From assembly GCF_009668025.1 (NCBI RefSeq), contig NZ_WJXZ01000014.1, positions 392,448 to 456,447 of the forward strand: a stretch of 64,000 nucleotides of DNA, written 5' to 3'. This document shows, one piece after another, positions 1 through 64,000 of the stretch. Position numbers and translations under genes: made by a program. The notes beneath the pieces are model-generated. The model saw only the letters and a list, made by a program, of their open reading frames with translations. It ran no database searches and was not told where the DNA came from. The DNA is from Larkinella terrae (GTDB lineage: Bacteria; Bacteroidota; Bacteroidia; Cytophagales; Spirosomataceae). Position 1 is the stretch's first letter; every line of letters begins with the position of its first letter.

Positions 1-1
1 C

Positions 2-817
2 AAGGTTCGGGTGTGCACGAAAATCAAAGACGCCCTGAGCGACAGTCAATACATTATTCTGGCGGTTCCGGCGGCTTTTATTGGCGATGCGTTGCAGGGC
101 GTGAAACCGGAACAACTCGCCGGAAAAAGCATCATATCAGCCATTAAAGGCATGATTCCCGGTAAAAATCAGTTGGTGACCGACTGGGCCGAACAGGAGT
201 TTGGCGTTCCGGCCGATCGGGTTGCGGTGATTGCCGGGCCTTGTCACGCCGAAGAAGTGGCACTCGAAAAACAGTCCTACCTGACCATCGCTTCGCAGGA
301 TCTGGCATTTGCTTCGGAAGTGGCCCAGTTCCTCAACGGACGCTTTGTCCAGACCTCTCCGCTTGACGATATTTACGGGGTAGAATACTGCGCGGTGATG
401 AAAAACATCATTGCGCTGGCTTGTGGAATGACGCACGGTTTGGGTTACGGCGATAATTTTCAGGCGGTTTTAGTCTCCAACGCCATGCAGGAAATCCGGC
501 GGTTTGTCGACAAGGTGTATCCGATGCAACGCGACCTGAGTGCGTCGGCGTACCTGGGTGATTTGCTCGTTACGGCCTATTCGCCCTTCAGCCGGAACCG
601 GACGTTTGGGCACCTGATCGGGCGCGGCTACAACGTGCAGTCGGCACAGATGGAGATGAACATGATTGCGGAAGGGTATTACGCCGTCAAAAGCATTTAC
701 GAAATCAATCGGCAACATGGTGTCCGGATGCCGATTATGGAGATGGTGTATACGGTTTTATACGAAAAAACGTCACCGGTTCTGGCAACGAATGCGTTAA
801 AAACCGTCCTGAAATAA
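2..817 (+). CDS. gpsA: NAD(P)H-dependent glycerol-3-phosphate dehydrogenase, 3' part
   Basis: Catalyses dihydroxyacetone phosphate to sn-glycerol 3-phosphate in the cytoplasm, the entry step of phospholipid synthesis. The reading frame is open from the left window edge, so the start codon and about 60-65 residues holding the N-terminal Rossmann GxGxxG motif lie outside. A GTG at 11 is internal and is not the start. Visible family motifs are AVPAAF, IKGM, AGPCHAEEVA, GVEYCAVMKNIIALACGM with the conserved lysine, GDNFQAVLVSNAMQEIRR and the substrate-loop RNRTFGHLIGRG. The C-terminus is complete. The gene converges on the HIT gene across a GC-rich hairpin. Family assignment is very secure. Confidence 0.96.
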   Translation, partial: KVRVCTKIKDALSDSQYIILAVPAAFIGDALQGVKPEQLAGKSIISAIKGMIPGKNQLVTDWAEQEFGVPADRVAVIAGPCHAEEVALEKQSYLTIASQDLAFASEVAQFLNGRFVQTSPLDDIYGVEYCAVMKNIIALACGMTHGLGYGDNFQAVLVSNAMQEIRRFVDKVYPMQRDLSASAYLGDLLVTAYSPFSRNRTFGHLIGRGYNVQSAQMEMNMIAEGYYAVKSIYEINRQHGVRMPIMEMVYTVLYEKTSPVLATNALKTVLK

Positions 818-830
818 CGTACCCACGGTT

Positions 831-848
831 GGACGGCCGTGGCCGTCC
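831..848. terminator. GC-rich hairpin between convergent genes
   Basis: GGACGGCC and GGCCGTCC face each other across 2 bases, between the ends of gpsA and the HIT gene. It could end transcription from both sides, but neither flank has a T run, so intrinsic termination is unproven. Confidence 0.4.
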
Positions 849-849
849 A

Positions 850-1239
850 TCAGAGAAAGCTCCGGATTTTGGCGGCTATTTCCGTGAATTCTTCCGGACT
901 CAATTTCAGCTTGTTATTGAAATTCATGTCGGCCATGCTGTTCAGCGGGATCAGGTGAACGTGGGCGTGGGGCACTTCCAGGCCAACGACGGCTACGCCA
1001 ATGCGTTTACAGGGAACGGCTTTTTCGATAGCGGGCGCAATCTGTTTGGCAAACTTCATCAGTCCGGCGTACAGATCGTCGTCGAGGTCGAACAGGTAAT
1101 CGATTTCCTGCTTAGGAATGACCAGCGTGTGTCCTTTTGCGGCCGGAAAGACGTCGAGGAAGGCCAGGTAATCGTCGGTTTCGGCAATTTTATAAGCCGG
1201 AATTTCACCATTGACGATACGGGAGAAGATGGAAGGCAT
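850..1239 (-). CDS. HIT family (histidine triad) nucleotide-binding hydrolase
   Basis: A 129-residue HIT protein, the family that hydrolyses nucleoside phosphoramidates or dinucleotides in the cytoplasm. Visible: the N-terminal SIFSRIVNGEIPAYKI block, the DVFPAAKGHTLVIPK strand, and the catalytic triad HAHVHLIP near the C-terminus. The start is set at ATG 1239 (MPSIFSR), the usual family start. An in-frame ATG eight codons upstream lies in the 7-base repeat and would add residues not seen in the family. It lies downstream of greA on the same strand, separated by a perfect 27-bp inverted repeat. Physiological substrate unknown. Confidence 0.94.
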   Translation of the reverse strand: MPSIFSRIVNGEIPAYKIAETDDYLAFLDVFPAAKGHTLVIPKQEIDYLFDLDDDLYAGLMKFAKQIAPAIEKAVPCKRIGVAVVGLEVPHAHVHLIPLNSMADMNFNNKLKLSPEEFTEIAAKIRSFL

Positions 1240-1248
1240 GGGCGTTAA

Positions 1249-1328
1249 ATGAACAATGAACAATTAATAATGAACAATGAATAGTTGGTTCTCAGAAACT
1301 TTCATTGTTCATTATTAATTGTTCATTT
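1249..1328. repeat. Heptamer-built inverted repeat, perfect 27-bp arms
   Basis: The left arm (1255-1281) and right arm (1301-1327) are exact reverse complements over 27 bases with a 19-base loop. The left side reads as 7-base units ATGAACA, ATGAACA, ATTAATA, ATGAACA, ATGAATA. It fills the gap between greA and the HIT gene, both on the minus strand, and would fold as a long A/U-rich hairpin in a read-through mRNA. Confidence 0.93.
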
Positions 1329-1334
1329 AAAAAA

Positions 1335-1808
1335 CTATCGTCCAATTTCGAGTACTTCGAATTCAATGGTTCCGGCGGGTACTTTTATTTCGGTCGTGTC
1401 GCCGACTTTTTTGCCCAGCAGTCCTTTCCCGATAGGAGAACCAACAGAAATCCGGCCCAGTTTCAAATCTGCTTCTTCTTCCGAAACCAGCGTATACGTC
1501 ATCGTAGCGCCATTTTTTCGATTTTTGATCTTCACCGTCGATAAAACGGATACGAGCGAAGCGTCAATCGACGATTCGTCCAGCAGCCGGGCATTGGAAA
1601 CAATTTCTTCCATTTTGGAAATCTTCATTTCAAGCAGACCCTGGGCATCTTTTGCCGCGTCATACTCGGCATTTTCGCTCAGGTCACCCTTATCGCGCGC
1701 TTCAGCAATCTGGCGGGACATGTCGCTCCGTCCCTTGGTTTTCAGATCGTTCAGTTCGGCTTTCAGCCGGTTTAGACCTTCTTCAGTGTAATACGAAATT
1801 TTACCCAT
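1335..1808 (-). CDS. greA: Transcription elongation factor GreA
   Basis: Rescues backtracked RNA polymerase by stimulating transcript cleavage. At 157 residues it has the family's normal length: an N-terminal coiled coil (about 1-75) with the acidic tip motif ARDKGDLSENAEYDAAK, whose Asp and Glu reach the polymerase active site, then the C-terminal FKBP-like domain with VSVLSTVKI, ISVGSPIGKGLLGKKVGD and FEVLEI. The ATG at 1808 gives the classical MGKISYYTEEGL start. Upstream on the same strand are a consensus Bacteroidota promoter and a strong terminator hairpin about 100 bases before the start, so a leader or attenuator arrangement is likely. Confidence 0.97.
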   Translation of the reverse strand: MGKISYYTEEGLNRLKAELNDLKTKGRSDMSRQIAEARDKGDLSENAEYDAAKDAQGLLEMKISKMEEIVSNARLLDESSIDASLVSVLSTVKIKNRKNGATMTYTLVSEEEADLKLGRISVGSPIGKGLLGKKVGDTTEIKVPAGTIEFEVLEIGR

Positions 1809-1903
1809 GTTACATCTACTCTATAATTTTCTTTGCCTTTGGTTTCGCTGTCCCAAGACCCTACAAATCCTGCTGTGGCCGATTATCAGGGGTAACTGGC
1901 CAC

Positions 1904-1935
1904 AAAAAAGAAAAGAACGGTTCGCTGACCGTTCT
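1904..1935 (-). terminator. Intrinsic terminator inside the greA leader
   Basis: Read on the minus strand, AGAACGGT, a 6-base loop and ACCGTTCT are followed at once by a T-rich run (TTTTCTTTTTT). The hairpin lies between the predicted greA promoter (2033-2063) and the greA start (1808). No minus-strand gene upstream needs a terminator here, so it would act on the greA transcript itself or end a short leader RNA of roughly 120 bases. Confidence 0.75.
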
Positions 1936-2032
1936 CCATACAAAATCTTGTTTCTTTGTAGGAAGCGTCAGGAGCCTTTCTGCGGAATTGTATGTATAGC
2001 TGTTCGACTAACCATAGTGGAACTCAGGAAGA

Positions 2033-2063
2033 CAAAAATAACAATTCTGTGGCATTCTCCCAA
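2033..2063 (-). promoter_or_regulatory. Candidate greA leader promoter
   Basis: On the minus strand the sequence reads TTG, 20 bases, TATTTTTG. This matches the Bacteroidota sigma-ABfr type consensus (TTG / TAnnTTTG). Transcription would start near 2026 and run into the terminator at 1904-1935 before reaching greA. Confidence 0.65.
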
Positions 2064-2103
2064 TGCCCTAATCAGCAATTCGAGCAAATAACTAGTTACG
2101 GTT

Positions 2104-3030
2104 TTGAGAAGTGAATCTTTTCGTATTGTATTTATGGGCACGCCCGATTTTGCGGTGGCCAGCCTGAATAAACTGCTGGAAGACGGTTGTCAGGTTGTGG
2201 CTGTCGTAACGGCGCCCGACCGGCCTTCGGGGCGGGGGCAGCAACTGACCGAATCGCCGGTGAAACGCGCTGCGGTAGCTGCTGGCATCCCGGTTTTGCA
2301 GCCGGAAAAACTGCGCGATCCGGCATTTTTGGATAATTTGAAAAGTTACCAGGCTGATTTACAGGTAGTCGTTGCGTTTCGAATGTTACCGGAAGTGGTT
2401 TGGGCTATGCCCCGCATTGGTACGTTCAACCTGCATGCTTCGTTGCTTCCACAGTATCGGGGGGCAGCGCCCATCAACTGGGCGGTGATCAACGGTGAAA
2501 AAGAAACCGGAGCAACCACGTTCTTTATCGAAAAAGAAATCGATACCGGGCAGATGATTTTTCAGGAAACTGAGCCCATTCATCCGCATGACACCGCCGG
2601 AACCCTTCACGACCGGTTGATGGAAAAAGGCGCTGCGCTGGTCCTGAAAACCGTTCGCGCGATTGAAACGGGGGGGTATCCGCGAAAACCGCAGCCTCAG
2701 GTTGGCGAACTGAAATTGGCCCCGAAAATTCACCGGGAGACCTGCGAGATCAACTGGTTTCAATCCGCCGAAGCTGTCCGGAATTTTGTGCGGGGAATGT
2801 CGCCGTACCCAACGGCCTGGACGAAGATTAATGACAAGATTTACAAGATCTACGCCGTTTCGTTTGCCGATCATTCGCCGATTCCTGCCGAACCGGGTGA
2901 AGCCTGGTCCGATGGCAAAAAGACGTTATTGATTAAAGCGGCCGACAGCTGGCTGTCGGTGGATGAATTACAGGCCGAAGGAAAGCGGAAAATGGTAGTT
3001 GAAGAATATTTTCGGGGGAATAAAATCTGA
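2104..3030 (+). CDS. fmt: Methionyl-tRNA formyltransferase
   Basis: Formylates Met-tRNA(fMet) with 10-formyltetrahydrofolate for initiation. The 308-residue protein has the family's usual length: Rossmann start RIVFMGTPDFAV, the catalytic Asn109/His111/Asp147 set in FNLHASLLPQYRGAAPINWAV and EIDTGQM, and the C-terminal OB-like tRNA-binding domain (about 205-308, with the RGMSPYPTAW region). An upstream in-frame TAA at 2089 limits the start, and the first ATG is inside the conserved FMGTPDF motif, so TTG 2104 (or a nearby non-ATG codon) must be used. folA begins 3 bases after the stop; both enzymes depend on folates, which supports a functional pair. Confidence 0.96.
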   Translation: MRSESFRIVFMGTPDFAVASLNKLLEDGCQVVAVVTAPDRPSGRGQQLTESPVKRAAVAAGIPVLQPEKLRDPAFLDNLKSYQADLQVVVAFRMLPEVVWAMPRIGTFNLHASLLPQYRGAAPINWAVINGEKETGATTFFIEKEIDTGQMIFQETEPIHPHDTAGTLHDRLMEKGAALVLKTVRAIETGGYPRKPQPQVGELKLAPKIHRETCEINWFQSAEAVRNFVRGMSPYPTAWTKINDKIYKIYAVSFADHSPIPAEPGEAWSDGKKTLLIKAADSWLSVDELQAEGKRKMVVEEYFRGNKI

Positions 3031-3033
3031 ACA

Positions 3034-3528
3034 ATGCTGATTAGTTTAATTGCCGCAGTGGCCGAAAATGGGGTTATTGGCCAGGATAATGAGTTGGTCT
3101 GGCACCTGCCCGACGATTTTAAATATTTTAAACAAACCACCTCAGGACACCCGGTTTTGATGGGCCGGAAAACGTTCGAATCGCTCGGAAAACCGCTGCC
3201 AAACCGCCTGAACGTGGTCATTACCCGTAATCCGGCGTTTCATCCCGAAGGTGCTGTGATCGTCGATTCGCTGGAAAAAGCGATGGAGGAAGCCCGAAAA
3301 ACCGGTATTGCCGAAGCTTTTGTCATTGGCGGTGCCGAAATCTATCGCCAGGCCATTGCTTCTGCCGACCGGCTTTACCTGACCGAGGTGAAGGCTTCGT
3401 ATGAAGGCGACGCGAAATTCCCGGATTTTGATAAAACCGTCTGGCAGGAAATCAGTCGACGGCCTCACCCGGCCGATGACCGGCACGCGGTGCCCTTTGA
3501 TTTTGTGATCTGGGAGCGAAAGCCGTAG
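3034..3528 (+). CDS. folA: Dihydrofolate reductase
   Basis: Reduces dihydrofolate to tetrahydrofolate with NADPH, supplying the C1 carrier for thymidylate, purines and the Fmt reaction. The 164-residue protein shows the N-terminal MLISLIAAVAENGVIGQDNE block, the substrate-binding acidic position in WHLPDDFKYFK (Asp28 aligns with the E. coli Asp27), the NADPH motif MGRKTFESLGKPLPNR and the late FVIGGAEIYRQA motif. It sits 3 bases after fmt on the same strand, so co-transcription and translational coupling are likely. It ends 3 bases before the convergent Uma2 gene. Confidence 0.97.
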   Translation: MLISLIAAVAENGVIGQDNELVWHLPDDFKYFKQTTSGHPVLMGRKTFESLGKPLPNRLNVVITRNPAFHPEGAVIVDSLEKAMEEARKTGIAEAFVIGGAEIYRQAIASADRLYLTEVKASYEGDAKFPDFDKTVWQEISRRPHPADDRHAVPFDFVIWERKP

Positions 3529-3531
3529 CTT

Positions 3532-4143
3532 CTAGCGTAATAAACTGAGTTTAAATGTAAAACCGGGTAGAGTATCTTCGCCGGACAAGACGTTATTAAA
3601 ACCCTGAACCACCTGTACCGAACCGTCGGTTCGGTAAATCCGGACGGTTTCGGTTTTCGGATCGATCAGCCAGGCCAGGCGGCAACCGTTGTCGATGTAT
3701 TCGCGCATCTTGTCTTCCGCCATTCTCAAGACGTCGGTTTCACTCATTAGTTCAACCAGAAATTCAGGACAAAGTGGTGGAAACTTGCGCTTCTGTTCCA
3801 ATGTTAGCTGGTTCCATTGTTTCTGGCTAACCCAGGCAACATCAGGTGATCGGTCTGCGCCATTGGGTAATTTGAAACCAGTAGACGAGTCGAAAACGAG
3901 TCCCAGTTGTGTTTCGTCCGACCAGATATCTAAACGTGAAGTCAATTTAGTATTTCTACGACCTGTTTCTCCACCAGTAAGGGCCATAATCTCAATATTA
4001 CCGTTGGAATTTCTCTCAAATTTGACATCTGGATTTTCCTGACAGAAATGGTAGAATTCATCATCGGTCATGGAACGAAGACGTTCAGACAAATCTGTGC
4101 CAGACGGTAAATGCGTGATTTCAATTGGCAAGGTCAATTTCAT
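3532..4143 (-). CDS. Uma2 family (DUF820) putative endonuclease
   Basis: A 203-residue member of the Uma2/DUF820 family, which has a PD-(D/E)xK nuclease-like fold and is abundant in cyanobacteria and some Cytophagales; cellular function is not established. Visible: the N-terminal MTDDEFYHFCQENPDVKFERNS block, the DRSPDVAWVS motif with the first acidic residue, PEFLVELMSETD with the second, and a Lys/Arg-rich helix followed by CRLAWLIDPKTETVRIYR. A -7-like TATATTTG sits on the minus strand at 4166-4173, about 25 bases before the start, without a clear -33 TTG. It is a lone gene, not next to a visible partner. Confidence 0.85.
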   Translation of the reverse strand: MKLTLPIEITHLPSGTDLSERLRSMTDDEFYHFCQENPDVKFERNSNGNIEIMALTGGETGRRNTKLTSRLDIWSDETQLGLVFDSSTGFKLPNGADRSPDVAWVSQKQWNQLTLEQKRKFPPLCPEFLVELMSETDVLRMAEDKMREYIDNGCRLAWLIDPKTETVRIYRTDGSVQVVQGFNNVLSGEDTLPGFTFKLSLLR

Positions 4144-4178
4144 AAAACCCCAACAGTTGTTTAATCAAATATATCAAA

Positions 4179-6254
4179 TTATCCCTTCATAAACCGGATC
4201 ACGGCCACTTCGGCGAGCAGAAAAACCAGCGCGGCAATCACGAAGTACTTCCAGAGATTCGTGCCCAGATTCTGCTGGCGCAGTTCTTCCACAAAATCAT
4301 CGTCCTGAATGCTGTCGAAAATTTCGACGTTGGGCTGGTTGGCAAAAATCCGCCGGAGCTCATCGGGTTTATAAAATTCCATCTGCGACTCCCGGTTTCC
4401 ATGGTTGAACGCCAGCAGTTTTTCGGTTTTGTCATTCAACTGCAATTCGTAATACCCGGACGCCAGTTGCTGACCGTCGTTAAGCTGGTTACTTTTTGGC
4501 AACTCTATCAGCAACTGCTGTCCATTGACGCGCTGGACGGGAATAATTTCCAGCTTGTCGCGCTTCAGTTTATAAACCGCATTGGGTGAGGCATTGGTAA
4601 CCGGCACTTCGATGGTGTTGTCGTCGAATGAATAAGCCGTGCGCTCCGGGCGCACGCTCAGTGCGGCAATTTTGTACATAATAGGCACAAACAAAGCGTG
4701 TTGCGCCAGATTTCCGTACTCGGCACTTAATGGACTGCCAAAAATATAAACCTGTCCACTCGTCAAGCCCCCGACTCTGGATTGCGTCAGGAAGGGGACG
4801 CCATTGCGCAGGGTCAACAGCCGCTCGCCCACAACCCGCCATTGCCAGACCGGCACCGCATTCGGCAGGTTTTCGATGCCCTGTTGATTGGTTTGCTCAA
4901 AAATATCGCGGAAGAACGGATTCTGGCGGTTGGGTGCTGAAAGCGGTTGTTGCGGGGGCAGGGGAAGAGCCTGCGTCTGTAAACCGCCAACTCCCAAACC
5001 CGCAAAAAACGACGACCAGGCGGCTGCGTCCGGCGTTGGCGGGGGAATGATAGCCAGGCTACCTCCCTGGCGCACAAACCGTTCCAGTTCGCTTCGCAGC
5101 GTGCCATTGACCTGGTTGACGCCCTCCAGCACCACCAGATCAGCGGTTTTTAACTGGCCGACGTCCACGTTTTGCGCACTGAAACTCCGGCGGACAAACA
5201 AACTGTCGTTGCCGTACACATTTTCGATGTAATTGGCGTCGGTTTTCTGATCATACAAATGCAAAACCCGAATGGAAGGAGATGCCTGAATGACAAAGTA
5301 ATATTCGTTATCGAACGTAATCGGGTAATCCTCGAACGTGATACGCCCCCGTCGGAAGCCCTTCTGGGTAACATTAAAATTGAGCGTAGCCGTGGCGGTT
5401 CCTTTGCCCGGCAGGGTGACGGATGCCGTTGAGACCTGCGTCTGGTCGATAAAAAGTTTAATGGGAAAATTACGAACCGATTCCTCCCCGCTGTTGCGGA
5501 CGCGGACGTTGAGAGTGTTGTTCTGAAGCTCGCGGATGAAGGGCGTGCTGAGCCAGACCGAATCGACGAAAACGTTTTTGGTGGGCTGGGTTTCCAGCGG
5601 AACCAGAAAAAGCCGGTTGGTCGTGTCAATTTTTAGCCGGGAAAGATCACCGGCGGTACTTTTCTGAAAATCAGAAAACCAGAACAACTGATTGGGGCCG
5701 GTCGGGTTGTGCGACGCCAACAGGTTAAGTTGTCGGCGGTAGACGTCGGGTAAGGAGCGGGGCGTATGGGCAAACCGCACCGTAGTAACGCGGTCGCGCA
5801 GAGCCTCGGCGGTTCCGACGGTTTGCTCCTGGCTGCTAAAATCGTTGGTAACCAGCTGTAGCGAAGTGGCATTTCGGAACAATCCCAGAAGCTGATCCAG
5901 TTTGCTGGTGGCAATGTCCAGGTACCGCTTCTGATTGGCCTCATTCTGCATGCTGTACGAATTATCGAGATACAGGCTCGTTAACCCCGTTCGCGACAGA
6001 CCCAGTTTACTTTTGCTGGGCAGAAAAGGTTGCGCAAAGGCCAGTACCAGGCAGATGACAAATAACGTCCGGAACAGCAGAATCAGATAATGCTTCAACC
6101 GCCGGAACGACTTGGTTTCGGTCTGGACTGTACGCAGCAGGGCGACGTTGGTAAAAAATACCCGACGCGTCCGGCGAAAATTAAAGAGGTGTATGGCAAC
6201 AGGGACAGAAACCGCCAACAGCCCAAACAGAAAGGTAGGATATAGAAAACTCAT
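4179..6254 (-). CDS. BatA-domain membrane protein with extracytoplasmic VWA-like region
   Basis: The 691-residue protein opens with the BatA N-terminal pair of membrane helices (about 5-25 and 55-78) separated by the basic loop FRRTRRVFFTNVALLRTVQ, typical of aerotolerance-operon-related proteins of Bacteroidota. A large region follows: a von Willebrand A-like start (SLYLDNSYSMQNE, where the metal-ion DxSxS motif is only partly kept), then beta-rich repeats. A third helix (YFVIAALVFLLAEVAVIRF) lies at the very C-terminus. It probably takes part in envelope processes through protein contacts. No moxR or other bat genes flank it, so it is an orphan rather than part of a bat operon. Confidence 0.82.
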   Translation of the reverse strand: MSFLYPTFLFGLLAVSVPVAIHLFNFRRTRRVFFTNVALLRTVQTETKSFRRLKHYLILLFRTLFVICLVLAFAQPFLPSKSKLGLSRTGLTSLYLDNSYSMQNEANQKRYLDIATSKLDQLLGLFRNATSLQLVTNDFSSQEQTVGTAEALRDRVTTVRFAHTPRSLPDVYRRQLNLLASHNPTGPNQLFWFSDFQKSTAGDLSRLKIDTTNRLFLVPLETQPTKNVFVDSVWLSTPFIRELQNNTLNVRVRNSGEESVRNFPIKLFIDQTQVSTASVTLPGKGTATATLNFNVTQKGFRRGRITFEDYPITFDNEYYFVIQASPSIRVLHLYDQKTDANYIENVYGNDSLFVRRSFSAQNVDVGQLKTADLVVLEGVNQVNGTLRSELERFVRQGGSLAIIPPPTPDAAAWSSFFAGLGVGGLQTQALPLPPQQPLSAPNRQNPFFRDIFEQTNQQGIENLPNAVPVWQWRVVGERLLTLRNGVPFLTQSRVGGLTSGQVYIFGSPLSAEYGNLAQHALFVPIMYKIAALSVRPERTAYSFDDNTIEVPVTNASPNAVYKLKRDKLEIIPVQRVNGQQLLIELPKSNQLNDGQQLASGYYELQLNDKTEKLLAFNHGNRESQMEFYKPDELRRIFANQPNVEIFDSIQDDDFVEELRQQNLGTNLWKYFVIAALVFLLAEVAVIRFMKG

Positions 6255-6398
6255 TCAAACAGGTCGCTGTAGCGATTATTTTCTTTAATAACGGCCAAAT
6301 AAAACAATGTTGTTCTGGTTATAACGAATTTAGCAAGAATAGCATACGGATAACACCAATCGGCCACTTTTACTCGGATAAATCAGCCGAAGCCAGTT

Positions 6399-7112
6399 TT
6401 ATGCCCCGGTTTCGATGCTGTAGAAAGCCTCCTGCGTTTGTAACACATCCGTATACGTAATCGAGCCGGTTTGGTCGCCGACGGTGGTGAATTCCCGAAC
6501 GGGGGTATGCCCAACAATCTGATGCCAGCCCGGCAGATAGTCCGTCGAAGTTTCCCGTTTGTCGGCCCAGACGGGGCCCCCGGCTTCATCGTTACCGCCC
6601 CGCAGGTAACTGACGTCAAACAGGGCCGTCCGCAGCATTCGGTCTTCGTGCATTTCGTTCATCACCTTTGCCAGCTCCAGTTGATCCAGCGATTGCAAAT
6701 TTAGTTCCAGTTTTGAGCCCAAATCTCCTTTCGGCACATGCGCCAGCCAGCGATTGGATACACCGGCGTGGGTAAACAAATAGGATTCTACCTGATACGC
6801 AATTTGAAACAGTGATTGGTGCTCGGTAAACAGACCCGTCAGTGCTGCTTGCATGGAAGGCCGAAAACCGGAACAGCGGTAATGCGGGAAATGCATGTAC
6901 TGCGCGTCGTGGTTACCGATCAGCAGCACAATTTTATCGGGATGAAGCTGTTTAAGCCGGATGATTTGTTGCAGATTTTCTAAAATAACCTCATCACTTA
7001 AATCATAACTATCGGTATAGTCGCCTAAAAAGATCACTTTATCGTAACAGTCGACATCAATTCGAAGCCAATTGCCGCGCCCGTGGAGGTCAGAGACAGA
7101 AATAATTTTCAT
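6399..7112 (-). CDS. Calcineurin-like metallophosphoesterase
   Basis: A 237-residue phosphatase of the calcineurin-like family with a complete set of di-metal motifs: DLHG at the N-terminus, GDYTD, GNHD, the late THAG and GHTPV. The order and spacing are those of PPP-type and Ser/Thr phosphatase-like members. No signal peptide is visible, so it should be cytoplasmic. It lies between the BatA-like gene and the infB terminator on the same strand, so it probably has its own promoter. The substrate (phosphoprotein, nucleotide or dinucleoside polyphosphate) cannot be told from sequence. Confidence 0.9.
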   Translation of the reverse strand: MKIISVSDLHGRGNWLRIDVDCYDKVIFLGDYTDSYDLSDEVILENLQQIIRLKQLHPDKIVLLIGNHDAQYMHFPHYRCSGFRPSMQAALTGLFTEHQSLFQIAYQVESYLFTHAGVSNRWLAHVPKGDLGSKLELNLQSLDQLELAKVMNEMHEDRMLRTALFDVSYLRGGNDEAGGPVWADKRETSTDYLPGWHQIVGHTPVREFTTVGDQTGSITYTDVLQTQEAFYSIETGA

Positions 7113-7130
7113 TACCTACCAATATATTGA

Positions 7131-7168
7131 AAAAGCCTTTACTGCAAATCGCAGCAAAGGCTTTTTTA
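7131..7168 (-). terminator. Terminator of the rimP-nusA-infB operon
   Basis: A long near-perfect hairpin (AAAAGCCTTT ... AAAGGCTTTT with an inner CTGC/GCAG stem) lies 20 bases after infB. On the minus strand it is followed by TTTTTC, giving the classic intrinsic form. Confidence 0.88.
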
Positions 7169-7187
7169 TCGTGTTGCACGTACGGCG

Positions 7188-10100
7188 TTACAGCGTCCGC
7201 TTCACTTCTTTCAGTTCGAAACTTTCGATCGTATCACCGACCTGAATATCGTTGAAATTTTTGATGCTTAGACCGCATTCGTAACCGTTCCGCACTTCGT
7301 TGACATCTTCTTTGTACCGTTTCAGCGCGCTGATTTCGCCGGTATGCACCACGATGAAGTCGCGAACGACCCGGACTTTGTTGTTCCGGCGGATGATTCC
7401 TTCCGTTACCATACAACCCGCAACGGTACCTACGCGGCTGATCTTGAACACTTCGCGAACGTCGATGTTCCCCACAATGACCTCTTCGGTGGTTGGTGCC
7501 AACAGACCTTCCATGGCATCCCGAACCTCGTTGATGGCGTCGTAGATGATCGAATACAACCGGATTTCGATTTGCTCCTGTTCGGCCAGACGGCGGGCAC
7601 TCACCGAAGGTCGTACCTGGAAGCCGACAATAATTGCATCCGAAGCCGATGCCAGCAGAATATCCGATTCGGAAATCTGACCCACGGCTTTGTGGATGAT
7701 ATTGACCTGAACTTCTTCCGTCGAAAGTTGCAGCAGCGAATCCGAAAGCGCTTCGACTGAACCGTCCACGTCACCTTTCACAATCACGTTCAGTTCCTTG
7801 AAGTTACCGATCGCTTTCCGGCGACCAATTTCCTCGAGCGTAATGTGCTTGCGAGTACGCAGGTTCTGCTCACGCAGCAATTGCTCCCGTTTGTTGGCGA
7901 TTTCGCGGGCTTCGCGCTCCGTTTCCATGACGTTGAACTTATCCCCGGACTGCGGAGCACCCGGCAGACCCAGAATTTGCACCGGCGTCGATGGCCCGGC
8001 TTCTTTCAGACGTTGGCCGATGTCGTCGGTCATTGCCCGAATCCGGCCAAAGTGCGCACCCACCAGTACAATGTCGCCCTGGCGGAGCGTTCCGGTTTGT
8101 ACGAGCATCGTGGTTACGTAACCGCGGCCTTTGTCCAGCTCGGCTTCAATAACCGTACCCGTCGCCCGTTTATCCGGATTGGCTTTCAGTTCGAGCAGTT
8201 CGGCTTCGAGGAGAACTTTCTCCAGCAGGTCCGAAATACCCTGTCCTGATTTCGAGGAAATTTCCTGGGTCTGGTATTTACCACCCCATTCTTCCACGAG
8301 CATATTCATGGCCGAAAGCTCTTCCCGAATTCGATCGGTATTGGCTCCCGGTTTGTCAATCTTGCTGAACGCAAAAACAATCGGGCTACCGGCTACCTGC
8401 GCGTGGTTGATGGCTTCACGCGTTTGCGGCATGACGCTGTCGTCGGCCGCGATCACAATGATAACCACGTCGGTTACCTTCGCACCCCGTGCCCGCATGG
8501 CCGTAAAGGCTTCGTGACCCGGCGTATCGAGGAACGTAATCATCCGGTCGTCGGTCGTTTTTACGCTATAGGCACCGATGTGCTGCGTAATCCCCCCGGC
8601 TTCACCTGCGGCAACACGCGTCCGGCGAATATAGTCGAGCAAGGATGTTTTACCGTGGTCGACGTGTCCCATGATGGTGACAATCGGTGCCCGGGTAATC
8701 AGATCCTCTTCCGCATCCGGTTCTTCTACCAGACCGGATTCGATTTCTTCCTCGGCCGATACAAATTGTACTTCGTAATCGAATTCATCGGCAATCACCG
8801 TAATTGCTTCGGCATCGAGCCGCTGGTTGATGGAGACAAACATCCCCAGGCTCATACAGGTGGCAATCACTTCGTTGACCGAAACATCCATCAGCGACGC
8901 CAAGTCGTTGGCGGACACGAATTCGGTTACTTTCAGGATTTTTGCTTCTTCGTTTTCCTGATCCAGACGTTCGCGCTCGCGTTCGGCACGTTCCTGACGG
9001 CGATCCCGGCGACGGTCGGCACCCCGGTTTGGCTTGTTACCGGTCATCCGGGCCTGTGTAGCCTTGATCGAGTCTTTTACTTCACGCTGCGTCGGTTCTT
9101 CCCGGCGGTCACGCGTACCACCCCGGGCTCCGGCTTTTCCTTTACCGGCTGATCCAGCCCCTGCGGCCGTTCCGGTTGCCGGTTTATTCGGCTGACCAGC
9201 TTGCTGGTTGCGGTTCGCCGGATTGGTCGTATCCCGTTCCCGGTTACGCGGGGCTCCTCCCTGACCTTGCGGCTGAGCCGTTCCGGCGGCCGGTGCGCCA
9301 CTGACCGGGTCACGACGTAAGCGTTTTCGTTTCCGTTTTTTATCACGTTCGTCCGTTGAAGCAACCGGGCCATTCTGTTTCTTGGAACGTTCCGAAGGCA
9401 GTTCGATGGTGCCTAAAACCGTCAGACCGCGCAGTTGCTCACCCCGGGCCCGGATTGTTTCGATTGGCTCATCCGGCTCAATGGTCGGTTCTGGACGGGG
9501 TGTTTCCTCCATCCGGGGCGTAACGGGCCTTGGTTGTGGTTCAACCGGACGCGGTGGCTGCTGCCCCCGATTGTCCTGCGGACGGTTCCGGTCGCGATCC
9601 GGGCGGTTTCCTCCCTGATTCGGGTTGGGACCCTGGTAAGCAGGACGATTGCCATCTCCCGGACGATCCGGGCGACGGTCGCGTGATCCGTCGTTCCGAT
9701 TCGGTTGTTGGCCTTGTCGGTTATCCGGCCGTGCGCCATCAGGCCGCGGGCCGTTATTCCGCTGGTCACCCCGATTCGGCTGTTGCTGGCGTGCATTTGG
9801 ATCATTGGGCCGTTGTGAAGGCTTTCTTTCCAAATCAATTTTACCCAAAACCGTCAATCCCGGCAATCGGGGCGTGGAGAGATCCGGTTGGGCGGTTTCT
9901 TTAATTTCCGGTGAGGTCACTTGCGGACGTGTTTCAGCCTGAGTTGTTTCGATTGGGCGTGGAGGCTCAACCGGTGCGGTGGCGACAGGCTGAATGGGTT
10001 CCGGTTTTTTCTCGGGTGCGGGAGCGGCTGCTTCCGGTTTGGGGGCAGGCGCAGGTGTTGGCGCGGCTTCCCGGGGTTCTGCCGGTATGGGTTGCTGACG

Positions 10101-10577
10101 GGCTTCAACCGGCGCGGCCGCAGGTTGCGGGGCAGGTGCGGGTTGCGGCTCCGGCGTTGTAATCTTTTCGGCTACAACGGGTTGAGGTTGTACAACCGGT
10201 TGTGGTTTCGGGGCTTCCTGTACCGGTGCAGGCACGGGTTTCGGAGCTACCGGTTCGGCAACAGGCTGAGGTGGCACCGGCTGGGAGGGCCGGGCTGGTT
10301 CATTCCGGAAATATTGCGGCAAATCATCATCTTCCCGACGCTTGACCAGCTCGGGCACAATTGGTTCTGAAGCTGGTTTCCGAACAGCTCCACCATTCAA
10401 CAGTTCAGTATTACCGAATTCTTTCGCCAAGATTTCCACTTGATCCGTAGAAATCTTGCCGTTTGGGTTACTATCAACCTTAATCCCTTTGGCAGAAAGA
10501 CGACTCACCACAGTAGACGAACCTACTCCGAGTATTTTTGCCACTTGGCTAAGGCGCATGGATTTATCTTCTGCCAT
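7188..10577 (-). CDS. infB: Translation initiation factor IF-2
   Basis: GTPase that brings fMet-tRNA to the 30S subunit. 1129 residues, long for IF-2 because of a very large linker. Order: N-terminal IF2_N domain (1-55, [21 protein letters not shown]), a Pro/Arg/Gln-rich disordered linker (about 65-540) with two copies of the motif GLTVLGxIxL, a second IF2_N-like helix set (about 545-610), then the G domain near residue 625 with GHVDHGKTS (G1), DTPGHEA (G3) and G4 reading SKID instead of the common NKID, then domains II, III and IV with the C-terminal fMet-tRNA binding domain. Last gene of the rimP-nusA-infB operon, followed by a strong terminator. Confidence 0.97.
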
Positions 10578-10589
10578 ACAAATGGTTTA

Positions 10590-10681
10590 GAATGAAAAAA
10601 GCATTTTAATGATGCGCTATATATAATGAACGAGGAATGGATCGACTTAATTCATCGCTCAGCATTAATAGTCCATCATTT
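10590..10681. repeat. Degenerate heptamer-type inverted repeat between nusA and infB
   Basis: The left side (about 10610-10640) and the right side (about 10642-10678) are imperfect reverse complements sharing AATGATG, CTAT and ATAATG words. It seems to be an eroded member of the hairpin family seen intact at 1249, 13929 and 14437. It lies inside an operon, so it must permit read-through. Confidence 0.6.
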
Positions 10682-11926
10682 TTATTCAAATTCCTGGCGT
10701 AAAATGGCCAGAATCTCTTCAACGGTATCTTCTTCCAGATCAGTCATCCGGACAAGCTCCTCTTTCGAACGCGCGAGCACGCTTTTGGCGGTATCCAAAC
10801 CAACCCGGCGCAGCTCTTCGATCATCCAGGTATCGATTTCGTCGTTGAATTCAGACAGATCGACGTCTTCATCGTCCTCCTGACCTTCAACATCCCGGAA
10901 TACATCGATTTCCATCCCCACCAACCGACCGGCCAGCTTGATGTTCTGACCGCCTTTTCCGATGGCCAGCGAAACCTGATCGGGTTTCAGAAAAACCGAT
11001 ACGCGTTTGGCTTCCCGATCAACGTTCATCGTGCTGATTTTGGCCGGACTCAGCGCCCGACTGATCAGCAGTTCAAAGTTATCGGTATAGTTAATAACGT
11101 CAATGTTTTCGTTACCCAGTTCGCGGACTATACTGTGAATCCGCGATCCTTTCATCCCGACGCAGGCACCGACCGGATCGATCCGGTCGTCGTATGATTC
11201 AACGGCGACTTTCGCCCGCTCACCCGGCTCGCGAACGATCCGGCGAATGGAGATCAGACCGTCGTAAATCTCCGGAATTTCGTTTTCAAACAAACGCTCC
11301 AGAAAAACCGGTGAGGTCCGTGACAAAACGATCTTCGGCGTGCCGTTGATCATTTCAACCCGGTGGACGACGGCCTTCGTGGTTTCGCCTTTCCGGTAGC
11401 GGTCTTTCGGAATCTGCTCGCTTTTCGGCAGGCTGATTTCATTGCCTTCGTTATCGAGCAAAATTACTTCATTTTTAAGCAATTGGTAGACTTCTGCGTT
11501 CAGTAAATCACCAACCTGGTTTTTATATTTATCGTACAGAATCTCTTTTTCCAGATCCTTGATTTTCTGAATCAGCGTCTGGCGGGCGGTTTGCACAACC
11601 CGACGGCCAAAATCCTCCAGCTTCACTTCTTCGGCTACTTCCTCACCCACTTCAAAGTCAGACTGAATCTTGCGGGCTTCGGCCAGCGGAATTTTGTCGT
11701 AGTCCCAGATATCTTCCGAATTGTCGTCCACAATCTCGCGGGTGCGCCACATTTCGAGGTCACCGCTTTCGGCGTTGATGATCACGTCAAAGTTTTCGTC
11801 AGTACCGTATTTTTTGCGAATCATTGTCCGGAAGACGTCTTCCAGAATCTTGATCATGGTCGGGCGATCGATGTTTTTCGACCGTGCAAAGTCTGCAAAC
11901 GACTCAATGAGTATTCCGCTATCCAT
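10682..11926 (-). CDS. nusA: Transcription termination/antitermination factor NusA
   Basis: Binds RNA polymerase and nascent RNA and modulates pausing, termination and antitermination. 414 residues: N-terminal polymerase-binding domain (1-130), S1 domain (about 135-205, KGETTKAVVHRVE), KH1 (RIDPVGACVGMKGSRIHSIVRELGNENID) and KH2 (SLAIGKGGQNIKLAGRLVG), then an acidic tail ending in a helix-hairpin-helix-like segment (MIEELRRVGLDTAKSVLA...). The tail is shorter than the two AR repeats of E. coli NusA. It sits between rimP and infB, the order conserved across bacteria. A leader terminator before rimP suggests autoregulation. Confidence 0.97.
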   Translation of the reverse strand: MDSGILIESFADFARSKNIDRPTMIKILEDVFRTMIRKKYGTDENFDVIINAESGDLEMWRTREIVDDNSEDIWDYDKIPLAEARKIQSDFEVGEEVAEEVKLEDFGRRVVQTARQTLIQKIKDLEKEILYDKYKNQVGDLLNAEVYQLLKNEVILLDNEGNEISLPKSEQIPKDRYRKGETTKAVVHRVEMINGTPKIVLSRTSPVFLERLFENEIPEIYDGLISIRRIVREPGERAKVAVESYDDRIDPVGACVGMKGSRIHSIVRELGNENIDVINYTDNFELLISRALSPAKISTMNVDREAKRVSVFLKPDQVSLAIGKGGQNIKLAGRLVGMEIDVFRDVEGQEDDEDVDLSEFNDEIDTWMIEELRRVGLDTAKSVLARSKEELVRMTDLEEDTVEEILAILRQEFE

Positions 11927-11929
11927 AAT

Positions 11930-12005
11930 GTCAGTTGTCAGTTTTTCAGTTTACGGTTTTCAGTTGCAGGTTTCCAGTCAGAACAAACAGAAACAACGAA
12001 CTGAA
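11930..12005. repeat. Heptamer tandem repeat between rimP and nusA
   Basis: The gap reads as a run of degenerate 7-base units on the plus strand: GTCAGTT, GTCAGTT, TTCAGTT, TACGGTT, TTCAGTT, GCAGGTT, with the reverse word AACTGAAAAC near 11999. It is another version of the repeat type seen elsewhere in the window, built on a different word, and lies within an operon. Confidence 0.7.
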
Positions 12006-12031
12006 AACCCTACTTCGAAACCGATAAGCCT

Positions 12032-12511
12032 TTATTTAAATGAAACTTGTATTGTACTTTTCTTAATGTCGGTAAACGGGATGGCCGTTGGCTCAATCGG
12101 CGGATCGGTTTTCTTCGGCTTTTTGAGCGGTTTTTCGATCACTACAATCTGATCGTCACCGACACTCTCCAGTTTCCCGTTGCGCGTCTGCCCGTCGTTG
12201 AGCAACACTTCAATCTCACGACCCACGTTTTTCAGGTATTGCCGCTTGAAAACCAGGGGCTCATCGACGCCCGGTGATGATACTTCCAGGGTAAAGGGCT
12301 GGCCGTCAAATATTTCCAGCTCTTCCAGTTGGTTGCCCAACTTACGGCTGATTCCCGCGCATTCTTCAATAGTAATTCCGGTATCGCTATCCAGCAAGAC
12401 GGTTATTTTAGCACGAGTACGGGAAGGGGACACCTGAATATCAACGACAAAATACTGATCTTCGTTCAGATACGGCTGTAACAGCTCGTTGACTTTCGCC
12501 TTTACATCCAT
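12032..12511 (-). CDS. rimP: Ribosome maturation factor RimP
   Basis: Needed for 30S subunit maturation. 159 residues, normal for the family: N-terminal alpha/beta domain with ITIEECAGISRKLGNQLEE, the hallmark FTLEVSSPGVDEPL motif, and a C-terminal SH3-like barrel (REIEVLLNDGQTRNGKLESVGDDQIVV). First gene of rimP-nusA-infB. The ATG at 12511 is preceded by a short terminator-like hairpin (12526-12542) and a T-rich stretch that ends about 10 bases before the start, and by a consensus promoter at 12571-12602, so the whole operon appears to be read through a leader attenuator. Confidence 0.95.
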   Translation of the reverse strand: MDVKAKVNELLQPYLNEDQYFVVDIQVSPSRTRAKITVLLDSDTGITIEECAGISRKLGNQLEELEIFDGQPFTLEVSSPGVDEPLVFKRQYLKNVGREIEVLLNDGQTRNGKLESVGDDQIVVIEKPLKKPKKTDPPIEPTAIPFTDIKKSTIQVSFK

Positions 12512-12520
12512 AAATTAACA

Positions 12521-12542
12521 AAAAAGGGAGTCAAAAACTCCC
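12521..12542 (-). terminator. Leader terminator/attenuator of the rimP-nusA-infB operon
   Basis: On the minus strand GGGAGT, a 5-base loop (TTTTG) and ACTCCC are followed by TTTTTTGTTAATTT and then the rimP ATG. The stem has only 6 bp, the kind of weak hairpin whose termination is often NusA-dependent. The plus strand has no gene ending here and no minus-strand gene lies immediately upstream, so the only transcript it can affect is that of rimP. Confidence 0.65.
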
Positions 12543-12570
12543 TGCCATGCATAAATGCTGATAAGTGCTG

Positions 12571-12602
12571 CAAAGATAAGTATTTTATGAATGGATTCCC
12601 AA
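12571..12602 (-). promoter_or_regulatory. Candidate promoter of the rimP operon
   Basis: Minus strand: TTG, 21 bases, TATCTTTG, an exact TAnnTTTG -7 box. The start would fall near 12564, giving a leader of about 50 bases that contains the hairpin at 12526-12542. Confidence 0.65.
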
Positions 12603-12672
12603 TCAATTCTCCGAACTGTAGTTAACAATTTTTCCGCCTGATTAAATGGGACATTTTCCGAACAAACGTTTG

Positions 12673-12680
12673 TAACTTTG
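12673..12680 (+). promoter_or_regulatory. -7 box of the EEP-family gene
   Basis: TAACTTTG, an exact TAnnTTTG box, lies 75 bases before the ATG at 12755. No clear TTG is found at the -33 position, so this is a partial match. Confidence 0.45.
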
Positions 12681-12754
12681 TACGCCTACGCCCTATCTCT
12701 GTCGTTACTGAAAAAAGTCGGTCTGCGCGATCCGCACCCATCTGATTCGTTCGT

Positions 12755-13924
12755 ATGAAATTTTCGCTAAGGATTGGCGTACTGGTTTCTTCGTTTTTTT
12801 CGTCGCTGCTCTGGTCGCTTAATTTATTGTTGTTTCTGTATACGCTGCTGGTTTATTACCTGCTCTATCAAGTTCCGATCGGTCACTGGATGGCTGGCGT
12901 TCTGATGATCTCGTTGCCGGTTGCGTGGGCTTTCAACCTGTTTTTTATCGTATTCTGGTTGTTGGTGCGGCCCTGGCGGGCGTTGCTTCCGGTATTGACA
13001 ATGCTCATCGGAATTCCGTTCTGGCGACGCACGCTCGCGTATAGCCAGCCAGGTAACAACAGCGAGAAACGCCCGACGCTGCAGGTCATGAGCTATAACG
13101 TGATGGGTTTCAACAAATACGACCTTGTAGATACCCAGCGCCCGGACGAAGCGAACAACATGATTGACTGGGTGTTGAAAGAACCGTCGGATGTGAAATG
13201 CTTTCAGGAATTTTACAATGACAACAGCTCGGTTGTTTTTAAAACGATTCGGCGTCTGGAGAAAGCCGGTTATCCCTACTACGCCATCCTGCACCCGCCG
13301 GAACGGGAAGGGCCGGGCAAATTCTTCGGCGTAGCGGTTTTTTCGCGCTACCCGATCGTCAAACGGGGCGACGAGGTTTTCGACAATTTCAACGGCCTGG
13401 TTTGGGCCGATATCAAAACCGGTCCCGATACGATCCGGGTGATCAGCATCCATTTGCAGTCGATGGGCATCCGGGTGGGCGGTATGCTGAACGAGAAGGA
13501 GTCGAGCCGCGTCAGAAAAAATACGCAGGGCGTGTTGCGCCAGCTTCGGCAGGGAATGACCCTGCGCCGAAATCAGATTGTCCGGGTGGAGGAATATTAC
13601 CGAAATAGCCCGCACCCGGTCATTATCTGCGGAGATTTCAACGATACGCCCTACAGTTATACCTACGGTAAATTGCGCCGGATTCTGCGGAACGCCTTTG
13701 AAGACGCGGGCCGGGGCTTTGGGTTCAGCTACAACAAAGCCCCCGGTTTTCTCCGGATCGACAATCAGTTCTACAACGCCCGGTTTCTGGAACCGCTCAA
13801 CTACACGACCTACCGGGACGCCAAGTTCTCCGACCACTATCCCATCATGGCCCAATACGCCATCAAACCGCGCGAAATCAGCAAAGACCGCACGCCCAGA
13901 ACGCATGTCGAGTTTGATTTTTGA
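12755..13924 (+). CDS. Membrane-anchored endonuclease/exonuclease/phosphatase family protein
   Basis: 389 residues. The first 90 hold three hydrophobic helices (about 5-30, 33-65 and 70-93), and the rest is an EEP domain of the DNase I/sphingomyelinase type. Visible catalytic motifs: MSYNVMGFN, the metal-binding Glu in KCFQEF, RVISIHLQS, the ICGDFNDTPYS Asp/Asn pair and the terminal SDHYPIMAQ His. The topology predicts the catalytic domain on one face of the membrane after the third helix, probably outside the cytoplasm. Members of this architecture are common in Bacteroidota; the substrate is unknown. It is divergent from rimP and followed by a perfect heptamer hairpin. Confidence 0.88.
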   Translation: MKFSLRIGVLVSSFFSSLLWSLNLLLFLYTLLVYYLLYQVPIGHWMAGVLMISLPVAWAFNLFFIVFWLLVRPWRALLPVLTMLIGIPFWRRTLAYSQPGNNSEKRPTLQVMSYNVMGFNKYDLVDTQRPDEANNMIDWVLKEPSDVKCFQEFYNDNSSVVFKTIRRLEKAGYPYYAILHPPEREGPGKFFGVAVFSRYPIVKRGDEVFDNFNGLVWADIKTGPDTIRVISIHLQSMGIRVGGMLNEKESSRVRKNTQGVLRQLRQGMTLRRNQIVRVEEYYRNSPHPVIICGDFNDTPYSYTYGKLRRILRNAFEDAGRGFGFSYNKAPGFLRIDNQFYNARFLEPLNYTTYRDAKFSDHYPIMAQYAIKPREISKDRTPRTHVEFDF

Positions 13925-13928
13925 ATCG

Positions 13929-14013
13929 AATGAACAATTAACAATGAATAATGAACAATGAACAATGATTTAGCCATGCGGAGCTGTTCATTATTCATTG
14001 TTAATTGTTCATT
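13929..14013. repeat. Heptamer-built inverted repeat, perfect 29-bp arms
   Basis: Arms 13929-13957 and 13985-14013 are exact reverse complements over 29 bases with a 27-base loop. Units are ATGAACA, ATTAACA, ATGAATA, ATGAACA, ATGAACA. The hairpin separates the convergent ends of the EEP gene and moaE, and the right arm is followed by AAAAAA, so it could terminate transcription leftward or rightward. Open frames across it give meaningless MNNEQLTMNNEQ peptides. Confidence 0.92.
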
Positions 14014-14020
14014 AAAAAAG

Positions 14021-14431
14021 CTACGGATGCGCATCGACCCAGACCTGGCCATCCTCAAAAATCTCTTTTTTCCAGATCGGCACCTGTTGTTTGAGCGTGT
14101 CGATGATGTAGCGGCAGGCGTCGAAGGCGTCGGCGCGGTGGGGAGTAGCCACGGCAATCAAAACCGCCATGTCGCCAATTGTTAGATTGCCTTTCCGGTG
14201 AATGATCGCGTAGTTCCGGATATCCCAGCGCTGGCAGGCTTCGTCGGCAATTTCCTGCATTTTCGCGACCGCCATCCGGTCGTAGGCTTCGTATTCCAGC
14301 CGTTCGACGGGGCGGTTTTGGGTATTGTCGCGAACCGTACCGAAAAAAAACGTAATGGCCCCGGCCGCCCCCGTCGAAACGTGTTGATAAGCGGCATTCA
14401 TATCAATCGGCTCAGTCGTAATCGCAACCAT
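14021..14431 (-). CDS. moaE: Molybdopterin synthase catalytic subunit MoaE
   Basis: Large subunit of molybdopterin synthase, which inserts the dithiolene sulphurs into precursor Z (cPMP) using MoaD thiocarboxylate. 136 residues from ATG 14431 (MVAITTEPID). Motifs: GAITFFFGTVRD, LEYEAYDRMA, HRKGNLTIGDMAVLIAVATPHRADAFDACRYIIDTLKQQVPIWKKEIFEDGQVWV, including the Lys-rich active-site stretch PIWKKE. The frame is open upstream to 14488, but the extra 19 residues are only translation of the heptamer hairpin. It lies downstream of moaD with that hairpin between them. No other molybdenum cofactor genes are in the window. Confidence 0.95.
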   Translation of the reverse strand: MVAITTEPIDMNAAYQHVSTGAAGAITFFFGTVRDNTQNRPVERLEYEAYDRMAVAKMQEIADEACQRWDIRNYAIIHRKGNLTIGDMAVLIAVATPHRADAFDACRYIIDTLKQQVPIWKKEIFEDGQVWVDAHP

Positions 14432-14436
14432 AAAGG

Positions 14437-14513
14437 AATGATGGGTTATGAATGATGAACGATGGATGATGCTGACGCTGTAATTCATCGTTCATCATTC
14501 ATAACCCATCATT
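14437..14513. repeat. Heptamer-built inverted repeat, perfect 28-bp arms
   Basis: Arms 14437-14464 and 14486-14513 are exact reverse complements over 28 bases. The words are ATGATGG, GTTATGA, ATGATGA, ACGATGG, so the sequence differs from the hairpin 500 bases away while the design is the same. It lies between moaD and moaE, which are expected to be co-expressed, so it must be read through or the two genes are uncoupled. Confidence 0.92.
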
Positions 14514-14521
14514 CTAAGATG

Positions 14522-14770
14522 TTATCCTCCGCTGACGGGCGGGATCAGGGCAATTTCGTCGTTGGGATGCAGGGATTGATCGGCTTCGGCGTATTCGCCG
14601 TTGACGGCAATCAGCAGCGAACGGAGGCCGTTGAGGGCGGGATACTGCGTTTTCAGATTCGTCAATAAATCGCCTACCTGACCGGTTTGCGGCAGATCGA
14701 GCGTCAGGACCGACGAGCCGACAATCTCGCGCGTGATGCCAAAAAGCTGTACAGAAACTCGGTTACTCAT
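14522..14770 (-). CDS. moaD: Molybdopterin synthase sulphur-carrier subunit MoaD
   Basis: An 82-residue ubiquitin-like sulphur carrier that ends in the required Gly-Gly (IPPVSGG), which becomes the thiocarboxylate that MoaE uses. Other family signs: VQLFGITREIVGSS near the start and LLIAVNGEYA...LHPNDEIALIPPV at the end. The start ATG 14770 follows the stop of the upstream FHA gene by 2 bases (TGAGGATG), so translation is probably coupled to the FHA/kinase run. That physical link to a cell-envelope signalling operon may simply be transcriptional read-through. Confidence 0.94.
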   Translation of the reverse strand: MSNRVSVQLFGITREIVGSSVLTLDLPQTGQVGDLLTNLKTQYPALNGLRSLLIAVNGEYAEADQSLHPNDEIALIPPVSGG

Positions 14771-14772
14771 CC

Positions 14773-15672
14773 TCAAAGATACGAAAACAATAAAACAACT
14801 TCACCGCCCAGCTCAATTTGATCGCCATCGCGGAGCGGGTAACCCATCCCGGCAATATCGGCCCGCTCGACGGAATTGTCGGGGTGCATGATTTTCGTTT
14901 TATTGCCGCTGGCGGGTAGCCCGCCCGGATCGACCAGCAGGGAATACTGGTTGTTCGCAGCATCGTACCGGATCGTGGCGTGTGCCCGGCTGACCGCCCC
15001 GTTGCCCGCGCCTTTGTTCGGGTCAAAACCGGCATCGTCGTCGTTCAGAATGACGATGTCGTTGGTTCGCACCCGGCCCGAGGTGGTTTGGGTCGTATGC
15101 CCGCGACCGATGTAAAACGCAGTTTTTTCGGTTGAGTTGAGGGTATACTCGGCGTGCTCCGTCTGGCCGACCAGCGCCACGATTCGCGCCAGCAGCGGTA
15201 CCGCGTCCGGTTTCGTTTTATCCCGGATGATCAGCGCCAGATTTCCTTCCCGGTACGTGCCGGACGGTAATTCGTCCGCAGAAAGCGCGTACTCAAATCG
15301 CCAGTTTTTGGGCAAAACGATGTAATTGTCAGCCAACTGGCGGTTTAATTCCTGCTGGAATTTCCCCGGCTGATTGGCCCACAAAACGACCCGGTAAAGT
15401 TCTTCTTCTTCCGGTGTCGGGCAAGAAACCAGGAGCTTCAGGCCGATGGGAGCGGTTTCCGGTTCGTTCTGGTAAGCCCGCAGCTTATTAATGACAAATC
15501 GCAGGAGCTGCTCCCGTCGCCGGGCGGCCGGTGGTGGACCGGACGGAGCAGGTTTTGGTGCGACCGAAACCGGTTCCGTCCGTTTGATTTCCTCGGACGA
15601 AGGCTTTACCGTGGCCGACTGCCCCGCCGGTGTAAACCCGAATAGTTCTTTGACCTTTTCCAGAAAACTCAT
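14773..15672 (-). CDS. FHA-domain protein (FhaB-like position)
   Basis: 299 residues, no signal peptide. The N-terminal 50 residues are Pro/Ser/Thr-rich, a middle domain (about 50-165) is not recognised, and the C-terminal FHA domain (about 170-299) has the phosphothreonine-binding residues Gly189-Arg190, Ser228-Arg-Ala-His231 and Asn257-x-Thr259. FHA domains bind phosphothreonine peptides, so this is a plausible reader for the two kinases encoded upstream in the same run. The gene lies 19 bases after the SEDS-PBP fusion gene and touches moaD. Binding partners are inferred, not shown. Confidence 0.86.
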   Translation of the reverse strand: MSFLEKVKELFGFTPAGQSATVKPSSEEIKRTEPVSVAPKPAPSGPPPAARRREQLLRFVINKLRAYQNEPETAPIGLKLLVSCPTPEEEELYRVVLWANQPGKFQQELNRQLADNYIVLPKNWRFEYALSADELPSGTYREGNLALIIRDKTKPDAVPLLARIVALVGQTEHAEYTLNSTEKTAFYIGRGHTTQTTSGRVRTNDIVILNDDDAGFDPNKGAGNGAVSRAHATIRYDAANNQYSLLVDPGGLPASGNKTKIMHPDNSVERADIAGMGYPLRDGDQIELGGEVVLLFSYL

Positions 15673-15691
15673 AAAGTGACGGTTTTGCGGG

Positions 15692-18600
15692 TTAAAAACT
15701 ACCCAGATATCGTTGCTGTTTTAAAATTGGCGCCACGACGGTATTGGCCAGATTGACGGCATCCGCCGAGGATTCGCCCAACTCGATGCGTACCGTTACG
15801 ACGGTATTCGACCGACCATCGGGCGTAGGGGCGAAAAAGACGTACCAGCCGTCGTTCTGCTGAACTCCTTGCACAATCCGTTCGGGCGTACCGGTTTTTC
15901 CGGCCACCCGTGCAAGGCTGATTTTACTTCGTCCCGGCGGATTCGATTGCTCGATCATGAATTCCTTCAACTGTTCTGCGTAATCCGGATTGCGGGCCAG
16001 CGGTTTTCCCGCCCCGACCGGACGCGGTTTTCCCGCCTGCGAAACGACGTAGCGCGACGGCTGCAGAACGCCCTTGTTGGCAATCGTTCCCGCCATTCGG
16101 GCCAGGGCCGCAGGGGTTGTCGTCAGTTGTCCCTGCCCCCAGGCCAGCCCCGAAAACTCGCTGCGGTACCGTCTCGGATACTGCATACTTTGGTAGAGTT
16201 TCCGGCGAACCACAAACGACGAATCCTGCCAGTGTTTCCGAATTTGCCGGTCTTCCAGATCAGTATGGGTATCCGAAAACGAATAACCGCCAATGTAATC
16301 GACGTTCATGCCCGTGGCCAGATAAAGGTCCGCCAGTTGCTTGTCCAACGCCTGATCGTTCGCCAGCCGGATAAAGTACACGTTGCTCGACCGGACAATG
16401 GCCTTTCGCATATCGACCGACTCCCCGCAGGGTTCCGACTCCCGCGCTCCCCGGCGGATGATTTCCTGACACGAAATGGGGTACCGAACCGCCGATGCCG
16501 ACGAACCCAGTTTGTTAAAAGCCGCCATGGCCGTCAGAATTTTCGCCGTCGAACCGGGCGCCGTCGGGAAGGTCATGCCCAAATCCCGCTCGGTCACCAG
16601 ATAAGGCAGTTGCAGCCGGTCCCGGTCCGACAACAGCATACCTTCCGGCGATTTTAAATTGGGCAACGGATGCATCGCCGACGCCAGAACGTCGCCCGAA
16701 GCCGCATCCAGCACGACCACCGAAAGCCGCTTGTCCTTGTATTGGGATTGCGCCAGCGATTGCTGCAAAGCCACCTGCAACCCGGCGTCTACACTCAGCG
16801 ACAGATCGCGGTTTTTGGCTTTTCGCTCGGCGACTTCGTGGCTGTCGACGCCCGCCCGGAGTGCTGTTGCCAGCTCCCGGTAATCATAAACAGTCAGCAT
16901 GCGGGTTTGCTGAACCGTGGGGCTAAACCGGTCGGCGCGGAAGTTGGTGGCAACGAGCTCGGTTTTGCGGGGGCGGCTGTTAAAACCGCGTAACTCGCTG
17001 AAATGAGTCGCTTCGGCGTAATACCCGTTGCTTTGTCCCCAGAAAAGCTGCGTGTTCAGATCGCCCGTCCAGAAAAACAGGTGTTCGCCGAAGGGGTAGT
17101 AGCGTTGCAGGCGCTTTTGGGTGATGGTTTTCACCTGATCGGGCACCAGACCGCTTTGTTTCAGTCGGGGCAATTGCTGGGTAACCCGCTCCGGCGAACT
17201 GGTGGCCAGCACCAGACCTTTCCGGTCGTAAATCGTCCCCGACGCCAGCACCCGCGTCAGCCGCTCGATCCGGGGGTTGTAGCTGTAAATGGGGTCGCCG
17301 TTGCGGGTGATGACGCGGGCAGGCCGGACGATGTAGTCGTTGCCGCGCCAGCCCACAATCGGGAGTAAGCGAGCAATCAAAACCGCTATTCCGATCAGAA
17401 AACCGGCAATTCCGGCCATCAGCACGCCGTCGTAGTTTTTTTCGAGGTATTCGCGCTGCTCGACCTGTCCCGGTCGGTGCGCAACGCTAAACACGACGCC
17501 CATCGCCATCAGGTTGATAATGAGCGCAATTTTGCCGTAACTCAGAAACGGGACGCTAATCCCCGTCAGGGGCAGCAAACCGATGGAACCGCTGGCAATG
17601 ATCAGAAATTGAATGCCTGTCGAAATGGCAATACCAGCCACCAGAAAAAAGCTGAACGGCTGACCCGCCCGGCGGGCGTGCAGAAACGTTCGGTGGAGGA
17701 GCAAGCCCATGAGCAGAAAAACTACCACGACTCCCAAACCGCCCAGTTCTTCGCCAACGCTGGGCAGAATCATGTCGGTATGGGCGGCTGGCATGGCATT
17801 CGCAAATCCTTTTCCCAGACCCTGCCCCGTCCAGCCGCCCGACGCCAGTGTCCAGAAACTATGCGCCAGGTGATCACCGCCGTACACATCGTTGTTCCAG
17901 GGGCTTAGCCAGATGGCTTTGCGGTCGGCGAGCCGACTCCCGACAAAAGGCAGCTGATCGCCAAACGCAAACATCGCCATCACAACCAGCAGTAAAACCG
18001 GTGCTTCCGTCAACAGAGCTGCCCATCCGAGCGCGGTTCGGGAACGGGCCTCTCCCCGCCAGTACATGTAGCCGATCAGCACCACAAAACTGAGCAGCGT
18101 TGCGATCCAGCCGGGCAGCAGCCACAGGGCGATTCCGTAACCGAGCCCGGTAGCCAGCGTCAGGGGCAGGTTGCCGCGCGCGATGCTGTAGAACAACAAA
18201 AAAGTAAAACAGACGACCAGCGCCGGGCCCATATCGCCCAGCAAAAGGTAGAGAAGCATGAGCAATCCCGCCCCGGCCAGCGCCCCGAAACTCACCGCAA
18301 ACCGCCACCGCAAATCCGGTAACTGGCGAATCTGTTGCTCGTTGGCGGCAAAAAAACCGGCAAAGAAAATCAGCAGCAGGTATTTGGTGATTTCACTCGG
18401 CTGGAATGTCACGCCCAAAAATGACAGGTTGACGCGAACTCCGCTGCCTTCCGGCCCCGACCCAATGAACAACGTCAGTGTCGCCAGACCGAGGGCAAGT
18501 ACCAGCCACGTCCAGCCTGTTAAGCGAACCGAGGACCGGTTGTAGAAGGCAAACAGCAGGTCAAACCGCCAGTTGGCGTAAAAGCGGCCGATGTTGAGTT

Positions 18601-19675
18601 GGGATATAATCAGCAAACCGAACAGCCCGGCCGCCACGCCCTGCAGCGTTTGCCAGGCATAAAGCGTGTCCTGCAACGGGTCCTGAATGGCTAACAGCGT
18701 TAAGACGGAAATACCGGTTAGCAGCATCAGAATCGGCAGCAGGAGCGGATCGGAATAAAACCGCCGGATGGCCCAGATGCCCTGCACGGCCCAGAACGTT
18801 CCGAGAAACAGCAAAACGATGGCCCAGAATTGCACCGTAAAAGCTGTGGGCGTGCGAACGGTGAAGGCGTGATCGCCTTTGAGCTGGCCGTAAACGACGG
18901 AGCCAATGAGCCGGATCTGGTGCGGGCGAGCCGAAAAGGTAAATGATTGATTGCCAGTTAATCGACTCGTTCCCCGGCGGCTGCCAAACTCAAAACCGGG
19001 TTTCAGTGCGACCACACTATAGCCTACATCCGGAGGCAAACCCGAAAAGGAAAACCGTCCGTCGGGATCGGTGCGGGCGTAGGAAAACCGGTCGGGCAGC
19101 GTGTCCGGCTGAGCGGTGGCGGGGTGGCGTTTGAGCTGCACCAGCACACTCGCCATCGGTAGATTCGTCTCCGCAACGACCACCCGCCCGGCAATCGTGC
19201 CCGTTCCGTCGCCCACACTAACGGTGGCCGGATACGGTTTGGGATTGGTAAGTTCGCGGACGTACAGAACAGAGTCGAAGCCCATTTGCTGGCGGGAAAT
19301 TCGCAGGCGGTTTTGAAAATCGATGCCTCCAATGCGGCTGCGCCAGGCCGTCGGAGCGTGAATGGAAAACTGCCGCTTGTTGATGGCGCCGAGATTATCC
19401 GGCGAACCGGTCTCGCCCAATTTGGCGGCTAACGAATCGGCCACCAGTGTCCGGTCGGCCGGATCGCTATAATAATTACCGCTGTTGAGTAAACGCTGGA
19501 TGGGCGCCGATTTCAAACCGGGCTGCAGGGTGACGGCCTGCCCGTTGACAAGGGCTTGTTTCGCCAGGTTCAGGTCGGAGGAAAGGTTGATATACAGACG
19601 GATAAACAGCAAAAGCAGCATCGCCGATGCTCCCAGTAAATACAAACGACCGGACGATACCGAAGGAACTTTCAT
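15692..19675 (-). CDS. SEDS (RodA/FtsW) glycosyltransferase fused to class B penicillin-binding transpeptidase
   Basis: 1327 residues joining the two enzymes that polymerise and crosslink peptidoglycan. Order: an N-terminal anchor helix (11-30), an extracytoplasmic region with a carboxypeptidase-regulatory-like beta domain (about 155-230, GTIAGRVVVAETNLPM...), the SEDS multi-helix core (about 280-735) with FQPSEITKYLLLI (424-436) and the loop AHTDMILPSVGEELG whose Asp634 aligns with the catalytic RodA Asp, then a linker helix (about 750-772) and a class B PBP: STAK with nucleophile Ser1042, SSN 1096-1098 and KTGT 1260-1263. Normally these are two proteins (RodA+PBP2 or FtsW+FtsI). It is flanked by kinases and FHA genes, so phospho-control of cell-wall growth is inferred. 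Confidence 0.93.
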   Translation of the reverse strand: MKVPSVSSGRLYLLGASAMLLLLFIRLYINLSSDLNLAKQALVNGQAVTLQPGLKSAPIQRLLNSGNYYSDPADRTLVADSLAAKLGETGSPDNLGAINKRQFSIHAPTAWRSRIGGIDFQNRLRISRQQMGFDSVLYVRELTNPKPYPATVSVGDGTGTIAGRVVVAETNLPMASVLVQLKRHPATAQPDTLPDRFSYARTDPDGRFSFSGLPPDVGYSVVALKPGFEFGSRRGTSRLTGNQSFTFSARPHQIRLIGSVVYGQLKGDHAFTVRTPTAFTVQFWAIVLLFLGTFWAVQGIWAIRRFYSDPLLLPILMLLTGISVLTLLAIQDPLQDTLYAWQTLQGVAAGLFGLLIISQLNIGRFYANWRFDLLFAFYNRSSVRLTGWTWLVLALGLATLTLFIGSGPEGSGVRVNLSFLGVTFQPSEITKYLLLIFFAGFFAANEQQIRQLPDLRWRFAVSFGALAGAGLLMLLYLLLGDMGPALVVCFTFLLFYSIARGNLPLTLATGLGYGIALWLLPGWIATLLSFVVLIGYMYWRGEARSRTALGWAALLTEAPVLLLVVMAMFAFGDQLPFVGSRLADRKAIWLSPWNNDVYGGDHLAHSFWTLASGGWTGQGLGKGFANAMPAAHTDMILPSVGEELGGLGVVVVFLLMGLLLHRTFLHARRAGQPFSFFLVAGIAISTGIQFLIIASGSIGLLPLTGISVPFLSYGKIALIINLMAMGVVFSVAHRPGQVEQREYLEKNYDGVLMAGIAGFLIGIAVLIARLLPIVGWRGNDYIVRPARVITRNGDPIYSYNPRIERLTRVLASGTIYDRKGLVLATSSPERVTQQLPRLKQSGLVPDQVKTITQKRLQRYYPFGEHLFFWTGDLNTQLFWGQSNGYYAEATHFSELRGFNSRPRKTELVATNFRADRFSPTVQQTRMLTVYDYRELATALRAGVDSHEVAERKAKNRDLSLSVDAGLQVALQQSLAQSQYKDKRLSVVVLDAASGDVLASAMHPLPNLKSPEGMLLSDRDRLQLPYLVTERDLGMTFPTAPGSTAKILTAMAAFNKLGSSASAVRYPISCQEIIRRGARESEPCGESVDMRKAIVRSSNVYFIRLANDQALDKQLADLYLATGMNVDYIGGYSFSDTHTDLEDRQIRKHWQDSSFVVRRKLYQSMQYPRRYRSEFSGLAWGQGQLTTTPAALARMAGTIANKGVLQPSRYVVSQAGKPRPVGAGKPLARNPDYAEQLKEFMIEQSNPPGRSKISLARVAGKTGTPERIVQGVQQNDGWYVFFAPTPDGRSNTVVTVRIELGESSADAVNLANTVVAPILKQQRYLGSF

Positions 19676-19691
19676 GCAAATGAATTAAGAT

Positions 19692-20990
19692 TTAATTACC
19701 CGTCTTCGTTGAATCCGGGGCGGTTTTCAAGGAATCCGGTGGGGCAATCGGCACCGTCGGAGGGCTGGTTTCGGTATTGGGTGCGGGACTGCTGTACAGT
19801 TGGGTTGAGTCAATGGTGCTTTCAACGGGTTCTTCCGACGATGACGAGGTGGCAGTGTCTTCCTGCATGGGTTCCGTTTGCGACGAGTCGGCCACTACTG
19901 ACACCGAGTCCGGCGCGACCGTTGTATCGGCACCGGTTTTCTTGCCTTCGTACAGATAAAAAGCCGCCAAACCGATCAGGAAAACGACCATAACCACAAT
20001 ACCGATTTGCCATCCGGTGAAGCTGCGGGCGGGCTCTTCCTCCGGTTCGATGGTTTCGGGCAATTCCGGTACGGGCAGCGGTTTGGGAGCGGCCATCGTG
20101 CGCGACACGACCGGCGGTCGCAACCCGGTGGGTCGACGGTGTTGCAACTGCTCCACATTCGCCTGACCGAACAGCAAAACCAGTTCGTTGACGTCGCTCA
20201 GCCGCTCGGCCGGATTTTTGGCGAGCGTCCAGTCCAGAACGGTACTCAGGCTGGGTGGCAGAAACTGATCGGCGGGCAGAAAAACCGGCGGGTGGGGCGT
20301 CTGCAAAACCTCCCGCATGAACGTGGCAATACCGGTAGTGTCGGCCATCGAAAACGGTACCCGCCCCGACAGACACTCGTACAGAACGACGCCCAGCGAA
20401 TAATAATCCGTCGCCACATCTACACCCCGGGGATTTTCAAACTGCTCGGGCGAAGCATATTCGTAGGTCATCAGCGATTGCCCCGTTAGGGTTTGCGATT
20501 GTTCGCGCAGCCGGGCTACACCGAAATCGGTCAGCAGAAAATGCAGTTCGCCACTGGGTAACGACCGAAAAAGAATGTTCTCCGGCTTAATGTCGCGGTG
20601 AATAATGCCGCGCGGATGAATGGCCTGAAACGCTTCGGCCATTTGCAGGCCCAGCCGGATGACCGTCGGAATTTCCAGATGCCCTTTTTCCGTCAGCAGC
20701 GCCCGCAGATTGCCGCCCTCGATCCATTCCATAACGATGAACGGCATGGGCATATCGAGCTGAACCTCCCGGACGCTCACCACGTTCGGGTGCCGGATGT
20801 CGGTCATCAACTCGGATTCGAGCCGAAACCGCCGGAGCGTTTCGGCGTCGGTGTTGAGGGCGAAGTGTTTGATGGCCACCAGATTGCCCGTGGCCAGATG
20901 GCGGGCCTTCAGCACGCGGGCGTTGCTGCGACCCAGTTCGCCGATTATTTCGTACCCCGGAAAATGCGTATTGACGCTTACGGTTGGCAT
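19692..20990 (-). CDS. Transmembrane serine/threonine protein kinase 1
   Basis: 432 residues. Cytoplasmic Hanks-type kinase domain (about 12-275): ATP-anchoring Lys41 in VAIKHF, catalytic loop HRDIKPEN with Asp133 and Asn138, DFG at 155-157, and ASPEQF as the APE-like motif at 179-183. The glycine-rich loop is atypical (GELGRSNARV), with the middle glycines replaced by Ser/Asn. A Pro-rich juxtamembrane stretch is followed by one helix (about 327-347) and an 85-residue extracytoplasmic tail rich in Ser, Thr, Pro and Glu, with no PASTA repeats. It is 4 bases after its paralogue and 16 bases before the SEDS-PBP fusion gene. The fusion and FHA proteins are likely targets by context. Confidence 0.93.
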   Translation of the reverse strand: MPTVSVNTHFPGYEIIGELGRSNARVLKARHLATGNLVAIKHFALNTDAETLRRFRLESELMTDIRHPNVVSVREVQLDMPMPFIVMEWIEGGNLRALLTEKGHLEIPTVIRLGLQMAEAFQAIHPRGIIHRDIKPENILFRSLPSGELHFLLTDFGVARLREQSQTLTGQSLMTYEYASPEQFENPRGVDVATDYYSLGVVLYECLSGRVPFSMADTTGIATFMREVLQTPHPPVFLPADQFLPPSLSTVLDWTLAKNPAERLSDVNELVLLFGQANVEQLQHRRPTGLRPPVVSRTMAAPKPLPVPELPETIEPEEEPARSFTGWQIGIVVMVVFLIGLAAFYLYEGKKTGADTTVAPDSVSVVADSSQTEPMQEDTATSSSSEEPVESTIDSTQLYSSPAPNTETSPPTVPIAPPDSLKTAPDSTKTGN

Positions 20991-20994
20991 GAGT

Positions 20995-22581
20995 TCATTC
21001 GTTGTTTATCGAGTCGATCGCGGCCGGAACAACGCGCATCAGCGAGTCCAGATTTTTCGGAAAGTCATACTTCAGGATTTTGCAACTCATCCGGGTTCCC
21101 CGGTCGCTGTCCGGCGCCGATCGAACGGGCGAGGAGTGGGGCGGTACGTTCATAAAGAACATCTTTTCGGTTTTATAAAGTCCACCCTGATCTTTGAAAT
21201 AACTGACCTGAACGGACACGGCCGGAAACGGAAACGGGCTGGGGTTCTCCAGTTGAATCCGGGCCTGTTTGATCCCGCCGAAGAAACCTACTTTAAGACT
21301 GAGTACTTCCACGCTCAGGGTCCTTCCCGCAGCGGCTAACTGTTCCTGCAACTGCTCACGCCGTTTGGCTTGTTTTGCCAGATAAAGATTCATGGTATCT
21401 TCCTCAGCGACAGTGGTTTCGTCGCCGTCCGTCTGCTGGGCTGGAGCGAGTGCGGCCGTGGTATCGTTGAGGGGCAATACGCTGGCAATGGGTTTCGGTA
21501 TCGAACCGGTATTGGCATAATAAAGACCAGCACCAGCCGCCAGCACGACCAGTATGAGAACGGGCAGTAACCACGGTTTTCGGGACGAATGGGTTGGAGC
21601 CGGACTGGCTGGTTCCGGTTTTACCGGACCTGGTTCGGGCCGAACGGCTTCGGGTAGTTCGGGTTTCGGTTTGGTCTTATTCGGTTCACTACCAATGGCG
21701 GGCGGTGCGGTTTTCGAACCGGTCCGGTTCGTTCGGAGGTAATTCAGTTCCGACTGTTTCAGTAACCACGTCAGCTCGTCCGGATCACTCAGGCGTTCGC
21801 TGGCTTTCTTTTTCAATAAGCCTTCCAGCAGTTCCGTAAATAAACCCAACGTTGGGTTTTCGCTGGTTACGGTCAGGGCAGGGGGCGGTTCCGTCAGCAC
21901 TTTGTTCATAAACGTCACAATCCCCGACTGATCGTCCAGCGCAAACGGCACGCTTCCGTGCAGACATTCGTACAAAACCACGCCCAGTGAATAGTAATCC
22001 GTAGCCGGGCCGACGCCCCTGGGCTCGTTAAACTGCTCAGGCGAGGCATATTCGTAGGTCATCAGCGATTGCCCCGTCAGCGTATTGGACTGTTCGTGCA
22101 ATCGGGCAATGCCGAAATCGGTCAGCAGAAAATGCAATTCGCCACTGGGCAGGGGGCGGTACAGAATATTCTCCGGTTTTACGTCCCGGTGCACGATTCC
22201 CTGCGGGTGAATGGCCTTGAACGCACTCGCCATTTGCAAGCCTAGCCGGATCGTAGTCGAAATGTCGATGCGGTTTTGACCGGCAATGAGCTGTTTCAGG
22301 CTACCGCCCTCAATCAGTTCCATGACAATGTACGGCAGCTCGGCTTCGAGTTGTACTTCCCGAACTTTCACCACGTTAGGGTGCGCAATGCTGGTCATGA
22401 TGGCCGATTCCCGCTGAAACCGCCGGAGCGTCTCCTCGTCGGTGTTGAGGGCGAAGTGTTTGATGGCCACCAGATCGCCCGTGGCCAGGTGACGGGCCTT
22501 CAGAATACGGGCGTTGCTGCGCCCGAGTTCACTCAGCACTTCGTAGCCCGGAAACCGTGTATCAAACCGTATGGTGGACAT
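20995..22581 (-). CDS. Transmembrane serine/threonine protein kinase 2
   Basis: 528 residues. The kinase domain aligns with kinase 1 without gaps for about 230 residues (Lys41, HRDVKPEN with Asp133, DFG 155-157, the same atypical GRSNARI loop), so the two arose by tandem duplication. After a Pro/Glu-rich linker and a helix (about 336-355) it has a larger extracytoplasmic part: a helical segment (about 395-420) and an Ig-like beta domain (about 423-505) resembling FxLYD-type folds. The tails, not the kinase domains, have diverged, which suggests different sensed signals. The start codon overlaps the PP2C stop (TAATG), so translation is coupled. Confidence 0.93.
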   Translation of the reverse strand: MSTIRFDTRFPGYEVLSELGRSNARILKARHLATGDLVAIKHFALNTDEETLRRFQRESAIMTSIAHPNVVKVREVQLEAELPYIVMELIEGGSLKQLIAGQNRIDISTTIRLGLQMASAFKAIHPQGIVHRDVKPENILYRPLPSGELHFLLTDFGIARLHEQSNTLTGQSLMTYEYASPEQFNEPRGVGPATDYYSLGVVLYECLHGSVPFALDDQSGIVTFMNKVLTEPPPALTVTSENPTLGLFTELLEGLLKKKASERLSDPDELTWLLKQSELNYLRTNRTGSKTAPPAIGSEPNKTKPKPELPEAVRPEPGPVKPEPASPAPTHSSRKPWLLPVLILVVLAAGAGLYYANTGSIPKPIASVLPLNDTTAALAPAQQTDGDETTVAEEDTMNLYLAKQAKRREQLQEQLAAAGRTLSVEVLSLKVGFFGGIKQARIQLENPSPFPFPAVSVQVSYFKDQGGLYKTEKMFFMNVPPHSSPVRSAPDSDRGTRMSCKILKYDFPKNLDSLMRVVPAAIDSINNE

Positions 22582-24008
22582 TACTGACGTTGCGTTTTGG
22601 ATGAATCAGGTGGATTCTGTAAAGTAACCATAATACCGGCACGGCGGAAGGTGTCCTGGCGGATAACCGCCTGAATGGGCAAATCCACCCCGCGAAAATA
22701 CACGTTTGAGAGTTGCAGATTTGTTCCGGGAGCAGTTTCAATACCCGTTTTAAAACCGCTGATCAGCAGATTTTCGACGCGAATCGGTCCGGTCCGGTTG
22801 ATCCGAAAGGCCAGTTTGGCCTGTGCCGTATCGGCGGGAACAAAAACCGTCAGTCGCGAATCTCCCACCAGACTGAGCAGGGAGTCGTTCAATACCAGCG
22901 GGTTTACGAGTCGGAACGTGTCGGCCGGTAACGCCAGCCGGTGATCGCTGCTTCGGTAAGCCGTTTGCAGCAACGAATCCAGCGGAGAAACCGCCAGGGA
23001 GTCGCCCGGTAACGTATCGCTGGTCACGAGTGGGGCGGTAATCTCCGAATCGCCTTCAGGCTGGTTGTTGTACCAAACCAGTCCCGCAATGCCTCCCGCC
23101 AGGAATAATCCCAGCAGAATCCAGACGCCCAAAAAACTGCGTTTAGCCGGTTTTACGGGTTCTGAAACCGCTTTTGGGCTGGCGGCCGATGCGGCAACCG
23201 GTTTCTGTACCTGCTTTTGGGCGTGGGTTGTGGCCGAAACGGAATGTCCGTTGACCGGGCTTGCGTCTTTGGCCAGCACCACCGTGATGTTATCGTTGCC
23301 GCCCGCTTCGTTGGCCAGTCGGATCAGCTCCGCGACCTGTTCATCAAGCGTCTGCGACTGGTTCAGAACCCCCAGAATTTGCGCCTGGGTGATCATATCG
23401 GTCAGGCCGTCGCTGCACAGCAGGAGGGAATCGCCCGGCCGAAAATCCGTTTCGCCCGACTCCAGAAAATCCGCATCGTCTACCCGGTGCCGAAGTGAGC
23501 CGACGTCGCGCAGAATTTCGTTCCGGCGCGGGTGTTGCATGGCTTCGGTTTCCGTGAGTTCATTCGCATCTTCCCGCGCTCCAACCATCGAGTGATCGTG
23601 GGTTAGTTTTTCTAGCACACCCTGCCGAAACCGGTAGAGTCGGGTATCGCCTACATGCACAAAAAACACTTTTTTCGAGCTGCTGTCGGCCAGCGCGGCT
23701 GTCAACACGCAGCACATTTGCCCCAGCTCACGGTTTTGTTCGCGCTGGGCGTAAATCTGGTTGTTGGCAAAAACGACGGCTTCGCGCAGCATCGACAGCG
23801 GATCACCGTTGGGCGTGGCCATGTACTGTTCAATCGATTCCTTCGCAATAGCTGCCGCCCGGTCTCCTCCGGCATACCCGCCCACACCGTCGATTACGGC
23901 CAGCAAGGCACTGGATTTCGACCAGATCATCGAGCTGATAAACGTGTCCTGGTTACTGGTTCGGCGTTGGCCTGCATCCGTCTGGCCGGCAAGTTGGAAT
24001 GAATTCAT
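22581..24008 (-). CDS. Membrane-anchored PP2C family protein phosphatase (PstP-like)
   Basis: 475 residues. The cytoplasmic PP2C domain (about 1-248) keeps the metal-binding acids: Asp21 in SNQDTF, Asp40-Gly41 in VIDGVGG, Asp200 in SDGLTD and Asp239 in GGNDNITVV. A linker, one helix (about 291-313) and an extracytoplasmic region of about 160 residues that looks like a short right-handed beta-helix follow. The layout (phosphatase, one helix, outside domain) matches mycobacterial PstP. It should reverse phosphorylation by the two kinases encoded directly downstream. It follows a 16-bp palindrome and the membrane-peptide gene. Confidence 0.92.
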   Translation of the reverse strand: MNSFQLAGQTDAGQRRTSNQDTFISSMIWSKSSALLAVIDGVGGYAGGDRAAAIAKESIEQYMATPNGDPLSMLREAVVFANNQIYAQREQNRELGQMCCVLTAALADSSSKKVFFVHVGDTRLYRFRQGVLEKLTHDHSMVGAREDANELTETEAMQHPRRNEILRDVGSLRHRVDDADFLESGETDFRPGDSLLLCSDGLTDMITQAQILGVLNQSQTLDEQVAELIRLANEAGGNDNITVVLAKDASPVNGHSVSATTHAQKQVQKPVAASAASPKAVSEPVKPAKRSFLGVWILLGLFLAGGIAGLVWYNNQPEGDSEITAPLVTSDTLPGDSLAVSPLDSLLQTAYRSSDHRLALPADTFRLVNPLVLNDSLLSLVGDSRLTVFVPADTAQAKLAFRINRTGPIRVENLLISGFKTGIETAPGTNLQLSNVYFRGVDLPIQAVIRQDTFRRAGIMVTLQNPPDSSKTQRQ

Positions 24009-24037
24009 GCAGAAAAGGAAACGTCAAAAGTTGAACA

Positions 24038-24053
24038 GTTCTGTTAACAGAAC
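24038..24053. promoter_or_regulatory. Perfect 16-bp palindrome before the phosphatase gene
   Basis: GTTCTGTTAACAGAAC lies in the 69-base gap between the small membrane-peptide gene and the PP2C gene, with another half-site GAACAG partly overlapping on its left. It could be an operator for an internal promoter or a small RNA hairpin. No regulator is identified. Confidence 0.45.
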
Positions 24054-24077
24054 CGCTGGCGGAACAAACTGTTGGCT

Positions 24078-24161
24078 TTATCGGGGTAAATCCTGAAAAT
24101 GCCGGACGACCAGAAACAGCACGAACAGCAGCAACAGCCCAACGAGTAATGCATCGATCAT
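24078..24161 (-). CDS. 27-residue single-pass membrane peptide
   Basis: A short frame starting MIDALLVGLLLL and ending in HFQDLPR: one hydrophobic helix of about 18 residues with a short charged C-terminus. The ATG lies 4 bases after the stop of the upstream FHA gene, with a purine-rich AGGAAG just before it, so translation is plausible. Such peptides are normally missed. Position inside a cell-wall synthesis and kinase operon suggests a small subunit or regulator of the membrane complex, as is known for small proteins of divisome and elongasome assemblies, but no homology could be tested. Conservation in related genomes is the deciding evidence. Confidence 0.55.
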   Translation of the reverse strand: MIDALLVGLLLLFVLFLVVRHFQDLPR

Positions 24162-24165
24162 CTTC

Positions 24166-25161
24166 CTAGGTGCGCTGAAAAGTTAAGGTTACCATACTAT
24201 TGAGCAGAATCTGGGCCTGATCCGGCAGCGGATACCACTGCGGGCTGGCGGGTTCACTCCGGGGAATGAGTTGTTCGTTCACCCGCGTTTCGTTCCGGCT
24301 GAACGACGCAATCTGAAACCGCTGGAGTTCGTCGTTGAAACGAATCCGGGCGTGAGGGTTCGAAACGTAGGCCGATTCGAGCAAAAGATAGTTCGGAAAG
24401 TGCTGGTTGTCAGGCTCTTTGCGGGCAATAACAATTTCCCGGTCGCGCATCCGGTAAGAATCTTCCCGGTTCAGTTCTGCAATGTAATGGTCGATCTGCG
24501 CCAGCCCGTCGCCCTGATTTCGGGGCAGTGCCGGGGAATTCCGGGCTGCGGGGGGCGCCACTGCCGACCGGGCGGCTGGCGGCTGCTCAAAGGTGAATTT
24601 GACAACAAAAGCCCCCGGTTCGCGAAAATCGATGTGGCGGAAGGTGTTGAGGTCTACGTCCACTTTTTCAAACCGGTTGGTCTGCTTCACCCGGCGCGTG
24701 ACATGAATGCGGTCCGGAACCTGCACCGATTCGTTGCCCGGCAAAATACCGGTCAGCGCCCCTACCACCTTGACATCCGCCGGTTCGATGGGTTCCCCAC
24801 CGAACTCCCGGCCTCCCCCAAACTTGAAAAACCAGCTGGAAGCCACCGGTGCGATGTTTTCAAACTGCGCTTTCTTCGACTCGACATGGGCTTTAAACGC
24901 ATTGACGGCTTCATTGACAATCACCGGAAACGCATTCTGGCGGGCTTCGTAGGTTTCGGGATGAAGAATAATCAGAAAATGAGCGTTGAAAAGCATACTT
25001 TTTCCCACCGATTCCCGCACCAGCGAATCCTCGAAAGAGGCAATGAGCTCGTTCAGAATGCGGGTGTTGGTAACGGGAGCGATCGGATTATCTTTGGTTT
25101 CACTGGCTGGAACCAGTAGATTTCCTAATTTACTAAGCCAGCCGCTGGACTGATCTGCCAT
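24166..25161 (-). CDS. FHA-like domain protein (FhaA-like position)
   Basis: 331 residues, no membrane helix. An N-terminal alpha/beta domain (about 30-190), a Pro/Ala-rich linker (about 192-215), then a C-terminal FHA-like domain (about 238-331) with Arg247, Ser267 and His270 (VSNPHARI), Asn290 and Asn295. The usual Gly-Arg start of the FHA motif reads IARKEP, so phosphothreonine binding may be weakened. The order N-terminal domain, linker, C-terminal FHA is the same as in actinobacterial FhaA, though direct homology of the N-terminal domain is not shown. It is the first gene of the kinase/SEDS-PBP run and is divergent from the aldose epimerase gene. Confidence 0.75.
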   Translation of the reverse strand: MADQSSGWLSKLGNLLVPASETKDNPIAPVTNTRILNELIASFEDSLVRESVGKSMLFNAHFLIILHPETYEARQNAFPVIVNEAVNAFKAHVESKKAQFENIAPVASSWFFKFGGGREFGGEPIEPADVKVVGALTGILPGNESVQVPDRIHVTRRVKQTNRFEKVDVDLNTFRHIDFREPGAFVVKFTFEQPPAARSAVAPPAARNSPALPRNQGDGLAQIDHYIAELNREDSYRMRDREIVIARKEPDNQHFPNYLLLESAYVSNPHARIRFNDELQRFQIASFSRNETRVNEQLIPRSEPASPQWYPLPDQAQILLNSMVTLTFQRT

Positions 25162-25380
25162 GAGTGAATTCCGTTAGGATGGTATTGTCCCTTTAACGTT
25201 GAAGGTAAAAGATTTCGTTTGACCAGCCACTAAGTTACTGCTTTTGCGGGGCCGGTTGCCGCCTTTTCAGTGCAGATTTATAGTTTTTACAAAATAAGTC
25301 TGATATTTGACGCCCGGCTTTCGGATTTGACGCACCGAACGGAACCGGGTTTTATAAACCCAATCCTACTATACCCTTTT

Positions 25381-26562
25381 ATGAAACAATACTTTCTCAC
25401 TGCCGTCCTGCTGGGCCTGCTGGTCGGCTGCAATAACTCCCAAAACAAAGCAGAATCCAATTCAACTATGTCGGATAGTACAACCACCGCAGCCGCTGAT
25501 TCAGCCAGCGGTTTGCCCGAGCGGTCACGTTTTCAGAAAGACGTCGATGGTAAAAAGAATGATTTATACGTGCTGACCAATTCCAAAGGCATGAAGGTGG
25601 CCATTACCAACTACGGTGGCCGCATCGTCAGTATTCTGGTGCCGGATAAAACCGGCAAAATGGTGGATGTGAATCTGGGCCACAGCAGCATCGACGATTA
25701 CCTGGCGAACGAATCGTTCTTCGGAACGCTGGTGGGGCGCTACGGAAACCGCATTGGCAAAGGGCAATTTACGCTCGAAGGCAAGACGTATAAACTGGCG
25801 ACCAACAACGGCCCCAACTCGCTGCACGGCGGAAAAAAAGGGTTCAACGCCAAAATGTGGGACGCTACGCCCGCTGGTAATAATGTGCTGAAACTCCACT
25901 ATACCTCGCCGGACGGGGAGGAAAATTACCCCGGTACGCTGAACGTCGATGTGACGTATACGCTGACCGACGATAACGGCATCCGAATTGATTATCAGGC
26001 AACTACCGACAAAACGACGGTTGTAAACCTGACCAACCACGCCTATTTCAACCTGAACGGCGAAGGCTCGGGCTCGGTGGCCGATCACCTCGTTGAAATT
26101 AAGGCGGATCGCTACACGCCGGTGGATGCCACGCTGATTCCGACGGGCGAACTGGCGAAGGTCGACGGTACACCCTTCGATCTGCGGAAACCGGTGGCTA
26201 TCGGCGATCGTCAGGATTCCGAAGATCAGCAGATGAAAAACGGGGGCGGTTTTGACCATAACTTCGTGCTGAACGGCGGCCAAACCGCTGAACCGCGCCT
26301 GATTGCCACGGTGACGTCGCCCAAAACCGGTATTTCGATGGATGTCCTGACCACCGAGCCGGGCGTTCAGTTCTACGGCGGTAACTTTCTGAACGGCAAA
26401 CGCACCGGCAAAGCGGGCAAACCGTACGAAAAACGCAATGCTTTCTGTCTGGAAACCCAGCATTTCCCCGATTCGCCCAACCAGCCCAAATTCCCGACCA
26501 CCGTTCTAAAACCGGGCGATACGTACAAAACCACGACGGAATACCGGTTTTCGGTAAAATAA
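25381..26562 (+). CDS. galM: Lipoprotein aldose 1-epimerase (mutarotase)
   Basis: Interconverts alpha and beta anomers of hexoses. 393 residues from ATG 25381, with a lipoprotein signal (MKQYFLTAVLLGLLVGC, lipobox LVGC), so it acts in the periplasm or on the outer membrane. Motifs: TNYGGRIVSILVPD, GNRIGKGQFTLEG, the NSLHGGKKGF stretch with the catalytic His, NLTNHAYFNLNGEG with the second His, FDHNFVLN and TTEPGVQFYGGNF with the catalytic Glu close by. A longer open frame from 25270 would put 37 residues before the signal peptide and is rejected. The following glycosidase is likely part of the same sugar-use set. Confidence 0.94.
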   Translation: MKQYFLTAVLLGLLVGCNNSQNKAESNSTMSDSTTTAAADSASGLPERSRFQKDVDGKKNDLYVLTNSKGMKVAITNYGGRIVSILVPDKTGKMVDVNLGHSSIDDYLANESFFGTLVGRYGNRIGKGQFTLEGKTYKLATNNGPNSLHGGKKGFNAKMWDATPAGNNVLKLHYTSPDGEENYPGTLNVDVTYTLTDDNGIRIDYQATTDKTTVVNLTNHAYFNLNGEGSGSVADHLVEIKADRYTPVDATLIPTGELAKVDGTPFDLRKPVAIGDRQDSEDQQMKNGGGFDHNFVLNGGQTAEPRLIATVTSPKTGISMDVLTTEPGVQFYGGNFLNGKRTGKAGKPYEKRNAFCLETQHFPDSPNQPKFPTTVLKPGDTYKTTTEYRFSVK

Positions 26563-26572
26563 ATTAGTTGGT

Positions 26573-26652
26573 ACACAGGGGTAATCAGAGGGCATCAGAG
26601 TTTATCAGGGACACCTCTGATTACCCCTGATGTTCTCTGATTAACTCTGTGT
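26573..26652. repeat. Imperfect inverted repeat built of TCAGAG words
   Basis: The two sides, about 38 bases each, are near reverse complements (ACACAG...TAATCAGAG...CATCAG). The internal unit is about 10 bases (ATCAGAGGGC, ATCAGAGTTT, ATCAGGG). It lies between the epimerase and the glycosidase genes. Confidence 0.85.
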
Positions 26653-26690
26653 AACAACCCCAAATTCTCTATAAAACTTTCGAATTATTT

Positions 26691-27827
26691 ATGAATCAAC
26701 TTCAATTAATACGGCGGATTGTTTTGGCGGTTTTACTGAGCGTGTCGTCTTTTTGGGCCATCGCGCAGCAGTGGACACCGAAGCAGGCCAACGACTGGTA
26801 CAAAAACCAGCCCTGGTTGGTCGGAAGTAACTTTCTGCCCGCCAGCGCCATCAACCAACTGGAAATGTGGCAGGCCGAGAGCTTCGACCCGAAGCGGATC
26901 GACAAGGAGCTGGGTTACGCCGAAAGCCTGGGGATGAATACGATGCGGGTTTTTCTGCACGACATGGTCTGGCGGCAGGATGCCAAAGGATTCAAAAACC
27001 GCATCGATCAGTTTCTGGCTTTGTGTGCCAAACACAAAATCCGGCCGATGCTGGTGCTGTTCGACTCGTGCTGGGACCCGCAACCCAAGCTGGGTAAGCA
27101 GCATGCACCGGTTTTAGGACGGCATAATTCCGGCTGGGTGCAAGGCCCCGGGGCGGCTATCTTAAGCGACAAAACCAAGTGGGAAAGTCTGCGGAGCTAT
27201 GTGAAGGATATCGTGGGTACGTTCCGGGCCGACAAGCGGATTCTGGCCTGGGACATTGTCAACGAACCGGACAATGAGAACAACAACAGCTACGGTAAAA
27301 ACGGCAAAATCAAAACCGAACTGCCGAACAAAGCGCAACTGGGCGTTGAACTGGTGAAAGCCGGTTTTGGCTGGGCGCGCGAAGCAAAACCGACGCAGCC
27401 GATTACGTCCGGCCCCTGGAAGGGCGACTGGTCGTCACTCGAAAAAATGGATGAGATGAACAAGTTTCTGGTTCAGAATTCCGACGTGATTACGTTCCAC
27501 AACTACGGCCCGCCCGCCGAATTTCAGAAGCGCGTCAACGAACTCAAAAAGTTTGGCCGGCCCCTGATTTGTACCGAATACATGGCTCGCCCGGCGGGAA
27601 GCACCTTTGAAGGCTCGTTGCCGATTGGCAAAACCGAGCATGTGGGCATGATCAACTGGGGATTTGTGTCCGGAAAATCGAACACCATTTATCCGTGGGA
27701 TTCGTGGCAGAAGCAGTACACGGCCGAGCCGCCGGTGTGGTTCCACGATATTTTCCGCGAAAACGGCCAGCCCTACATTGCCGCCGAAACAACGTTCATC
27801 AGGAAGATGACGGGGAAAGGGAAATAG
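26691..27827 (+). CDS. Secreted GH5-like glycoside hydrolase (cellulase-superfamily)
   Basis: 378 residues with an N-terminal signal peptide ending near AIAQ (about 25), then a TIM-barrel glycosidase of clan GH-A. Visible: GMNTMRVFLHDMVW, the acid/base Glu192 in AWDIVNEPDNEN, ITFHNYGPP, and nucleophile Glu296 in ICTEYMARP. Clan GH-A includes GH5 endoglucanases and mannanases; the exact family and substrate cannot be fixed by eye. It follows a secreted mutarotase on the same strand, consistent with extracellular polysaccharide breakdown. No SusC/SusD pair is in the window, so it is not part of a typical PUL here. Confidence 0.86.
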   Translation: MNQLQLIRRIVLAVLLSVSSFWAIAQQWTPKQANDWYKNQPWLVGSNFLPASAINQLEMWQAESFDPKRIDKELGYAESLGMNTMRVFLHDMVWRQDAKGFKNRIDQFLALCAKHKIRPMLVLFDSCWDPQPKLGKQHAPVLGRHNSGWVQGPGAAILSDKTKWESLRSYVKDIVGTFRADKRILAWDIVNEPDNENNNSYGKNGKIKTELPNKAQLGVELVKAGFGWAREAKPTQPITSGPWKGDWSSLEKMDEMNKFLVQNSDVITFHNYGPPAEFQKRVNELKKFGRPLICTEYMARPAGSTFEGSLPIGKTEHVGMINWGFVSGKSNTIYPWDSWQKQYTAEPPVWFHDIFRENGQPYIAAETTFIRKMTGKGK

Positions 27828-27855
27828 CGTTAAATGATTAAATGGCAAAAAAAAA

Positions 27856-27941
27856 TGGTTAAGAATGGTCGGATGGTTGAAAACGGTTAGTAGCCATTCA
27901 GCCATGTAAACCATTTTTAACCATCCAGCCATTCTTAACCA
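27856..27941. repeat. Inverted repeat built of TGGTTAAGAA words
   Basis: Left arm 27856-27888 and right arm about 27909-27941 are 33-base reverse complements with four or five mismatches. It separates the convergent glycosidase and LEA-like genes and could work as a bidirectional terminator. Confidence 0.85.
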
Positions 27942-27960
27942 ATCAGTCCTTCAACAGATC

Positions 27961-28290
27961 TTAATTTTCCTGCATTTTCTCGCCCGCTTTTTCTATTTTC
28001 TTTCCGGTATTCCGTTTGGCTTCGCGGGCTTTCTGCTTCGTTTCTTTTGCAGTTTCGCGGACTTCATCACCCGCATCGTCGGCAGCTTTGTTTATTTTCT
28101 TTCCGGCTTTTTTCGCCTTCTGCTTCACTTCCTGCGATGTTTCGCGGGTTTCATCACCTACTTCATCAGCCGCTTTTTTAACGGTTTGACCAGCATGTTG
28201 CGCGGTTTCTTTCGCTTCTTCCTTCACTGTCTGCGCATTTGCTGTAAACCCGAACGTGGCCAGCAGAGCGGCAATCCACAATTTTTTCAT
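27961..28290 (-). CDS. Secreted LEA/apolipoprotein-like repeat protein
   Basis: 109 residues: a signal peptide (MKKLWIAALLATFGFTANAQ, cleavage after about residue 20) and a highly charged, low-complexity helical region made of degenerate 11-residue units such as ADEVGDETRET, ADDAGDEVRET and KQKAKKAGKKI. Lys, Ala, Glu, Thr and Asp dominate, with no aromatic core. This is the composition of group 3 LEA and YtxH/apolipoprotein-like proteins, which form amphipathic helices and protect membranes or proteins under drying or osmotic stress. The function here is inference from composition only. Confidence 0.75.
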   Translation of the reverse strand: MKKLWIAALLATFGFTANAQTVKEEAKETAQHAGQTVKKAADEVGDETRETSQEVKQKAKKAGKKINKAADDAGDEVRETAKETKQKAREAKRNTGKKIEKAGEKMQEN

Positions 28291-28363
28291 GGCGTTGGTT
28301 GGTATTGGTTTGTTTCTACAGACTAAAACCGCGTGGCGGATGAATTGTTGGGATAAAAACAGA

Positions 28364-28389
28364 AAAATCCTTCCAGAAGGAAGGATTTT
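28364..28389 (-). terminator. Terminator of the lipase-like gene
   Basis: An 11-bp stem (AAAATCCTTCC / GGAAGGATTTT) with a 4-base AGAA loop lies 29 bases after the hydrolase stop. The minus strand continues with a T-rich run. Confidence 0.88.
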
Positions 28390-28417
28390 CGGTGATAAAA
28401 TTGAGCTAAAGGCTTGA

Positions 28418-29632
28418 TTAATGTACGCTTGTGAAGAAAAAATAAGTGCCCAGTAAATAATCGATAATGGCCGTGGAATGATCTTTGCCGTCGAGCGGTT
28501 TTATTTCCACATTGGTTGCTCCCCGTTTTCGCATGGCATCGTAGGCGTCCTGTGTATTAAAAAAGAACACCAGATTGTCGGCAGTTCCGTGATACAGATA
28601 GGTCGGAGTTTTGGGCTTCCAGTCATGCACGTCGTTATCCTTGATCGCATTCAGAAAACCGGTATCCGTGCCGTCGTTGACCGCTTTCTTGAAACTATCG
28701 GTGAAAATATTGCTGATGCTGGTATTGATCGGGATGTTGTACCCGTTCTGCGTTGCCTGCGTGGCATACGGCTCTTTCAGGTAGTAACTCATCGGTTTAT
28801 TCAGTTTGTACAGGTTGTTGTACGTGATCAGTGTCCACAAATACAACTGGTTATAGCCCGAAATACCGTGGGTTTTCTGATTGATGATGTAATTCATGAA
28901 CGCCGACTTGTGATAGGCTCCTGCGCCCATGCTGGAAGCCGCCAACGTAAATTCGGTCGGAAATTCTTCCTCAATTTTCTTCTGCAAGGACATGGTAGCA
29001 AAACCGCCTTCCGAATAACCGCTGAGGAACAGCCGGTTATCCCATTTGATGGATTTGGCTTTCACGAATTCTTTAGCCGCCCGAATCATGTCGAGCGAAG
29101 CTGTTGCCAGTGACTCGCGGTATTCGTAGGTATGTGGTATGGCTTTCGATTCGCCGTAGCCGATGTAGTCCGGGCAAACCATGATAAAACCGATCGACGC
29201 AAACAGCGTACCGCCAAAAGCCGCTTCGCTGTTGGGACCAAAGTTCGACGGCGCGTCCGTATCGCTCAGAATCGTGCCGTGCTGCTGGCTCACCATCGGA
29301 ACAGCGGTGGTTATGGTGGGAACCAGAATGGCACCCGACGCTTTGGTGGCCGTTCCGTCGGCTAATTTGGTGTTGTAAACCAGTTTATAAACTTTCACGT
29401 CGTATTTCAGAAACGACAGAACGACGGCCTGGTACTGCGCCGGGAATTGCTGACCAATCTGAGCCGCTAACTGCGTTTTGGTGAGCGAAGCCACCTCGGA
29501 ACTGCTTACTAAATAGGTATCCGGGTCGGGCTTGGGATCGCCGGTTCCGTTATTGGCAGTATCACAGCCGGATAAGGAAACCGTAATGGTCAGGAGGAGT
29601 GACAGCAGAAACTCCTTGCGATTGATCGTCAT
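28418..29632 (-). CDS. Lipoprotein alpha/beta hydrolase (secretory-lipase-like)
   Basis: 404 residues with a lipoprotein signal (lipobox LSGC near residue 23). The alpha/beta hydrolase fold shows the nucleophile elbow GYSEGG (Ser), a cap region, HGTADNLV with the likely acid, and KDHSTA with the likely His. The early QQHGTILSD and CPDYIGYGES motifs resemble fungal-type secretory lipases and other large-cap esterases of Bacteroidota. It is probably exported and attached to a membrane. It has its own terminator and a 13-bp inverted repeat in its upstream region (29673-29761). Confidence 0.84.
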   Translation of the reverse strand: MTINRKEFLLSLLLTITVSLSGCDTANNGTGDPKPDPDTYLVSSSEVASLTKTQLAAQIGQQFPAQYQAVVLSFLKYDVKVYKLVYNTKLADGTATKASGAILVPTITTAVPMVSQQHGTILSDTDAPSNFGPNSEAAFGGTLFASIGFIMVCPDYIGYGESKAIPHTYEYRESLATASLDMIRAAKEFVKAKSIKWDNRLFLSGYSEGGFATMSLQKKIEEEFPTEFTLAASSMGAGAYHKSAFMNYIINQKTHGISGYNQLYLWTLITYNNLYKLNKPMSYYLKEPYATQATQNGYNIPINTSISNIFTDSFKKAVNDGTDTGFLNAIKDNDVHDWKPKTPTYLYHGTADNLVFFFNTQDAYDAMRKRGATNVEIKPLDGKDHSTAIIDYLLGTYFFFTSVH

Positions 29633-29672
29633 TCGAAAAGGTTGGGATTATTACTTGGTTGAAAAGTTAAGT

Positions 29673-29761
29673 GTTTAACGTTTATTGTTTTTTTGCCTGA
29701 ATACCTGAAGATTAGGCGGTTTTTATTTATTCCCTGAAACTACGAATGATAAACGTTAAAC
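29673..29761. repeat. 13-bp perfect inverted repeat upstream of the lipase-like gene
   Basis: GTTTAACGTTTAT (29673-29685) and ATAAACGTTAAAC (29749-29761) are exact reverse complements 63 bases apart, between the lipase-like gene and the S9 peptidase terminator. Each half also holds the palindrome AACGTT. It could be a paired operator or the stem of a long hairpin. Confidence 0.5.
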
Positions 29762-29776
29762 CGATGAGCTGTGACT

Positions 29777-29807
29777 AAAAAAGGGCGCTTTCCAATCGAA
29801 AAACGCC
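29777..29807 (-). terminator. Terminator of the S9 peptidase gene
   Basis: On the minus strand GGCGTTTT, an 8-base loop and AAAGCGCC (one G-T pair) are followed by CTTTTTT, 42 bases after the peptidase stop. Confidence 0.85.
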
Positions 29808-29848
29808 TATTTAATCAACAACGTTGAAAAGACCTTAGTTCGTGCCGG

Positions 29849-32320
29849 TTAGAGCCGCTCTTCAAATAATTTTAATATTCGTTTATACTCATCCATCCAA
29901 CTGGTCGGTTCCACAAAACCGTGGTCTTCCAGCGGGTAGGAGGCCACTTCCCAATTTTCCTTCCGTAGCTCGATCAATCGTTGCGTCAACCGGACAACAT
30001 CCTGATAATGAACGTTTACGTCGACCATGCCGTGGCAGATCAGCAGGTGCCCTTTCAGCCCGTTGGCGAAGTAAATGGGCGAACTGCGCCGGTAAGCCAG
30101 TGTGTCGGTGTAGGGTTCGTTGAGGATGTTGGCGGTGTAGCCGTGGTTGTAAGCCGCCCAGTCGGTGACGGGCCGCAGCGCAGCCCCGGCGGCAAACACG
30201 TCGGGGGTGGTGAACATCGCCATAAGCGTAATAAAACCGCCGTAGGAGCCGCCGTATAAACCAATCCGTTTGGCGTCGACTCCGTGTTCTTTCACCAGCC
30301 ACTGAACCGCGTCGATGTTGTCGGTTAAATCCTTGCCGCCCATGTGCCGGTAAATGCCCGTTCGCCAGTCGCGGCCGTAGCCTGCACTGGCCCGGTAATC
30401 GATGTCTAAAACCGTATAGCCCTTGTCGGCCAGCAGGTTATGAAACATGTATTCCCGGAAATACTGGCTCCACCACTTGTGCGCATTTTGCAGATAACCG
30501 GCGCCGTGGACAAACAAAACCGCTTTGCCATTCGGTTTGGCAGGTTTAAAAAGCCGCCCGTAAATGGTTTGTCCATCGCGCGCCGGGATGGTGACAATCG
30601 CCGGATCGCGCCAGGGATACGCCTGAAATTCAGGCGTTAAGGACTGCGTTAACTGAACCGGTGTGGACGGGGCAATTGCTTTTTCTCGTCCCTTGTTCAT
30701 TGTTAATTGTACATTATTCATCAAAAACAACTCCCACGGTTTGTTGCTATACGAATAGCGAACGGCCAGTTTGGTTTCGTCGGGCGAGAGAGTGACGTCG
30801 TTGGCACCGGTCATGGTGGTGAGTTTGGTGCGTTCCCCGCCATTGACCGACATCCGGTAAAAATGCTGTTCGCCGGGGTGTACTTCGTTGGTAGTCAGGT
30901 AGAAATAATTTTTGTCTTTCGACAACTGAATCTGCTGGACTTCAAATTTTCCCTTCGTCAACTGTTTCTTTTCGCCCGTTGCCACATTGACGGTGTACAA
31001 ATGGGAATAACCATCGGCTTCGGATGGGAAATAAAAAGTCTGATTATCGGCCAGAAAACCGCTCATGCCGGACTGGGGTCCAAAACCGCTCACCCAGGCT
31101 TCATCGCGCTGGCGATCAAGGGGTTTAAGCTGGCGGGTGGCCGGATCGAGCTGCATAATCCAGCGGTCTTTGTTGTCGAACGCGCGAATGATAACCACGG
31201 CATATTTCCCGTCTTCCGACCAGATCGGCCCGGAAATCGTCACCGCCCGATTGGCCAGTTTCTTCAGGTTTCGGGCGGTATCTGTGGCGGTTTCGCCCGC
31301 CGATGGCCCTTTGGTGTTCGCGTCGGGAACAGGAGCGGGAGCCGATGCGGTTTTGGTATAATCCGGCGAGTCAGTAATCCCCGGAATGTTTTTAGTCGAA
31401 ACCGATTGAATGGTATCACGCTGAATATCATACACATAAAACTCCGAGCTGGAAAATGGAGCGCCTACTTTGGTACGCGCGGTCAGATCTTCCGTAAAAC
31501 CGGATTCGGTCACGTAGCTCGGCACAATGGCGGTTTTGGCGCCCTGTGCCGATTTCAGCAGCGAAAAGGTGGCAAACCGGCCGTCGGGGCTGAGTTGGAG
31601 ATTCTGTACGGTCCGGCCTTCGGTATAAAATTGCTTCGGGCGTTTGGGCTGACCGGTTTTGGTAATTTTGTCACCTTCGTCCTTTTTCGCTTTCCGTTCC
31701 TTCAACACGTCGAACAGCGCCAGTTGGTCGCGTTTCAGCCAGGCTTCCTGGTCGTTGGGTTTGGGGGTCGTTTTTTTGCTGCCGGGGTCCAGATTGGTGA
31801 CCTGCGTCAGTTCGCCGTTGGCCAGCGAAATCGTGAAAATATTATTGGCTCGGGCAAAAATTACGCGCTGCTCATCACCACTGAAAACCGGATTGCTTTC
31901 CCGTTCAACGGTATTGGTGAGTTGGCGTAAGGCAAGGCCACCGGTTTTGCCCGGTTTGGTGTCGAGCAGAAACAGATCGCCGTCTTTTTCGTAAAGTTTC
32001 AGGGTTTGGTTGCGGTTGTAAATTCCGCCCGTAGCCGGAGGGAGCTTTTGCCGTTCAATGGGGCTGACCTTGACCGGTTTACGGTCGCCGGAAAGTACAA
32101 TTTTGTAAAGCGAATCACCTTTGGCCCGAACCGGATTCCAGTTGAAATAAATCGTTTTGGAATCTTCTGCCCAGAAAATTCCCGATGGCGAAGTCCCGAT
32201 CCAGATTTTCGGGTCCTGCATTATTTTTTCAACGGTGAGTTGGGGTGGGTTTTTGGTCGGCGTTTGGGCAGTTGCGCTGAAAATCAGGAGGCAACAGAAG
32301 CCGATGAAAAGTTGTTTCAT
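29849..32320 (-). CDS. Secreted S9 family peptidase (prolyl oligopeptidase/DPP IV type)
   Basis: 823 residues from ATG 32320 (signal peptide MKQLFIGFCCLLIFSATAQ). A longer open frame to 32401 would bury the signal and is rejected. An N-terminal beta-propeller with WAEDSK and FSGDE type repeats is followed by a C-terminal hydrolase domain with catalytic Ser in LYGGSYGGF, Asp in HGMVDVNVH and His in EDHGF. This family removes dipeptides from peptide N-termini outside the cell. Odd feature: near residue 533 a stretch (LMNNVQLTMNKGR) is encoded by four 7-base repeat units, in a surface position between the propeller and hydrolase domains. A terminator follows. Confidence 0.92.
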   Translation of the reverse strand: MKQLFIGFCCLLIFSATAQTPTKNPPQLTVEKIMQDPKIWIGTSPSGIFWAEDSKTIYFNWNPVRAKGDSLYKIVLSGDRKPVKVSPIERQKLPPATGGIYNRNQTLKLYEKDGDLFLLDTKPGKTGGLALRQLTNTVERESNPVFSGDEQRVIFARANNIFTISLANGELTQVTNLDPGSKKTTPKPNDQEAWLKRDQLALFDVLKERKAKKDEGDKITKTGQPKRPKQFYTEGRTVQNLQLSPDGRFATFSLLKSAQGAKTAIVPSYVTESGFTEDLTARTKVGAPFSSSEFYVYDIQRDTIQSVSTKNIPGITDSPDYTKTASAPAPVPDANTKGPSAGETATDTARNLKKLANRAVTISGPIWSEDGKYAVVIIRAFDNKDRWIMQLDPATRQLKPLDRQRDEAWVSGFGPQSGMSGFLADNQTFYFPSEADGYSHLYTVNVATGEKKQLTKGKFEVQQIQLSKDKNYFYLTTNEVHPGEQHFYRMSVNGGERTKLTTMTGANDVTLSPDETKLAVRYSYSNKPWELFLMNNVQLTMNKGREKAIAPSTPVQLTQSLTPEFQAYPWRDPAIVTIPARDGQTIYGRLFKPAKPNGKAVLFVHGAGYLQNAHKWWSQYFREYMFHNLLADKGYTVLDIDYRASAGYGRDWRTGIYRHMGGKDLTDNIDAVQWLVKEHGVDAKRIGLYGGSYGGFITLMAMFTTPDVFAAGAALRPVTDWAAYNHGYTANILNEPYTDTLAYRRSSPIYFANGLKGHLLICHGMVDVNVHYQDVVRLTQRLIELRKENWEVASYPLEDHGFVEPTSWMDEYKRILKLFEERL
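30694..30721 (-). repeat. Four heptamer units inside the S9 peptidase coding sequence
   Basis: On the coding strand ATGAATA, ATGTACA, ATTAACA, ATGAACA are consecutive. These are the same words as in the intergenic hairpins at 1249, 13929 and 44216. Here they are read as LMNNVQLTMNK and do not break the frame. No matching second arm is seen nearby. Confidence 0.85.
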
Positions 32321-32453
32321 TGATGAATGTGAAGCTAGAACGGTTTTAAAAGATGAAATTAGCGAGAAAATGGGAAAAGGATTAGATTTGGACAAAAACA
32401 AGCGTTGATCAGCCGCCCTTTGGTATTATTTTTTGTTGTATTATTGAAAACTT

Positions 32454-32741
32454 ATGCTGTACGTTCTTCACGCTTACGATTTTACCGACGATCAGGCCAT
32501 GGATCGACGCCTGGCCGTTCGGCCAAAACACTTTGAAGATGCCCGCCAACTGAAAGCCGCTGGGCAGTTTGTTCTTGGTGGTGCGTTGCTCGACCCCGAC
32601 GGGAAGATGATTGGGTCGATGATGCTCCTGGATTTTAACACCACCGAGCAACTGAACGACTGGCTGAAGTCGGAAGTGTATATCACCGGAAAAGTCTGGG
32701 AGCGTATCGATATTAAGCCGTTTAAACAAGCGGATATTTAA
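32454..32741 (+). CDS. YciI family protein
   Basis: 95 residues. The YCII domain fold (ferredoxin-like) is shown by the N-terminal MLYVLHAYDF, RPKHFEDARQLKAAGQFVLGGALLD with the conserved His and the following Asp, and the WLKSEVY...VWERIDIKPF end. In the family the His/Asp pair is proposed to be catalytic and some members resemble dioxygenases or dehalogenases, but function is unproven. It is complete and single, divergent from the S9 peptidase gene and upstream of the HAD phosphatase, with a hairpin between them. Confidence 0.88.
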   Translation: MLYVLHAYDFTDDQAMDRRLAVRPKHFEDARQLKAAGQFVLGGALLDPDGKMIGSMMLLDFNTTEQLNDWLKSEVYITGKVWERIDIKPFKQADI

Positions 32742-32768
32742 AATTGGTGACCGGTTTACGGCTTTTGG

Positions 32769-32848
32769 TTTACGGTGGCTGACGTATTTCGATATTCAGT
32801 ATTCAACATTCGATATTCGATATTTAAGAATGCGTCAGCCGCCGTAAA
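32769..32848. repeat. Hairpin with 16-bp arms and a GATATTC heptamer loop
   Basis: Arms 32769-32784 and 32833-32848 match over 16 bases with one mismatch (a G-T pair in one strand). The loop holds 7-base units GATATTC, AGTATTC, AACATTC, GATATTC, GATATTT. It lies between the YciI gene and the HAD gene on the plus strand. Confidence 0.85.
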
Positions 32849-32884
32849 TTAAAAACTGCATACCGATTACCGTAGAAAAAGCGA

Positions 32885-33571
32885 ATGATTAAAGCAGCAA
32901 TATTTGATATGGACGGCCTGCTGGTCGATTCAGAGCCGTTTTGGCGGGATGTCGAGATTGACGTGTTCCGGACAGTGGGTCTGGAAATGGACGACGAAAT
33001 GTGCAAAAGAACGACCGGTTTACCCACGGATGCCGTGGTTCGGTACTGGTACGAAAAACACCCGTGGCACAATCGCAGCATCGAAGAGGTGGGCGCAGAA
33101 ATTATCCAGGGCGCTTACGACCAGATCGGGAAACACGCCGAAGCGATGCCGGGCGTCCCGGAAATTCTGGAACTGTTTCGGCAGCAGGGCATTCCGATGG
33201 CCATTGCGTCGGCTTCGCCCATTCACCTGATCGAAGCCGTCATTGATCGGCTGAACATCCGGTCGTATTTTGCCCTCTGGCATTCGGCTACGCTCGAAAA
33301 ACGGAACAAACCGCACCCGGATGTGTATCTGGGAACGGCCCGAAAACTGGGCGTCGATCCTGCGTTCTGTGTGGCGTTTGAAGATTCCGGTAATGGCCTG
33401 AAATCGGCTCACGCGGCCGAAATGCTTACCGTAGCCGTGCCTGCCGATTACGAATTCAACGACCCCAAATTCAACATCGCCACCCTGAAAATCCCCTCCA
33501 TTTTGCAGTTTAATTTGCAGGTATTGAGGGGATTAGAGAATGAATTGCCAATCAACTCAACACTCCGCTGA
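32885..33571 (+). CDS. HAD-superfamily sugar-phosphate phosphatase (HxpB/beta-phosphoglucomutase-like)
   Basis: 228 residues. Motif I is FDMDGLLVDSEPFW with nucleophile Asp8 and acid/base Asp10, followed by the alpha-helical cap (about 15-85), motif II IASASP, motif III Lys in KRNKPHPDVY, and motif IV FEDSGNGLKSA. The DMDGLLVDSEP signature and cap type fit hexitol or 2-deoxyglucose-6-phosphatase (YniC/HxpB) and related beta-phosphoglucomutases. It is cytoplasmic. The PhzF gene starts 15 bases later on the same strand, so the two may be co-transcribed. The precise sugar phosphate is unknown. Confidence 0.9.
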   Translation: MIKAAIFDMDGLLVDSEPFWRDVEIDVFRTVGLEMDDEMCKRTTGLPTDAVVRYWYEKHPWHNRSIEEVGAEIIQGAYDQIGKHAEAMPGVPEILELFRQQGIPMAIASASPIHLIEAVIDRLNIRSYFALWHSATLEKRNKPHPDVYLGTARKLGVDPAFCVAFEDSGNGLKSAHAAEMLTVAVPADYEFNDPKFNIATLKIPSILQFNLQVLRGLENELPINSTLR

Positions 33572-33586
33572 AAACCTAAACTCACT

Positions 33587-34387
33587 ATGCCTATCCGCTT
33601 TTATCAACTTGACGCGTTTACTGACCAGCTTTTTGGCGGTAATCCGGCTGCGGTTTGTCCGCTGACGGAATGGTTGCCCGACGAAACCATGCAGACCATT
33701 GCGGCCGAAAATAACCTGGCCGAGACGGCATTTTACGTTCCCGTTGATCGCGAACAGGGCTTGTATCACATCCGCTGGTTTACGCCCACGGTGGAGGTCG
33801 ACCTGTGCGGGCATGCCACGCTGGCGTCGGCTTTTGTGGTGTTTTTTCTGGAGAAAACCGAAGAAGGCGATACGCTTTCCTTTGATTCCCGAAGCGGTAT
33901 TTTGCGGGTTCGGCGCGAGGAAGACTGGCTGATTCTGGATTTTCCGGCTGACTCTACGCACCTCGCAATTCAGCCGCCCGCGCTGGAAACCAGTCTGGGC
34001 GGTGTAAAACCGGTGGAGGTGTTGAAAGGAAAAACCGATTACCTGATCGTTTTTGAAAACGAACAGCAGATTCTGGACCTGCAACCCGATTTCCGGGAAC
34101 TGGCGACAATTCCGGCGCGGGGTGTGATCGTGACGGCTCCCGGTACGGGCGAGATTGACTTTGTTTCGCGGTTTTTCGGCCCCCAATCCGGTATTGACGA
34201 AGATCCGGTTACGGGTTCCGCACACACGACGCTCATTCCATATTGGGCCGACAAGCTTGGCAAAACGGACTTCGCGGCCCGGCAGGTTTCCAAACGGGGC
34301 GGTTTTCTGCGGTGCAAACTGCTCGGTGAGCGGGTTGAGATTGGCGGGCAGGTAAAACTGTATCTGACGGGTGAGTTCGAGCTCTAA
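33587..34387 (+). CDS. PhzF family isomerase/epimerase-like protein
   Basis: 266 residues with the two-domain diaminopimelate-epimerase-like fold of PhzF proteins. Visible: YQLDAFTDQLFGGNPAAVCPL, the NNLAETAF motif with the catalytic-type Glu, the IRWFTPTVEVDLCGHATLASA block, and DEDPVTGSAHTTLIPYWAD near the end. Members outside phenazine clusters act on varied small acids and most have no known substrate; no phenazine genes are present. It follows the HAD gene closely and its 3' end overlaps the convergent DoxX gene by 4 bases. Confidence 0.92.
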   Translation: MPIRFYQLDAFTDQLFGGNPAAVCPLTEWLPDETMQTIAAENNLAETAFYVPVDREQGLYHIRWFTPTVEVDLCGHATLASAFVVFFLEKTEEGDTLSFDSRSGILRVRREEDWLILDFPADSTHLAIQPPALETSLGGVKPVEVLKGKTDYLIVFENEQQILDLQPDFRELATIPARGVIVTAPGTGEIDFVSRFFGPQSGIDEDPVTGSAHTTLIPYWADKLGKTDFAARQVSKRGGFLRCKLLGERVEIGGQVKLYLTGEFEL

Positions 34388-34794
34388 CGTTCGTCGATAG
34401 ACGGTTTTCCCGGACCATTCAGCTGGAGAAACACACTCATGGCCAGCAGGTTAATGGCCGGGAGTGTGTTTTTGTAGTTGTCGCTGATCGCGAGGTGGCC
34501 GAACAAAATAGCAAATACAAAATTGATCAGCAGAAAAAAAGCCGCCCAGCGCGTCCAGAGGCCAATAATCATCAGAATACCGCCCAGAAATTCCGTATAC
34601 GCCGACAGGGCGGCACCCACCAGCGGGAGCGGAAATCCCAGATCTTTCAGCCAGTTTCCATAAGCCGGAATGCCTTCCGCGGGATGTAATGCGGTGTGCC
34701 CGGCCGCGTCGATAAGCTGGTAGCCAAACGCCAGCCGAAGGAGGAAAGGAGCGTAGGGGCGAAACCGGTTTAGCGCGGTAAAAATGGAGTTCAT
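34384..34794 (-). CDS. DoxX family membrane protein
   Basis: 136 residues with four predicted helices: around 15-30 (FLLRLAFGYQLIDAAGH), 50-72 (LVGAALSAYTEFLGGILMIIGL), 77-95 (AAFFLLINFVFAILFGH) and 105-122. The helix pattern and the polar residues in helices 1 and 2 match DoxX-like proteins, which are linked to redox or thiosulphate oxidation in some organisms but mostly lack an assigned role. Convergent with the PhzF gene, with a 4-base overlap. Confidence 0.86.
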   Translation of the reverse strand: MNSIFTALNRFRPYAPFLLRLAFGYQLIDAAGHTALHPAEGIPAYGNWLKDLGFPLPLVGAALSAYTEFLGGILMIIGLWTRWAAFFLLINFVFAILFGHLAISDNYKNTLPAINLLAMSVFLQLNGPGKPSIDER

Positions 34795-34850
34795 GGATAA
34801 TTCGAATGAAATGAAAATAAATACGGGAATATTCTTGAAATAAACAATGA

Positions 34851-34881
34851 TTGGATTTATTCTAAATAACTCCTACTTTTG
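34851..34881 (+). promoter_or_regulatory. Promoter of the small Cys/Lys-rich protein gene
   Basis: TTG at 34851, a 20-base spacer and TACTTTTG at 34874-34881 fully match the Bacteroidota consensus. The predicted start near 34888 leaves a 15-base leader before the ATG at 34903. Confidence 0.7.
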
Positions 34882-34902
34882 TGATGCAATGTAGAAAGCG
34901 CC

Positions 34903-35067
34903 ATGATCGGATTGACTGAAAAATCGTTTGAAAACTCATTTTTGACCGAATCGCCCAAGGAGTTCGACCGGAATCCGTTCGGGGGCGATGTGGAATGCGT
35001 ATTCAAAAAGTGCTGTAAAAAATGGAAAAAGAAAGGGAAGCATTGCAAAAACTGCCCTGATAAATAA
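34903..35067 (+). CDS. Small Cys/Lys-rich protein, 54 residues
   Basis: A short frame directly behind a consensus promoter. The N-terminal half is acidic/neutral (MIGLTEKSFENS...), and the C-terminal half is strongly basic with five cysteines in the pattern C-x5-CC-x9-C-x2-C (CVFKKCC, then GKHCKNCPDK). The cysteine and lysine pattern suggests metal or nucleic-acid binding. Similar short Lys/Cys tails seem familiar from Bacteroidota genomes, but no function is known to me. Codon use and the promoter support a real gene; it stands alone before the acetyltransferase gene. Confidence 0.65.
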   Translation: MIGLTEKSFENSFLTESPKEFDRNPFGGDVECVFKKCCKKWKKKGKHCKNCPDK

Positions 35068-35143
35068 CTTTTTCCCGGCAATAGCTTCATTTTTTTGACC
35101 GTTGGATAATTAGTTGAGCTGGATTTCTTGCCAACTTTGGGCC

Positions 35144-35596
35144 ATGCAACTCCACTATGAAATTTACAACGGTTTTCCACCCGAGCCCATGCTGCGGGCA
35201 ATTATTGACTTGCACCAGCGCGTTTTTAGCGGCCAAACTGCCGACGAACTTCTTCAGGAGTTTGAAGCGGTGAAAAACCGCAATCTACTGACTATATTGG
35301 CCCTTGACAATCAGGCGGTTGTCGGATATAAAATGGGTTACCAGCGCAAACCCGGTCATTTCTACAGCTGGCTTGGCTGCGTTAGTCCGGATTACCGGCG
35401 GCAGGGCATCGCGGGCGAATTCATGAACCGGCAGCATGACTGGTGCCGATCCAACGGTTTTCATACGGTTCGGACGCATACCCGCAACCAATGGCGTGAC
35501 ATGCTCATTCTGAACATCCGATCGGGTTTCGACATCATTGGTACCATCGCCAGCGCCGACAGCCACACGACGATTGTGCTGGAAAAGCGACTTTGA
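35144..35596 (+). CDS. GNAT family N-acetyltransferase
   Basis: 150 residues from ATG 35144 (MQLHYEIYNG). The acetyl-CoA binding motif A is CVSPDYRRQGIAGEFM (R/Q-x-x-G-x-G/A type), followed by the helix and beta-bulge strand RTHTRNQWRDMLILNIRSGFDIIGT typical of GNAT motif B. The frame is open upstream to 35114, but that region is non-conserved and overlaps the promoter-like CAACTTTG at 35132-35139. The substrate may be a small amine or a protein N-terminus. hemW begins about 55 bases downstream on the same strand. Confidence 0.88.
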   Translation: MQLHYEIYNGFPPEPMLRAIIDLHQRVFSGQTADELLQEFEAVKNRNLLTILALDNQAVVGYKMGYQRKPGHFYSWLGCVSPDYRRQGIAGEFMNRQHDWCRSNGFHTVRTHTRNQWRDMLILNIRSGFDIIGTIASADSHTTIVLEKRL

Positions 35597-35653
35597 GGAG
35601 TGGCAAAATCGCCCATCAGGAACTTGATCCGCGCAAGATTTGTAGTTTCGCCG

Positions 35654-36799
35654 ATGCATCTGTACGTTCATATCCCTTTCTGCAAACAAGCCTGCCATTA
35701 CTGCGACTTTCATTTTAGCACCAGTCTGAAGCAAAAAACCGCCCTGGTGGATGCGCTATGCCGGGAAATCGAATTGCAGCGGGACTATTTGCCAAACCGC
35801 CACCTGGAAACTATTTATCTCGGCGGTGGTACCCCTTCATTGCTCACGGAAGCGGAGCTGGCCCAGCTTTTTGAAACGATTCACCGGTTTTATACGGTTT
35901 CGCCGGATGCTGAAATTACTCTCGAAGCCAATCCGGATGATCTGATCGGTTCGTCGGCTGACCCGACGACTCCGTTGCGGGTTTTCCGGAACTATGTAAA
36001 CCGATTGAGCATTGGCATTCAGTCGTTTCACGAAGAGAACCTCAGGATGATGAACCGGGCGCACTCGGCATCGGAAGCCGAAAGCTGCGTGCGGCTGGCG
36101 CAGGAAAACGGTTTTGATAACCTGACAATTGACCTGATTTACGGTATTCCCGCCGAAAACCACCGCACCTGGCAGGCGGATCTGGCGAAAGCGATGGCGT
36201 TGAATGTTCCGCATGTTTCGGCTTATTGCCTGACGATTGAACCGGGCACGGTTTTCGGGAACTGGCTCAAAAAAGGCCGTTTGCAGGCTGCGGACGATGA
36301 ATTTGCGGCCGAACAGTTCACTATGCTGGTGCAAACCCTGGCCGAAAACGGCTACGAGCAGTACGAAATCTCGAACTTTGCCAAACCGGGCCGCGAAGCG
36401 CGCCATAACAGCAGCTACTGGAAACGGCGACCGTATCTCGGCATTGGCCCGAGTGCGCACTCGTTCAACGGCCCCAGCCGCCAGTTTAACGTTGCCAACA
36501 ATTCGCAGTATATCCGGGCAATTGAAAAAGGCGAAGTTCCCGGAACAATAGAAGAATTATCGCGCGCCGATCAGGTCAACGACTATTTACTGACGGGAAT
36601 CCGTACCAAATGGGGGTGTGACCTTCGGGAGCTGACCAAGCTGGTGGGCGCTGATTTTCAGGTTCTTCGTCGAACTGAACTGCAAAAATTACAGGAACAG
36701 GGCTGGCTTTCGCTCGAAAACTACGTGCTAACCTTAACACCAACCGGCAAACTCTTTGCCGACCGCGTAGCCGCCGAACTGTTTGTGGATGATGAGTGA
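35654..36799 (+). CDS. hemW: Radical SAM heme chaperone HemW
   Basis: 381 residues from ATG 35654 (MHLYVHIPFCKQACHYCDFHF). The radical SAM cluster cysteines are Cys10, Cys14 and Cys17 (C-x3-C-x2-C), followed by IYLGGGTPSLL and LEANPDDL, the core barrel, and the HemN C-terminal domain (VNDYLLTGIRTKWGCDL). HemW lacks the coproporphyrinogen oxidase features of HemN and binds heme for insertion into enzymes; the name follows the family. An upstream in-frame ATG at 35600 would add 18 residues not conserved. The last codons run into a heptamer repeat. Confidence 0.94.
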   Translation: MHLYVHIPFCKQACHYCDFHFSTSLKQKTALVDALCREIELQRDYLPNRHLETIYLGGGTPSLLTEAELAQLFETIHRFYTVSPDAEITLEANPDDLIGSSADPTTPLRVFRNYVNRLSIGIQSFHEENLRMMNRAHSASEAESCVRLAQENGFDNLTIDLIYGIPAENHRTWQADLAKAMALNVPHVSAYCLTIEPGTVFGNWLKKGRLQAADDEFAAEQFTMLVQTLAENGYEQYEISNFAKPGREARHNSSYWKRRPYLGIGPSAHSFNGPSRQFNVANNSQYIRAIEKGEVPGTIEELSRADQVNDYLLTGIRTKWGCDLRELTKLVGADFQVLRRTELQKLQEQGWLSLENYVLTLTPTGKLFADRVAAELFVDDE

Positions 36800-36876
36800 T
36801 GAATTTTGAGCTGGCTGATGAATGCTTTTAACTCTTCATTAAATAATTCTTAACTCATAACTCATCACTCTTAACT
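36788..36876. repeat. Degenerate heptamer inverted repeat after hemW
   Basis: Left words GATGATG, AGTGATG, AATTTTG face right words TTAACTC, ATAACTC, ATCACTC, TTAACTA. The match between arms is only partial. The right side runs into the -7 box of mtgA. Confidence 0.6.
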
Positions 36877-36883
36877 AAATTTG
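36876..36883 (+). promoter_or_regulatory. -7 box of mtgA, almost leaderless
   Basis: TAAATTTG (exact TAnnTTTG) ends 7 bases before the ATG at 36890, so transcription would begin at or next to the start codon. A clear -33 TTG is not visible. Confidence 0.45.
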
Positions 36884-36889
36884 CGTTTA

Positions 36890-37690
36890 ATGAGTACTCC
36901 TCGTCCCGTTAATCGCTTGCGCTCAACACCGCCACATTCGGTTTCATCCCGTTCGGGCCGATCCCCGCGCGCCGGTTCCTACATCCGTCAGCGCCCGTGG
37001 CTGGAAAGAGTTGTCCGACTGATTATCAAGCTGGTAACGGTTCTGTTTTTAACCTCGTTCGGCTGGGTCGTTTTGCTGAAATACCTGCCGGTTTCGATTA
37101 CGCCCCTGATGATTTCGCGGAAAATGGAGGCTGCATCGGAAGATCAGGACAGCAAGCTTTATAAAAACTGGACGCCTTACGAAGACATCTCCAGGGAAGC
37201 CGCACTGGCGGTTGTTGCGTCGGAGGACCAGGCTTTTCCGAACCATTGGGGCTTCGATTTTGACGAAATTCAGGACGCCATTAAGGAAAACCAGCGCCGG
37301 AAACGGCCGCGTGGCGCGAGCACTATCTCTCAGCAGGTGGCAAAAAATGTTTTTCTCTGGAACGGCCGGAGTTACATTCGCAAAGGACTGGAGGTTTATT
37401 TTACGTTCCTGATCGAATTGATCTGGGGCAAGGAACGGATTCTGGAAGTGTATCTGAACGTAGCCGAAACCGGTCCGCTGACCTTCGGCGTCGAAGCCGC
37501 TTCCCGGCGCTATTACGGCCATTCCGCCAGGTCGCTGACTCGCACCGAAGCCGCCCGAATTGCCGCCGTTTTGCCCAATCCCCGCTTATTTTCCATCAAA
37601 AAACCGTCGGCCTATACGCAACGCAGAACCCGCCAGATTGCCCGCCAGATGCGCTACCTGGGCGGTCGTAATTACCTCGAAAATTTGTAA
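36890..37690 (+). CDS. mtgA: Monofunctional biosynthetic peptidoglycan transglycosylase
   Basis: 266 residues. A basic N-terminal tail (about 1-45), one anchor helix (about 48-68, LVTVLFLTSFGWVVLL), and a GT51 domain with the catalytic Glu in ASEDQAFPNHWGFD, GASTISQQVAKNVFLW, and KERILEVYLNVAETG. The domain polymerises lipid II outside the membrane without a transpeptidase part. It complements the SEDS-PBP fusion and the lytic transglycosylase encoded elsewhere in the window. The ATG at 36890 (MSTPRPV) is preferred to the TTG at 36881. Confidence 0.95.
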   Translation: MSTPRPVNRLRSTPPHSVSSRSGRSPRAGSYIRQRPWLERVVRLIIKLVTVLFLTSFGWVVLLKYLPVSITPLMISRKMEAASEDQDSKLYKNWTPYEDISREAALAVVASEDQAFPNHWGFDFDEIQDAIKENQRRKRPRGASTISQQVAKNVFLWNGRSYIRKGLEVYFTFLIELIWGKERILEVYLNVAETGPLTFGVEAASRRYYGHSARSLTRTEAARIAAVLPNPRLFSIKKPSAYTQRRTRQIARQMRYLGGRNYLENL

Positions 37691-37876
37691 ATTGATGGAA
37701 TTGATTGTATTTTTATTCAAGATATAAGCGGGACAAAAAGGCACCATTTTCTTTGCAATTCTTACAAGTAAGTTAGTTTTTCTGGTTTCATTCAAGGCTA
37801 TTTCAATTGCTTGCCCTGCTTTTCTCCTGATTAATTATTCGAATTATCACCGTAGTTTGAACTCATACTTACGATA

Positions 37877-38353
37877 ATGTCGCAGCCAGCGAAGATTTTA
37901 AACTCCCTTTCTTTACAGCGCAAAATCTGTGTTATTATCGTAGATGACGATGAAGATGATCGTCAGTTTATCATGCGGGCCTTTCAAAATATTGGGTCCA
38001 AACACCAGGTTATCCAGTTTGAGGACGGGGAGCAGTTGATGAACTGGCTACTGGCCGGTGATCATTCGAAAGAGAAAATTTCGAAATGCGGCCTGATTAT
38101 TTTAGATGTGAATATGCACCGGATGAGCGGAATCGAATTGCTGGAAGCAATCAAAACCAATCATTCACTGAAGCATATTCCAACCGTTATGTTATCCACT
38201 TCCATTGAAGAAGATCTGGTGCAGAAAGCGTACGGACTGGGAGCAAACGGGTATTTACAAAAACCGAACCTGATGGATGATTATAACCATCTGGTGATTA
38301 GTATGCAAACCTGTTTTCTGGAAGTGCCCAGCGTCCACTGGTCAAAACTTTGA
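37877..38353 (+). CDS. Single-domain response regulator (CheY/Rcp1-like)
   Basis: 158 residues, receiver domain only (about 15-150) with no output domain. The acid pocket is IVDDDEDD (Asp23-25), the phospho-acceptor Asp77 in LIILDVNMHRMSG, the Ser/Thr switch in MLSTS and Lys129 in LQKP. Length and the extended DDDEDD loop fit the Rcp1-like group that pairs with hybrid or phytochrome-type histidine kinases. No kinase is adjacent, so it is an orphan. The upstream gap (37691-37876) holds no other gene. Confidence 0.92.
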   Translation: MSQPAKILNSLSLQRKICVIIVDDDEDDRQFIMRAFQNIGSKHQVIQFEDGEQLMNWLLAGDHSKEKISKCGLIILDVNMHRMSGIELLEAIKTNHSLKHIPTVMLSTSIEEDLVQKAYGLGANGYLQKPNLMDDYNHLVISMQTCFLEVPSVHWSKL

Positions 38354-38361
38354 GAAGTTGA

Positions 38362-38688
38362 TTATTCCAATTCCGTCGTCGGGTCCCAAAGCAACTGCTT
38401 AAACTGCACAACCCGGTCGTCTTTTACCGGAATCCCTTCGGCCATTAATAAATCCGCCATCGCCGTCGGGCTCCCAAAAAAATGTTTTCCTGATAAAACG
38501 CCGATGCGGTTGACAACCCGGTGGGCGGGTACATCGCGCCCGTGAGCGGCATTCATGGCCCAGCCGACCATTCGCGCCCCCGCCCGCAGACCCAGGTACC
38601 GGGCAATCGCGCCGTAGGTCGTTACGCGCCCCGGCGGAATCAGCCGGACGACTTCGTAGACATCCTCAAAGTAATCGCGCTGTTCCAT
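38362..38688 (-). CDS. Alkyltransferase-like protein (ATL, MGMT family without active-site Cys)
   Basis: 108 residues from ATG 38688 (MEQRDYFEDVYEVVRLIPPGRVTTYGAIA). The O6-alkylguanine-DNA methyltransferase C-terminal fold is clear (GRVTTYGAIARYLG, MVGWAMNAAHGRDVPAHRVVNRIGVLSG), but the acceptor motif PCHR is PAHR. So it cannot accept an alkyl group. ATL proteins bind O6-alkylguanine and hand the lesion to nucleotide excision repair. A longer start at 38715 would overlap the preceding gene by 14 bases. Confidence 0.92.
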   Translation of the reverse strand: MEQRDYFEDVYEVVRLIPPGRVTTYGAIARYLGLRAGARMVGWAMNAAHGRDVPAHRVVNRIGVLSGKHFFGSPTAMADLLMAEGIPVKDDRVVQFKQLLWDPTTELE

Positions 38689-38701
38689 CGACCCCGCAGC
38701 C

Positions 38702-39265
38702 TTATTTGTCTTCAATTTCCTTCACCAGTTCGCCGTACCAGTCCGGCCCGTACATGCGGATCAGCGGTTCTTTCAGGAACTTGTAAACTTCCACTCCCAA
38801 TTGTTCGCCGAAGCTGCAGGCCGGGCTGCAAATGGGCCAGCGGTCGTAATTGAGCGCGTGAAAACTGTCGTATTTGGTGATTCGAATCGGGTAAAGGTGG
38901 CACGAAATGGGTTTCTTGAAATCAACTTTGCCGTCGTTGTAGGCGGCTTCGATGCCGCACTTCAGAATGCCGCGCTTATCGTAATTGGCAAATACACACT
39001 CGCGCCCTTCGATGGTCGTGGTCACAAAACCGCCATCGTCGTCGGATTCGTAAAGGCCGTGTTTTTCAATGGCTTTAATGCCCTCGGGCATCAGATACGG
39101 TTTTACCAGCGGATAAATTTCGTCCAGAATGGGTAACTCCGATTTTTCGAGTGGCGCCCCCAGATCCCCTTCGACACAGCAGGCGCCCTTGCATTTTTCC
39201 AGATTACAGACGAAAAATTTCTCGGCAACGTCGTCGCTGATGCAGGTATTGTCAATGAGTATCAT
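38702..39265 (-). CDS. DUF3109 family cysteine-rich protein
   Basis: 187 residues. The many conserved cysteines ([43 protein letters not shown]) match DUF3109, a YkgJ-related family thought to bind metal or an Fe-S cluster; function unknown. It lies between the LysM transglycosylase and the ATL gene on the same strand, 12 bases after the former, so co-transcription is likely. Complete, with no signal peptide. Confidence 0.9.
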
Positions 39266-39277
39266 CCGTTATGAACC

Positions 39278-41602
39278 TTATTTCTTAATTATTTTCAATT
39301 GCTGACCTATGTTTACACTGGCGCCCGATAACTGGTTCCAGTTTTGAATCTGATCAACCGAGACGCCGTATTTCCGCGAGATTCCGAACATGGTTTCTCC
39401 TTTTTGCACCGTGTGATAGACAATTTCTTCCGAAACCTTCGGATCAACCGCCGGACTTCCGGATGCGGCCGGCCGACTTTTGGATACCTCGCTACCGCCC
39501 TCGCCCTTGATAACGAGCGATTGGCCAACCGCCAGTTTGTCGTTCTGTGTCAGGCGGTTCCATTGGAGTAACTCATCGACGGTAACATTGTACAACCGGG
39601 AAATGCTGTAATACGTTTGGCCCGGTTCTACCTTATGGGTCAAGGAGCGGGAACTCGCGCTGGTGGTTCGGCTGGGGGCGGATACCGGCGTTGAACGGGT
39701 CACGGCTGGCTCTTCCACGGACTCGGTTACCGGCCGTTTGGCGCTGGCGGTTACCGGTGCCGATGTTTGTGTCTGGCCTGATTCGACCGGTTTGCGTTCC
39801 GCGGGTCGTTTTGCCGTTGTCGTTGGAGCCGTGGAGGTCGTTCGCGTCGGCGTAACATCCCAGTCGGATTTTGAACTTGATGAATTTTCCGGACGGACAA
39901 TCACCACCCGCTGCGTGTTGCCGGCGTTTTGCGTGGTCACGGTTGGCGTGCTTGCTGGCTCGGACGAAACCGGCGGTTTTGTCATTGTATTGGCCGGACT
40001 ATCAACGGGTTGGCTGGTTGCTGGGGGAGTGGTTGTTGCAACCCGCGATTCCGCTGGCGTTACCGGAGCCGGGCTGGTAACGGCTGGGGAATCTTTTGAT
40101 TCAACCAGTTTGGGAGAATACATTTTTCGCTCCGACGCATTTTTGGGAATGCTATTTGCCGGACGATCCGTGGAAGATGACTGACTCAAGCGGGAGTCGC
40201 TCGGACCGGAAACCGGTTGATTGGCAATGGGCTGCGACGACGGTGCTGGGGTGGTCGGCGTTTTGATGATTTCTATTGGTTTGTTACCCGGACGGCGTTC
40301 GCGCAGCCACATCACCCGGCCTACCTGCAGCCGGTCCGTACGATCCATGCGGTTGTAGCGCAGGAGTTTCTTCAGCCGGATTCCGTACATCTGCGAAATG
40401 CTCTGCACGTTTTCGCCTTCCCGAACATTGTGGTACGGCACAGCCGCCTTGCGCATTTTTTTCGCCAGGTAATAGACCTCGTTTTCCGTAATCGGATCGC
40501 GGTCGCTCATGTCATTGTAGCGCAAAAAGCTCGACATGCTGACGCGGGCTTTGCGCGCCAGCGTCGAGGCATTGTCGCCCGCCAGCGCCTGAATCCCCGG
40601 AAGTCCGTTGATCTCATAGAGCACCACATCCGGTTTGCCTTTCGAGTAATTTACTTTTCGTAAGATTGGGTAACCCGTATCATATCTGGCCAAAACCGGT
40701 GCCGGAACTGGCGCTTTGGTTGGAGTCGTCGCCCGGGTTTTCTGCACCTGACGCCGGAGGGCGGCCACCTGATCGCCCGTTGCCGGAATTGCCAGCACGT
40801 ATTCTTTGTCGGCAGGAATGTCGTCGCCCAGAATCCAGCGGTTGTATTTGCGGATTTCTACATCGCTGATTTTCAGGTCCTGCGATACCTGCGCAACACT
40901 TTTTCCGCTCCCGTAGGGATATTCCACCAGCGCAATCGGATTGGCAGTCCGGTAGGTCGGCAGAACGCTTTCAAAGGCAATTTTATGGGCAAAAAAGCGG
41001 AGAATATACCGGTCGGTTTTGTCGTCCAGCGTAATTTCCCGGGCGTACGACCATTCCGCTGGAATCAGCTTGCTGACGCCGGTGGTACCGAGGTAGTACG
41101 AAAACAGGGAAGCTACCCAGTTGTTATAAACCGTGTTGTTCCGCTTAAAATACCGGGCTGCGCCGTGGGTAGAGGCCACGATGCTTTTGCGTTCGTCGAC
41201 CTCGTCATCGACGCGCATGCCGTGATCGGTAGCGGTTTCTTTCTTGAACTGCCAGTACCCCACGGCGGTCGAAGCCGAAACCGCATCGGGTGTTAACGAG
41301 CTTTCCTGAACCGCCAGGTATTTCAGATCGACCGGCACCTGTTCCTCGGCCAGAATGGATTCAATCAGGGGAAAATAAAGCACGACGCGGTCCAGTTTGG
41401 CTTCCCAGTATTTCTTGTTGGACTGCACCAGCGAGGTAATGTCTTGTCGGATAATCCGGCGCGCACTTTCGTCGAAGCGCACGTTCAGATCGGCAAACTG
41501 AATGGATTCCGGAACGTCGGCCGGGATCGGGGGATTTTCGGCAAAGAGGGGAGAATGGGTAACGAAAAGAAGAAAGGAGAGAGTCAATAGGCTCTTTTTC
41601 AT
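39278..41602 (-). CDS. LysM-containing lytic transglycosylase (MltD-like)
   Basis: 774 residues with a signal peptide (about 1-21, ending LFAEN). Lytic transglycosylase domain (about 65-215) with catalytic Glu100 in AVQESSLTPDAVSASTAVGYWQF. Then peptidoglycan-binding units: degenerate LysM-like regions around 228-273 and 330-379, clear LysM domains at about 390-433, 654-699 and 729-774, with a long Thr/Ser/Pro-rich linker (about 440-650). It cuts glycan strands in the periplasm during growth and complements mtgA and the SEDS-PBP fusion. A methyltransferase gene ends 6 bases upstream. Confidence 0.93.
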   Translation of the reverse strand: MKKSLLTLSFLLFVTHSPLFAENPPIPADVPESIQFADLNVRFDESARRIIRQDITSLVQSNKKYWEAKLDRVVLYFPLIESILAEEQVPVDLKYLAVQESSLTPDAVSASTAVGYWQFKKETATDHGMRVDDEVDERKSIVASTHGAARYFKRNNTVYNNWVASLFSYYLGTTGVSKLIPAEWSYAREITLDDKTDRYILRFFAHKIAFESVLPTYRTANPIALVEYPYGSGKSVAQVSQDLKISDVEIRKYNRWILGDDIPADKEYVLAIPATGDQVAALRRQVQKTRATTPTKAPVPAPVLARYDTGYPILRKVNYSKGKPDVVLYEINGLPGIQALAGDNASTLARKARVSMSSFLRYNDMSDRDPITENEVYYLAKKMRKAAVPYHNVREGENVQSISQMYGIRLKKLLRYNRMDRTDRLQVGRVMWLRERRPGNKPIEIIKTPTTPAPSSQPIANQPVSGPSDSRLSQSSSTDRPANSIPKNASERKMYSPKLVESKDSPAVTSPAPVTPAESRVATTTPPATSQPVDSPANTMTKPPVSSEPASTPTVTTQNAGNTQRVVIVRPENSSSSKSDWDVTPTRTTSTAPTTTAKRPAERKPVESGQTQTSAPVTASAKRPVTESVEEPAVTRSTPVSAPSRTTSASSRSLTHKVEPGQTYYSISRLYNVTVDELLQWNRLTQNDKLAVGQSLVIKGEGGSEVSKSRPAASGSPAVDPKVSEEIVYHTVQKGETMFGISRKYGVSVDQIQNWNQLSGASVNIGQQLKIIKK

Positions 41603-41608
41603 ACGCTG

Positions 41609-42274
41609 TTATTGTTTGTAAATCATCATTAAACCGTCCCGAACGGGTAACAGAACCTGCTCGACGCGCGGATCTTCACTGACTTTGCGGTTAAAATCAA
41701 GCACAGCTTGCGTGTCTTTGTCGGCCCTTCGTTCGGCTGCGGTTCGTCCGGCACCAATCGGCTGCACAACCTTCCCGCTCCACAATACATTGTCAGCTAA
41801 AATAATGCCACCGGTTCGCACTTTGTCGAAAACCAGATCGTAGTACCGACTATAATTTTCCTTATCGGCGTCAATAAAAACCAGGTCGAACGGCCCATCA
41901 ATTTCGGGGATCAGTTCGGTGGCAATTCCCAGCCGCAGATCGATCCGATGACCGACCGGCGACTGATTCCAGTACGAGCGGATGAAACTTTCCAGTTCGT
42001 CGTCTTTTTCAAGGGTAATCAGCACGCCATCGTCGGCAAGTCCTTCGGCCAGGCAAAGGGCAGAATACCCGGTAAACGTGCCGATTTCGAGAATCCGGCG
42101 GGGGCGAAGCATCCGGGAAAACATCGAAAGTGTCCGTCCCTGCAAGTGGCCCGACAACATCCGGGGATAGAGCATCCGGGCGCGGGTATTGCGGTTGAGC
42201 TGGCGCAGCAATTCACTTTCGGGCGAGGTGTGCGCTTCGGAATAAGCTGAAATGTCAGGTGGCAAAAAATCCAT
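41609..42274 (-). CDS. SAM-dependent O-methyltransferase (caffeoyl-CoA OMT type)
   Basis: 221 residues. Class I methyltransferase fold: ILEIGTFTGYSALCLAEGL (motif I), the ITLEKDDEL motif, FDLVFIDADKENYSRYYD with the metal-linked Asp residues, and GGIILADNVLWSGKV. The long N-terminal helices (ESELLRQLNRNTRARML) are typical of the metal-dependent type that methylates catechols. The actual substrate is unknown. It is transcribed just ahead of the LysM transglycosylase gene. Confidence 0.92.
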   Translation of the reverse strand: MDFLPPDISAYSEAHTSPESELLRQLNRNTRARMLYPRMLSGHLQGRTLSMFSRMLRPRRILEIGTFTGYSALCLAEGLADDGVLITLEKDDELESFIRSYWNQSPVGHRIDLRLGIATELIPEIDGPFDLVFIDADKENYSRYYDLVFDKVRTGGIILADNVLWSGKVVQPIGAGRTAAERRADKDTQAVLDFNRKVSEDPRVEQVLLPVRDGLMMIYKQ

Positions 42275-42411
42275 GCCTGGTAACCGTGGATTTAGGCAGA
42301 TGAAAATAAAACCGGTAGTAATGTAAAAATACGACTATTCTGTTAACGGGAATGAGTCGGGACTATTTTATAATTGTTCCGGTGAAAGTTTGCGAAAAGG
42401 AAAGAATGATG

Positions 42412-43659
42412 TTACTCGTCCTCATCCGGTTCGGGCAGGAAGGTCAGGTAGCTCAGGCGGTTTTCGTCGAACATCTCGTTGGCCAGCTCCTGCAGCAAAC
42501 CGGCATCGACCTGCCGGATTTCGTTGAAAATTTCTTCCAGCGAATCCAGTTTACCGGTGTCCAGAATGCTTTTTCCCATCGTGAGCATGAAACTCTGGTT
42601 GCTCTCTTCCGACATGGCCAACTGTCCCATCAACTGCTCTTTGGTGTTGTGCAGTTGAAGCTTCGTGAGCGTTTTTTCGCGCAATCCCTTCAGTTCGCGG
42701 CTGATGAGGGCGTTGCTCCGGTCGAGGTGTTTCTGGTCGGTACCGAAATAAATTCCCAGAAAACCAGTATCCAGAAATGGCGTGTAGCTGGCTTCGACCG
42801 AATAAACCAGTCCGTATTTTTCGCGCAGGTTCATATTCAGGCGCGAGTTCATACCCGGCCCACCAAGCAGGTTGACCAGCATGAAAAACGGCAACCGGCG
42901 CGAATCGGTCAGGGCGTACGACGGGCGACCGATGGCGCATTGGGCCTGCGTGATGGGTCGCTCAACCGTCACGCGTTGCGGTTCGTAGTTTTCGGGCGCC
43001 AACCGTTTCCGTTCCGAGGTCCGGTGCGGAATGTCGCTCAAATATTTGGCGGCAATTTTTTTGACCTTGCTGAACGGCATGTTGCTCACCGACGAAAAAA
43101 CCACCTGCTCGGTGTTCAGATTTTCGCCGATAAACTGCTGGAGCTGCTCGCGGGTGAACGAGCGGACGGTTTCGGGCGTGCCGAGGATGTTGCCGCCCAG
43201 CGGGTGATTTTTGAAAACCACCTGATCGAAATCGTCCTGCAGGGCATCTTCCGGCGAGTCGTAGTACATCGCCATTTCTTCCAGAATGACGCTCCGCTCT
43301 TTCTCGATCTGCTTTTCGGGAAACACCGAATGAAAGGCAATATCGGCCAGCAATTCCGTCGCTTTTTCGAAATGCAGGCCCAGAACCGACGCGTGAAAGC
43401 AGACTTTTTCCTTGGTCGTATAGGCGTTTAACTCACCCCCAACGGTTTCGAGCCGGTTGATGATGTGAAAGGATTTGCGTTTTTTGGTGCCCTTGAACGC
43501 CATGTGTTCCCAGAAATGGGCCAGACCTTCCTGCTGGGGGAGTTCGTCGCGGCTGCCAATGTCGAGCATGATGCCGCAGTGGGCAATTTGGGTATGCGGT
43601 ACTTGTTTATGAACAATCCGGATTCCGTTCGGTAACGTATAAACTTCGTAATCTTCCAT
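42412..43659 (-). CDS. M16 family zinc peptidase (insulinase-like)
   Basis: 415 residues, one processing-peptidase-like unit. The inverted zinc motif is His48-x-x-Glu51-His52 (LAHFWEHMAFKGT), with the distal zinc Glu in VILEEMAMYYDSPEDA. The C-terminal M16C half carries the NLLGGPGMNSRLNMNLREKYGLVYSVEASY motif. No signal peptide is visible, so it may be cytoplasmic or use an atypical export route. It stands alone. An antisense open frame over the same region is long but meaningless. Confidence 0.93.
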   Translation of the reverse strand: MEDYEVYTLPNGIRIVHKQVPHTQIAHCGIMLDIGSRDELPQQEGLAHFWEHMAFKGTKKRKSFHIINRLETVGGELNAYTTKEKVCFHASVLGLHFEKATELLADIAFHSVFPEKQIEKERSVILEEMAMYYDSPEDALQDDFDQVVFKNHPLGGNILGTPETVRSFTREQLQQFIGENLNTEQVVFSSVSNMPFSKVKKIAAKYLSDIPHRTSERKRLAPENYEPQRVTVERPITQAQCAIGRPSYALTDSRRLPFFMLVNLLGGPGMNSRLNMNLREKYGLVYSVEASYTPFLDTGFLGIYFGTDQKHLDRSNALISRELKGLREKTLTKLQLHNTKEQLMGQLAMSEESNQSFMLTMGKSILDTGKLDSLEEIFNEIRQVDAGLLQELANEMFDENRLSYLTFLPEPDEDE

Positions 43660-43802
43660 TCGTTTCCAACCCTGTTTTGCATCACGGGGTCTAATGACAA
43701 TCGATACCGGCGGTTTTGTGACTGCGGGTATAGAATAAAGAACTAAATTTAATCAAAGATTAGTTCATCGCAATACAACTGAATACGCAAACGGTGAGAA
43801 AG

Positions 43803-43833
43803 AAAAAGCACCGCTTGTCCGGCGATGCTTTTT
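43803..43833 (-). terminator. Terminator of the small membrane protein gene
   Basis: A 12-bp stem (AAAAAGCACCGC / GCGATGCTTTTT, with one G-T pair) lies 25 bases after the stop of the gene at 43858. The minus strand continues with CTTTC after five T's. Confidence 0.8.
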
Positions 43834-43857
43834 TCGTAAGAAACTCTTACTCCAATT

Positions 43858-44205
43858 TTATAGCGGCTTCAATCCAACCGGTTTTACCTTCTGAAACCGC
43901 AGCACCAACACCGTACCGGCAACGACAACTAAGCCCAGCGCCGATGACAACAGCCAGGGCATTTCGTTGGGCGGCAGCGTCAGGCCGACGGATTGAAACG
44001 CCCGGTATTTGATCATCTCTTTCTCCAGAACATTGCGGTTCGAAATGTCGAAGGTGCGATCGAACTGGATTTTGCGGCCATCCTGATGTCCGTTAATCCG
44101 GATCGAGAGCGTTTGTCCGTTGTCGACCAACCGGGTTTGCAGCACGGTATGGGCCATAGCAAGCGGGCCAATAATTAATAAGAAAGCAAGCAGGAGCGTT
44201 TTCAT
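43858..44205 (-). CDS. Exported single-helix membrane protein of unknown function
   Basis: 115 residues: a signal peptide (MKTLLLAFLLIIGPLAMA, about 1-18), a short beta-rich outside domain (HTVLQTRLVDNGQTLSIRINGHQDGRK...), and a C-terminal helix (about 85-103, LLSSALGLVVVAGTVLVL) followed by a basic tail, so it should be anchored with its N-terminal part outside. I do not recognise a family. It is followed by a terminator and preceded by a long repeat-rich gap that separates it from the permease gene. Confidence 0.7.
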   Translation of the reverse strand: MKTLLLAFLLIIGPLAMAHTVLQTRLVDNGQTLSIRINGHQDGRKIQFDRTFDISNRNVLEKEMIKYRAFQSVGLTLPPNEMPWLLSSALGLVVVAGTVLVLRFQKVKPVGLKPL

Positions 44206-44215
44206 GTTTTAAAAA

Positions 44216-44300
44216 ATGAACAATCTTTAAAAAATGAACAATGAATAATTAATAATGAACAGACACTGTCGACATCCAATGTTCATTATTCATTTGTTAA
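44216..44300. repeat. Heptamer inverted repeat upstream of the membrane protein gene
   Basis: ATGAACA/ATGAATA words on the left (44232-44260) face TGTTCATTATTCATTTG on the right (from 44280). The match is partial. It belongs to the same family as those at 1249 and 13929 and forms the left boundary of the 13-bp inverted-repeat segment. Confidence 0.75.
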
Positions 44301-44479
44301 TTAGTACTGTACAAAGGATTGGTTTTACCCGAATATTCTTTGGATGTTGGGATAAAACTTCCGCTTACAAATGCTATTTTTATTCAATTAATGAAGGTGT
44401 GTACAAAACCGCAGCCGAATAAAATGGAAGTAAAAGTCCGTTTTACCAACCGGTTTTAAATCTTTCGTACAGTACTAAT
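44300..44479. other. 180-base segment flanked by 13-bp inverted repeats
   Basis: ATTAGTACTGTAC (44300-44312) and GTACAGTACTAAT (44467-44479) are exact reverse complements enclosing 154 bases with no gene. The inner edges also resemble each other (GGTTTTACC and GTTTTACCAACC). Next to them are heptamer repeats on both sides. It may be a MITE-like element or two operator sites. The octamer GTACAGTA also occurs at 47681, upstream of padR. Confidence 0.5.
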
Positions 44480-44506
44480 CGTTAATTATTCATTGTTAAT
44501 TGTTAA

Positions 44507-47227
44507 TTATTCGGAACGCAGTGACTTCACCGGGTTCACCAGCGCGGCTTTGATGGTTTGGAAACTGACTGTGGCCAGCGCAATCAGAACGGCGGACAGA
44601 CTCACACCGATGAATACCCAGAAACTGATCTGAATCCGCACCAGGTAATTGTCCAGCCACGTATTCATCAGAAACCAGGCAATTGGCAGGGCGATCAGGA
44701 GGGCAATCAGCACCAGTTTGACAAAATCGCGCGACAGTACCACGATGATGTTCGGGATGCTGGCACCCATCACTTTCCGGATTCCGATCTCTTTCGTCCG
44801 CTGTTCGATCACCATCATCGCGACGGCAAACAGCCCCAGGCAGGATAACAAAATGGCAATTCCAGACGCCAGACTGCATATTTTGGCCATTTGTTCCTCG
44901 TTCTGGTACCAGGCATCGACGTTTTCATCCATGAACGAACCGATAAATTCCGACTGCGGAGCCACTTCCTGCCAGACGGTTTTCAGCTTCTCAATCGAGC
45001 CCGCCAGACTCTGCGGAGTGACGCGGACGAAGATGTAGTGAATGGTTTCTGAATGGGAAATGTGCAGCGTAATGGGCTGCTTGTTGTCGGCCAGGGAATA
45101 CAAATGGAAATCCGGAATGACCCCGATAATTTCCGATTTGGTATTGGTGGAGTCTCCATCGTCGCCCAGAAACAGGCCAACCGGATTGGGTTCCCCCAGC
45201 ATTTTAGCCATGCTTTCGGTAATAATAACCCGTTTAATCGAATCCGTCGAGTAGGAGCGGCTAAAATCGCGGCCAGCCAGCGGCTTTATATTCAGGGTTT
45301 TAAGGTAATCATAATCGACCAGCAATTGGTCCGAGCTGACATCTTTTCCCTTGTATTTAAAGCCAACGGAAGTGCGCGAACTGACCCGGTCTTTCCCCTT
45401 GCCGATGTTTACGCTGGTACCCGTTACGGCCAGTACCGAAGGATCATTTGCCAGTTTGTTCCGCAAGCGCCCGAGCACCTGCCGCCCATCTACCTGATTG
45501 CCCACCGGAATGCTGATCACCTGTTCTTTTTCAAAACCGAGTGGCCGGGTGCGCAGGTAATCCACCTGCTGGGCGGCAATAATGGTGCAACAGGCCAGCA
45601 GACACGACATTGCGAATTGCGTAACGATCAGGGAGTTGCGTAAAATGCCGGGCCGCTTCATCGACAGTTTGCCTTTCAGCACTTCCACCGCGTTGAACTT
45701 CGCCATTTGCCAGGCCGGGTACCCTCCGGCGATGAGGGTAACGAGCGCAAATACCCCGGCAATCATACCCAGAAAACCGGGTTTGAACATGTATTCCAGT
45801 TTCAGTCGACCACCGAAGGTCGCATTGAACTGAGGCATCAGGAGATACGTGAGGAGCAATCCCACCAGAAAACCGATCAGGCAGAGGACGGTCGATTCGC
45901 CCCAGATCTGGGCAAAAAGCTGGTTTTTGAGCGCACCCAACGATTTTCGGACCCCAACCTCCCGGGCGCGGGTGAACGACCGGGCGATGCTCAGGTTGAT
46001 GAAATTGATGCAGGCAATCAGCAGAATAAAAAAGGCCATGCCCAAGAGCGTGTAAACAATGGCAATCGGGGCCCCTCTTCCGTTGGAAATTTCCCGGTCG
46101 AAATGCACATTGGCAAGTTTTTGCAACCGGACGGCGAGCATATCGCCCCGTTGGTCGGGCTGGGCTTTTTTCTTTTTAAGCTCCTCCAGTGCGCGCGGGA
46201 AGTATTTCTGGGCAAACGGTTTCAGGCGGTTTTCAAACGTCGCCTGATCGATCTGGGGCGGTAATTTTACGTAAGTGGTATAAAAATAAGCATCCCAATT
46301 ATCTTTACCTGCCTGATAACCAGGCAAACTTTCAATTCGAATGAGGGCATCGTACTGAATCGACGAGTTGTTGTAGGGGGGATCGCCGATGACGCCGGTG
46401 ACCACGTACTGCTTCTGATCGGCATCGCGGCCCACCAGCACGGTTTTTCCCATCGGGTTTTCGGTGCCAAAAATGGTCATCGCCATGTTTTCACTCAGAA
46501 CGATGCTGCTGAGGTCTCGAAGCGCGATGTCCCGGTTTCCCCTGATCAACGGAAATGAAAAAATCTTCAGAAAGTCCGGGTCGGTTTGCAGCAGCATCTT
46601 ATCGAAATACTTGCCTTTGGCTTCAACCAGGCTTTTCCGGCCGCTCGCAATTCGGGTTGCGGCTTCCAGCTCGGGATAATCGGCCTTGAGAGCGGGCGTA
46701 AACGGCATGGGCATCTGACCGTTTCGGGTCGCCTTGTCCGGGTTGTTTGAGAAAATATATGTCTGGTAAATCCGGTCACCATCCTGATGCATGGAATCGT
46801 AGGTCAACTGCAGGTAGGACGTAAAAAACAGGAAAACACAGACGCAGAACGCCACCGAAAGCCCAACGACGTTGATGGCGGCATAGCCTTTGCTTTTCCA
46901 GAGATTACGAAAAGCGATTTTTAAGTAATTACGGAGCATGTCGGGATGGAGAAAGTGAGGTTGATGATGGGAGTTCGATGGATACGGTTGAGCGGTTTTT
47001 GAAACCGGTTTTTTCAGGTGGGCGGCCCGGCGTTTCAGGAAATAAGGGCGGCAGAACTTGATGACTTCCAGGACGTAAAACCGGCGGGCTTTGGACACGC
47101 CGACTTCCTGAACGTGATCTTCGAATTGCTCGTGCAGATCGCCCAGCAGTTCTTCCAGGAGGTAAGGCGGGCAGAATGCTTTTAGCAGACGATCGGCCCA
47201 GGCCGGTGGTTGCGGATTTCTGTTCAC
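44507..47227 (-). CDS. MacB/FtsX-type permease with N-terminal permease-prefix domain
   Basis: 906 residues from GTG 47227, which overlaps the padR stop as GTGA; the frame is also open from TTG 47233. A cytoplasmic prefix domain (about 1-75, PPAWADRLLKAFCPPYLLEELLGDLHEQFEDHV) precedes the first helix. Two FtsX/MacB_PCD modules follow, each with a four-helix permease core and a large outside domain (LRNYLKIAFRNLWKSKGYAAINVVGLSVAF at the start, GIAILLSCLGLFAVAMMVIEQRTKEIGIRKVMGAS late). It has no ATPase domain. Such padR-linked permeases are common in Cytophagales and Acidobacteria; the export substrate is unknown. Confidence 0.88.
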   Translation of the reverse strand: MNRNPQPPAWADRLLKAFCPPYLLEELLGDLHEQFEDHVQEVGVSKARRFYVLEVIKFCRPYFLKRRAAHLKKPVSKTAQPYPSNSHHQPHFLHPDMLRNYLKIAFRNLWKSKGYAAINVVGLSVAFCVCVFLFFTSYLQLTYDSMHQDGDRIYQTYIFSNNPDKATRNGQMPMPFTPALKADYPELEAATRIASGRKSLVEAKGKYFDKMLLQTDPDFLKIFSFPLIRGNRDIALRDLSSIVLSENMAMTIFGTENPMGKTVLVGRDADQKQYVVTGVIGDPPYNNSSIQYDALIRIESLPGYQAGKDNWDAYFYTTYVKLPPQIDQATFENRLKPFAQKYFPRALEELKKKKAQPDQRGDMLAVRLQKLANVHFDREISNGRGAPIAIVYTLLGMAFFILLIACINFINLSIARSFTRAREVGVRKSLGALKNQLFAQIWGESTVLCLIGFLVGLLLTYLLMPQFNATFGGRLKLEYMFKPGFLGMIAGVFALVTLIAGGYPAWQMAKFNAVEVLKGKLSMKRPGILRNSLIVTQFAMSCLLACCTIIAAQQVDYLRTRPLGFEKEQVISIPVGNQVDGRQVLGRLRNKLANDPSVLAVTGTSVNIGKGKDRVSSRTSVGFKYKGKDVSSDQLLVDYDYLKTLNIKPLAGRDFSRSYSTDSIKRVIITESMAKMLGEPNPVGLFLGDDGDSTNTKSEIIGVIPDFHLYSLADNKQPITLHISHSETIHYIFVRVTPQSLAGSIEKLKTVWQEVAPQSEFIGSFMDENVDAWYQNEEQMAKICSLASGIAILLSCLGLFAVAMMVIEQRTKEIGIRKVMGASIPNIIVVLSRDFVKLVLIALLIALPIAWFLMNTWLDNYLVRIQISFWVFIGVSLSAVLIALATVSFQTIKAALVNPVKSLRSE

Positions 47228-47550
47228 GACCAAGACGGGTTAGGAATGGAATCCCAGAGTTCGTTGCGCACCTGCCGCATCTCGCCCAGCGTTTGTTTGC
47301 CAGCCGCCGTAATGCCGAATAACCGTTTCCGCCGACCTCCGCGGGCGGCCGTGGCTCCGCCTAATTCCGATTTCACGAAGCCTTTCTCCTCCAGCCGATA
47401 GAGCGCAATGTGCACCCCGCTCAGGCTGATGATCCGGTCCGTGCGCTGCTTGAGTTCGGCCGCAATCGTGACGCCGTAAGCCGCACCGTCGAGGACGGCA
47501 ACGGCCAGTAAAACCAGTTCTTCAAATTCGCCCAGATACGGTCGACCCAT
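47224..47550 (-). CDS. PadR family transcriptional regulator
   Basis: 108 residues. A winged helix (about 5-85) with the family hallmarks LGEFEELVLLAVAVLDGAAYGVTIAAEL, LSGVHIALYRLEEKGFVKSELG and RRKRLFGITAAGKQTL; a short C-terminal helix mediates dimer formation. PadR proteins usually repress adjacent genes. The gene overlaps the permease gene by 4 bases, so the two form one operon and this is probably its autoregulator. A candidate half-site GTACAGTA lies at 47681-47688 in the upstream gap. Confidence 0.92.
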   Translation of the reverse strand: MGRPYLGEFEELVLLAVAVLDGAAYGVTIAAELKQRTDRIISLSGVHIALYRLEEKGFVKSELGGATAARGGRRKRLFGITAAGKQTLGEMRQVRNELWDSIPNPSWS

Positions 47551-47782
47551 GACTGTTTTATTTTCTTGTTATTTGCTAAACAAATGCCTTGCCAAAATTG
47601 CAATACCGGCTTTTCGGCAAAAGCAGGCAGTTTTTTGCACGTCGGAAATCGAACGAATGTCCAGAAACGGACAGCGGTTTGTACAGTAATGGACAGATGG
47701 AACGAGTGATAAATAGTTGAAATAATGACCCTATGTGCCAACTACACTACCAGCCGGTTTTTTGATTGAAACCCTAAAAAAG
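47551..47782. other. Divergent regulatory gap between padR and the glycosyltransferase side
   Basis: No gene is seen. It holds GTACAGTA at 47681-47688, which also occurs in the 13-bp inverted repeat downstream of the permease. No exact TAnnTTTG box was found on either strand. Confidence 0.5.
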
Positions 47783-47896
47783 ATGAGTTCAGTAGAAGAA
47801 TACCGTTTCCGGCTTTTGGACTCAACGTTTTTTTTATATACTATTGAACTGATTAACTTGCTGAGTTGTAAAGCTGTCCTTAACCTTGCTAAATGA
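47783..47896 (+). CDS. Possible 37-residue upstream peptide overlapping the GT9 start
   Basis: The frame starts MSSVEEYRFRLLDSTFFLYT, has a mixed charged/hydrophobic makeup, and its TGA overlaps the ATG of the glycosyltransferase (ATGA). The overlap would allow translational coupling. Within it lies GAGTTCA/TGGACTC followed by CGTTTTTTTTA (47785-47836), a terminator-like element. It may be a leader peptide with an attenuator, or chance. Evidence is only position and overlap. Confidence 0.3.
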   Translation: MSSVEEYRFRLLDSTFFLYTIELINLLSCKAVLNLAK

Positions 47897-48888
47897 ACAA
47901 GCCGCACCGGTTTCTTATTGTCCAAACCGCTTTTATCGGCGATGTCATCCTGGCCACTTCACTGGTTGAAAAACTTCATTTTCATTTTCCGGATGCCACC
48001 ATCGATTTGCTGCTTCGGAAAGGCAATGAAGGTCTACTGAAAAACCATCCTTATTTGAATGAAGTCCTGATTTGGGACAAAAAAAAGAATAAATACCGCG
48101 ATTTGCTGCGTTTGATCCGGATCATTCGTCCGCGCCGGTACGACAAAATCATTAATCTTCAGCGGTTTGGGGCAACCGGATTGTTGACGGCCTTATCGGG
48201 AGCCGTCGAAACCATTGGTTTTGATAAAAATCCGTTTTCCCGGTTTTTTACCCGCCGGGTCGAGCACCGGATTGCGCCCGATATTCACGAAATTGACCGC
48301 AATACGGAATTGGTCAGTTGGTTCACCAACCGGTCCGCACTGAAACCCCGACTCTATCCATCGACGGAAGATATCAACCGGGTCAAACCGTATCAGAATA
48401 AATCGTACCTCTGCATTGCGCCCACGTCAGTCTGGTTTACAAAACAGTATCCCGAAGAAAAATGGGTGGAATTTCTGCGGCAATTACCGGATCATTTAAC
48501 GGTTTATATGCTGGGCGCACCGGCAGATTCGAACGCCATTGACCGAATCCGACAGAACGTGAATAGCAAGCGCGTGGTGAATCTGGCCGGCCAATTGTCG
48601 TTTCTGGAATCGGCCGCTTTAATGAAAGGTGCGCAGATGAATTTCGTCAACGACTCGGCGCCGATGCACCTGGCGTCGGCGGTGAATGCGCCAACAACGG
48701 CCATTTTTTGCTCAACCATTCCCCAATTTGGATTTGGTCCGCTGGCCGATGAGTCACATCTGGTTGAAATTGAGGAGATTCTCGAATGCCGACCCTGCGG
48801 CCTGCACGGGCGTCCGGAATGTCCGCTGGGGCATTTCCAATGCGCTTACGGCATTCGGACGCAGCAATTGATGGAGAAGCTGCCTTAA
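47893..48888 (+). CDS. Glycosyltransferase family 9 (heptosyltransferase-like)
   Basis: 331 residues. GT-B fold with the N-terminal FLIVQTAFIGDVILATSLVEKLHFHFP typical of LPS heptosyltransferases (WaaC/WaaF), and the C-terminal nucleotide-sugar binding part with CIAPTSVWFTKQYPEEKWVEFLRQL and FVNDSAPMHLASAVNAPTTAIFCSTIPQFGFGP. It should add heptose or a related sugar to lipopolysaccharide on the cytoplasmic face. No other LPS genes are adjacent. The MscS gene follows on the same strand after 89 bases. Confidence 0.92.
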   Translation: MNKPHRFLIVQTAFIGDVILATSLVEKLHFHFPDATIDLLLRKGNEGLLKNHPYLNEVLIWDKKKNKYRDLLRLIRIIRPRRYDKIINLQRFGATGLLTALSGAVETIGFDKNPFSRFFTRRVEHRIAPDIHEIDRNTELVSWFTNRSALKPRLYPSTEDINRVKPYQNKSYLCIAPTSVWFTKQYPEEKWVEFLRQLPDHLTVYMLGAPADSNAIDRIRQNVNSKRVVNLAGQLSFLESAALMKGAQMNFVNDSAPMHLASAVNAPTTAIFCSTIPQFGFGPLADESHLVEIEEILECRPCGLHGRPECPLGHFQCAYGIRTQQLMEKLP

Positions 48889-48977
48889 CAACCGATTGCC
48901 TGCTCCCTGGCCCAACTGCTGAAACACATCCGGTGCATTCCCGGTTTTTACCGTATTTATTGTCGTATTTTGCGCCT

Positions 48978-49844
48978 ATGCTGAATTTAGGAGAAGTCGT
49001 GCGACTCATCTTCGAGCGCCTGGAAAGTTGGGCCAAAGCCGCCGTGATCTCGTTGCCGAATCTGGCGGTGGCCATTCTGGTGATACTGGTTTTTAATTTT
49101 GTTTCCCGGTATTTTCGTCGGCTGGTGGTGCGGGGTTTCGACCGGTTTAGCAACAATTTATCGCTCATCAACCTGACCGGCACCGTCTCCCAACTGGCAG
49201 TAATGGCCCTGGGAATCTTTATTGCACTGGACGTACTGGGCCTCGAAAAAACCGTAGCCTCCCTGCTGGCGGGTGCTGGCGTTCTGGCGCTGGCGATCGG
49301 TTTTGCCTTTCAGGATCTGACGGCCAACTTCATTTCGGGTACGATCATTGCGCTTCAGCGGCCCATTGAAGTCGGTGACGTGGTGGATACGAACGGTTTT
49401 CAGGGGCGGGTTGTCAGCATCAAACTGCGCTCGATTGTGCTGGATAATTCAGCGGGGCAAACCATCGAAATTCCGAGTAAAGACGTTTTTCAGAAACCCA
49501 TCACCAATTTTTCGCGGTCGGGCGAACGGCGAATCGAGCTAACGGCGGGCGTTTCGCACCTTGATGATCTGAGCAAAGCCCAGCAGGTGGCCATTACGGC
49601 CGTGAAGGCGCTGCCGTTTATCCGGAAAGACAAGCCGGTTGAAATGCATTACAAGGGCGTTTCGCTCGAAATGTTCCAGTTTCTGATTTGGTTCTGGATC
49701 GATCCCACCAAAGCCGACGCCAACAAGGCGCTGAGCGAAGCCATCAAAGCCGTGAAGAAGGCCTTTGACGAAAACGACGTGCTGATGCTGTTTCCAGCGC
49801 ATACGTACGACCTCAAAAAGCGGTCAACTCACGCTTCCGAATAA
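48978..49844 (+). CDS. Small-conductance mechanosensitive ion channel (MscS family)
   Basis: 288 residues from ATG 48978. Three helices: about 20-45, 60-82 and the pore helix TM3 (about 85-115) with the Gly/Ala-rich LLAGAGVLALAIGFAFQDLTANFISG. The MscS beta domain follows (RPIEVGDVVDTNGFQGRVVSIKLRSIVLDNSAGQTIEIPSKDVFQKPI), then the C-terminal alpha/beta part. It opens under membrane tension to release solutes. A longer frame from 48786 is rejected: its first 64 residues come from the upstream gene's other frame. Confidence 0.94.
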   Translation: MLNLGEVVRLIFERLESWAKAAVISLPNLAVAILVILVFNFVSRYFRRLVVRGFDRFSNNLSLINLTGTVSQLAVMALGIFIALDVLGLEKTVASLLAGAGVLALAIGFAFQDLTANFISGTIIALQRPIEVGDVVDTNGFQGRVVSIKLRSIVLDNSAGQTIEIPSKDVFQKPITNFSRSGERRIELTAGVSHLDDLSKAQQVAITAVKALPFIRKDKPVEMHYKGVSLEMFQFLIWFWIDPTKADANKALSEAIKAVKKAFDENDVLMLFPAHTYDLKKRSTHASE

Positions 49845-49852
49845 CTTTTCCG

Positions 49853-50686
49853 TTAATAAGTTTCGTATTCGTACGTTTCCATAACCGTTGCATTGTCGGC
49901 TTGTACGCGTCTGACGGGCAGGTTGTTATCGTAAACGTAGCGGTATTCGGTCACGGACGGTTTCGTCAGTTTTCCCGCTTCGACCTGATAAGTCGATGCT
50001 CGGATGCAATTGTTTTTTGACCAGCTCGCCTGATCGAAAATCGGGCAATCGGCCAGGTTATACGGATTCGGCTTGCTGTCGTATTCATACACGATCCGGC
50101 GCGTTGTGGTGCTGGCGGCCGTACTCCGTTGCAGGGGAGTGGTCGTCACGGTTTCTTCAATCAGATTACCGCCTGTATCGTACCGGTATTGGGTGTTGCT
50201 CAGCGTGATGGGCGACGTTCCGGCGGTTTCGCCCCGTACGGCGTAGGTATACCGCTGACGGCCTACAATCTGACCGGCGGCATTGTAGAGAAGTGAATCG
50301 GAAAAAAAGAGCGATTTGCCCGGCTTGGCCACCGAATTTCCCTGGCGGAGCAGGTAGCGTTCTTTTGAATTCAGGCGGCCTTCCGCGCTGTAATTATATT
50401 GTTCCGAAAAACCGTAGTTCCAGGGGGTTTCGGGATTTTGGTATTGCATCGAATAAGTGGCCAGTTTCCCGCCGGTGCTGTAACCATGCTGAATCTGGCT
50501 GAGTGGCGTTTGTTCGCGGGTCAGTTCTTCTTTAATCAGTTTGCCTTTGGCATCGTACGAAAACTGCCGGACGCTCCCGTCGGAATAGGTGATTCGTTTG
50601 AGTCGATTCTGGGCAACCGCCGGTTGAATACTGATCAAGCCGATTACTAAGCTGAAAAAAAAGAAGGAACAAAACTTTTTTTGCAT
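49853..50686 (-). CDS. Secreted YD-repeat (RHS-like) protein
   Basis: 277 residues with a signal peptide (about 1-25, ending PAVAQ). It is made of degenerate YD repeats of about 20 residues: RITYSDGSVRQFSYDAKGKLIKEE, EQYNYSAEGRLNSKE, LLYNAAGQIVGRQRYTY, QYRYDTGGNLIEET, RYVYDNNLPVRRV. It lacks the RHS core box and any C-terminal toxin domain and is far shorter than RHS toxins, so it is more like the small outside YD-repeat proteins common in Bacteroidota. It is not close to a secretion cluster. Function unknown. Confidence 0.82.
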   Translation of the reverse strand: MQKKFCSFFFFSLVIGLISIQPAVAQNRLKRITYSDGSVRQFSYDAKGKLIKEELTREQTPLSQIQHGYSTGGKLATYSMQYQNPETPWNYGFSEQYNYSAEGRLNSKERYLLRQGNSVAKPGKSLFFSDSLLYNAAGQIVGRQRYTYAVRGETAGTSPITLSNTQYRYDTGGNLIEETVTTTPLQRSTAASTTTRRIVYEYDSKPNPYNLADCPIFDQASWSKNNCIRASTYQVEAGKLTKPSVTEYRYVYDNNLPVRRVQADNATVMETYEYETY

Positions 50687-50737
50687 AACGCTGGAGAAGA
50701 ATAAGGTTTACGAGTCGATTGCAAAAACTATGCCCGT

Positions 50738-50767
50738 AAAAAAAGCCACCCTGAAAGAGCGGCTTTT
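50738..50767 (-). terminator. Terminator of the TPR gene
   Basis: AAAAGCC and GGCTTTT pair across a 13-base loop, 16 bases after the TPR gene stop. On the minus strand a run of seven T's follows the stem. Confidence 0.75.
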
Positions 50768-50783
50768 AAAAAGAAATGTCGAT

Positions 50784-52187
50784 TTAGTTTTTACGGTATT
50801 GCTCGATGATTTTGTAGAGCGCTTTCTGTTTTTCCAGCTCCGGAAAAAAATCAAACAATTGAATGTGCAGGTCGTAATTGAGCGTTAAAGCCGCTTCCAG
50901 GCTGACCAGGGCTTCGCGATACATTCCGGCGTGAATCAGGTAAATGACGGCCCGGTAGTATAAATCGGCTTCCTGCGGCAGCTCTTCGATGCCCATTTCA
51001 ATGATTTCGTGCGCCCGGGTAAAGTCGCCCTGATCGAACAGCACCAGCGACCACTGCAAATAGACGTCCACATTGGTCGGATCGGCTTCCACGGCTTTTT
51101 CAAACGCTTCGATACTCGACACGCCGTTTCCTAATTTGTATTCGGTTTCGGCCAGTGCGAGCCAGTATTCGGCATTTTTTTCGTTCAGTTTCAGCGCTTT
51201 CCGCAAAAACGGAATGGATTCGTGCCACTTGCCCAGTTCGCTCAGACAGACGCCGATGCCGTAATAGCCTTCGTCCCACAATTTGTCCAGGTGAACGGCG
51301 TCGCGGTAGCGGGTGATGGCTTCGCCGAAGCGGTTTTGTTTCTCCAGACTGGCGCCCAGGTAACAATACGTTTCGGGCGTCGCTTCTTCGTATTTCAGCG
51401 TATTCCGGTAGGCTTCTTCGGCCTTCACAAATTCGCCCAGGTTCATGTAGGTGTTGCCCAGATTGAAGTAGGCCGACGCAAAATCTTCCTTGATAATGGT
51501 CGCGTAATCGTAGGCTTCGGCCGCGTCTTTGTAGCGGTTAAGTTTGCTGTAGGCAATCCCGATATTGTACCAGGCATTGTGCGAATACGGATCGCGGTCG
51601 ATCAACTGCTGGTAATAATCCAGACTATTTTCCAACTCGCCCATCAGATCGAGGCAAAACGCCAGCTCGTACAGGGAATTTTCGTTGTTGATGTTGTAAT
51701 TGATCGACGTCTTGTAACTCTCGATGGCCTGTCCGTATTTCCCCCAGTTCTGGTACGTTTGCCCAATCTGGAAGTGAATGTCGTCCTTGTCGTCGGCGGT
51801 TTCCAGCAAATCCGTCAGAATCTCGATGGATTGTTCGTAATTACCGGCCAGGTTGCTGATGGTCCCCTGCATGTACTGAATATCCGGGTCACTGGGATTA
51901 TACAGGGCGGCTCTGTCGAGCAGATTCAGGGCGGTTTCATACTTGCCGTTGGTGGCCAATAACTGGGCTTTGTCCAGCATCAATTCCAGCGAGTAGGGGA
52001 AATTGTCGAGTCCGGCTTCGCACGCTTTCATGGCCTTGTCGAGGTCGCCCTCTTCCATGTAATGCTCGACCATCTGCTCGTAGACATCCAGATCAAAGAA
52101 CTGGTTTTCGGAGCCATTCAGCATACTCTCAAATCGCTGTAACGAGGCCTTTATTTCGCTTTCTCTTTCCTCAAACTCTTGCTCCAT
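50784..52187 (-). CDS. Tetratricopeptide repeat protein
   Basis: 467 residues from ATG 52187 (a GTG two codons earlier is also possible). About twelve consecutive TPR units cover almost the whole chain, for example AWYNIGIAYSKLNRYKDAAEAYDYATIIKEDF and AYFNLGNTYMNLGEFVKAEEAYRNTLKYEEA. No signal peptide or membrane helix, so it is a cytoplasmic scaffold. TPR arrays bind peptides or partner proteins; the partner cannot be deduced. A terminator follows. Confidence 0.9.
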   Translation of the reverse strand: MEQEFEERESEIKASLQRFESMLNGSENQFFDLDVYEQMVEHYMEEGDLDKAMKACEAGLDNFPYSLELMLDKAQLLATNGKYETALNLLDRAALYNPSDPDIQYMQGTISNLAGNYEQSIEILTDLLETADDKDDIHFQIGQTYQNWGKYGQAIESYKTSINYNINNENSLYELAFCLDLMGELENSLDYYQQLIDRDPYSHNAWYNIGIAYSKLNRYKDAAEAYDYATIIKEDFASAYFNLGNTYMNLGEFVKAEEAYRNTLKYEEATPETYCYLGASLEKQNRFGEAITRYRDAVHLDKLWDEGYYGIGVCLSELGKWHESIPFLRKALKLNEKNAEYWLALAETEYKLGNGVSSIEAFEKAVEADPTNVDVYLQWSLVLFDQGDFTRAHEIIEMGIEELPQEADLYYRAVIYLIHAGMYREALVSLEAALTLNYDLHIQLFDFFPELEKQKALYKIIEQYRKN

Positions 52188-52369
52188 ATTCACTTCGTAC
52201 AGGGGTTACGTATATACTATACACCACTATTCAGCGTGGAAATGTAGTAGAAATATACAACTAATAATCTATTCTGCAAGTATTCCAGCAAAAAATGTAG
52301 GCAGTGGTTTCAGGCGGTTTTTCGCATGAATTGGCGCTCAGGAATTTAGATCGGATTCGCGGGCCGGGG

Positions 52370-53401
52370 TCACTGCTTTTGTTTGAAAAACACAGAAATC
52401 CGTTGAATCGTTTCGTCGATTTTGCGGTACCGGAACGGGAGCCGGTTTTCGATCTTCTGCCCGTTATACTGGTAGGAGCCCGAAGCCGACCGGGCGGTTT
52501 CGCGCGTAATCAGCGGAGCCTTGCCCGTAAACCAGGAACGGACGGCCTCCAGCGGCCAGAGCAATTGCGTGAGTTTGGGGGAGACGCGATACCGGGGTCT
52601 TTTCTTTTCCAGCGCATCCGCCAGTTTATCCAGAAAGGTTTTATACGGCAGGCTTTGGGCGCTTAGAATAAAGCGTTCCGCCGTAATGTCGCTCTGCATC
52701 AACTGAAAAACCGCTTCGGCCACGTCGCGCACATCCACCAGGTTGACAATTCCGGCCGGATAAAACGGTTTTTCGTCGAAAGCGTATTTAAAAAGCTGCG
52801 TGCTGCTCCGCGTCCAGTCGCCCTCGCCCAGCACCAGCGCCGGATTGACAATCACGGCGTCGAGTCCTTCGGCCACACCCCGCCAGACCTCCAGTTCGGC
52901 GCGGTATTTGGTTTGGCCGTAAAACGAATTCTGGGGAGATTCTTCCCAGCGCTGCTCCTCATCGATTACGATGGTCGCGGTTGCCGCATCTCCCTTGATG
53001 GCCGGGCGACCCACGGCAGCCACTGAACTGACGTAACCGAGCTTCCGGACGCCTTTTGCCAGGCAGGTGTTTACCACATTAGCGGTTCCTTCCACATTGA
53101 CCTTGTCCATGCGATCCCGGTCTTTCGGCGAATAGGAAATCATGGCGGCCACGTGCACCACATCCACCGTGCCGTGGGCCAGCGCCGTCTGGAGCGCTTC
53201 TTCCAGGGCCGGAATATCCAGAATATCGCCTTCGAGCCAGGTTACGCGGTTTTTAATATCGGTCACCAGATGCAGGTCGCTGTCGGCACGCCTGAGCGCG
53301 GCCACTTTCAGCCCCGCGTCGAGGTATCGCCGGATGATGTGACTGCCGATGAGGCCGTTGGCGCCGGTGACGAGGGTGATATCAGGTTGTGAGGAAGTCA
53401 T
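52370..53401 (-). CDS. NAD(P)-dependent epimerase/dehydratase (extended SDR)
   Basis: 343 residues. Rossmann motif GANGLIG (13-19) at the N-terminus, VDVVHVAAM (equivalent of the NAG strand), and the catalytic YGQTK (YxxxK) with an upstream Ser. The sequence resembles dihydroflavonol-4-reductase-like and 3-beta-HSD-like proteins. The reaction cannot be named. The start overlaps the end of the TOPRIM-like gene by 20 bases, yet its base composition is normal for this genome, unlike that gene, so the border between the foreign pair and the resident DNA is close to 53400. Confidence 0.9.
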   Translation of the reverse strand: MTSSQPDITLVTGANGLIGSHIIRRYLDAGLKVAALRRADSDLHLVTDIKNRVTWLEGDILDIPALEEALQTALAHGTVDVVHVAAMISYSPKDRDRMDKVNVEGTANVVNTCLAKGVRKLGYVSSVAAVGRPAIKGDAATATIVIDEEQRWEESPQNSFYGQTKYRAELEVWRGVAEGLDAVIVNPALVLGEGDWTRSSTQLFKYAFDEKPFYPAGIVNLVDVRDVAEAVFQLMQSDITAERFILSAQSLPYKTFLDKLADALEKKRPRYRVSPKLTQLLWPLEAVRSWFTGKAPLITRETARSASGSYQYNGQKIENRLPFRYRKIDETIQRISVFFKQKQ

Positions 53402-53900
53402 TCAGAATGTTTTCTAGGGTAATAAAACCGGGTGCCTGGCGGTTTTTGAGTTCGGTGAGGAGTTGAAGGTAGTTGGGGTCTGAGCCAATGGTAGTTCGTT
53501 TTACGGATTTACAAAATTCGCGAAGTTCCGGGCTGAATCCATAATTAGCGACATCAATACTCACTTCATTCGCATTCCAGAGTAGAAACGAATCAACGGC
53601 TTTATCCAACATTATGAGATGTTGATCTGTGCCGGTTTTCTTTCCACATGTTATTCTATTGATAGCCTGATTGAATGTGAAATCATCAAAATAAGGAGGT
53701 CTATACTTAGGTTTGTAGGTCACATCCCGATCAATTATTCCAACGATTTTATAGGTTGGTTGATTTATGGATGCGCTTTTCATTGCTTTTACAACATTGT
53801 GGACACCAAAACTATGGTCAATTACAGTAGCAGATGGAAGAAGCAGTGTTACCAGTGCCGTATCTGCAAAGCACTCAGGCAGAAACAGAACGTCCGGCAT
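53382..53900 (-). CDS. TOPRIM-like effector protein, partner of the OLD-like ATPase
   Basis: 172 residues from ATG 53900 (MPDVLFLPECFADT). The first third has the layout of a TOPRIM domain: strand and Glu9 (VLFLPE), a helix, and the strand with the DxD pair Asp57-Arg-Asp59 (KIVGIIDRDV). The rest is helical and not recognised. The frame is open to 53948, where it overlaps the ATPase gene further. Family is not fixed; DUF4435/AriB-type or another OLD-associated TOPRIM are possible. It is clearly richer in A/T than the flanks. It overlaps the ATPase end, so both are co-translated. Confidence 0.62.
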   Translation of the reverse strand: MPDVLFLPECFADTALVTLLLPSATVIDHSFGVHNVVKAMKSASINQPTYKIVGIIDRDVTYKPKYRPPYFDDFTFNQAINRITCGKKTGTDQHLIMLDKAVDSFLLWNANEVSIDVANYGFSPELREFCKSVKRTTIGSDPNYLQLLTELKNRQAPGFITLENILNDFLTT

Positions 53901-54981
53901 TGGGGATAAATTTGTCCAGGTTAAAGAAGACATCCGTACTGAAATCAAGAATATGACGCAGATCTTCAGTCGTCAGCGCATGTACTTTGGTTTCATAGTT
54001 TTCGTAGTATGTTACAAAGACGTTCAGTTGGTCTTCTTCAAAATTTTCAATAAAGGTATGCAGCAGGTATGGGCTATGCGTTGAAATAAAGAACTGATTT
54101 TCAGTGCTGTAAATCATTCGGTATGCCAACTCCTGCGTATAAGGAGGAAACGAATGAACTTCGGGTTCTTCCAGGACAATTACTGAATCCTTGTTTGATT
54201 CAATGGCAGTTATATAAAACATAAACCGCCGGAAGGTGTCGGCTATTGAGAAAAAAGGATATTGAGTAACGTACGGTCCTTCCTTTTTCTGTAGGATAAA
54301 CTCTTGCTTTGCGTCGAATAAGACAAGTTCTAATTGCTGTTCAGTGAATAACTGTGCAAACTCGCTCCATAAATCTTTATTCCTTCTGACCACCTCATAT
54401 AGATTTGGCCCTTGAGGAGGTAATAGAAAGCTGGAAAATAGATTTTCAAATTTGGTTAAGTTATCAAAATCGTATTTTTTGATATTACTAAGATTTTGAA
54501 ATGGAGCTACATTATTTGTTTTACTGATAAATTCACCGTTCTGCTTTAGAGTGAATTTATGTAATGCAGTCATATGTAAATCATCGGTGAGTTCAAAGGC
54601 AAATTGTCTTATTATTGATTGGAGCCTATTGCTTTCGGCTCTGAAATAGTTGTATTTCACCCCAGATTCATCTAAACTATTCAATCTAAGTAAAAGGGCA
54701 GCTTCATTGTCAGTTATAATTTGAATAAGTTGTGTCGCATCATTGTCATAAAATATATGTTTTAAATCTTCATAGCGGACAAAACCGTTTAAAAAAGATC
54801 CTATACTATATTCCGCTCCCAACAACCCCAGCGCTTCCAGAATATTCGATTTCCCGACGTTCGGTTTGCCGATGAAGACGTTTACCCGCTTGCAGTCGAG
54901 CCGCAGGTCCTTGATCGACTTGAAGTTTTTGATTTCAACCCAGTTCAGGAAATTTGTCGTGCTTTCCATGTTATTATCCAT
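53875..54981 (-). CDS. OLD-like ABC-type ATPase (AAA_15/21), probable defence protein
   Basis: 368 residues. Walker A GKPNVGKSN (38-46), an insert (about 55-240), Walker B VIVLEEPEVH (268-276) and the switch ISTHSPYLL (His302), in the order typical of OLD and RecF-like ATPases. There is no TOPRIM in the same chain; the next gene supplies a TOPRIM-like domain. This ATPase-plus-TOPRIM pair is the arrangement of PARIS (AriA/AriB) and related anti-phage systems. The gene is strongly A/T-rich for this window, suggesting transfer. A -7-like TAATTTTG lies on the minus strand at 55048-55055. Confidence 0.85.
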   Translation of the reverse strand: MDNNMESTTNFLNWVEIKNFKSIKDLRLDCKRVNVFIGKPNVGKSNILEALGLLGAEYSIGSFLNGFVRYEDLKHIFYDNDATQLIQIITDNEAALLLRLNSLDESGVKYNYFRAESNRLQSIIRQFAFELTDDLHMTALHKFTLKQNGEFISKTNNVAPFQNLSNIKKYDFDNLTKFENLFSSFLLPPQGPNLYEVVRRNKDLWSEFAQLFTEQQLELVLFDAKQEFILQKKEGPYVTQYPFFSIADTFRRFMFYITAIESNKDSVIVLEEPEVHSFPPYTQELAYRMIYSTENQFFISTHSPYLLHTFIENFEEDQLNVFVTYYENYETKVHALTTEDLRHILDFSTDVFFNLDKFIPNAGRSVSA

Positions 54982-55031
54982 AACCGCCCGTTCGCGAGCA
55001 TTTGCGTAAACATAACAACGTTTACCGCCGA

Positions 55032-55061
55032 TTTGCTAATTTCGCGCCAAAATTAGGTTTG
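55032..55061 (+). promoter_or_regulatory. Promoter of metG, overlapping the ATPase promoter
   Basis: TTTG (55032-55035), 18 bases, TAGGTTTG (55054-55061), a full consensus for the plus strand. TACTTTTG at 55074-55081 is a second possible -7. The opposite-strand -7 of the ATPase gene (55048-55055) overlaps it, so the two genes share one control region. Confidence 0.6.
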
Positions 55062-55100
55062 AAGTTGACGAGTTACTTTTGGGAACCGCCGTTTGTTTCC

Positions 55101-55135
55101 CGTATAAACCGTAAACGGAAAACCGTAAACCGACC
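55101..55135. repeat. Heptamer run upstream of metG
   Basis: Units ACCGTAA, ACGGAAA, ACCGTAA, ACCGACC are consecutive, directly before the metG start. No second arm is seen. Related words occur at 58418-58446 before pyrR. Confidence 0.6.
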
Positions 55136-55138
55136 AAC

Positions 55139-57220
55139 ATGTCACTCGAAAATCCGCAACGCTATACCGTCACGGCGGCCCTGATTTACGCCAACGGCCC
55201 GATTCACATCGGACACATCGCCGGTTGTTACCTGCCCGCCGATATTTACGTGCGGTATCTGCGGGCCACCGGCAAGGACGTGGCCTTCATCAGTGGCACC
55301 GACGAACACGGCGTACCCATTACCATCCGCGCGCAGAAAGAGGGCATTACGCCCCAGGAAGTGGTGGATAAATATTACGTGCAGATCAAACGTTCGTTTG
55401 AGGAATTCGGGATTTCGTTCGACCTGTATTCGCGGACGTCGAAACCGATTCACCACGAAACCTCGCGGGAGTTTTTCCTCAATCTGTACAATTCTGGAAA
55501 TTTTACGGAAGAAATCACCGAACAGTATTACGACGAATCGGCGAAGCAATTTCTGGCCGACCGCTACATCGTGGGCGTTTGCCCGGTTTGTGGAAACCCC
55601 AATGCATACGGTGACCAGTGCGAAAACTGCGGATCCACGTTGAGCCCCACGGAGTTGAAAGAACCGCTGCGCTCGATGCTCTCCGGTTCCAAACCGGTTT
55701 TGAAGGCCACCAAAAACTGGTACTTGCCGCTGGACCGGATGCAACCGCGCATCGAAGAATACGTCAACAGCCATCCGGAGTGGAAAACCAATGTGATGGG
55801 GCAGTGCCAGTCGTGGCTGAAAGAGGGGCTGCGGCCCCGGGCCATGACCCGCGACCTCGACTGGGGCATCAAAGTGCCGCTGCCCGATACCGAAGGCAAG
55901 GTGCTGTACGTCTGGTTCGATGCGCCGATCGGCTACATTTCGATGACGAAGGAATGGGCCGAGCAACAGGGCCGCGACTGGGAGCTTTACTGGCGCGATA
56001 AGGACACGAAACTGGTTCATTTTATCGGGAAAGACAACATCGTGTTCCACTGCATCATTTTCCCGGCGATGCTGATGCACGAAGGCAGTTACATCCTAGC
56101 CGACAATGTACCCGCCAACGAGTTCATGAACCTGGAAGGCGACAAAATTTCGACTTCGCGGAACTGGGCGGTCTGGCTGCACGAATACCTCGATGAACTG
56201 CCAGGTAAACAGGATGTGTTGCGGTATGTGCTGGCGGCCAATGGCCCCGAAACCAAAGACAGCGAGTTTACATGGAAGGATTTTCAGACCCGCAACAACA
56301 GCGAGCTGGTGGGCATTTTTGGTAATTTTGTGAACCGGGCGGTGGTGCTGACGCAGAAATTCTGCGAAGGAAAAGTGCCGACGAGGGGCGAACTGACCGG
56401 AACCGATCAGGCGGTTCTGGACGAGCTGGCGCAGTTTCCGGACCGGATCGGTCAGGCGATTGAGCAATACCGGTTCCGGGAAGCATTGACCTATTTAATG
56501 GATCTGGCGCGGCTGGGCAATAAATACCTGGCCGAAACCGAGCCGTGGAAAGTCGCCAAAACCGATCTGCCGCGCGTGCAAACCATTCTGAATATTGCCC
56601 TCCAGATTTCGGCCAATTTGAGCATCGTCTGTGAGCCTTTTCTGCCATTTACGGCCGAAAAGTTACGCAAGTTACTGAACACCGCGAACAGCACGCCGGA
56701 AGATCCGACGGGCACGGCTTTTCACTGGATTAACGCCGGAAAATCAGATTTGCTGCCGCACGGGCACGGATTGGGCGAAGCGGTTTTGCTGTTTGAAAAA
56801 CTGGAAGATGACGTCATCAATCAACAAATCAATAAACTGCACGAAGCCAAACGCATGAACGAACTGGCCGTCAAAACCGTACCGGAAGCCAAACCGGCGA
56901 TTCAGTACGACGATTTTGCCAAGATGGATATTCGCATCGGAACGATTCTGGAAGCCGAGCGTGTCCCGAAAAGCGATAAACTCCTGAAGCTGAAAGTGGA
57001 CGACGGAACCAGTACGCGCCAGATTCTGAGCGGAATTGCCAAGCATTTCGAACCCGAAAAACTCATTGGCGTTCAGGTGACATTCCTGGCCAATCTGGCC
57101 CCGCGCAAAATGATGGGACTCGAATCGCAGGGAATGATTCTGATGGCGGAAGACCGCGACGGCAGCCTGTCGCTGATTGGCCCGGACAAGGCGGTTTGGA
57201 ATGGGGGGGCGGTTTCATAA
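55139..57220 (+). CDS. metG: Methionyl-tRNA synthetase
   Basis: 693 residues. Class I synthetase with HIGH (His23-Ile-Gly-His26, [11 protein letters not shown]), the zinc knuckle ([18 protein letters not shown]), the KMSKS equivalent KISTS (about residue 336), an anticodon-binding helical domain, and a C-terminal tRNA-binding OB domain (about 585-693, [29 protein letters not shown]) of the Trbp111 type. It charges tRNA(Met) for both elongation and initiation, upstream of the fmt reaction. Followed by an inverted repeat and a terminator. Confidence 0.97.
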
Positions 57221-57230
57221 GACCTGAACT

Positions 57231-57332
57231 GTCCTGAACTGGGATTTCGCAGATTAAAGGATTAACTGGAATTCGCTACCGCAATCTTTATATCCTATTA
57301 ATCATTTAATCCGCGCAATCCCAGTTCAGGAC
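57231..57332. repeat. Inverted repeat after metG, 35-base arms
   Basis: Left 57231-57265 and right 57298-57332 are reverse complements over 35 bases with a few mismatches. The internal words are CTGAACTG, GATTAAA and GATTAA. Same design as the heptamer hairpins. Confidence 0.88.
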
Positions 57333-57344
57333 TGCTACAAAAAG

Positions 57345-57377
57345 ATAAAGCCTCCCGATCATTGCGAGAGGCTTTAT
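57345..57377. terminator. Terminator between metG and pth
   Basis: ATAAAGCCTC and GAGGCTTTAT form a 10-bp stem with a 13-base loop, 125 bases after metG. Flanks are T- and A-rich but with no long T run. Confidence 0.65.
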
Positions 57378-57781
57378 ACTGACTATTCCTAAACCCTTAA
57401 CCTTTTCTTCTTAAAGAACTTATCTTCTTTTTTGTTATATCGTCAGCTCGTTTTCTGTAAGAACTATACTTAAGACGGAACAACATTTCAGAAGTAACAA
57501 AACAGAATCAGATTATTCTAAAGTAACGACTAATTTCCTGATTTTGTTCAATTGCCCTTCCGTTGAAGAACAGTACAAATATCGCAATAAATTTTTAGAG
57601 TACAAATTTTATTTTTAAATAATATTCCGCTAAGTGCTTGGTATGGTATTGATTTGTAAGACGTTATAGAGCCTTTTCTACGCATTTTATGCGTTATTTT
57701 AAAACAAAATACTACAAATCGCACAATTTAGCCAAAGGAAATTTTTATTTAAAAAAATGAAAAAATCTTTAAATAGTTCTA
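57378..57781. other. A/T-rich gap without a recognised gene
   Basis: About 400 bases, visibly richer in A/T than the flanks and with several A or T runs (around 57590-57620 and 57735-57775). No open frame with family features, no tRNA fold and no exact TAnnTTTG box was noticed on either strand. It may hold a regulatory region or an unannotated RNA; nothing specific can be supported. Confidence 0.4.
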
Positions 57782-58342
57782 TTATTGGTTGAAAAAATTC
57801 ATCGTGTGCTGCAGGCCGGAAGTACAAAAACTGATGACGGCGTCACCGGCCCGGTCCAGATGCTGCGGCAAGGCTTCCATTTCGTCCGCCGGAAATTTCC
57901 CCAAAACGAAATCGACCTGCCGACCTTTCGAAAAATCATTGCCAATTCCGAACCGCAGCCGGGCGTATTCCTGCGTGCCCAGCACCTCGTCGATGCTGCG
58001 CAGTCCGTTGTGTCCGCCCGCCGATCCTTTGGGTTTCAGGCGTAATTTTCCGAACGGTAAATCCTTGTCATCCGTAATAACCAGCAGATTTTCAACCGGG
58101 ATGTCAAACTGTTTCAAATACGAGCTAACAGCCCGACCACTCAGATTCATGTACGTCGTTGGTTTGATCAGGTGAATAATTTTGCCCTTATGACGCCATT
58201 CGGCCGTGTAGGCCAGCCGATTCAGTGAAAACGAAAAACCGTATTGAGCCGCCAGGCGATCCACGACCATAAAACCGGCATTGTGGCGGGTCAGCATATA
58301 TTCCGGGCCAATGTTGCCAAGCCCCGTGATCAGAAATTTCAT
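57782..58342 (-). CDS. pth: Peptidyl-tRNA hydrolase
   Basis: Recycles peptidyl-tRNA released from stalled ribosomes. 186 residues from ATG 58342 (MKFLITGLGNIGPEYMLTRHNAGFMVVDRL), the family start with the catalytic His in TRHNAGF. Further motifs: KPTTYMNLSGRAVSSY, VITDDKDLPFGKLRLKPKGSAGGHNGLRSI with the conserved Asp and Asn, and RLRFGIGNDF. An open frame extends to 58468, but those 42 residues are not family sequence. Divergent from pyrR. Confidence 0.96.
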   Translation of the reverse strand: MKFLITGLGNIGPEYMLTRHNAGFMVVDRLAAQYGFSFSLNRLAYTAEWRHKGKIIHLIKPTTYMNLSGRAVSSYLKQFDIPVENLLVITDDKDLPFGKLRLKPKGSAGGHNGLRSIDEVLGTQEYARLRFGIGNDFSKGRQVDFVLGKFPADEMEALPQHLDRAGDAVISFCTSGLQHTMNFFNQ

Positions 58343-58417
58343 AGAAAACCGTTTTGAGTTGTCCGTCCAGTGGTAGTGGCTGCAAAGTTCGCAGAAACCT
58401 TTCAACAAAAAACACCC

Positions 58418-58446
58418 GCCGGAAACCGAAAACTGAAAACCGACTA
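58418..58446. repeat. Heptamer run upstream of pyrR
   Basis: Units CCGGAAA, CCGAAAA, CTGAAAA, CCGACTA stand directly before the pyrR start and resemble the run before metG. No second arm was found. Confidence 0.55.
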
Positions 58447-58459
58447 CTATCTTTCGTTC

Positions 58460-58999
58460 ATGAATCAAAAACGCCTTATCCTTGCCAGCCCGCTGCTGGA
58501 GATTGTTATCAGCCGGTTATGTCAGGAACTGATTGAAAATCATCAGGATTTTGCCGAAACGGTCGTGCTGGGGATGCAGCCGCGCGGCATTTATTTTGCC
58601 AAACGGATCGTGCATGAATTGAGTCGGACGTTGCAGAAAGAAATACCGCTGGGTTACCTGGATGCGACTTTTTACCGTGACGATTTTCGCCGGCGGGAAT
58701 CACCCCTGCGGCCCAACACAACGAATGTGCCGTTTCTGATTGAGAATAAGAAGGTAATTCTGGTCGATGATGTGATTGCAACGGGGCGGATGGTGCGGGC
58801 CGCACTCGACTCCATGACGGCTTTTGGTCGCCCTCGTTCGGTGGAATTACTGGTGCTGATCGACCGGCGCTACAACCGCGATCTGCCCATCAAGCCCGAT
58901 TATATCGGCAAGCGCGTCAACACCCTGGAATCGCAGCGGGTACTGGTTGAGTGGACGGAGCAGGGGGCCGAAACCGATCGGATCTGGTTGATGGAGTAA
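58460..58999 (+). CDS. pyrR: PyrR-type phosphoribosyltransferase (pyrimidine operon regulator/uracil PRTase)
   Basis: 179 residues from ATG 58460 (MNQKRLILASPLLEIVISRL). PRTase fold with the flexible loop and the PRPP-binding motif VILVDDVIATGRMVRAALD, plus VVLGMQPRGIYFAKRI. The RRRESPLRP stretch and family length agree with PyrR, which in Gram-positives binds pyr mRNA and also makes UMP; in Bacteroidota the RNA-binding role is not established. No pyr biosynthetic gene is adjacent. Two further ATG/GTG codons upstream are not used. Confidence 0.9.
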   Translation: MNQKRLILASPLLEIVISRLCQELIENHQDFAETVVLGMQPRGIYFAKRIVHELSRTLQKEIPLGYLDATFYRDDFRRRESPLRPNTTNVPFLIENKKVILVDDVIATGRMVRAALDSMTAFGRPRSVELLVLIDRRYNRDLPIKPDYIGKRVNTLESQRVLVEWTEQGAETDRIWLME

Positions 59000-59019
59000 A
59001 TGACTGGAAGTGGTTCGGC

Positions 59020-59331
59020 CTAGAAAACCTCGTTCATCATCCAGCGTTTTGCGTATTGTTTCTCCAGCAAATTCTGCGTTTCCATCGGGCGGTATCCGCC
59101 GTTGGATTTCAGCCAGTCCGTCAGCTGGTGCAGCAACTGCTCATCGCTCAGGGCACCTTGTTGCCCGATCAGAATCGTCTGCAGTTTCAGGTCTGCATCC
59201 TGGTTGATGCAAACTTTCATCAGTGCATCAACCAGTTCATTCTTCAGGCGCAGGTAATAGCTGATGCTATCGATGACGATGCAGCAAACGACAATCAGAA
59301 GAGTTACAAGCAGGGTGATTATATAGAGCAT
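59020..59331 (-). CDS. Hypothetical single-pass membrane protein
   Basis: 103 residues. A strongly hydrophobic N-terminal helix (MLYIITLLVTLLIVVCCIVID, about 1-21) and a soluble C-terminal part (LKNELVDALMKVCINQDADLKLQTILIGQQGALSDEQLLHQLTDWLKSNGGYRPME). I do not recognise a family. Convergent with pyrR; the 296-base upstream gap holds no other gene. Confidence 0.65.
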   Translation of the reverse strand: MLYIITLLVTLLIVVCCIVIDSISYYLRLKNELVDALMKVCINQDADLKLQTILIGQQGALSDEQLLHQLTDWLKSNGGYRPMETQNLLEKQYAKRWMMNEVF

Positions 59332-59627
59332 GGTAGTTGGACCGTTTATATGATCGCGGCAGCAAGTTGATCAAATCCTTTATTCCTACCAAATGGTAAC
59401 CTCCCTGAAAGTCTGTTTTTAACTGCATTATAATTGCAAAAACCGGCGGTTAATGCGGTTTTAATCGCTTCTGCCTCAAGCGGGATTTTAGCGGCATTCT
59501 TTACTCTCGTTCGGGTATCAATCGGAACTTATCGAGCGCCGGTAAAAAAGTTTCAGTTTCGCGTAGGGGTACAGTTTCTTACGCGGGTCATAGCGGCATA
59601 AAACAACAAATGCACTTACAAATTGCT
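59332..59627. other. Gap between the membrane protein and the GIN-domain lipoprotein
   Basis: About 300 bases of divergent upstream sequence. A near match CAAATGGTA (59395-59403) could be a spaced -7 for the minus gene. Nothing else is supported. Confidence 0.4.
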
Positions 59628-60347
59628 ATGACAACTATGAAATTCTCCGCCATTCTTTCCGCTTTTTTTATGCTGGCCCTGGTGTCGCTGACCTCCTGCG
59701 ACTTTGAACGAATCGGCCCTTACGAAGAAGACGACCGTTCGTACGGATTGACCAACTTCGATCGCCTGGATATGGGCAGCGCCTTCAACATCACCGTTCG
59801 GGCGGGCAGTTCGTACAGCATTGAAGCCCGCGGAAACCGTCGGGACCTCGATGACCTCGATATTTTTACGAGCAACGGCACGCTGCGCGCCAAATACCGG
59901 AATAATTCGAGAAACCGCCGGTACGATATGAACATCACCATTACGATGCCGACGCTCAGGGGAGTGGATTTTTCGGGCGCAGCCCGTTCCGACGTGAGCG
60001 GTTTTCAGGGCCTGCGCGAGCTGGATATCAAGCTCTCCGGTGCTTCGCGGGCCAGTTTTGATCTCGATGCCGACCGGACCAACATTGATCTGTCGGGGGC
60101 ATCCGATCTCGATCTGGAAGGAGCCAGCGGTTTATTGATCGGCGATCTGTCGGGCGCCAGTAAAATTGAAGCCTTCGACTATCCGGTCGATGAAGCCGAA
60201 CTCGATTTATCAGGTGCCAGCACCGCCCGCGTCAAAGTGTCGAAGCGGCTTAATGTAACTGCCAGCGGAGCCAGCAGCGTCCGGTACCGGGGAACACCGG
60301 TTATCAAATCCAATACCTCGGGTTCCAGCACGGTCCGGCAGGATTGA
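59628..60347 (+). CDS. Lipoprotein with DUF2807 (GIN/head-like adhesin) domain
   Basis: 239 residues from ATG 59628 (MTTMKFS; ATG 59637 is also possible). A lipoprotein signal with lipobox LTSC near residue 24, then a beta-helix-like region (about 45-235) rich in the recurring LSGAS motif (FSGAAR, LSGASRASF, LSGASDLDL, LSGASKIEA, LSGASTARV), which defines DUF2807 putative adhesin domains. Likely exposed at the outer membrane. Function unproven. A long-loop terminator follows. Confidence 0.88.
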   Translation: MTTMKFSAILSAFFMLALVSLTSCDFERIGPYEEDDRSYGLTNFDRLDMGSAFNITVRAGSSYSIEARGNRRDLDDLDIFTSNGTLRAKYRNNSRNRRYDMNITITMPTLRGVDFSGAARSDVSGFQGLRELDIKLSGASRASFDLDADRTNIDLSGASDLDLEGASGLLIGDLSGASKIEAFDYPVDEAELDLSGASTARVKVSKRLNVTASGASSVRYRGTPVIKSNTSGSSTVRQD

Positions 60348-60400
60348 TGGCTTACCGCAGAGGTTAGAAGTTAGAATAGAGAAGAAAGATTTTAAACCGA

Positions 60401-60461
60401 AAAAAGAACCGCCTTTCGGACTTTGGCTGTGATGCTCAAACGAAGAAAGGAGGTTTTTTTT
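60401..60461. terminator. Bidirectional terminator with 27-base loop
   Basis: AACCGCCTTTC (60407-60417) and GAAAGGAGGTT (60445-60455) pair with one mismatch and are flanked by A5 on the left and T8 on the right. It serves the convergent GIN lipoprotein and Ig-domain genes. Confidence 0.85.
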
Positions 60462-60500
60462 ATGTTGACGACAGGCCAATAGACAGGCTTGGCGGATTTC

Positions 60501-63485
60501 CTACCGTTTAACGATTTTCCGGACGACCTGCCGGAGCCCGCCCGATACCCGCAGCAAAAGGAGGCCCTGGGGTTGTTGCCGCACATCCAGCGTCACAACC
60601 TGCGTCGCTTCACCTTTTTCAAACTGAATCTGCTGAACCAGACGGCCGTTGCCATCCAGGAGTTGGACATCCAGCGGCTGATCTTCGGCCCCGCGCACTT
60701 CCGCCTGCACCTGCTCGGAAACCGGGTTTCCCAAAACCCTAACCTCCAATTCGGCCCCCAATTCGGCGGATAACCGCCCGCCCGCTGGACACACCAGTGC
60801 CTTGCCCGACCATTTGAGGACATAACTGGAACCGGCTACCCGCGCGTACATCAGCCGGGATTGGCCATCTTTCAGAGCATCCGGCACCGGAAAACTGTAC
60901 GCATGCTCCCCATTTCCTTTCTTGGCGTCCTTCAGGTCCGGACGGTAGATGTTGGCCGACGTAGTGCCCCAAACCGTATTACCGGTGTAAAACTCGATGG
61001 TTACCGGAGTGTTGGGTTTGGTTGCATCCCAAACCCAGCCCCGGATCGTACCGCATTCCACCTTATCCAGATACCCTTCAAACTGACTATCGCTGAGGGG
61101 TGGGTTGCCCGGATTGGGATCGACCGGCGGATTTCCCGGATTGGGGTTTTCATTGGCGCACTGGAGGGTTTTCGGAGCCCATTTCAGGATGAAACCGGTG
61201 TTCTCGACTTTCGCGGTGATGAGGTGCGGCTTTCCGTCTTTCAGGCTAGCGGGCGTCGAAAAGCTGTAGGCGTGGGCGCCATTTCCCTTGCCGGAATTTT
61301 TCAGGTCATCCCGGAAAATACTGGCGACGGTAGTTCCCACGATAGCGCCATCCGCCGAAAACTCGATGGTGACGGGGCTATTTGGTTTGGCCGCGTCCCA
61401 GGCCCAGCCCCGGAAAGAACCACATTCCACTTTGTCCAGATACCCTTCAAAGTTCCCGCCAATGCCTCCGCCACTGACGTTGACCGTGAGGGTAAAACCG
61501 CCCTGCGCCTTCAGTCCGCCCGGGTCGGTGGCGGTAATGGTGACGGGGTATGTACCGGGTTGATTGGCCGTGCCGGCAATGGTTTGGTTGGAAAGAGTCA
61601 GGCCGCTGGGTAAACCGCTGGCGGACCAGACCAGTGATTGGCCTTCGGGGTCGGAGAACGCATTCGTTGGCAGGGTAAAATTGACCGCGCTACCCGACTG
61701 GACAACCTGATTGGTAAATGATCCCTGATAAACCGGGACCAGGTTGGGGTTGCTGTTACCCACCGTCACAACGCCGGAAAGTGGAACAATGACCCATTCA
61801 CCGGTCCCGTTGCCGATCGAAACACTGATTAGTCCATAATGAGGCCCGGCTGGTAAACCGGCTTTTAGGCGAACCAGCATCGGGTGTTCTTTAAAAATGA
61901 CACTTTCTTCTTTGGTTAGGTTAAAAAATCCGGAGCCATAGTTGATGTTGTCAAACGAAATTTCGTAATCGCCGAGAATGTTCACCCCGTACGCGTATTC
62001 GGCCTTTGGGTTGGCTTGCTGAATAACGAGGGACTTCGTCGCGGAGGGGATCGCCGAGGTGGTCGAAAAATTGTCCAACTTTTTCGGGATTGCCTGTAGG
62101 GGCTGGGTGGCACAGGTGGCCTGATTAATGGCAAAGGATGATGACTCGACCAGGTATTCGGTTCCGAGTTGGGGGACCACCAGGGCTGCGATTTTATAGG
62201 CGTTTCCGTCTGGCAGTAAGGCTAATTGTTGGGTGTTTTTATCCGGACCAACCAAAAGGATTTGTTTTTCGAAAGTAGCGTTGTTGGGACTAATTTCGAG
62301 GGGTTGAAAGTTAGTATTGGTGAAGTTCCCCTGCGCATCAGAAATGAGCATGGCAAGCTTGGCATCCTGAGGTAAACAGTGGGTCATGATTTTTACAGAA
62401 ACCGCATTTCCGGAACAAAATTGCGTGCCCGACAACTGCAGGGCAACCTCACCATTCCCGATGGCATCCACCGTAAAGGGTGCGCTGGCGGGACTATCCT
62501 GGGTAAATCCCCCGCCGTTGGCCCGCAGCTTGATGCGGTACTGGCCCTTGGGAAGGTTATTTGGCAATTCGATGGTGCCTAAGCCCGGTTTTTCCTGGGT
62601 CATAAGCAACTGAAGCGGATTGGCGAAATCGCCTTTTGCGTCAGAGAGAAAAGGCGTATAGTCGAAAGGATCATTCGCTTGAAAGACGCCCCCGCAACCT
62701 GCGCTGAAACTGATTCCGATGGTACCCCCCGTACACGTTGGCACATTGGTCAGGGAGGGCGCCCCTGAAAAAGTAAAACCTGTCACCGTGAAGAGATCGC
62801 TAGGCTCGCTGGTGACGTGCTCGCCCTGAAGTCGAATCCGGTACGTACCGGCCTTGAATGGCCCCGATGTCGGAATCGTTATCGAACCGGTTTTTTTAAA
62901 ACCCGTCGCAATCGTATAGCCCGGAAAATTTCCGTTTTCGTCGGATAACTCAATGTAGTAGGTTGGGATGCCATCCGAAATACAGTTAGCGGAAGCCTGA
63001 AGGGTTATAAATCCCGTACCACACAAATAGTACGCACTGATGACGGGTTTCCCCAGACGGGGAAGAACGGTAAACGCCCCACTGTTCCTGGAATCAAGGT
63101 ATTTAGAATGAGCGGGGTCCTGAATGTCTTTCGCCTGGACTAAAAGCGTATACTTGGTCCCGGGTTCCAGGTTGTCCGGGAGTGTAATGGTCGCTTTGGG
63201 TTCGTCAACCGCGTCGAGGTATTTCGGACTGGAATATTTTCCCTGCGCGTCCGACAGGTAAATATTGTATTGGACCTTCTTGGGCATATTGGTTACCTCC
63301 ATCGTTATAGCGACCTCAGATCCCTGACAAAACGAGGTGCCCTGCACGGTGACCGCTGTAATGAGGGCCGGATCACCTAAACTGACCTTATTGGCAAAAA
63401 TTGGACGCGCACTGAGCAGCCCGATGAGCAGGCAGAGGATGACACCGTTTTGTCGGTTAATAAAGCGTACGGGTAGAGAGAGCAT
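60501..63485 (-). CDS. T9SS-secreted multi-Ig-domain surface protein
   Basis: 994 residues from ATG 63485 (MLSLPVRFINRQNGV), chosen over a TTG at 63527. A signal peptide (about 1-31) is followed by several beta-sandwich repeats of about 100 residues with YxIYLSDAQGKY- and SDAKGDF-type words, a putative Ig domain with NAFSDPEGQSLVWSASGLPSGLTLSNQTIAGTANQPGTY, two direct copies of an about 95-residue module starting FEGYLDKVECG, and a C-terminal T9SS type A signal (VQLLDGNGRLVQQIQFEKG...LLLLRVSGG). It is exported through the type IX system and probably cell-surface attached. Ligand unknown. Confidence 0.9.
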   Translation of the reverse strand: MLSLPVRFINRQNGVILCLLIGLLSARPIFANKVSLGDPALITAVTVQGTSFCQGSEVAITMEVTNMPKKVQYNIYLSDAQGKYSSPKYLDAVDEPKATITLPDNLEPGTKYTLLVQAKDIQDPAHSKYLDSRNSGAFTVLPRLGKPVISAYYLCGTGFITLQASANCISDGIPTYYIELSDENGNFPGYTIATGFKKTGSITIPTSGPFKAGTYRIRLQGEHVTSEPSDLFTVTGFTFSGAPSLTNVPTCTGGTIGISFSAGCGGVFQANDPFDYTPFLSDAKGDFANPLQLLMTQEKPGLGTIELPNNLPKGQYRIKLRANGGGFTQDSPASAPFTVDAIGNGEVALQLSGTQFCSGNAVSVKIMTHCLPQDAKLAMLISDAQGNFTNTNFQPLEISPNNATFEKQILLVGPDKNTQQLALLPDGNAYKIAALVVPQLGTEYLVESSSFAINQATCATQPLQAIPKKLDNFSTTSAIPSATKSLVIQQANPKAEYAYGVNILGDYEISFDNINYGSGFFNLTKEESVIFKEHPMLVRLKAGLPAGPHYGLISVSIGNGTGEWVIVPLSGVVTVGNSNPNLVPVYQGSFTNQVVQSGSAVNFTLPTNAFSDPEGQSLVWSASGLPSGLTLSNQTIAGTANQPGTYPVTITATDPGGLKAQGGFTLTVNVSGGGIGGNFEGYLDKVECGSFRGWAWDAAKPNSPVTIEFSADGAIVGTTVASIFRDDLKNSGKGNGAHAYSFSTPASLKDGKPHLITAKVENTGFILKWAPKTLQCANENPNPGNPPVDPNPGNPPLSDSQFEGYLDKVECGTIRGWVWDATKPNTPVTIEFYTGNTVWGTTSANIYRPDLKDAKKGNGEHAYSFPVPDALKDGQSRLMYARVAGSSYVLKWSGKALVCPAGGRLSAELGAELEVRVLGNPVSEQVQAEVRGAEDQPLDVQLLDGNGRLVQQIQFEKGEATQVVTLDVRQQPQGLLLLRVSGGLRQVVRKIVKR

Positions 63486-63756
63486 AAGGAGCGGTTTTGA
63501 AACGGTTCGTATTGTTGTTCGTTCCAAAGTTGGCCCTTCACCCGGCGACGGCTCAAAAAAAACCTGATTAATGACGCAGGACTGCCAACGAATCGTAGCA
63601 TTTTGCCGTTCGATCGTGGCGGTTTTCCCGGCAAACGATACCCTGATCCGACCGAAAACCGTCCGGCTACGGGAAAGGCGAACTTTATTCCCAATCGCAA
63701 TTCATCGGGCTAACTGCGTCATTGATTACCCCAAAGTCGCCTTTTACCAAGTCCTC

Positions 63757-63789
63757 TTTGAACCGGACCGGTCACGATATGTAGCTTTG
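63757..63789 (+). promoter_or_regulatory. Promoter of the right-edge membrane protein gene
   Basis: TTTG (63757-63760), 21 bases, TAGCTTTG (63782-63789), a full consensus. The start would be near 63796. The rest of the gap (63486-63756) shows no gene. Confidence 0.65.
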
Positions 63790-63801
63790 GATTGCCTGCG
63801 A

Positions 63802-64000
63802 ATGACAAATGAAATCGTTCATTCTGACAACTATTTAATCACAACCCTGCTCATGAGTCCGATCCTTAAAATCGTTTTTGCCGTCCCGCTGGTTTTGAAT
63901 GCGCTGATCACCACCTTCTATTTTGTCCTGAACTTCTGGGGTGTTCTGACGGGAATGGGACCTTCTCACAGCCGGATTAACGACTGGATCGTGCTGACGG
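63802..64000 (+). CDS. 5' part of a membrane protein gene, cut by the window edge
   Basis: The frame is open to the window end. Two ATGs are possible: 63802 (MTNEIVHSDNY), only 6 bases after the predicted transcription start, and 63853 (MSPILKIVFAVPLVLNALIT), a more typical membrane-protein start. After 63853 there is one clear hydrophobic helix (about residues 5-30), followed by a short polar segment (GPSHSRINDW). Too short to name a family. The consensus promoter just upstream supports a real gene. Confidence 0.6.
   Translation, partial: MTNEIVHSDNYLITTLLMSPILKIVFAVPLVLNALITTFYFVLNFWGVLTGMGPSHSRINDWIVLT

Follow-up and report, generated by a model that had tools for sequence, protein, structure and literature searches.

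A seven-gene cluster of Larkinella terrae with a fused SEDS-transpeptidase protein is a probable deep variant of the actinobacterial-type phospho-linked wall cluster

The switching of wall synthesis by Ser/Thr phosphorylation has occupied researchers for a long time, mainly in mycobacteria, where the fha-pstP-rodA-pbpA-pkn cluster is tied to growth itself. The actinobacterial cluster, fhaA-fhaB-pstP-rodA-pbpA-pknA-pknB, was read in Nonomuraea (L086) and taken from annotation in Actinomyces (L092) and Tsukamurella (L089); the phosphatase of the latter, missing from an incomplete annotation table, was found by profile. The pairs RodA-PBP2 and FtsW-FtsI are encoded by separate genes, which are not known to have FHA, kinase or phosphatase neighbours. 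In the clostridium Monoglobus pectinilyticus (L112), a single FHA gene adjoins unfused SEDS and transpeptidase genes, and no kinase or PP2C gene is present in the annotated 10.5-kb stretch. PMC6207328 describes an active engineered RodA-PBP2 fusion with which E. coli largely regains its rod shape, so that a one-chain synthase is workable, and cites an engineered SEDS-bPBP fusion functional in B. subtilis sporulation.

The cluster compared here with these systems comprises seven open reading frames at 14773-25161 on the minus strand of the window (the whole 64,000-nucleotide stretch of Larkinella terrae DNA that was analysed), with the following features:

24166..25161, minus strand: fhaA-like gene, 331 aa; FhaA_N-like N-terminal alpha/beta domain and C-terminal FHA domain
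24078..24161, minus strand: single-helix membrane peptide, 27 aa
22581..24008, minus strand: PP2C-type Ser/Thr phosphatase, 475 aa; one membrane helix and a further C-terminal part
20995..22581, minus strand: Ser/Thr kinase B, 528 aa; Pfam Pkinase 151 bits, one predicted membrane helix, no PASTA
19692..20990, minus strand: Ser/Thr kinase A, 432 aa; Pfam Pkinase 150.9 bits, one predicted membrane helix, no PASTA
15692..19675, minus strand: SEDS glycosyltransferase-class B transpeptidase fusion, 1327 aa in one frame
18977..19198, minus strand: CarboxypepD_reg-like domain in the N-terminal part of the fusion (residues 160-233)
17477..18523, minus strand: SEDS domain of the fusion (Pfam match, residues 385-733), with Asp634
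15722..16723, minus strand: transpeptidase domain of the fusion (residues 985-1318), with Ser1042, Lys1045, SSN 1096-1098 and KTG 1260-1262
14773..15672, minus strand: fhaB-like gene, 299 aa; its own N-terminal alpha/beta domain and an FHA domain (residues 197-289)

The original prediction had described seven minus-strand genes, mostly a few bases apart, in the order FHA, peptide, PP2C, kinase, kinase, SEDS-PBP and FHA. Coordinates and Pfam matches agree with this content, order and strand, while the close spacing does not extend to the whole cluster: in the window, the last five large genes are separated by -1 to 19 bases, and fhaA and the PP2C gene are 157 bases apart, with the small ORF between them. 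The cluster shares with its actinobacterial counterpart two FHA proteins (one of FhaA_N type via intermediates), a PP2C, a SEDS protein of the same clade, a class B transpeptidase and two kinases. It differs in that the SEDS and transpeptidase parts are fused and carry an extra N-terminal Ig-like domain; the kinases are of other descent, lack PASTA and lie between PP2C and synthase or outside; the small membrane peptide is a feature of the Bacteroidota cluster; FhaB has no membrane helix and lies at the opposite end; and the fusion is not the sole RodA-PBP2-like pair of the genome.

The fusion holds both of its enzymatic parts in a single frame, as had been predicted, rather than in separate rodA and pbpA genes (Pfam SEDS, residues 385-733, 140.5 bits for the protein; Transpeptidase, residues 985-1318, 82.6 bits). 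The SEDS match exceeds the PF01098 cut-off, and the HTD motif contains Asp634, which we take to be the catalytic Asp of SEDS glycosyltransferases. The transpeptidase half has the STAK (with Ser1042), SSN and KTG motifs corresponding to the SxxK, SxN and KTG of class B penicillin-binding proteins, to which it may be assigned by sequence, and no class A glycosyltransferase family is listed by Pfam for the fusion. These residues, together with Asp133 of the kinase and the PP2C motifs, are all found, in line with the claim that the needed active-site residues are present. Furthermore, Asp634, Ser1042, Lys1045, Ser1096, Asn1098, Lys1260 and Gly1262 are invariant in 22/22 aligned fusions with identity down to 40%, and Thr1261 is replaced by Ser in one row. 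The Larkinella genome also encodes FtsW-like and RodA-PBP2-like proteins, so the fusion is additional to these. That it is extra to the canonical enzymes and not found in most sampled genomes would also suit a role in regulation or scaffolding without synthase activity; however, the retention of Asp634 and of the key SxxK, SxN and KTG residues over such divergence makes this quite improbable.

The N-terminal part of the fusion, with a CarboxypepD_reg-like match just below the cut-off in the window (31.6 against 32.3 bits), is presumably periplasmic. The same family scores above the cut-off in the distant fusions of L151 and L152 and below it in those of L154 and L155, and it is not listed by Pfam for the fusion of L082. 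The protein would be mostly membrane-embedded or periplasmic, with few cytoplasmic residues accessible to kinases, which weighs against the phospho-control proposed below. In comparison with the engineered fusions described in PMC6207328, the Bacteroidota protein shares the one-chain SEDS-transpeptidase arrangement; the former have an artificial linker, whereas the latter is natural and of single origin in the trees made. With RodA-PBP2 and FtsW-FtsI, it shares the combination of a SEDS protein and a class B transpeptidase, and probably the same two enzyme activities, but these pairs belong to other SEDS clades. In Table 3 of PMC8225782, Slin_1280 of Spirosoma linguale is one of eight listed PBP genes and is annotated as an FtsW/RodA/SpoVE family protein. 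It may be this fusion, since the listing and the annotation together match the fusion's expected look; the consulted part of that paper holds no comment on a fusion in Slin_1280, and the word "kinase" is absent from its main text.

The original prediction would have been undermined by loss of the gene order in relatives or by splitting of the fusion into separate genes, and neither was found. The six large genes lie on one strand in the same order in 10/10 sampled relatives carrying the fusion, while the genes flanking the cluster in the window were found in just 4/10 of them, which implies an association beyond chance. Of 34 named loci, 27 have the complete run uninterrupted, and eight of the ten order-checked relatives recur among the 34. 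Of the seven exceptions, three are ended upstream by a contig end, three are split but keep the missing parts at another place in the genome (two of them fhaA-PP2C-kinase(s), the remaining one fhaA), and one (L059) has no kinase within 2.1 kb before the fusion. Full-length fusion matches are single frames of at least 1222 aa, except that an additional copy in G779 is interrupted by a TGA; L051 and L060 also have broken frames. The fusion is patchy, being found in 15/395 genomes of the phylum, and no fhaA match was found in 6/6 fusion-less relatives searched.

Beyond these relatives, a second lineage, whose fusion is about 40% identical, has fhaA-PP2C-fusion-fhaB in 6/6 loci with kinase genes adjoining, and FHA genes lie on both sides of the fusion in seven of eight further loci (5/6 of those from other classes). 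One second fusion copy (L154) has no FHA neighbour. Three loci of one genus (L151, L157 and L158) have FHA-fusion-FHA without an adjoining PP2C or kinase gene; together with L154, they imply that phospho-control need not be local. In one genome (L153), PP2C, SEDS and transpeptidase are joined in one 1387-aa frame. The stable core of the cluster is FHA-(PP2C)-fusion-FHA.

The small ORF is also kept, being present in the window and in 10/10 relatives (27 aa, or 23 aa in the reading of L035) and found by pattern in 25/27 contiguous loci, the pattern search giving no match in L058 and L061. Among 23 forms of 27 aa, which include near relatives and count one genome twice (L045 and L084), differences at codon positions 1/2/3 number 2217/839/3484, and this bias to the third position is the pattern of a protein-coding gene. 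A 32-aa hydrophobic ORF occupies its position in the four second-lineage loci looked at.

Both kinases have HRD with Asp133, and VAIK, HRD and DFG were noted for kinase B. As originally stated, they have no PASTA repeats: Pfam lists no PASTA family for the cluster proteins at E up to 1. In the tree, kinases A and B group together with the kinase of those relatives that have just one, which indicates a duplication. The cluster kinases were considered as PknA/PknB-type, and this was rejected: they form a separate clade, lack PASTA and score 196.7 and 184.5 bits against NCBIfam PknB_PASTA (cut-off 450). Across Bacteroidota they fall into two groups, the other consisting of four second-lineage loci and L069, so the kinase partner differs between lineages and the association with the fusion stays. 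Both kinases also match PADLOC kinase models (PD-T4-6, mad6 and others), as would be expected if they and the PP2C lay beside the fusion by chance, perhaps as members of an anti-phage system. These matches fall on the kinase domain, however, while PADLOC gives no match at E 1e-5 for the fusion, the PP2C or either FHA protein, and the association is phylum-wide despite the change of kinase type; a chance neighbourhood is very improbable.

The PP2C (Pfam PP2C_2 54 bits; NCBIfam Stp1_PP2C 196 bits, below the 230 cut-off) has one predicted helix at residues 293-311 and the motifs NQD/DGVGG/GDTR/SDGLTD/GGNDN. The PP2Cs of 15 clusters form one clade (100/100), which is not joined to PstP in the trees. 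In the fhaA-like protein, the FHA domain (residues 259-304, 22.9 bits) is preceded by an alpha-beta-alpha-beta-beta arrangement in the structure model (mean pLDDT 70). The FHA domain of the fhaB-like protein is at the Pfam cut-off (20.7 bits; model mean pLDDT 82), its residues G189, R190, S228, H231 and N257 are present in 31/31, and hydropathy predicts no membrane helix. In the divergent lineage (6/29 rows), fhaA lacks the Arg and Ser that should bind phosphothreonine, and phosphate reading is perhaps absent there.

The original prediction left the relation to Actinobacteria as either an independent assembly or a very old relationship, to be judged by comparing trees. If assembled independently, the kinases, PP2C and FHA genes would have been put beside a duplicated FtsW/RodA-PBP pair of the Bacteroidota themselves, and the actinobacterial likeness would be convergent. 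The kinases, in two groups and not particularly akin to PknA/PknB, fit this, as do PP2Cs that are not joined to PstP and a gene order unlike the actinobacterial one. The transpeptidase is likewise not firmly placed with PbpA: a first tree pairs the fusion with PbpA (57/37) with PBP2 and FtsI not rejected, and a second pairs it with FtsI (75/65), with AU p values of 0.359 for PbpA and 0.237 for PBP2. In the window FhaA, moreover, Pfam detects no FhaA_N (PF12401; 0 matches in its own genome at E up to 10), and direct profile comparison gives E 0.022, equal to the best control (down to 0.022).

Against independent assembly, 14 fusions, six actinobacterial rows (four from fha clusters) and Monoglobus form one SEDS clade (100/99) in a tree without actinobacterial FtsW and several phyla, and the AU test rejects placing the fusion SEDS with Bacteroidota FtsW (p 0.0043) or RodA (p 0.0021). 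DPLLLP, FFAG and PLTG stretches are shared as well. In addition, PF12401 is found in distant cluster FhaA orthologues (L151, 27.6 bits, cut-off 25; L158, 23.9; L152, 20; L153, 17.3; none in that of L155), whose N-domains match that of the window's FhaA group at E 1.3e-5 (hhalign); this FhaA_N link is one-sided, as the distant-FhaA profile matches 0/8 actinobacterial domains (hmmsearch). Sequence comparison thus supports a kinship of the window FhaA with actinobacterial FhaA via intermediates, not directly. For SEDS and FhaA, an old relationship appears better supported; the kinases are not of the PknB PASTA kind, and the PP2C and transpeptidase may be of either origin. Independent assembly is already disfavoured and seems unlikely.

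A recent transfer of the actinobacterial cluster to Spirosomataceae, followed by fusion, could explain the patchy distribution, the location of the whole cluster on a 137-kb plasmid in Spirosoma oryzicola, and the copy resembling the second lineage in G730, a genome of the window's family. Nevertheless, the fusions placed in trees, extending to other classes, form a single long-stemmed clade that lies outside every actinobacterial row in both the SEDS and transpeptidase trees. Any inter-phylum transfer must therefore be ancient, mobility inside Bacteroidota being a separate question, and a recent one is very improbable.

Based on the results presented above, the cluster probably encodes an additional peptidoglycan synthase run by reversible threonine phosphorylation and, because its presence is patchy, a dispensable one. 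The enzyme activity, kinase substrates, FHA targets, direction of control and growth stage or shape served are what we infer in the following scheme. The SEDS half would polymerise lipid II and the transpeptidase half cross-link the strand, at a polymerase to cross-linker ratio fixed at 1:1 because both are one chain. The membrane kinases would phosphorylate their own threonines and those in cytoplasmic parts of the synthase complex; the two FHA proteins would bind the resulting phosphothreonines and either build the complex at the membrane or activate it there, perhaps assisted by the small membrane peptide. Finally, the PP2C would strip the phosphates and reset the complex.

More broadly, there is about an even chance that, beside FtsW-FtsI and RodA-PBP2, the SEDS-transpeptidase pairs linked to FHA genes make up a third ancient class of wall synthase, common to Actinobacteria, some Clostridia (the Monoglobus SEDS lies in the same clade) and Bacteroidota. 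Such a class would have become a single chain once, deep in Bacteroidota, and survived as an optional phosphorylation-gated synthase with exchangeable kinases, an FHA-flanked synthase as its fixed core and a phosphatase that is not always present and can be joined to the synthase itself.

What is new is a deep variant of the actinobacterial-type phospho-linked wall cluster in Larkinella and scattered Bacteroidota. In this distant and apparently dispensable counterpart, a single polypeptide combines polymerase and cross-linker, and no neighbours are more constant than the two FHA proteins. Comparison with the actinobacterial cluster suggests that the FHA proteins and SEDS are the core and that the kinases and PASTA sensing are replaceable. 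The fusion offers a natural one-chain synthase for structural work, and Bacteroidota genes labelled "FtsW/RodA/SpoVE family", such as the plasmid gene of Spirosoma oryzicola, can conceal an extra, presumably beta-lactam-binding enzyme.

The seven genes of the cluster were each found where the original prediction had placed them, and the residues it had named, Asp634, Ser1042 and kinase Asp133, were correct. The cluster and its immediate neighbours are as follows.

14773-25161, minus strand: fhaA-like gene, small ORF (27-residue membrane peptide), PP2C, kinase B, kinase A, SEDS-transpeptidase fusion and fhaB-like gene
14021-14776, minus strand: ThiS-family (moaD-like) and moaE genes, after fhaB
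12824-13906, minus strand: 360-aa ORF, antisense to the next gene
12755-13924, plus strand: Exo_endo_phos gene

In Pfam and NCBIfam family scans, both end genes carry FHA, two genes match Pkinase and one PP2C; the SEDS and transpeptidase parts lie in a single 1327-aa frame, with a CarboxypepD_reg-like match preceding the SEDS part. Simple hydropathy places one helix close to the N-terminus of the fusion, then a long helix-free stretch; the SEDS helices come next, and a single helix at 750-768 precedes the transpeptidase part. Such a fusion is topologically easy, since the SEDS C-terminus and the N-terminus of class B PBPs are both cytoplasmic. Because the CarboxypepD_reg domain is above the cut-off in the distant fusions of loci L151 and L152 and weak in those of L154 and L155 (it is not among the matches listed for L082), the extra N-terminal domain is probably old. 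A promoter and terminator scan gave sites no more numerous than in shuffles. Downstream, there is a 4-base overlap between the end of fhaB and the start of moaD; the moaD-like and moaE neighbours were found in the four nearest loci only, as were the flank genes of the window among the loci of the 10 relatives considered below. The antisense 360-aa ORF is probably a shadow frame: in the three relatives that yielded both, it is 57-66% identical vs 90-93% for the sense gene.

A protein search of 39 genomes found the full-length fusion in the genome itself and in seven of the eight remaining genomes of the genus. Elsewhere in the family it occurs in three of 16 genomes, and elsewhere in the order in none of 14. 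In all ten relatives with the fusion, the six large genes lie on one strand in identical order, as expected if the association is not due to chance, and the small ORF was found in all 11 loci (the window included). The full-length matches of this search and of the wider ones below are, one broken second copy apart, single frames of at least 1222 aa, and among them the fusion is not split into separate genes. A search with two peptide patterns, whose sample is biased to near relatives, yielded 34 loci from named genomes (Larkinella, Spirosoma, Fibrisoma, Fibrella, Rudanella, Arsenicibacter, Fibrivirga, Flavihumibacter and others), among which 8 of the 10 relatives' genomes recur. The complete run is contiguous in 27 of these 34; 25 of the 27, all but L058 and L061, gave a pattern match to the small ORF. 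Among the seven non-contiguous loci, L054, L060 and L069 end at a contig edge upstream, L059 is cut downstream, and L043, L050 and L053 are split, with fhaA located elsewhere in the genome; two of these three have PP2C and kinase(s) after it. In the same searches, fhaA was absent from six relatives without the fusion. In the Rudanella MAG contig L059 (positions 1-2180), the 2.1 kb leading up to the fusion gave no kinase match, which may reflect rearrangement or misassembly. The fusion reading frame is broken in L060 and in L051, one of the 27. At the strict limit, the fusion occurs in 10/395 Bacteroidia genomes, in 24/390 genomes of the order (all from one family) and in 15/395 genomes of the phylum (five outside the class); these fusion-alignment searches were run at E 1e-50 and 1e-45, limits that place unfused or more distant relatives beyond their reach. 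A second copy of the fusion in genome G730 resembles the second lineage described below, and another, diverged and with an internal TGA (G779:C1:1098528-1102463), is apparently broken. The set can move, since a 137-kb Spirosoma oryzicola plasmid carries all six large genes and the small ORF (L085:4366-14922, plus strand).

In a second lineage of Bacteroidota loci, whose fusion is about 40% identical, fhaA-PP2C-fusion-fhaB is maintained in 6/6 loci. All six carry a kinase gene after fhaB, and five have one before fhaA; a 32-aa hydrophobic ORF separates fhaA from PP2C in the second-lineage loci looked at (L078, L080, L082 and L083). Eight further loci comprise six from other classes, L155 from another family of the class and L156 from the window's family. 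FHA genes stand on either side of the fusion in seven of the eight, the other (L154) being a second fusion copy without an FHA neighbour. In L151, L157 and L158, from one genus, the FHA genes flank the fusion without an adjacent PP2C or kinase; L152 adds PP2C to the FHA-flanked fusion, and L155 and L156 have PP2C plus kinase(s). In L153, from another class of the phylum, PP2C, SEDS and transpeptidase form one 1387-aa frame (7253-11413, plus strand; Pfam 36.3, 169.7 and 127.6 bits, respectively). The protein at the FhaB position of that locus (11473-12750, plus strand) has an N-terminal Swt1-like HEPN domain (78.2 bits) preceding the FHA domain. Downstream of the L152 cluster lies a 1314-aa ORF (14856-18797, plus strand), whose start we take, from a motif, to be Hsp70-like.

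Four of the 27 contiguous loci (L058, L061, L066 and L068) have one kinase instead of two. Since these have a single kinase and kinase A groups with kinase B in the kinase tree, the pair is a duplication. In that tree, which holds kinases from 4 of 6 second-lineage loci and from L069 and none from L155 or L156, the 11 rows of the Larkinella/Flavihumibacter group form one clade and the 9 of the second-lineage group another; the two are not united in the best tree and are united in 12% of bootstrap trees. The cluster PP2Cs form one clade (100/100) spanning both lineages and the PP2C-synthase fusion; the PP2C trees did not join it to PstP. Nearest to it, on a long branch (89/77), is L118, another PP2C of the same genome; two duplicate own-genome rows were left out of the last PP2C tree. 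A defence-system reading was rejected, its matches being confined to the kinase domain. Elsewhere in the genome, another PP2C gene directly adjoins a kinase gene (G000:C18:79294-80797).

Two further places in the genome (contigs C17 and C7) hold SEDS-family genes, a PBP2-like gene adjoining the one on C7; the names FtsW and RodA for them are based on the trees and on this neighbour. The cluster is therefore additional to the canonical SEDS genes. The SEDS tree comprised 12 fusions, six actinobacterial sequences, Monoglobus, Bacteroidota FtsW (6) and RodA (6), E. coli, Rhizobium and Firmicutes, with L025 (duplicate), L069 and L091 (partial) left out. It separates the fusions, the actinobacterial SEDS and the FHA-linked SEDS of Monoglobus from Bacteroidota FtsW and RodA and from the E. 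coli, Rhizobium and Firmicutes rows (100/99). Four of the six actinobacterial rows belong to fha clusters; of the other two, L087 and L116, the former was checked and lacks a kinase or PP2C match close by. Holding the fusions with Bacteroidota FtsW or RodA gave AU p values of 0.041 and 0.001. Adding five distant fusions, which broke the long stem, gave 100/99 again, with AU p values of 0.0043 (FtsW) and 0.0021 (RodA); L117, L044, L083 and L064 were also left out of this tree and L156-L158 were not added. The stretches DPLLLP, FFAG and PLTG are in common in the SEDS alignment, PLTG also in Monoglobus. In the transpeptidase trees the fusions form one clade, and three trees did not settle the rest of the branching (L044, L083 and L064 were left out of the last, and L156-L158 not added). 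All trees are limited by long branches and thin sampling, with actinobacterial FtsW and several phyla missing. In the clostridium Monoglobus pectinilyticus, FHA, SEDS and transpeptidase form an unfused trio (L112:3864-6849, plus strand), its SEDS lying in the clade of the fusion.

The N-domain of the window's FhaA has no Pfam match, and direct hhalign to FhaA_N of eight actinobacterial domains gave E 0.022 for FhaA and 0.021 for FhaB, vs 0.022 and 0.032 for the best controls. Against PF12401, FhaA of the distant Bacteroidota clusters scored 27.6 bits in L151 (cut-off 25), below the cut-off in L158, L152 and L153, and nothing in L155. With the eight-sequence actinobacterial profile, the distant FhaA aligned in hhalign at E 1.8e-5 (0.13 or higher for the controls), and with the FhaA group of the window at E 1.3e-5; in the reverse direction, hmmsearch with the distant-FhaA profile gave no match among the eight actinobacterial domains. 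Because the distant FhaA matches both FhaA_N and the window group, the window's FhaA is probably a relative of actinobacterial FhaA by way of intermediates. In predicted models, FhaA and FhaB both start with an alpha/beta domain, the one in FhaB having no family assignment. Foldseek was uninformative on these N-domains, since the best 50 of 625 and 629 matches, respectively, were all FHA domains by name or chains containing one.

In mycobacteria, according to portions of two reports, FhaA and FhaB bind phosphothreonine, FhaA is part of the elongation network, and the cluster holds rodA, pbpA, pknA, pknB and a phosphatase (PMC11898655, PMC6554272). The latter also places a pknB-fhaA cluster in some Firmicutes, and 'bacteroid' occurs nowhere in its main text. 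An engineered RodA-PBP2 chain is described as functional in E. coli (PMC6207328, in part). By titles and abstract starts, with subscription journals mostly outside, no Bacteroidota cluster of this kind and no natural SEDS-transpeptidase fusion was described; the words FHA, bacteroid and fused are absent from the accessible portion of PMC10693644. In the accessible portion of PMC8225782, Slin_1280, a 'FtsW/RodA/SpoVE family protein', is counted among eight Spirosoma linguale PBPs without remark; the paper also reports unsuccessful editing of this species.

As for the phospho-controlled wall-synthesis machine proposed originally, the observation was confirmed and the interpretation is supported, with the kinases as exchangeable parts and the function being what we infer. 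The cluster would be a wall synthase under threonine-phosphorylation gating, in which the kinases would write phosphothreonine, the FHA proteins would read it and assemble, and PP2C would erase it. There is a fair chance that wall synthases include a third ancient class, of which the cluster would be one branch.
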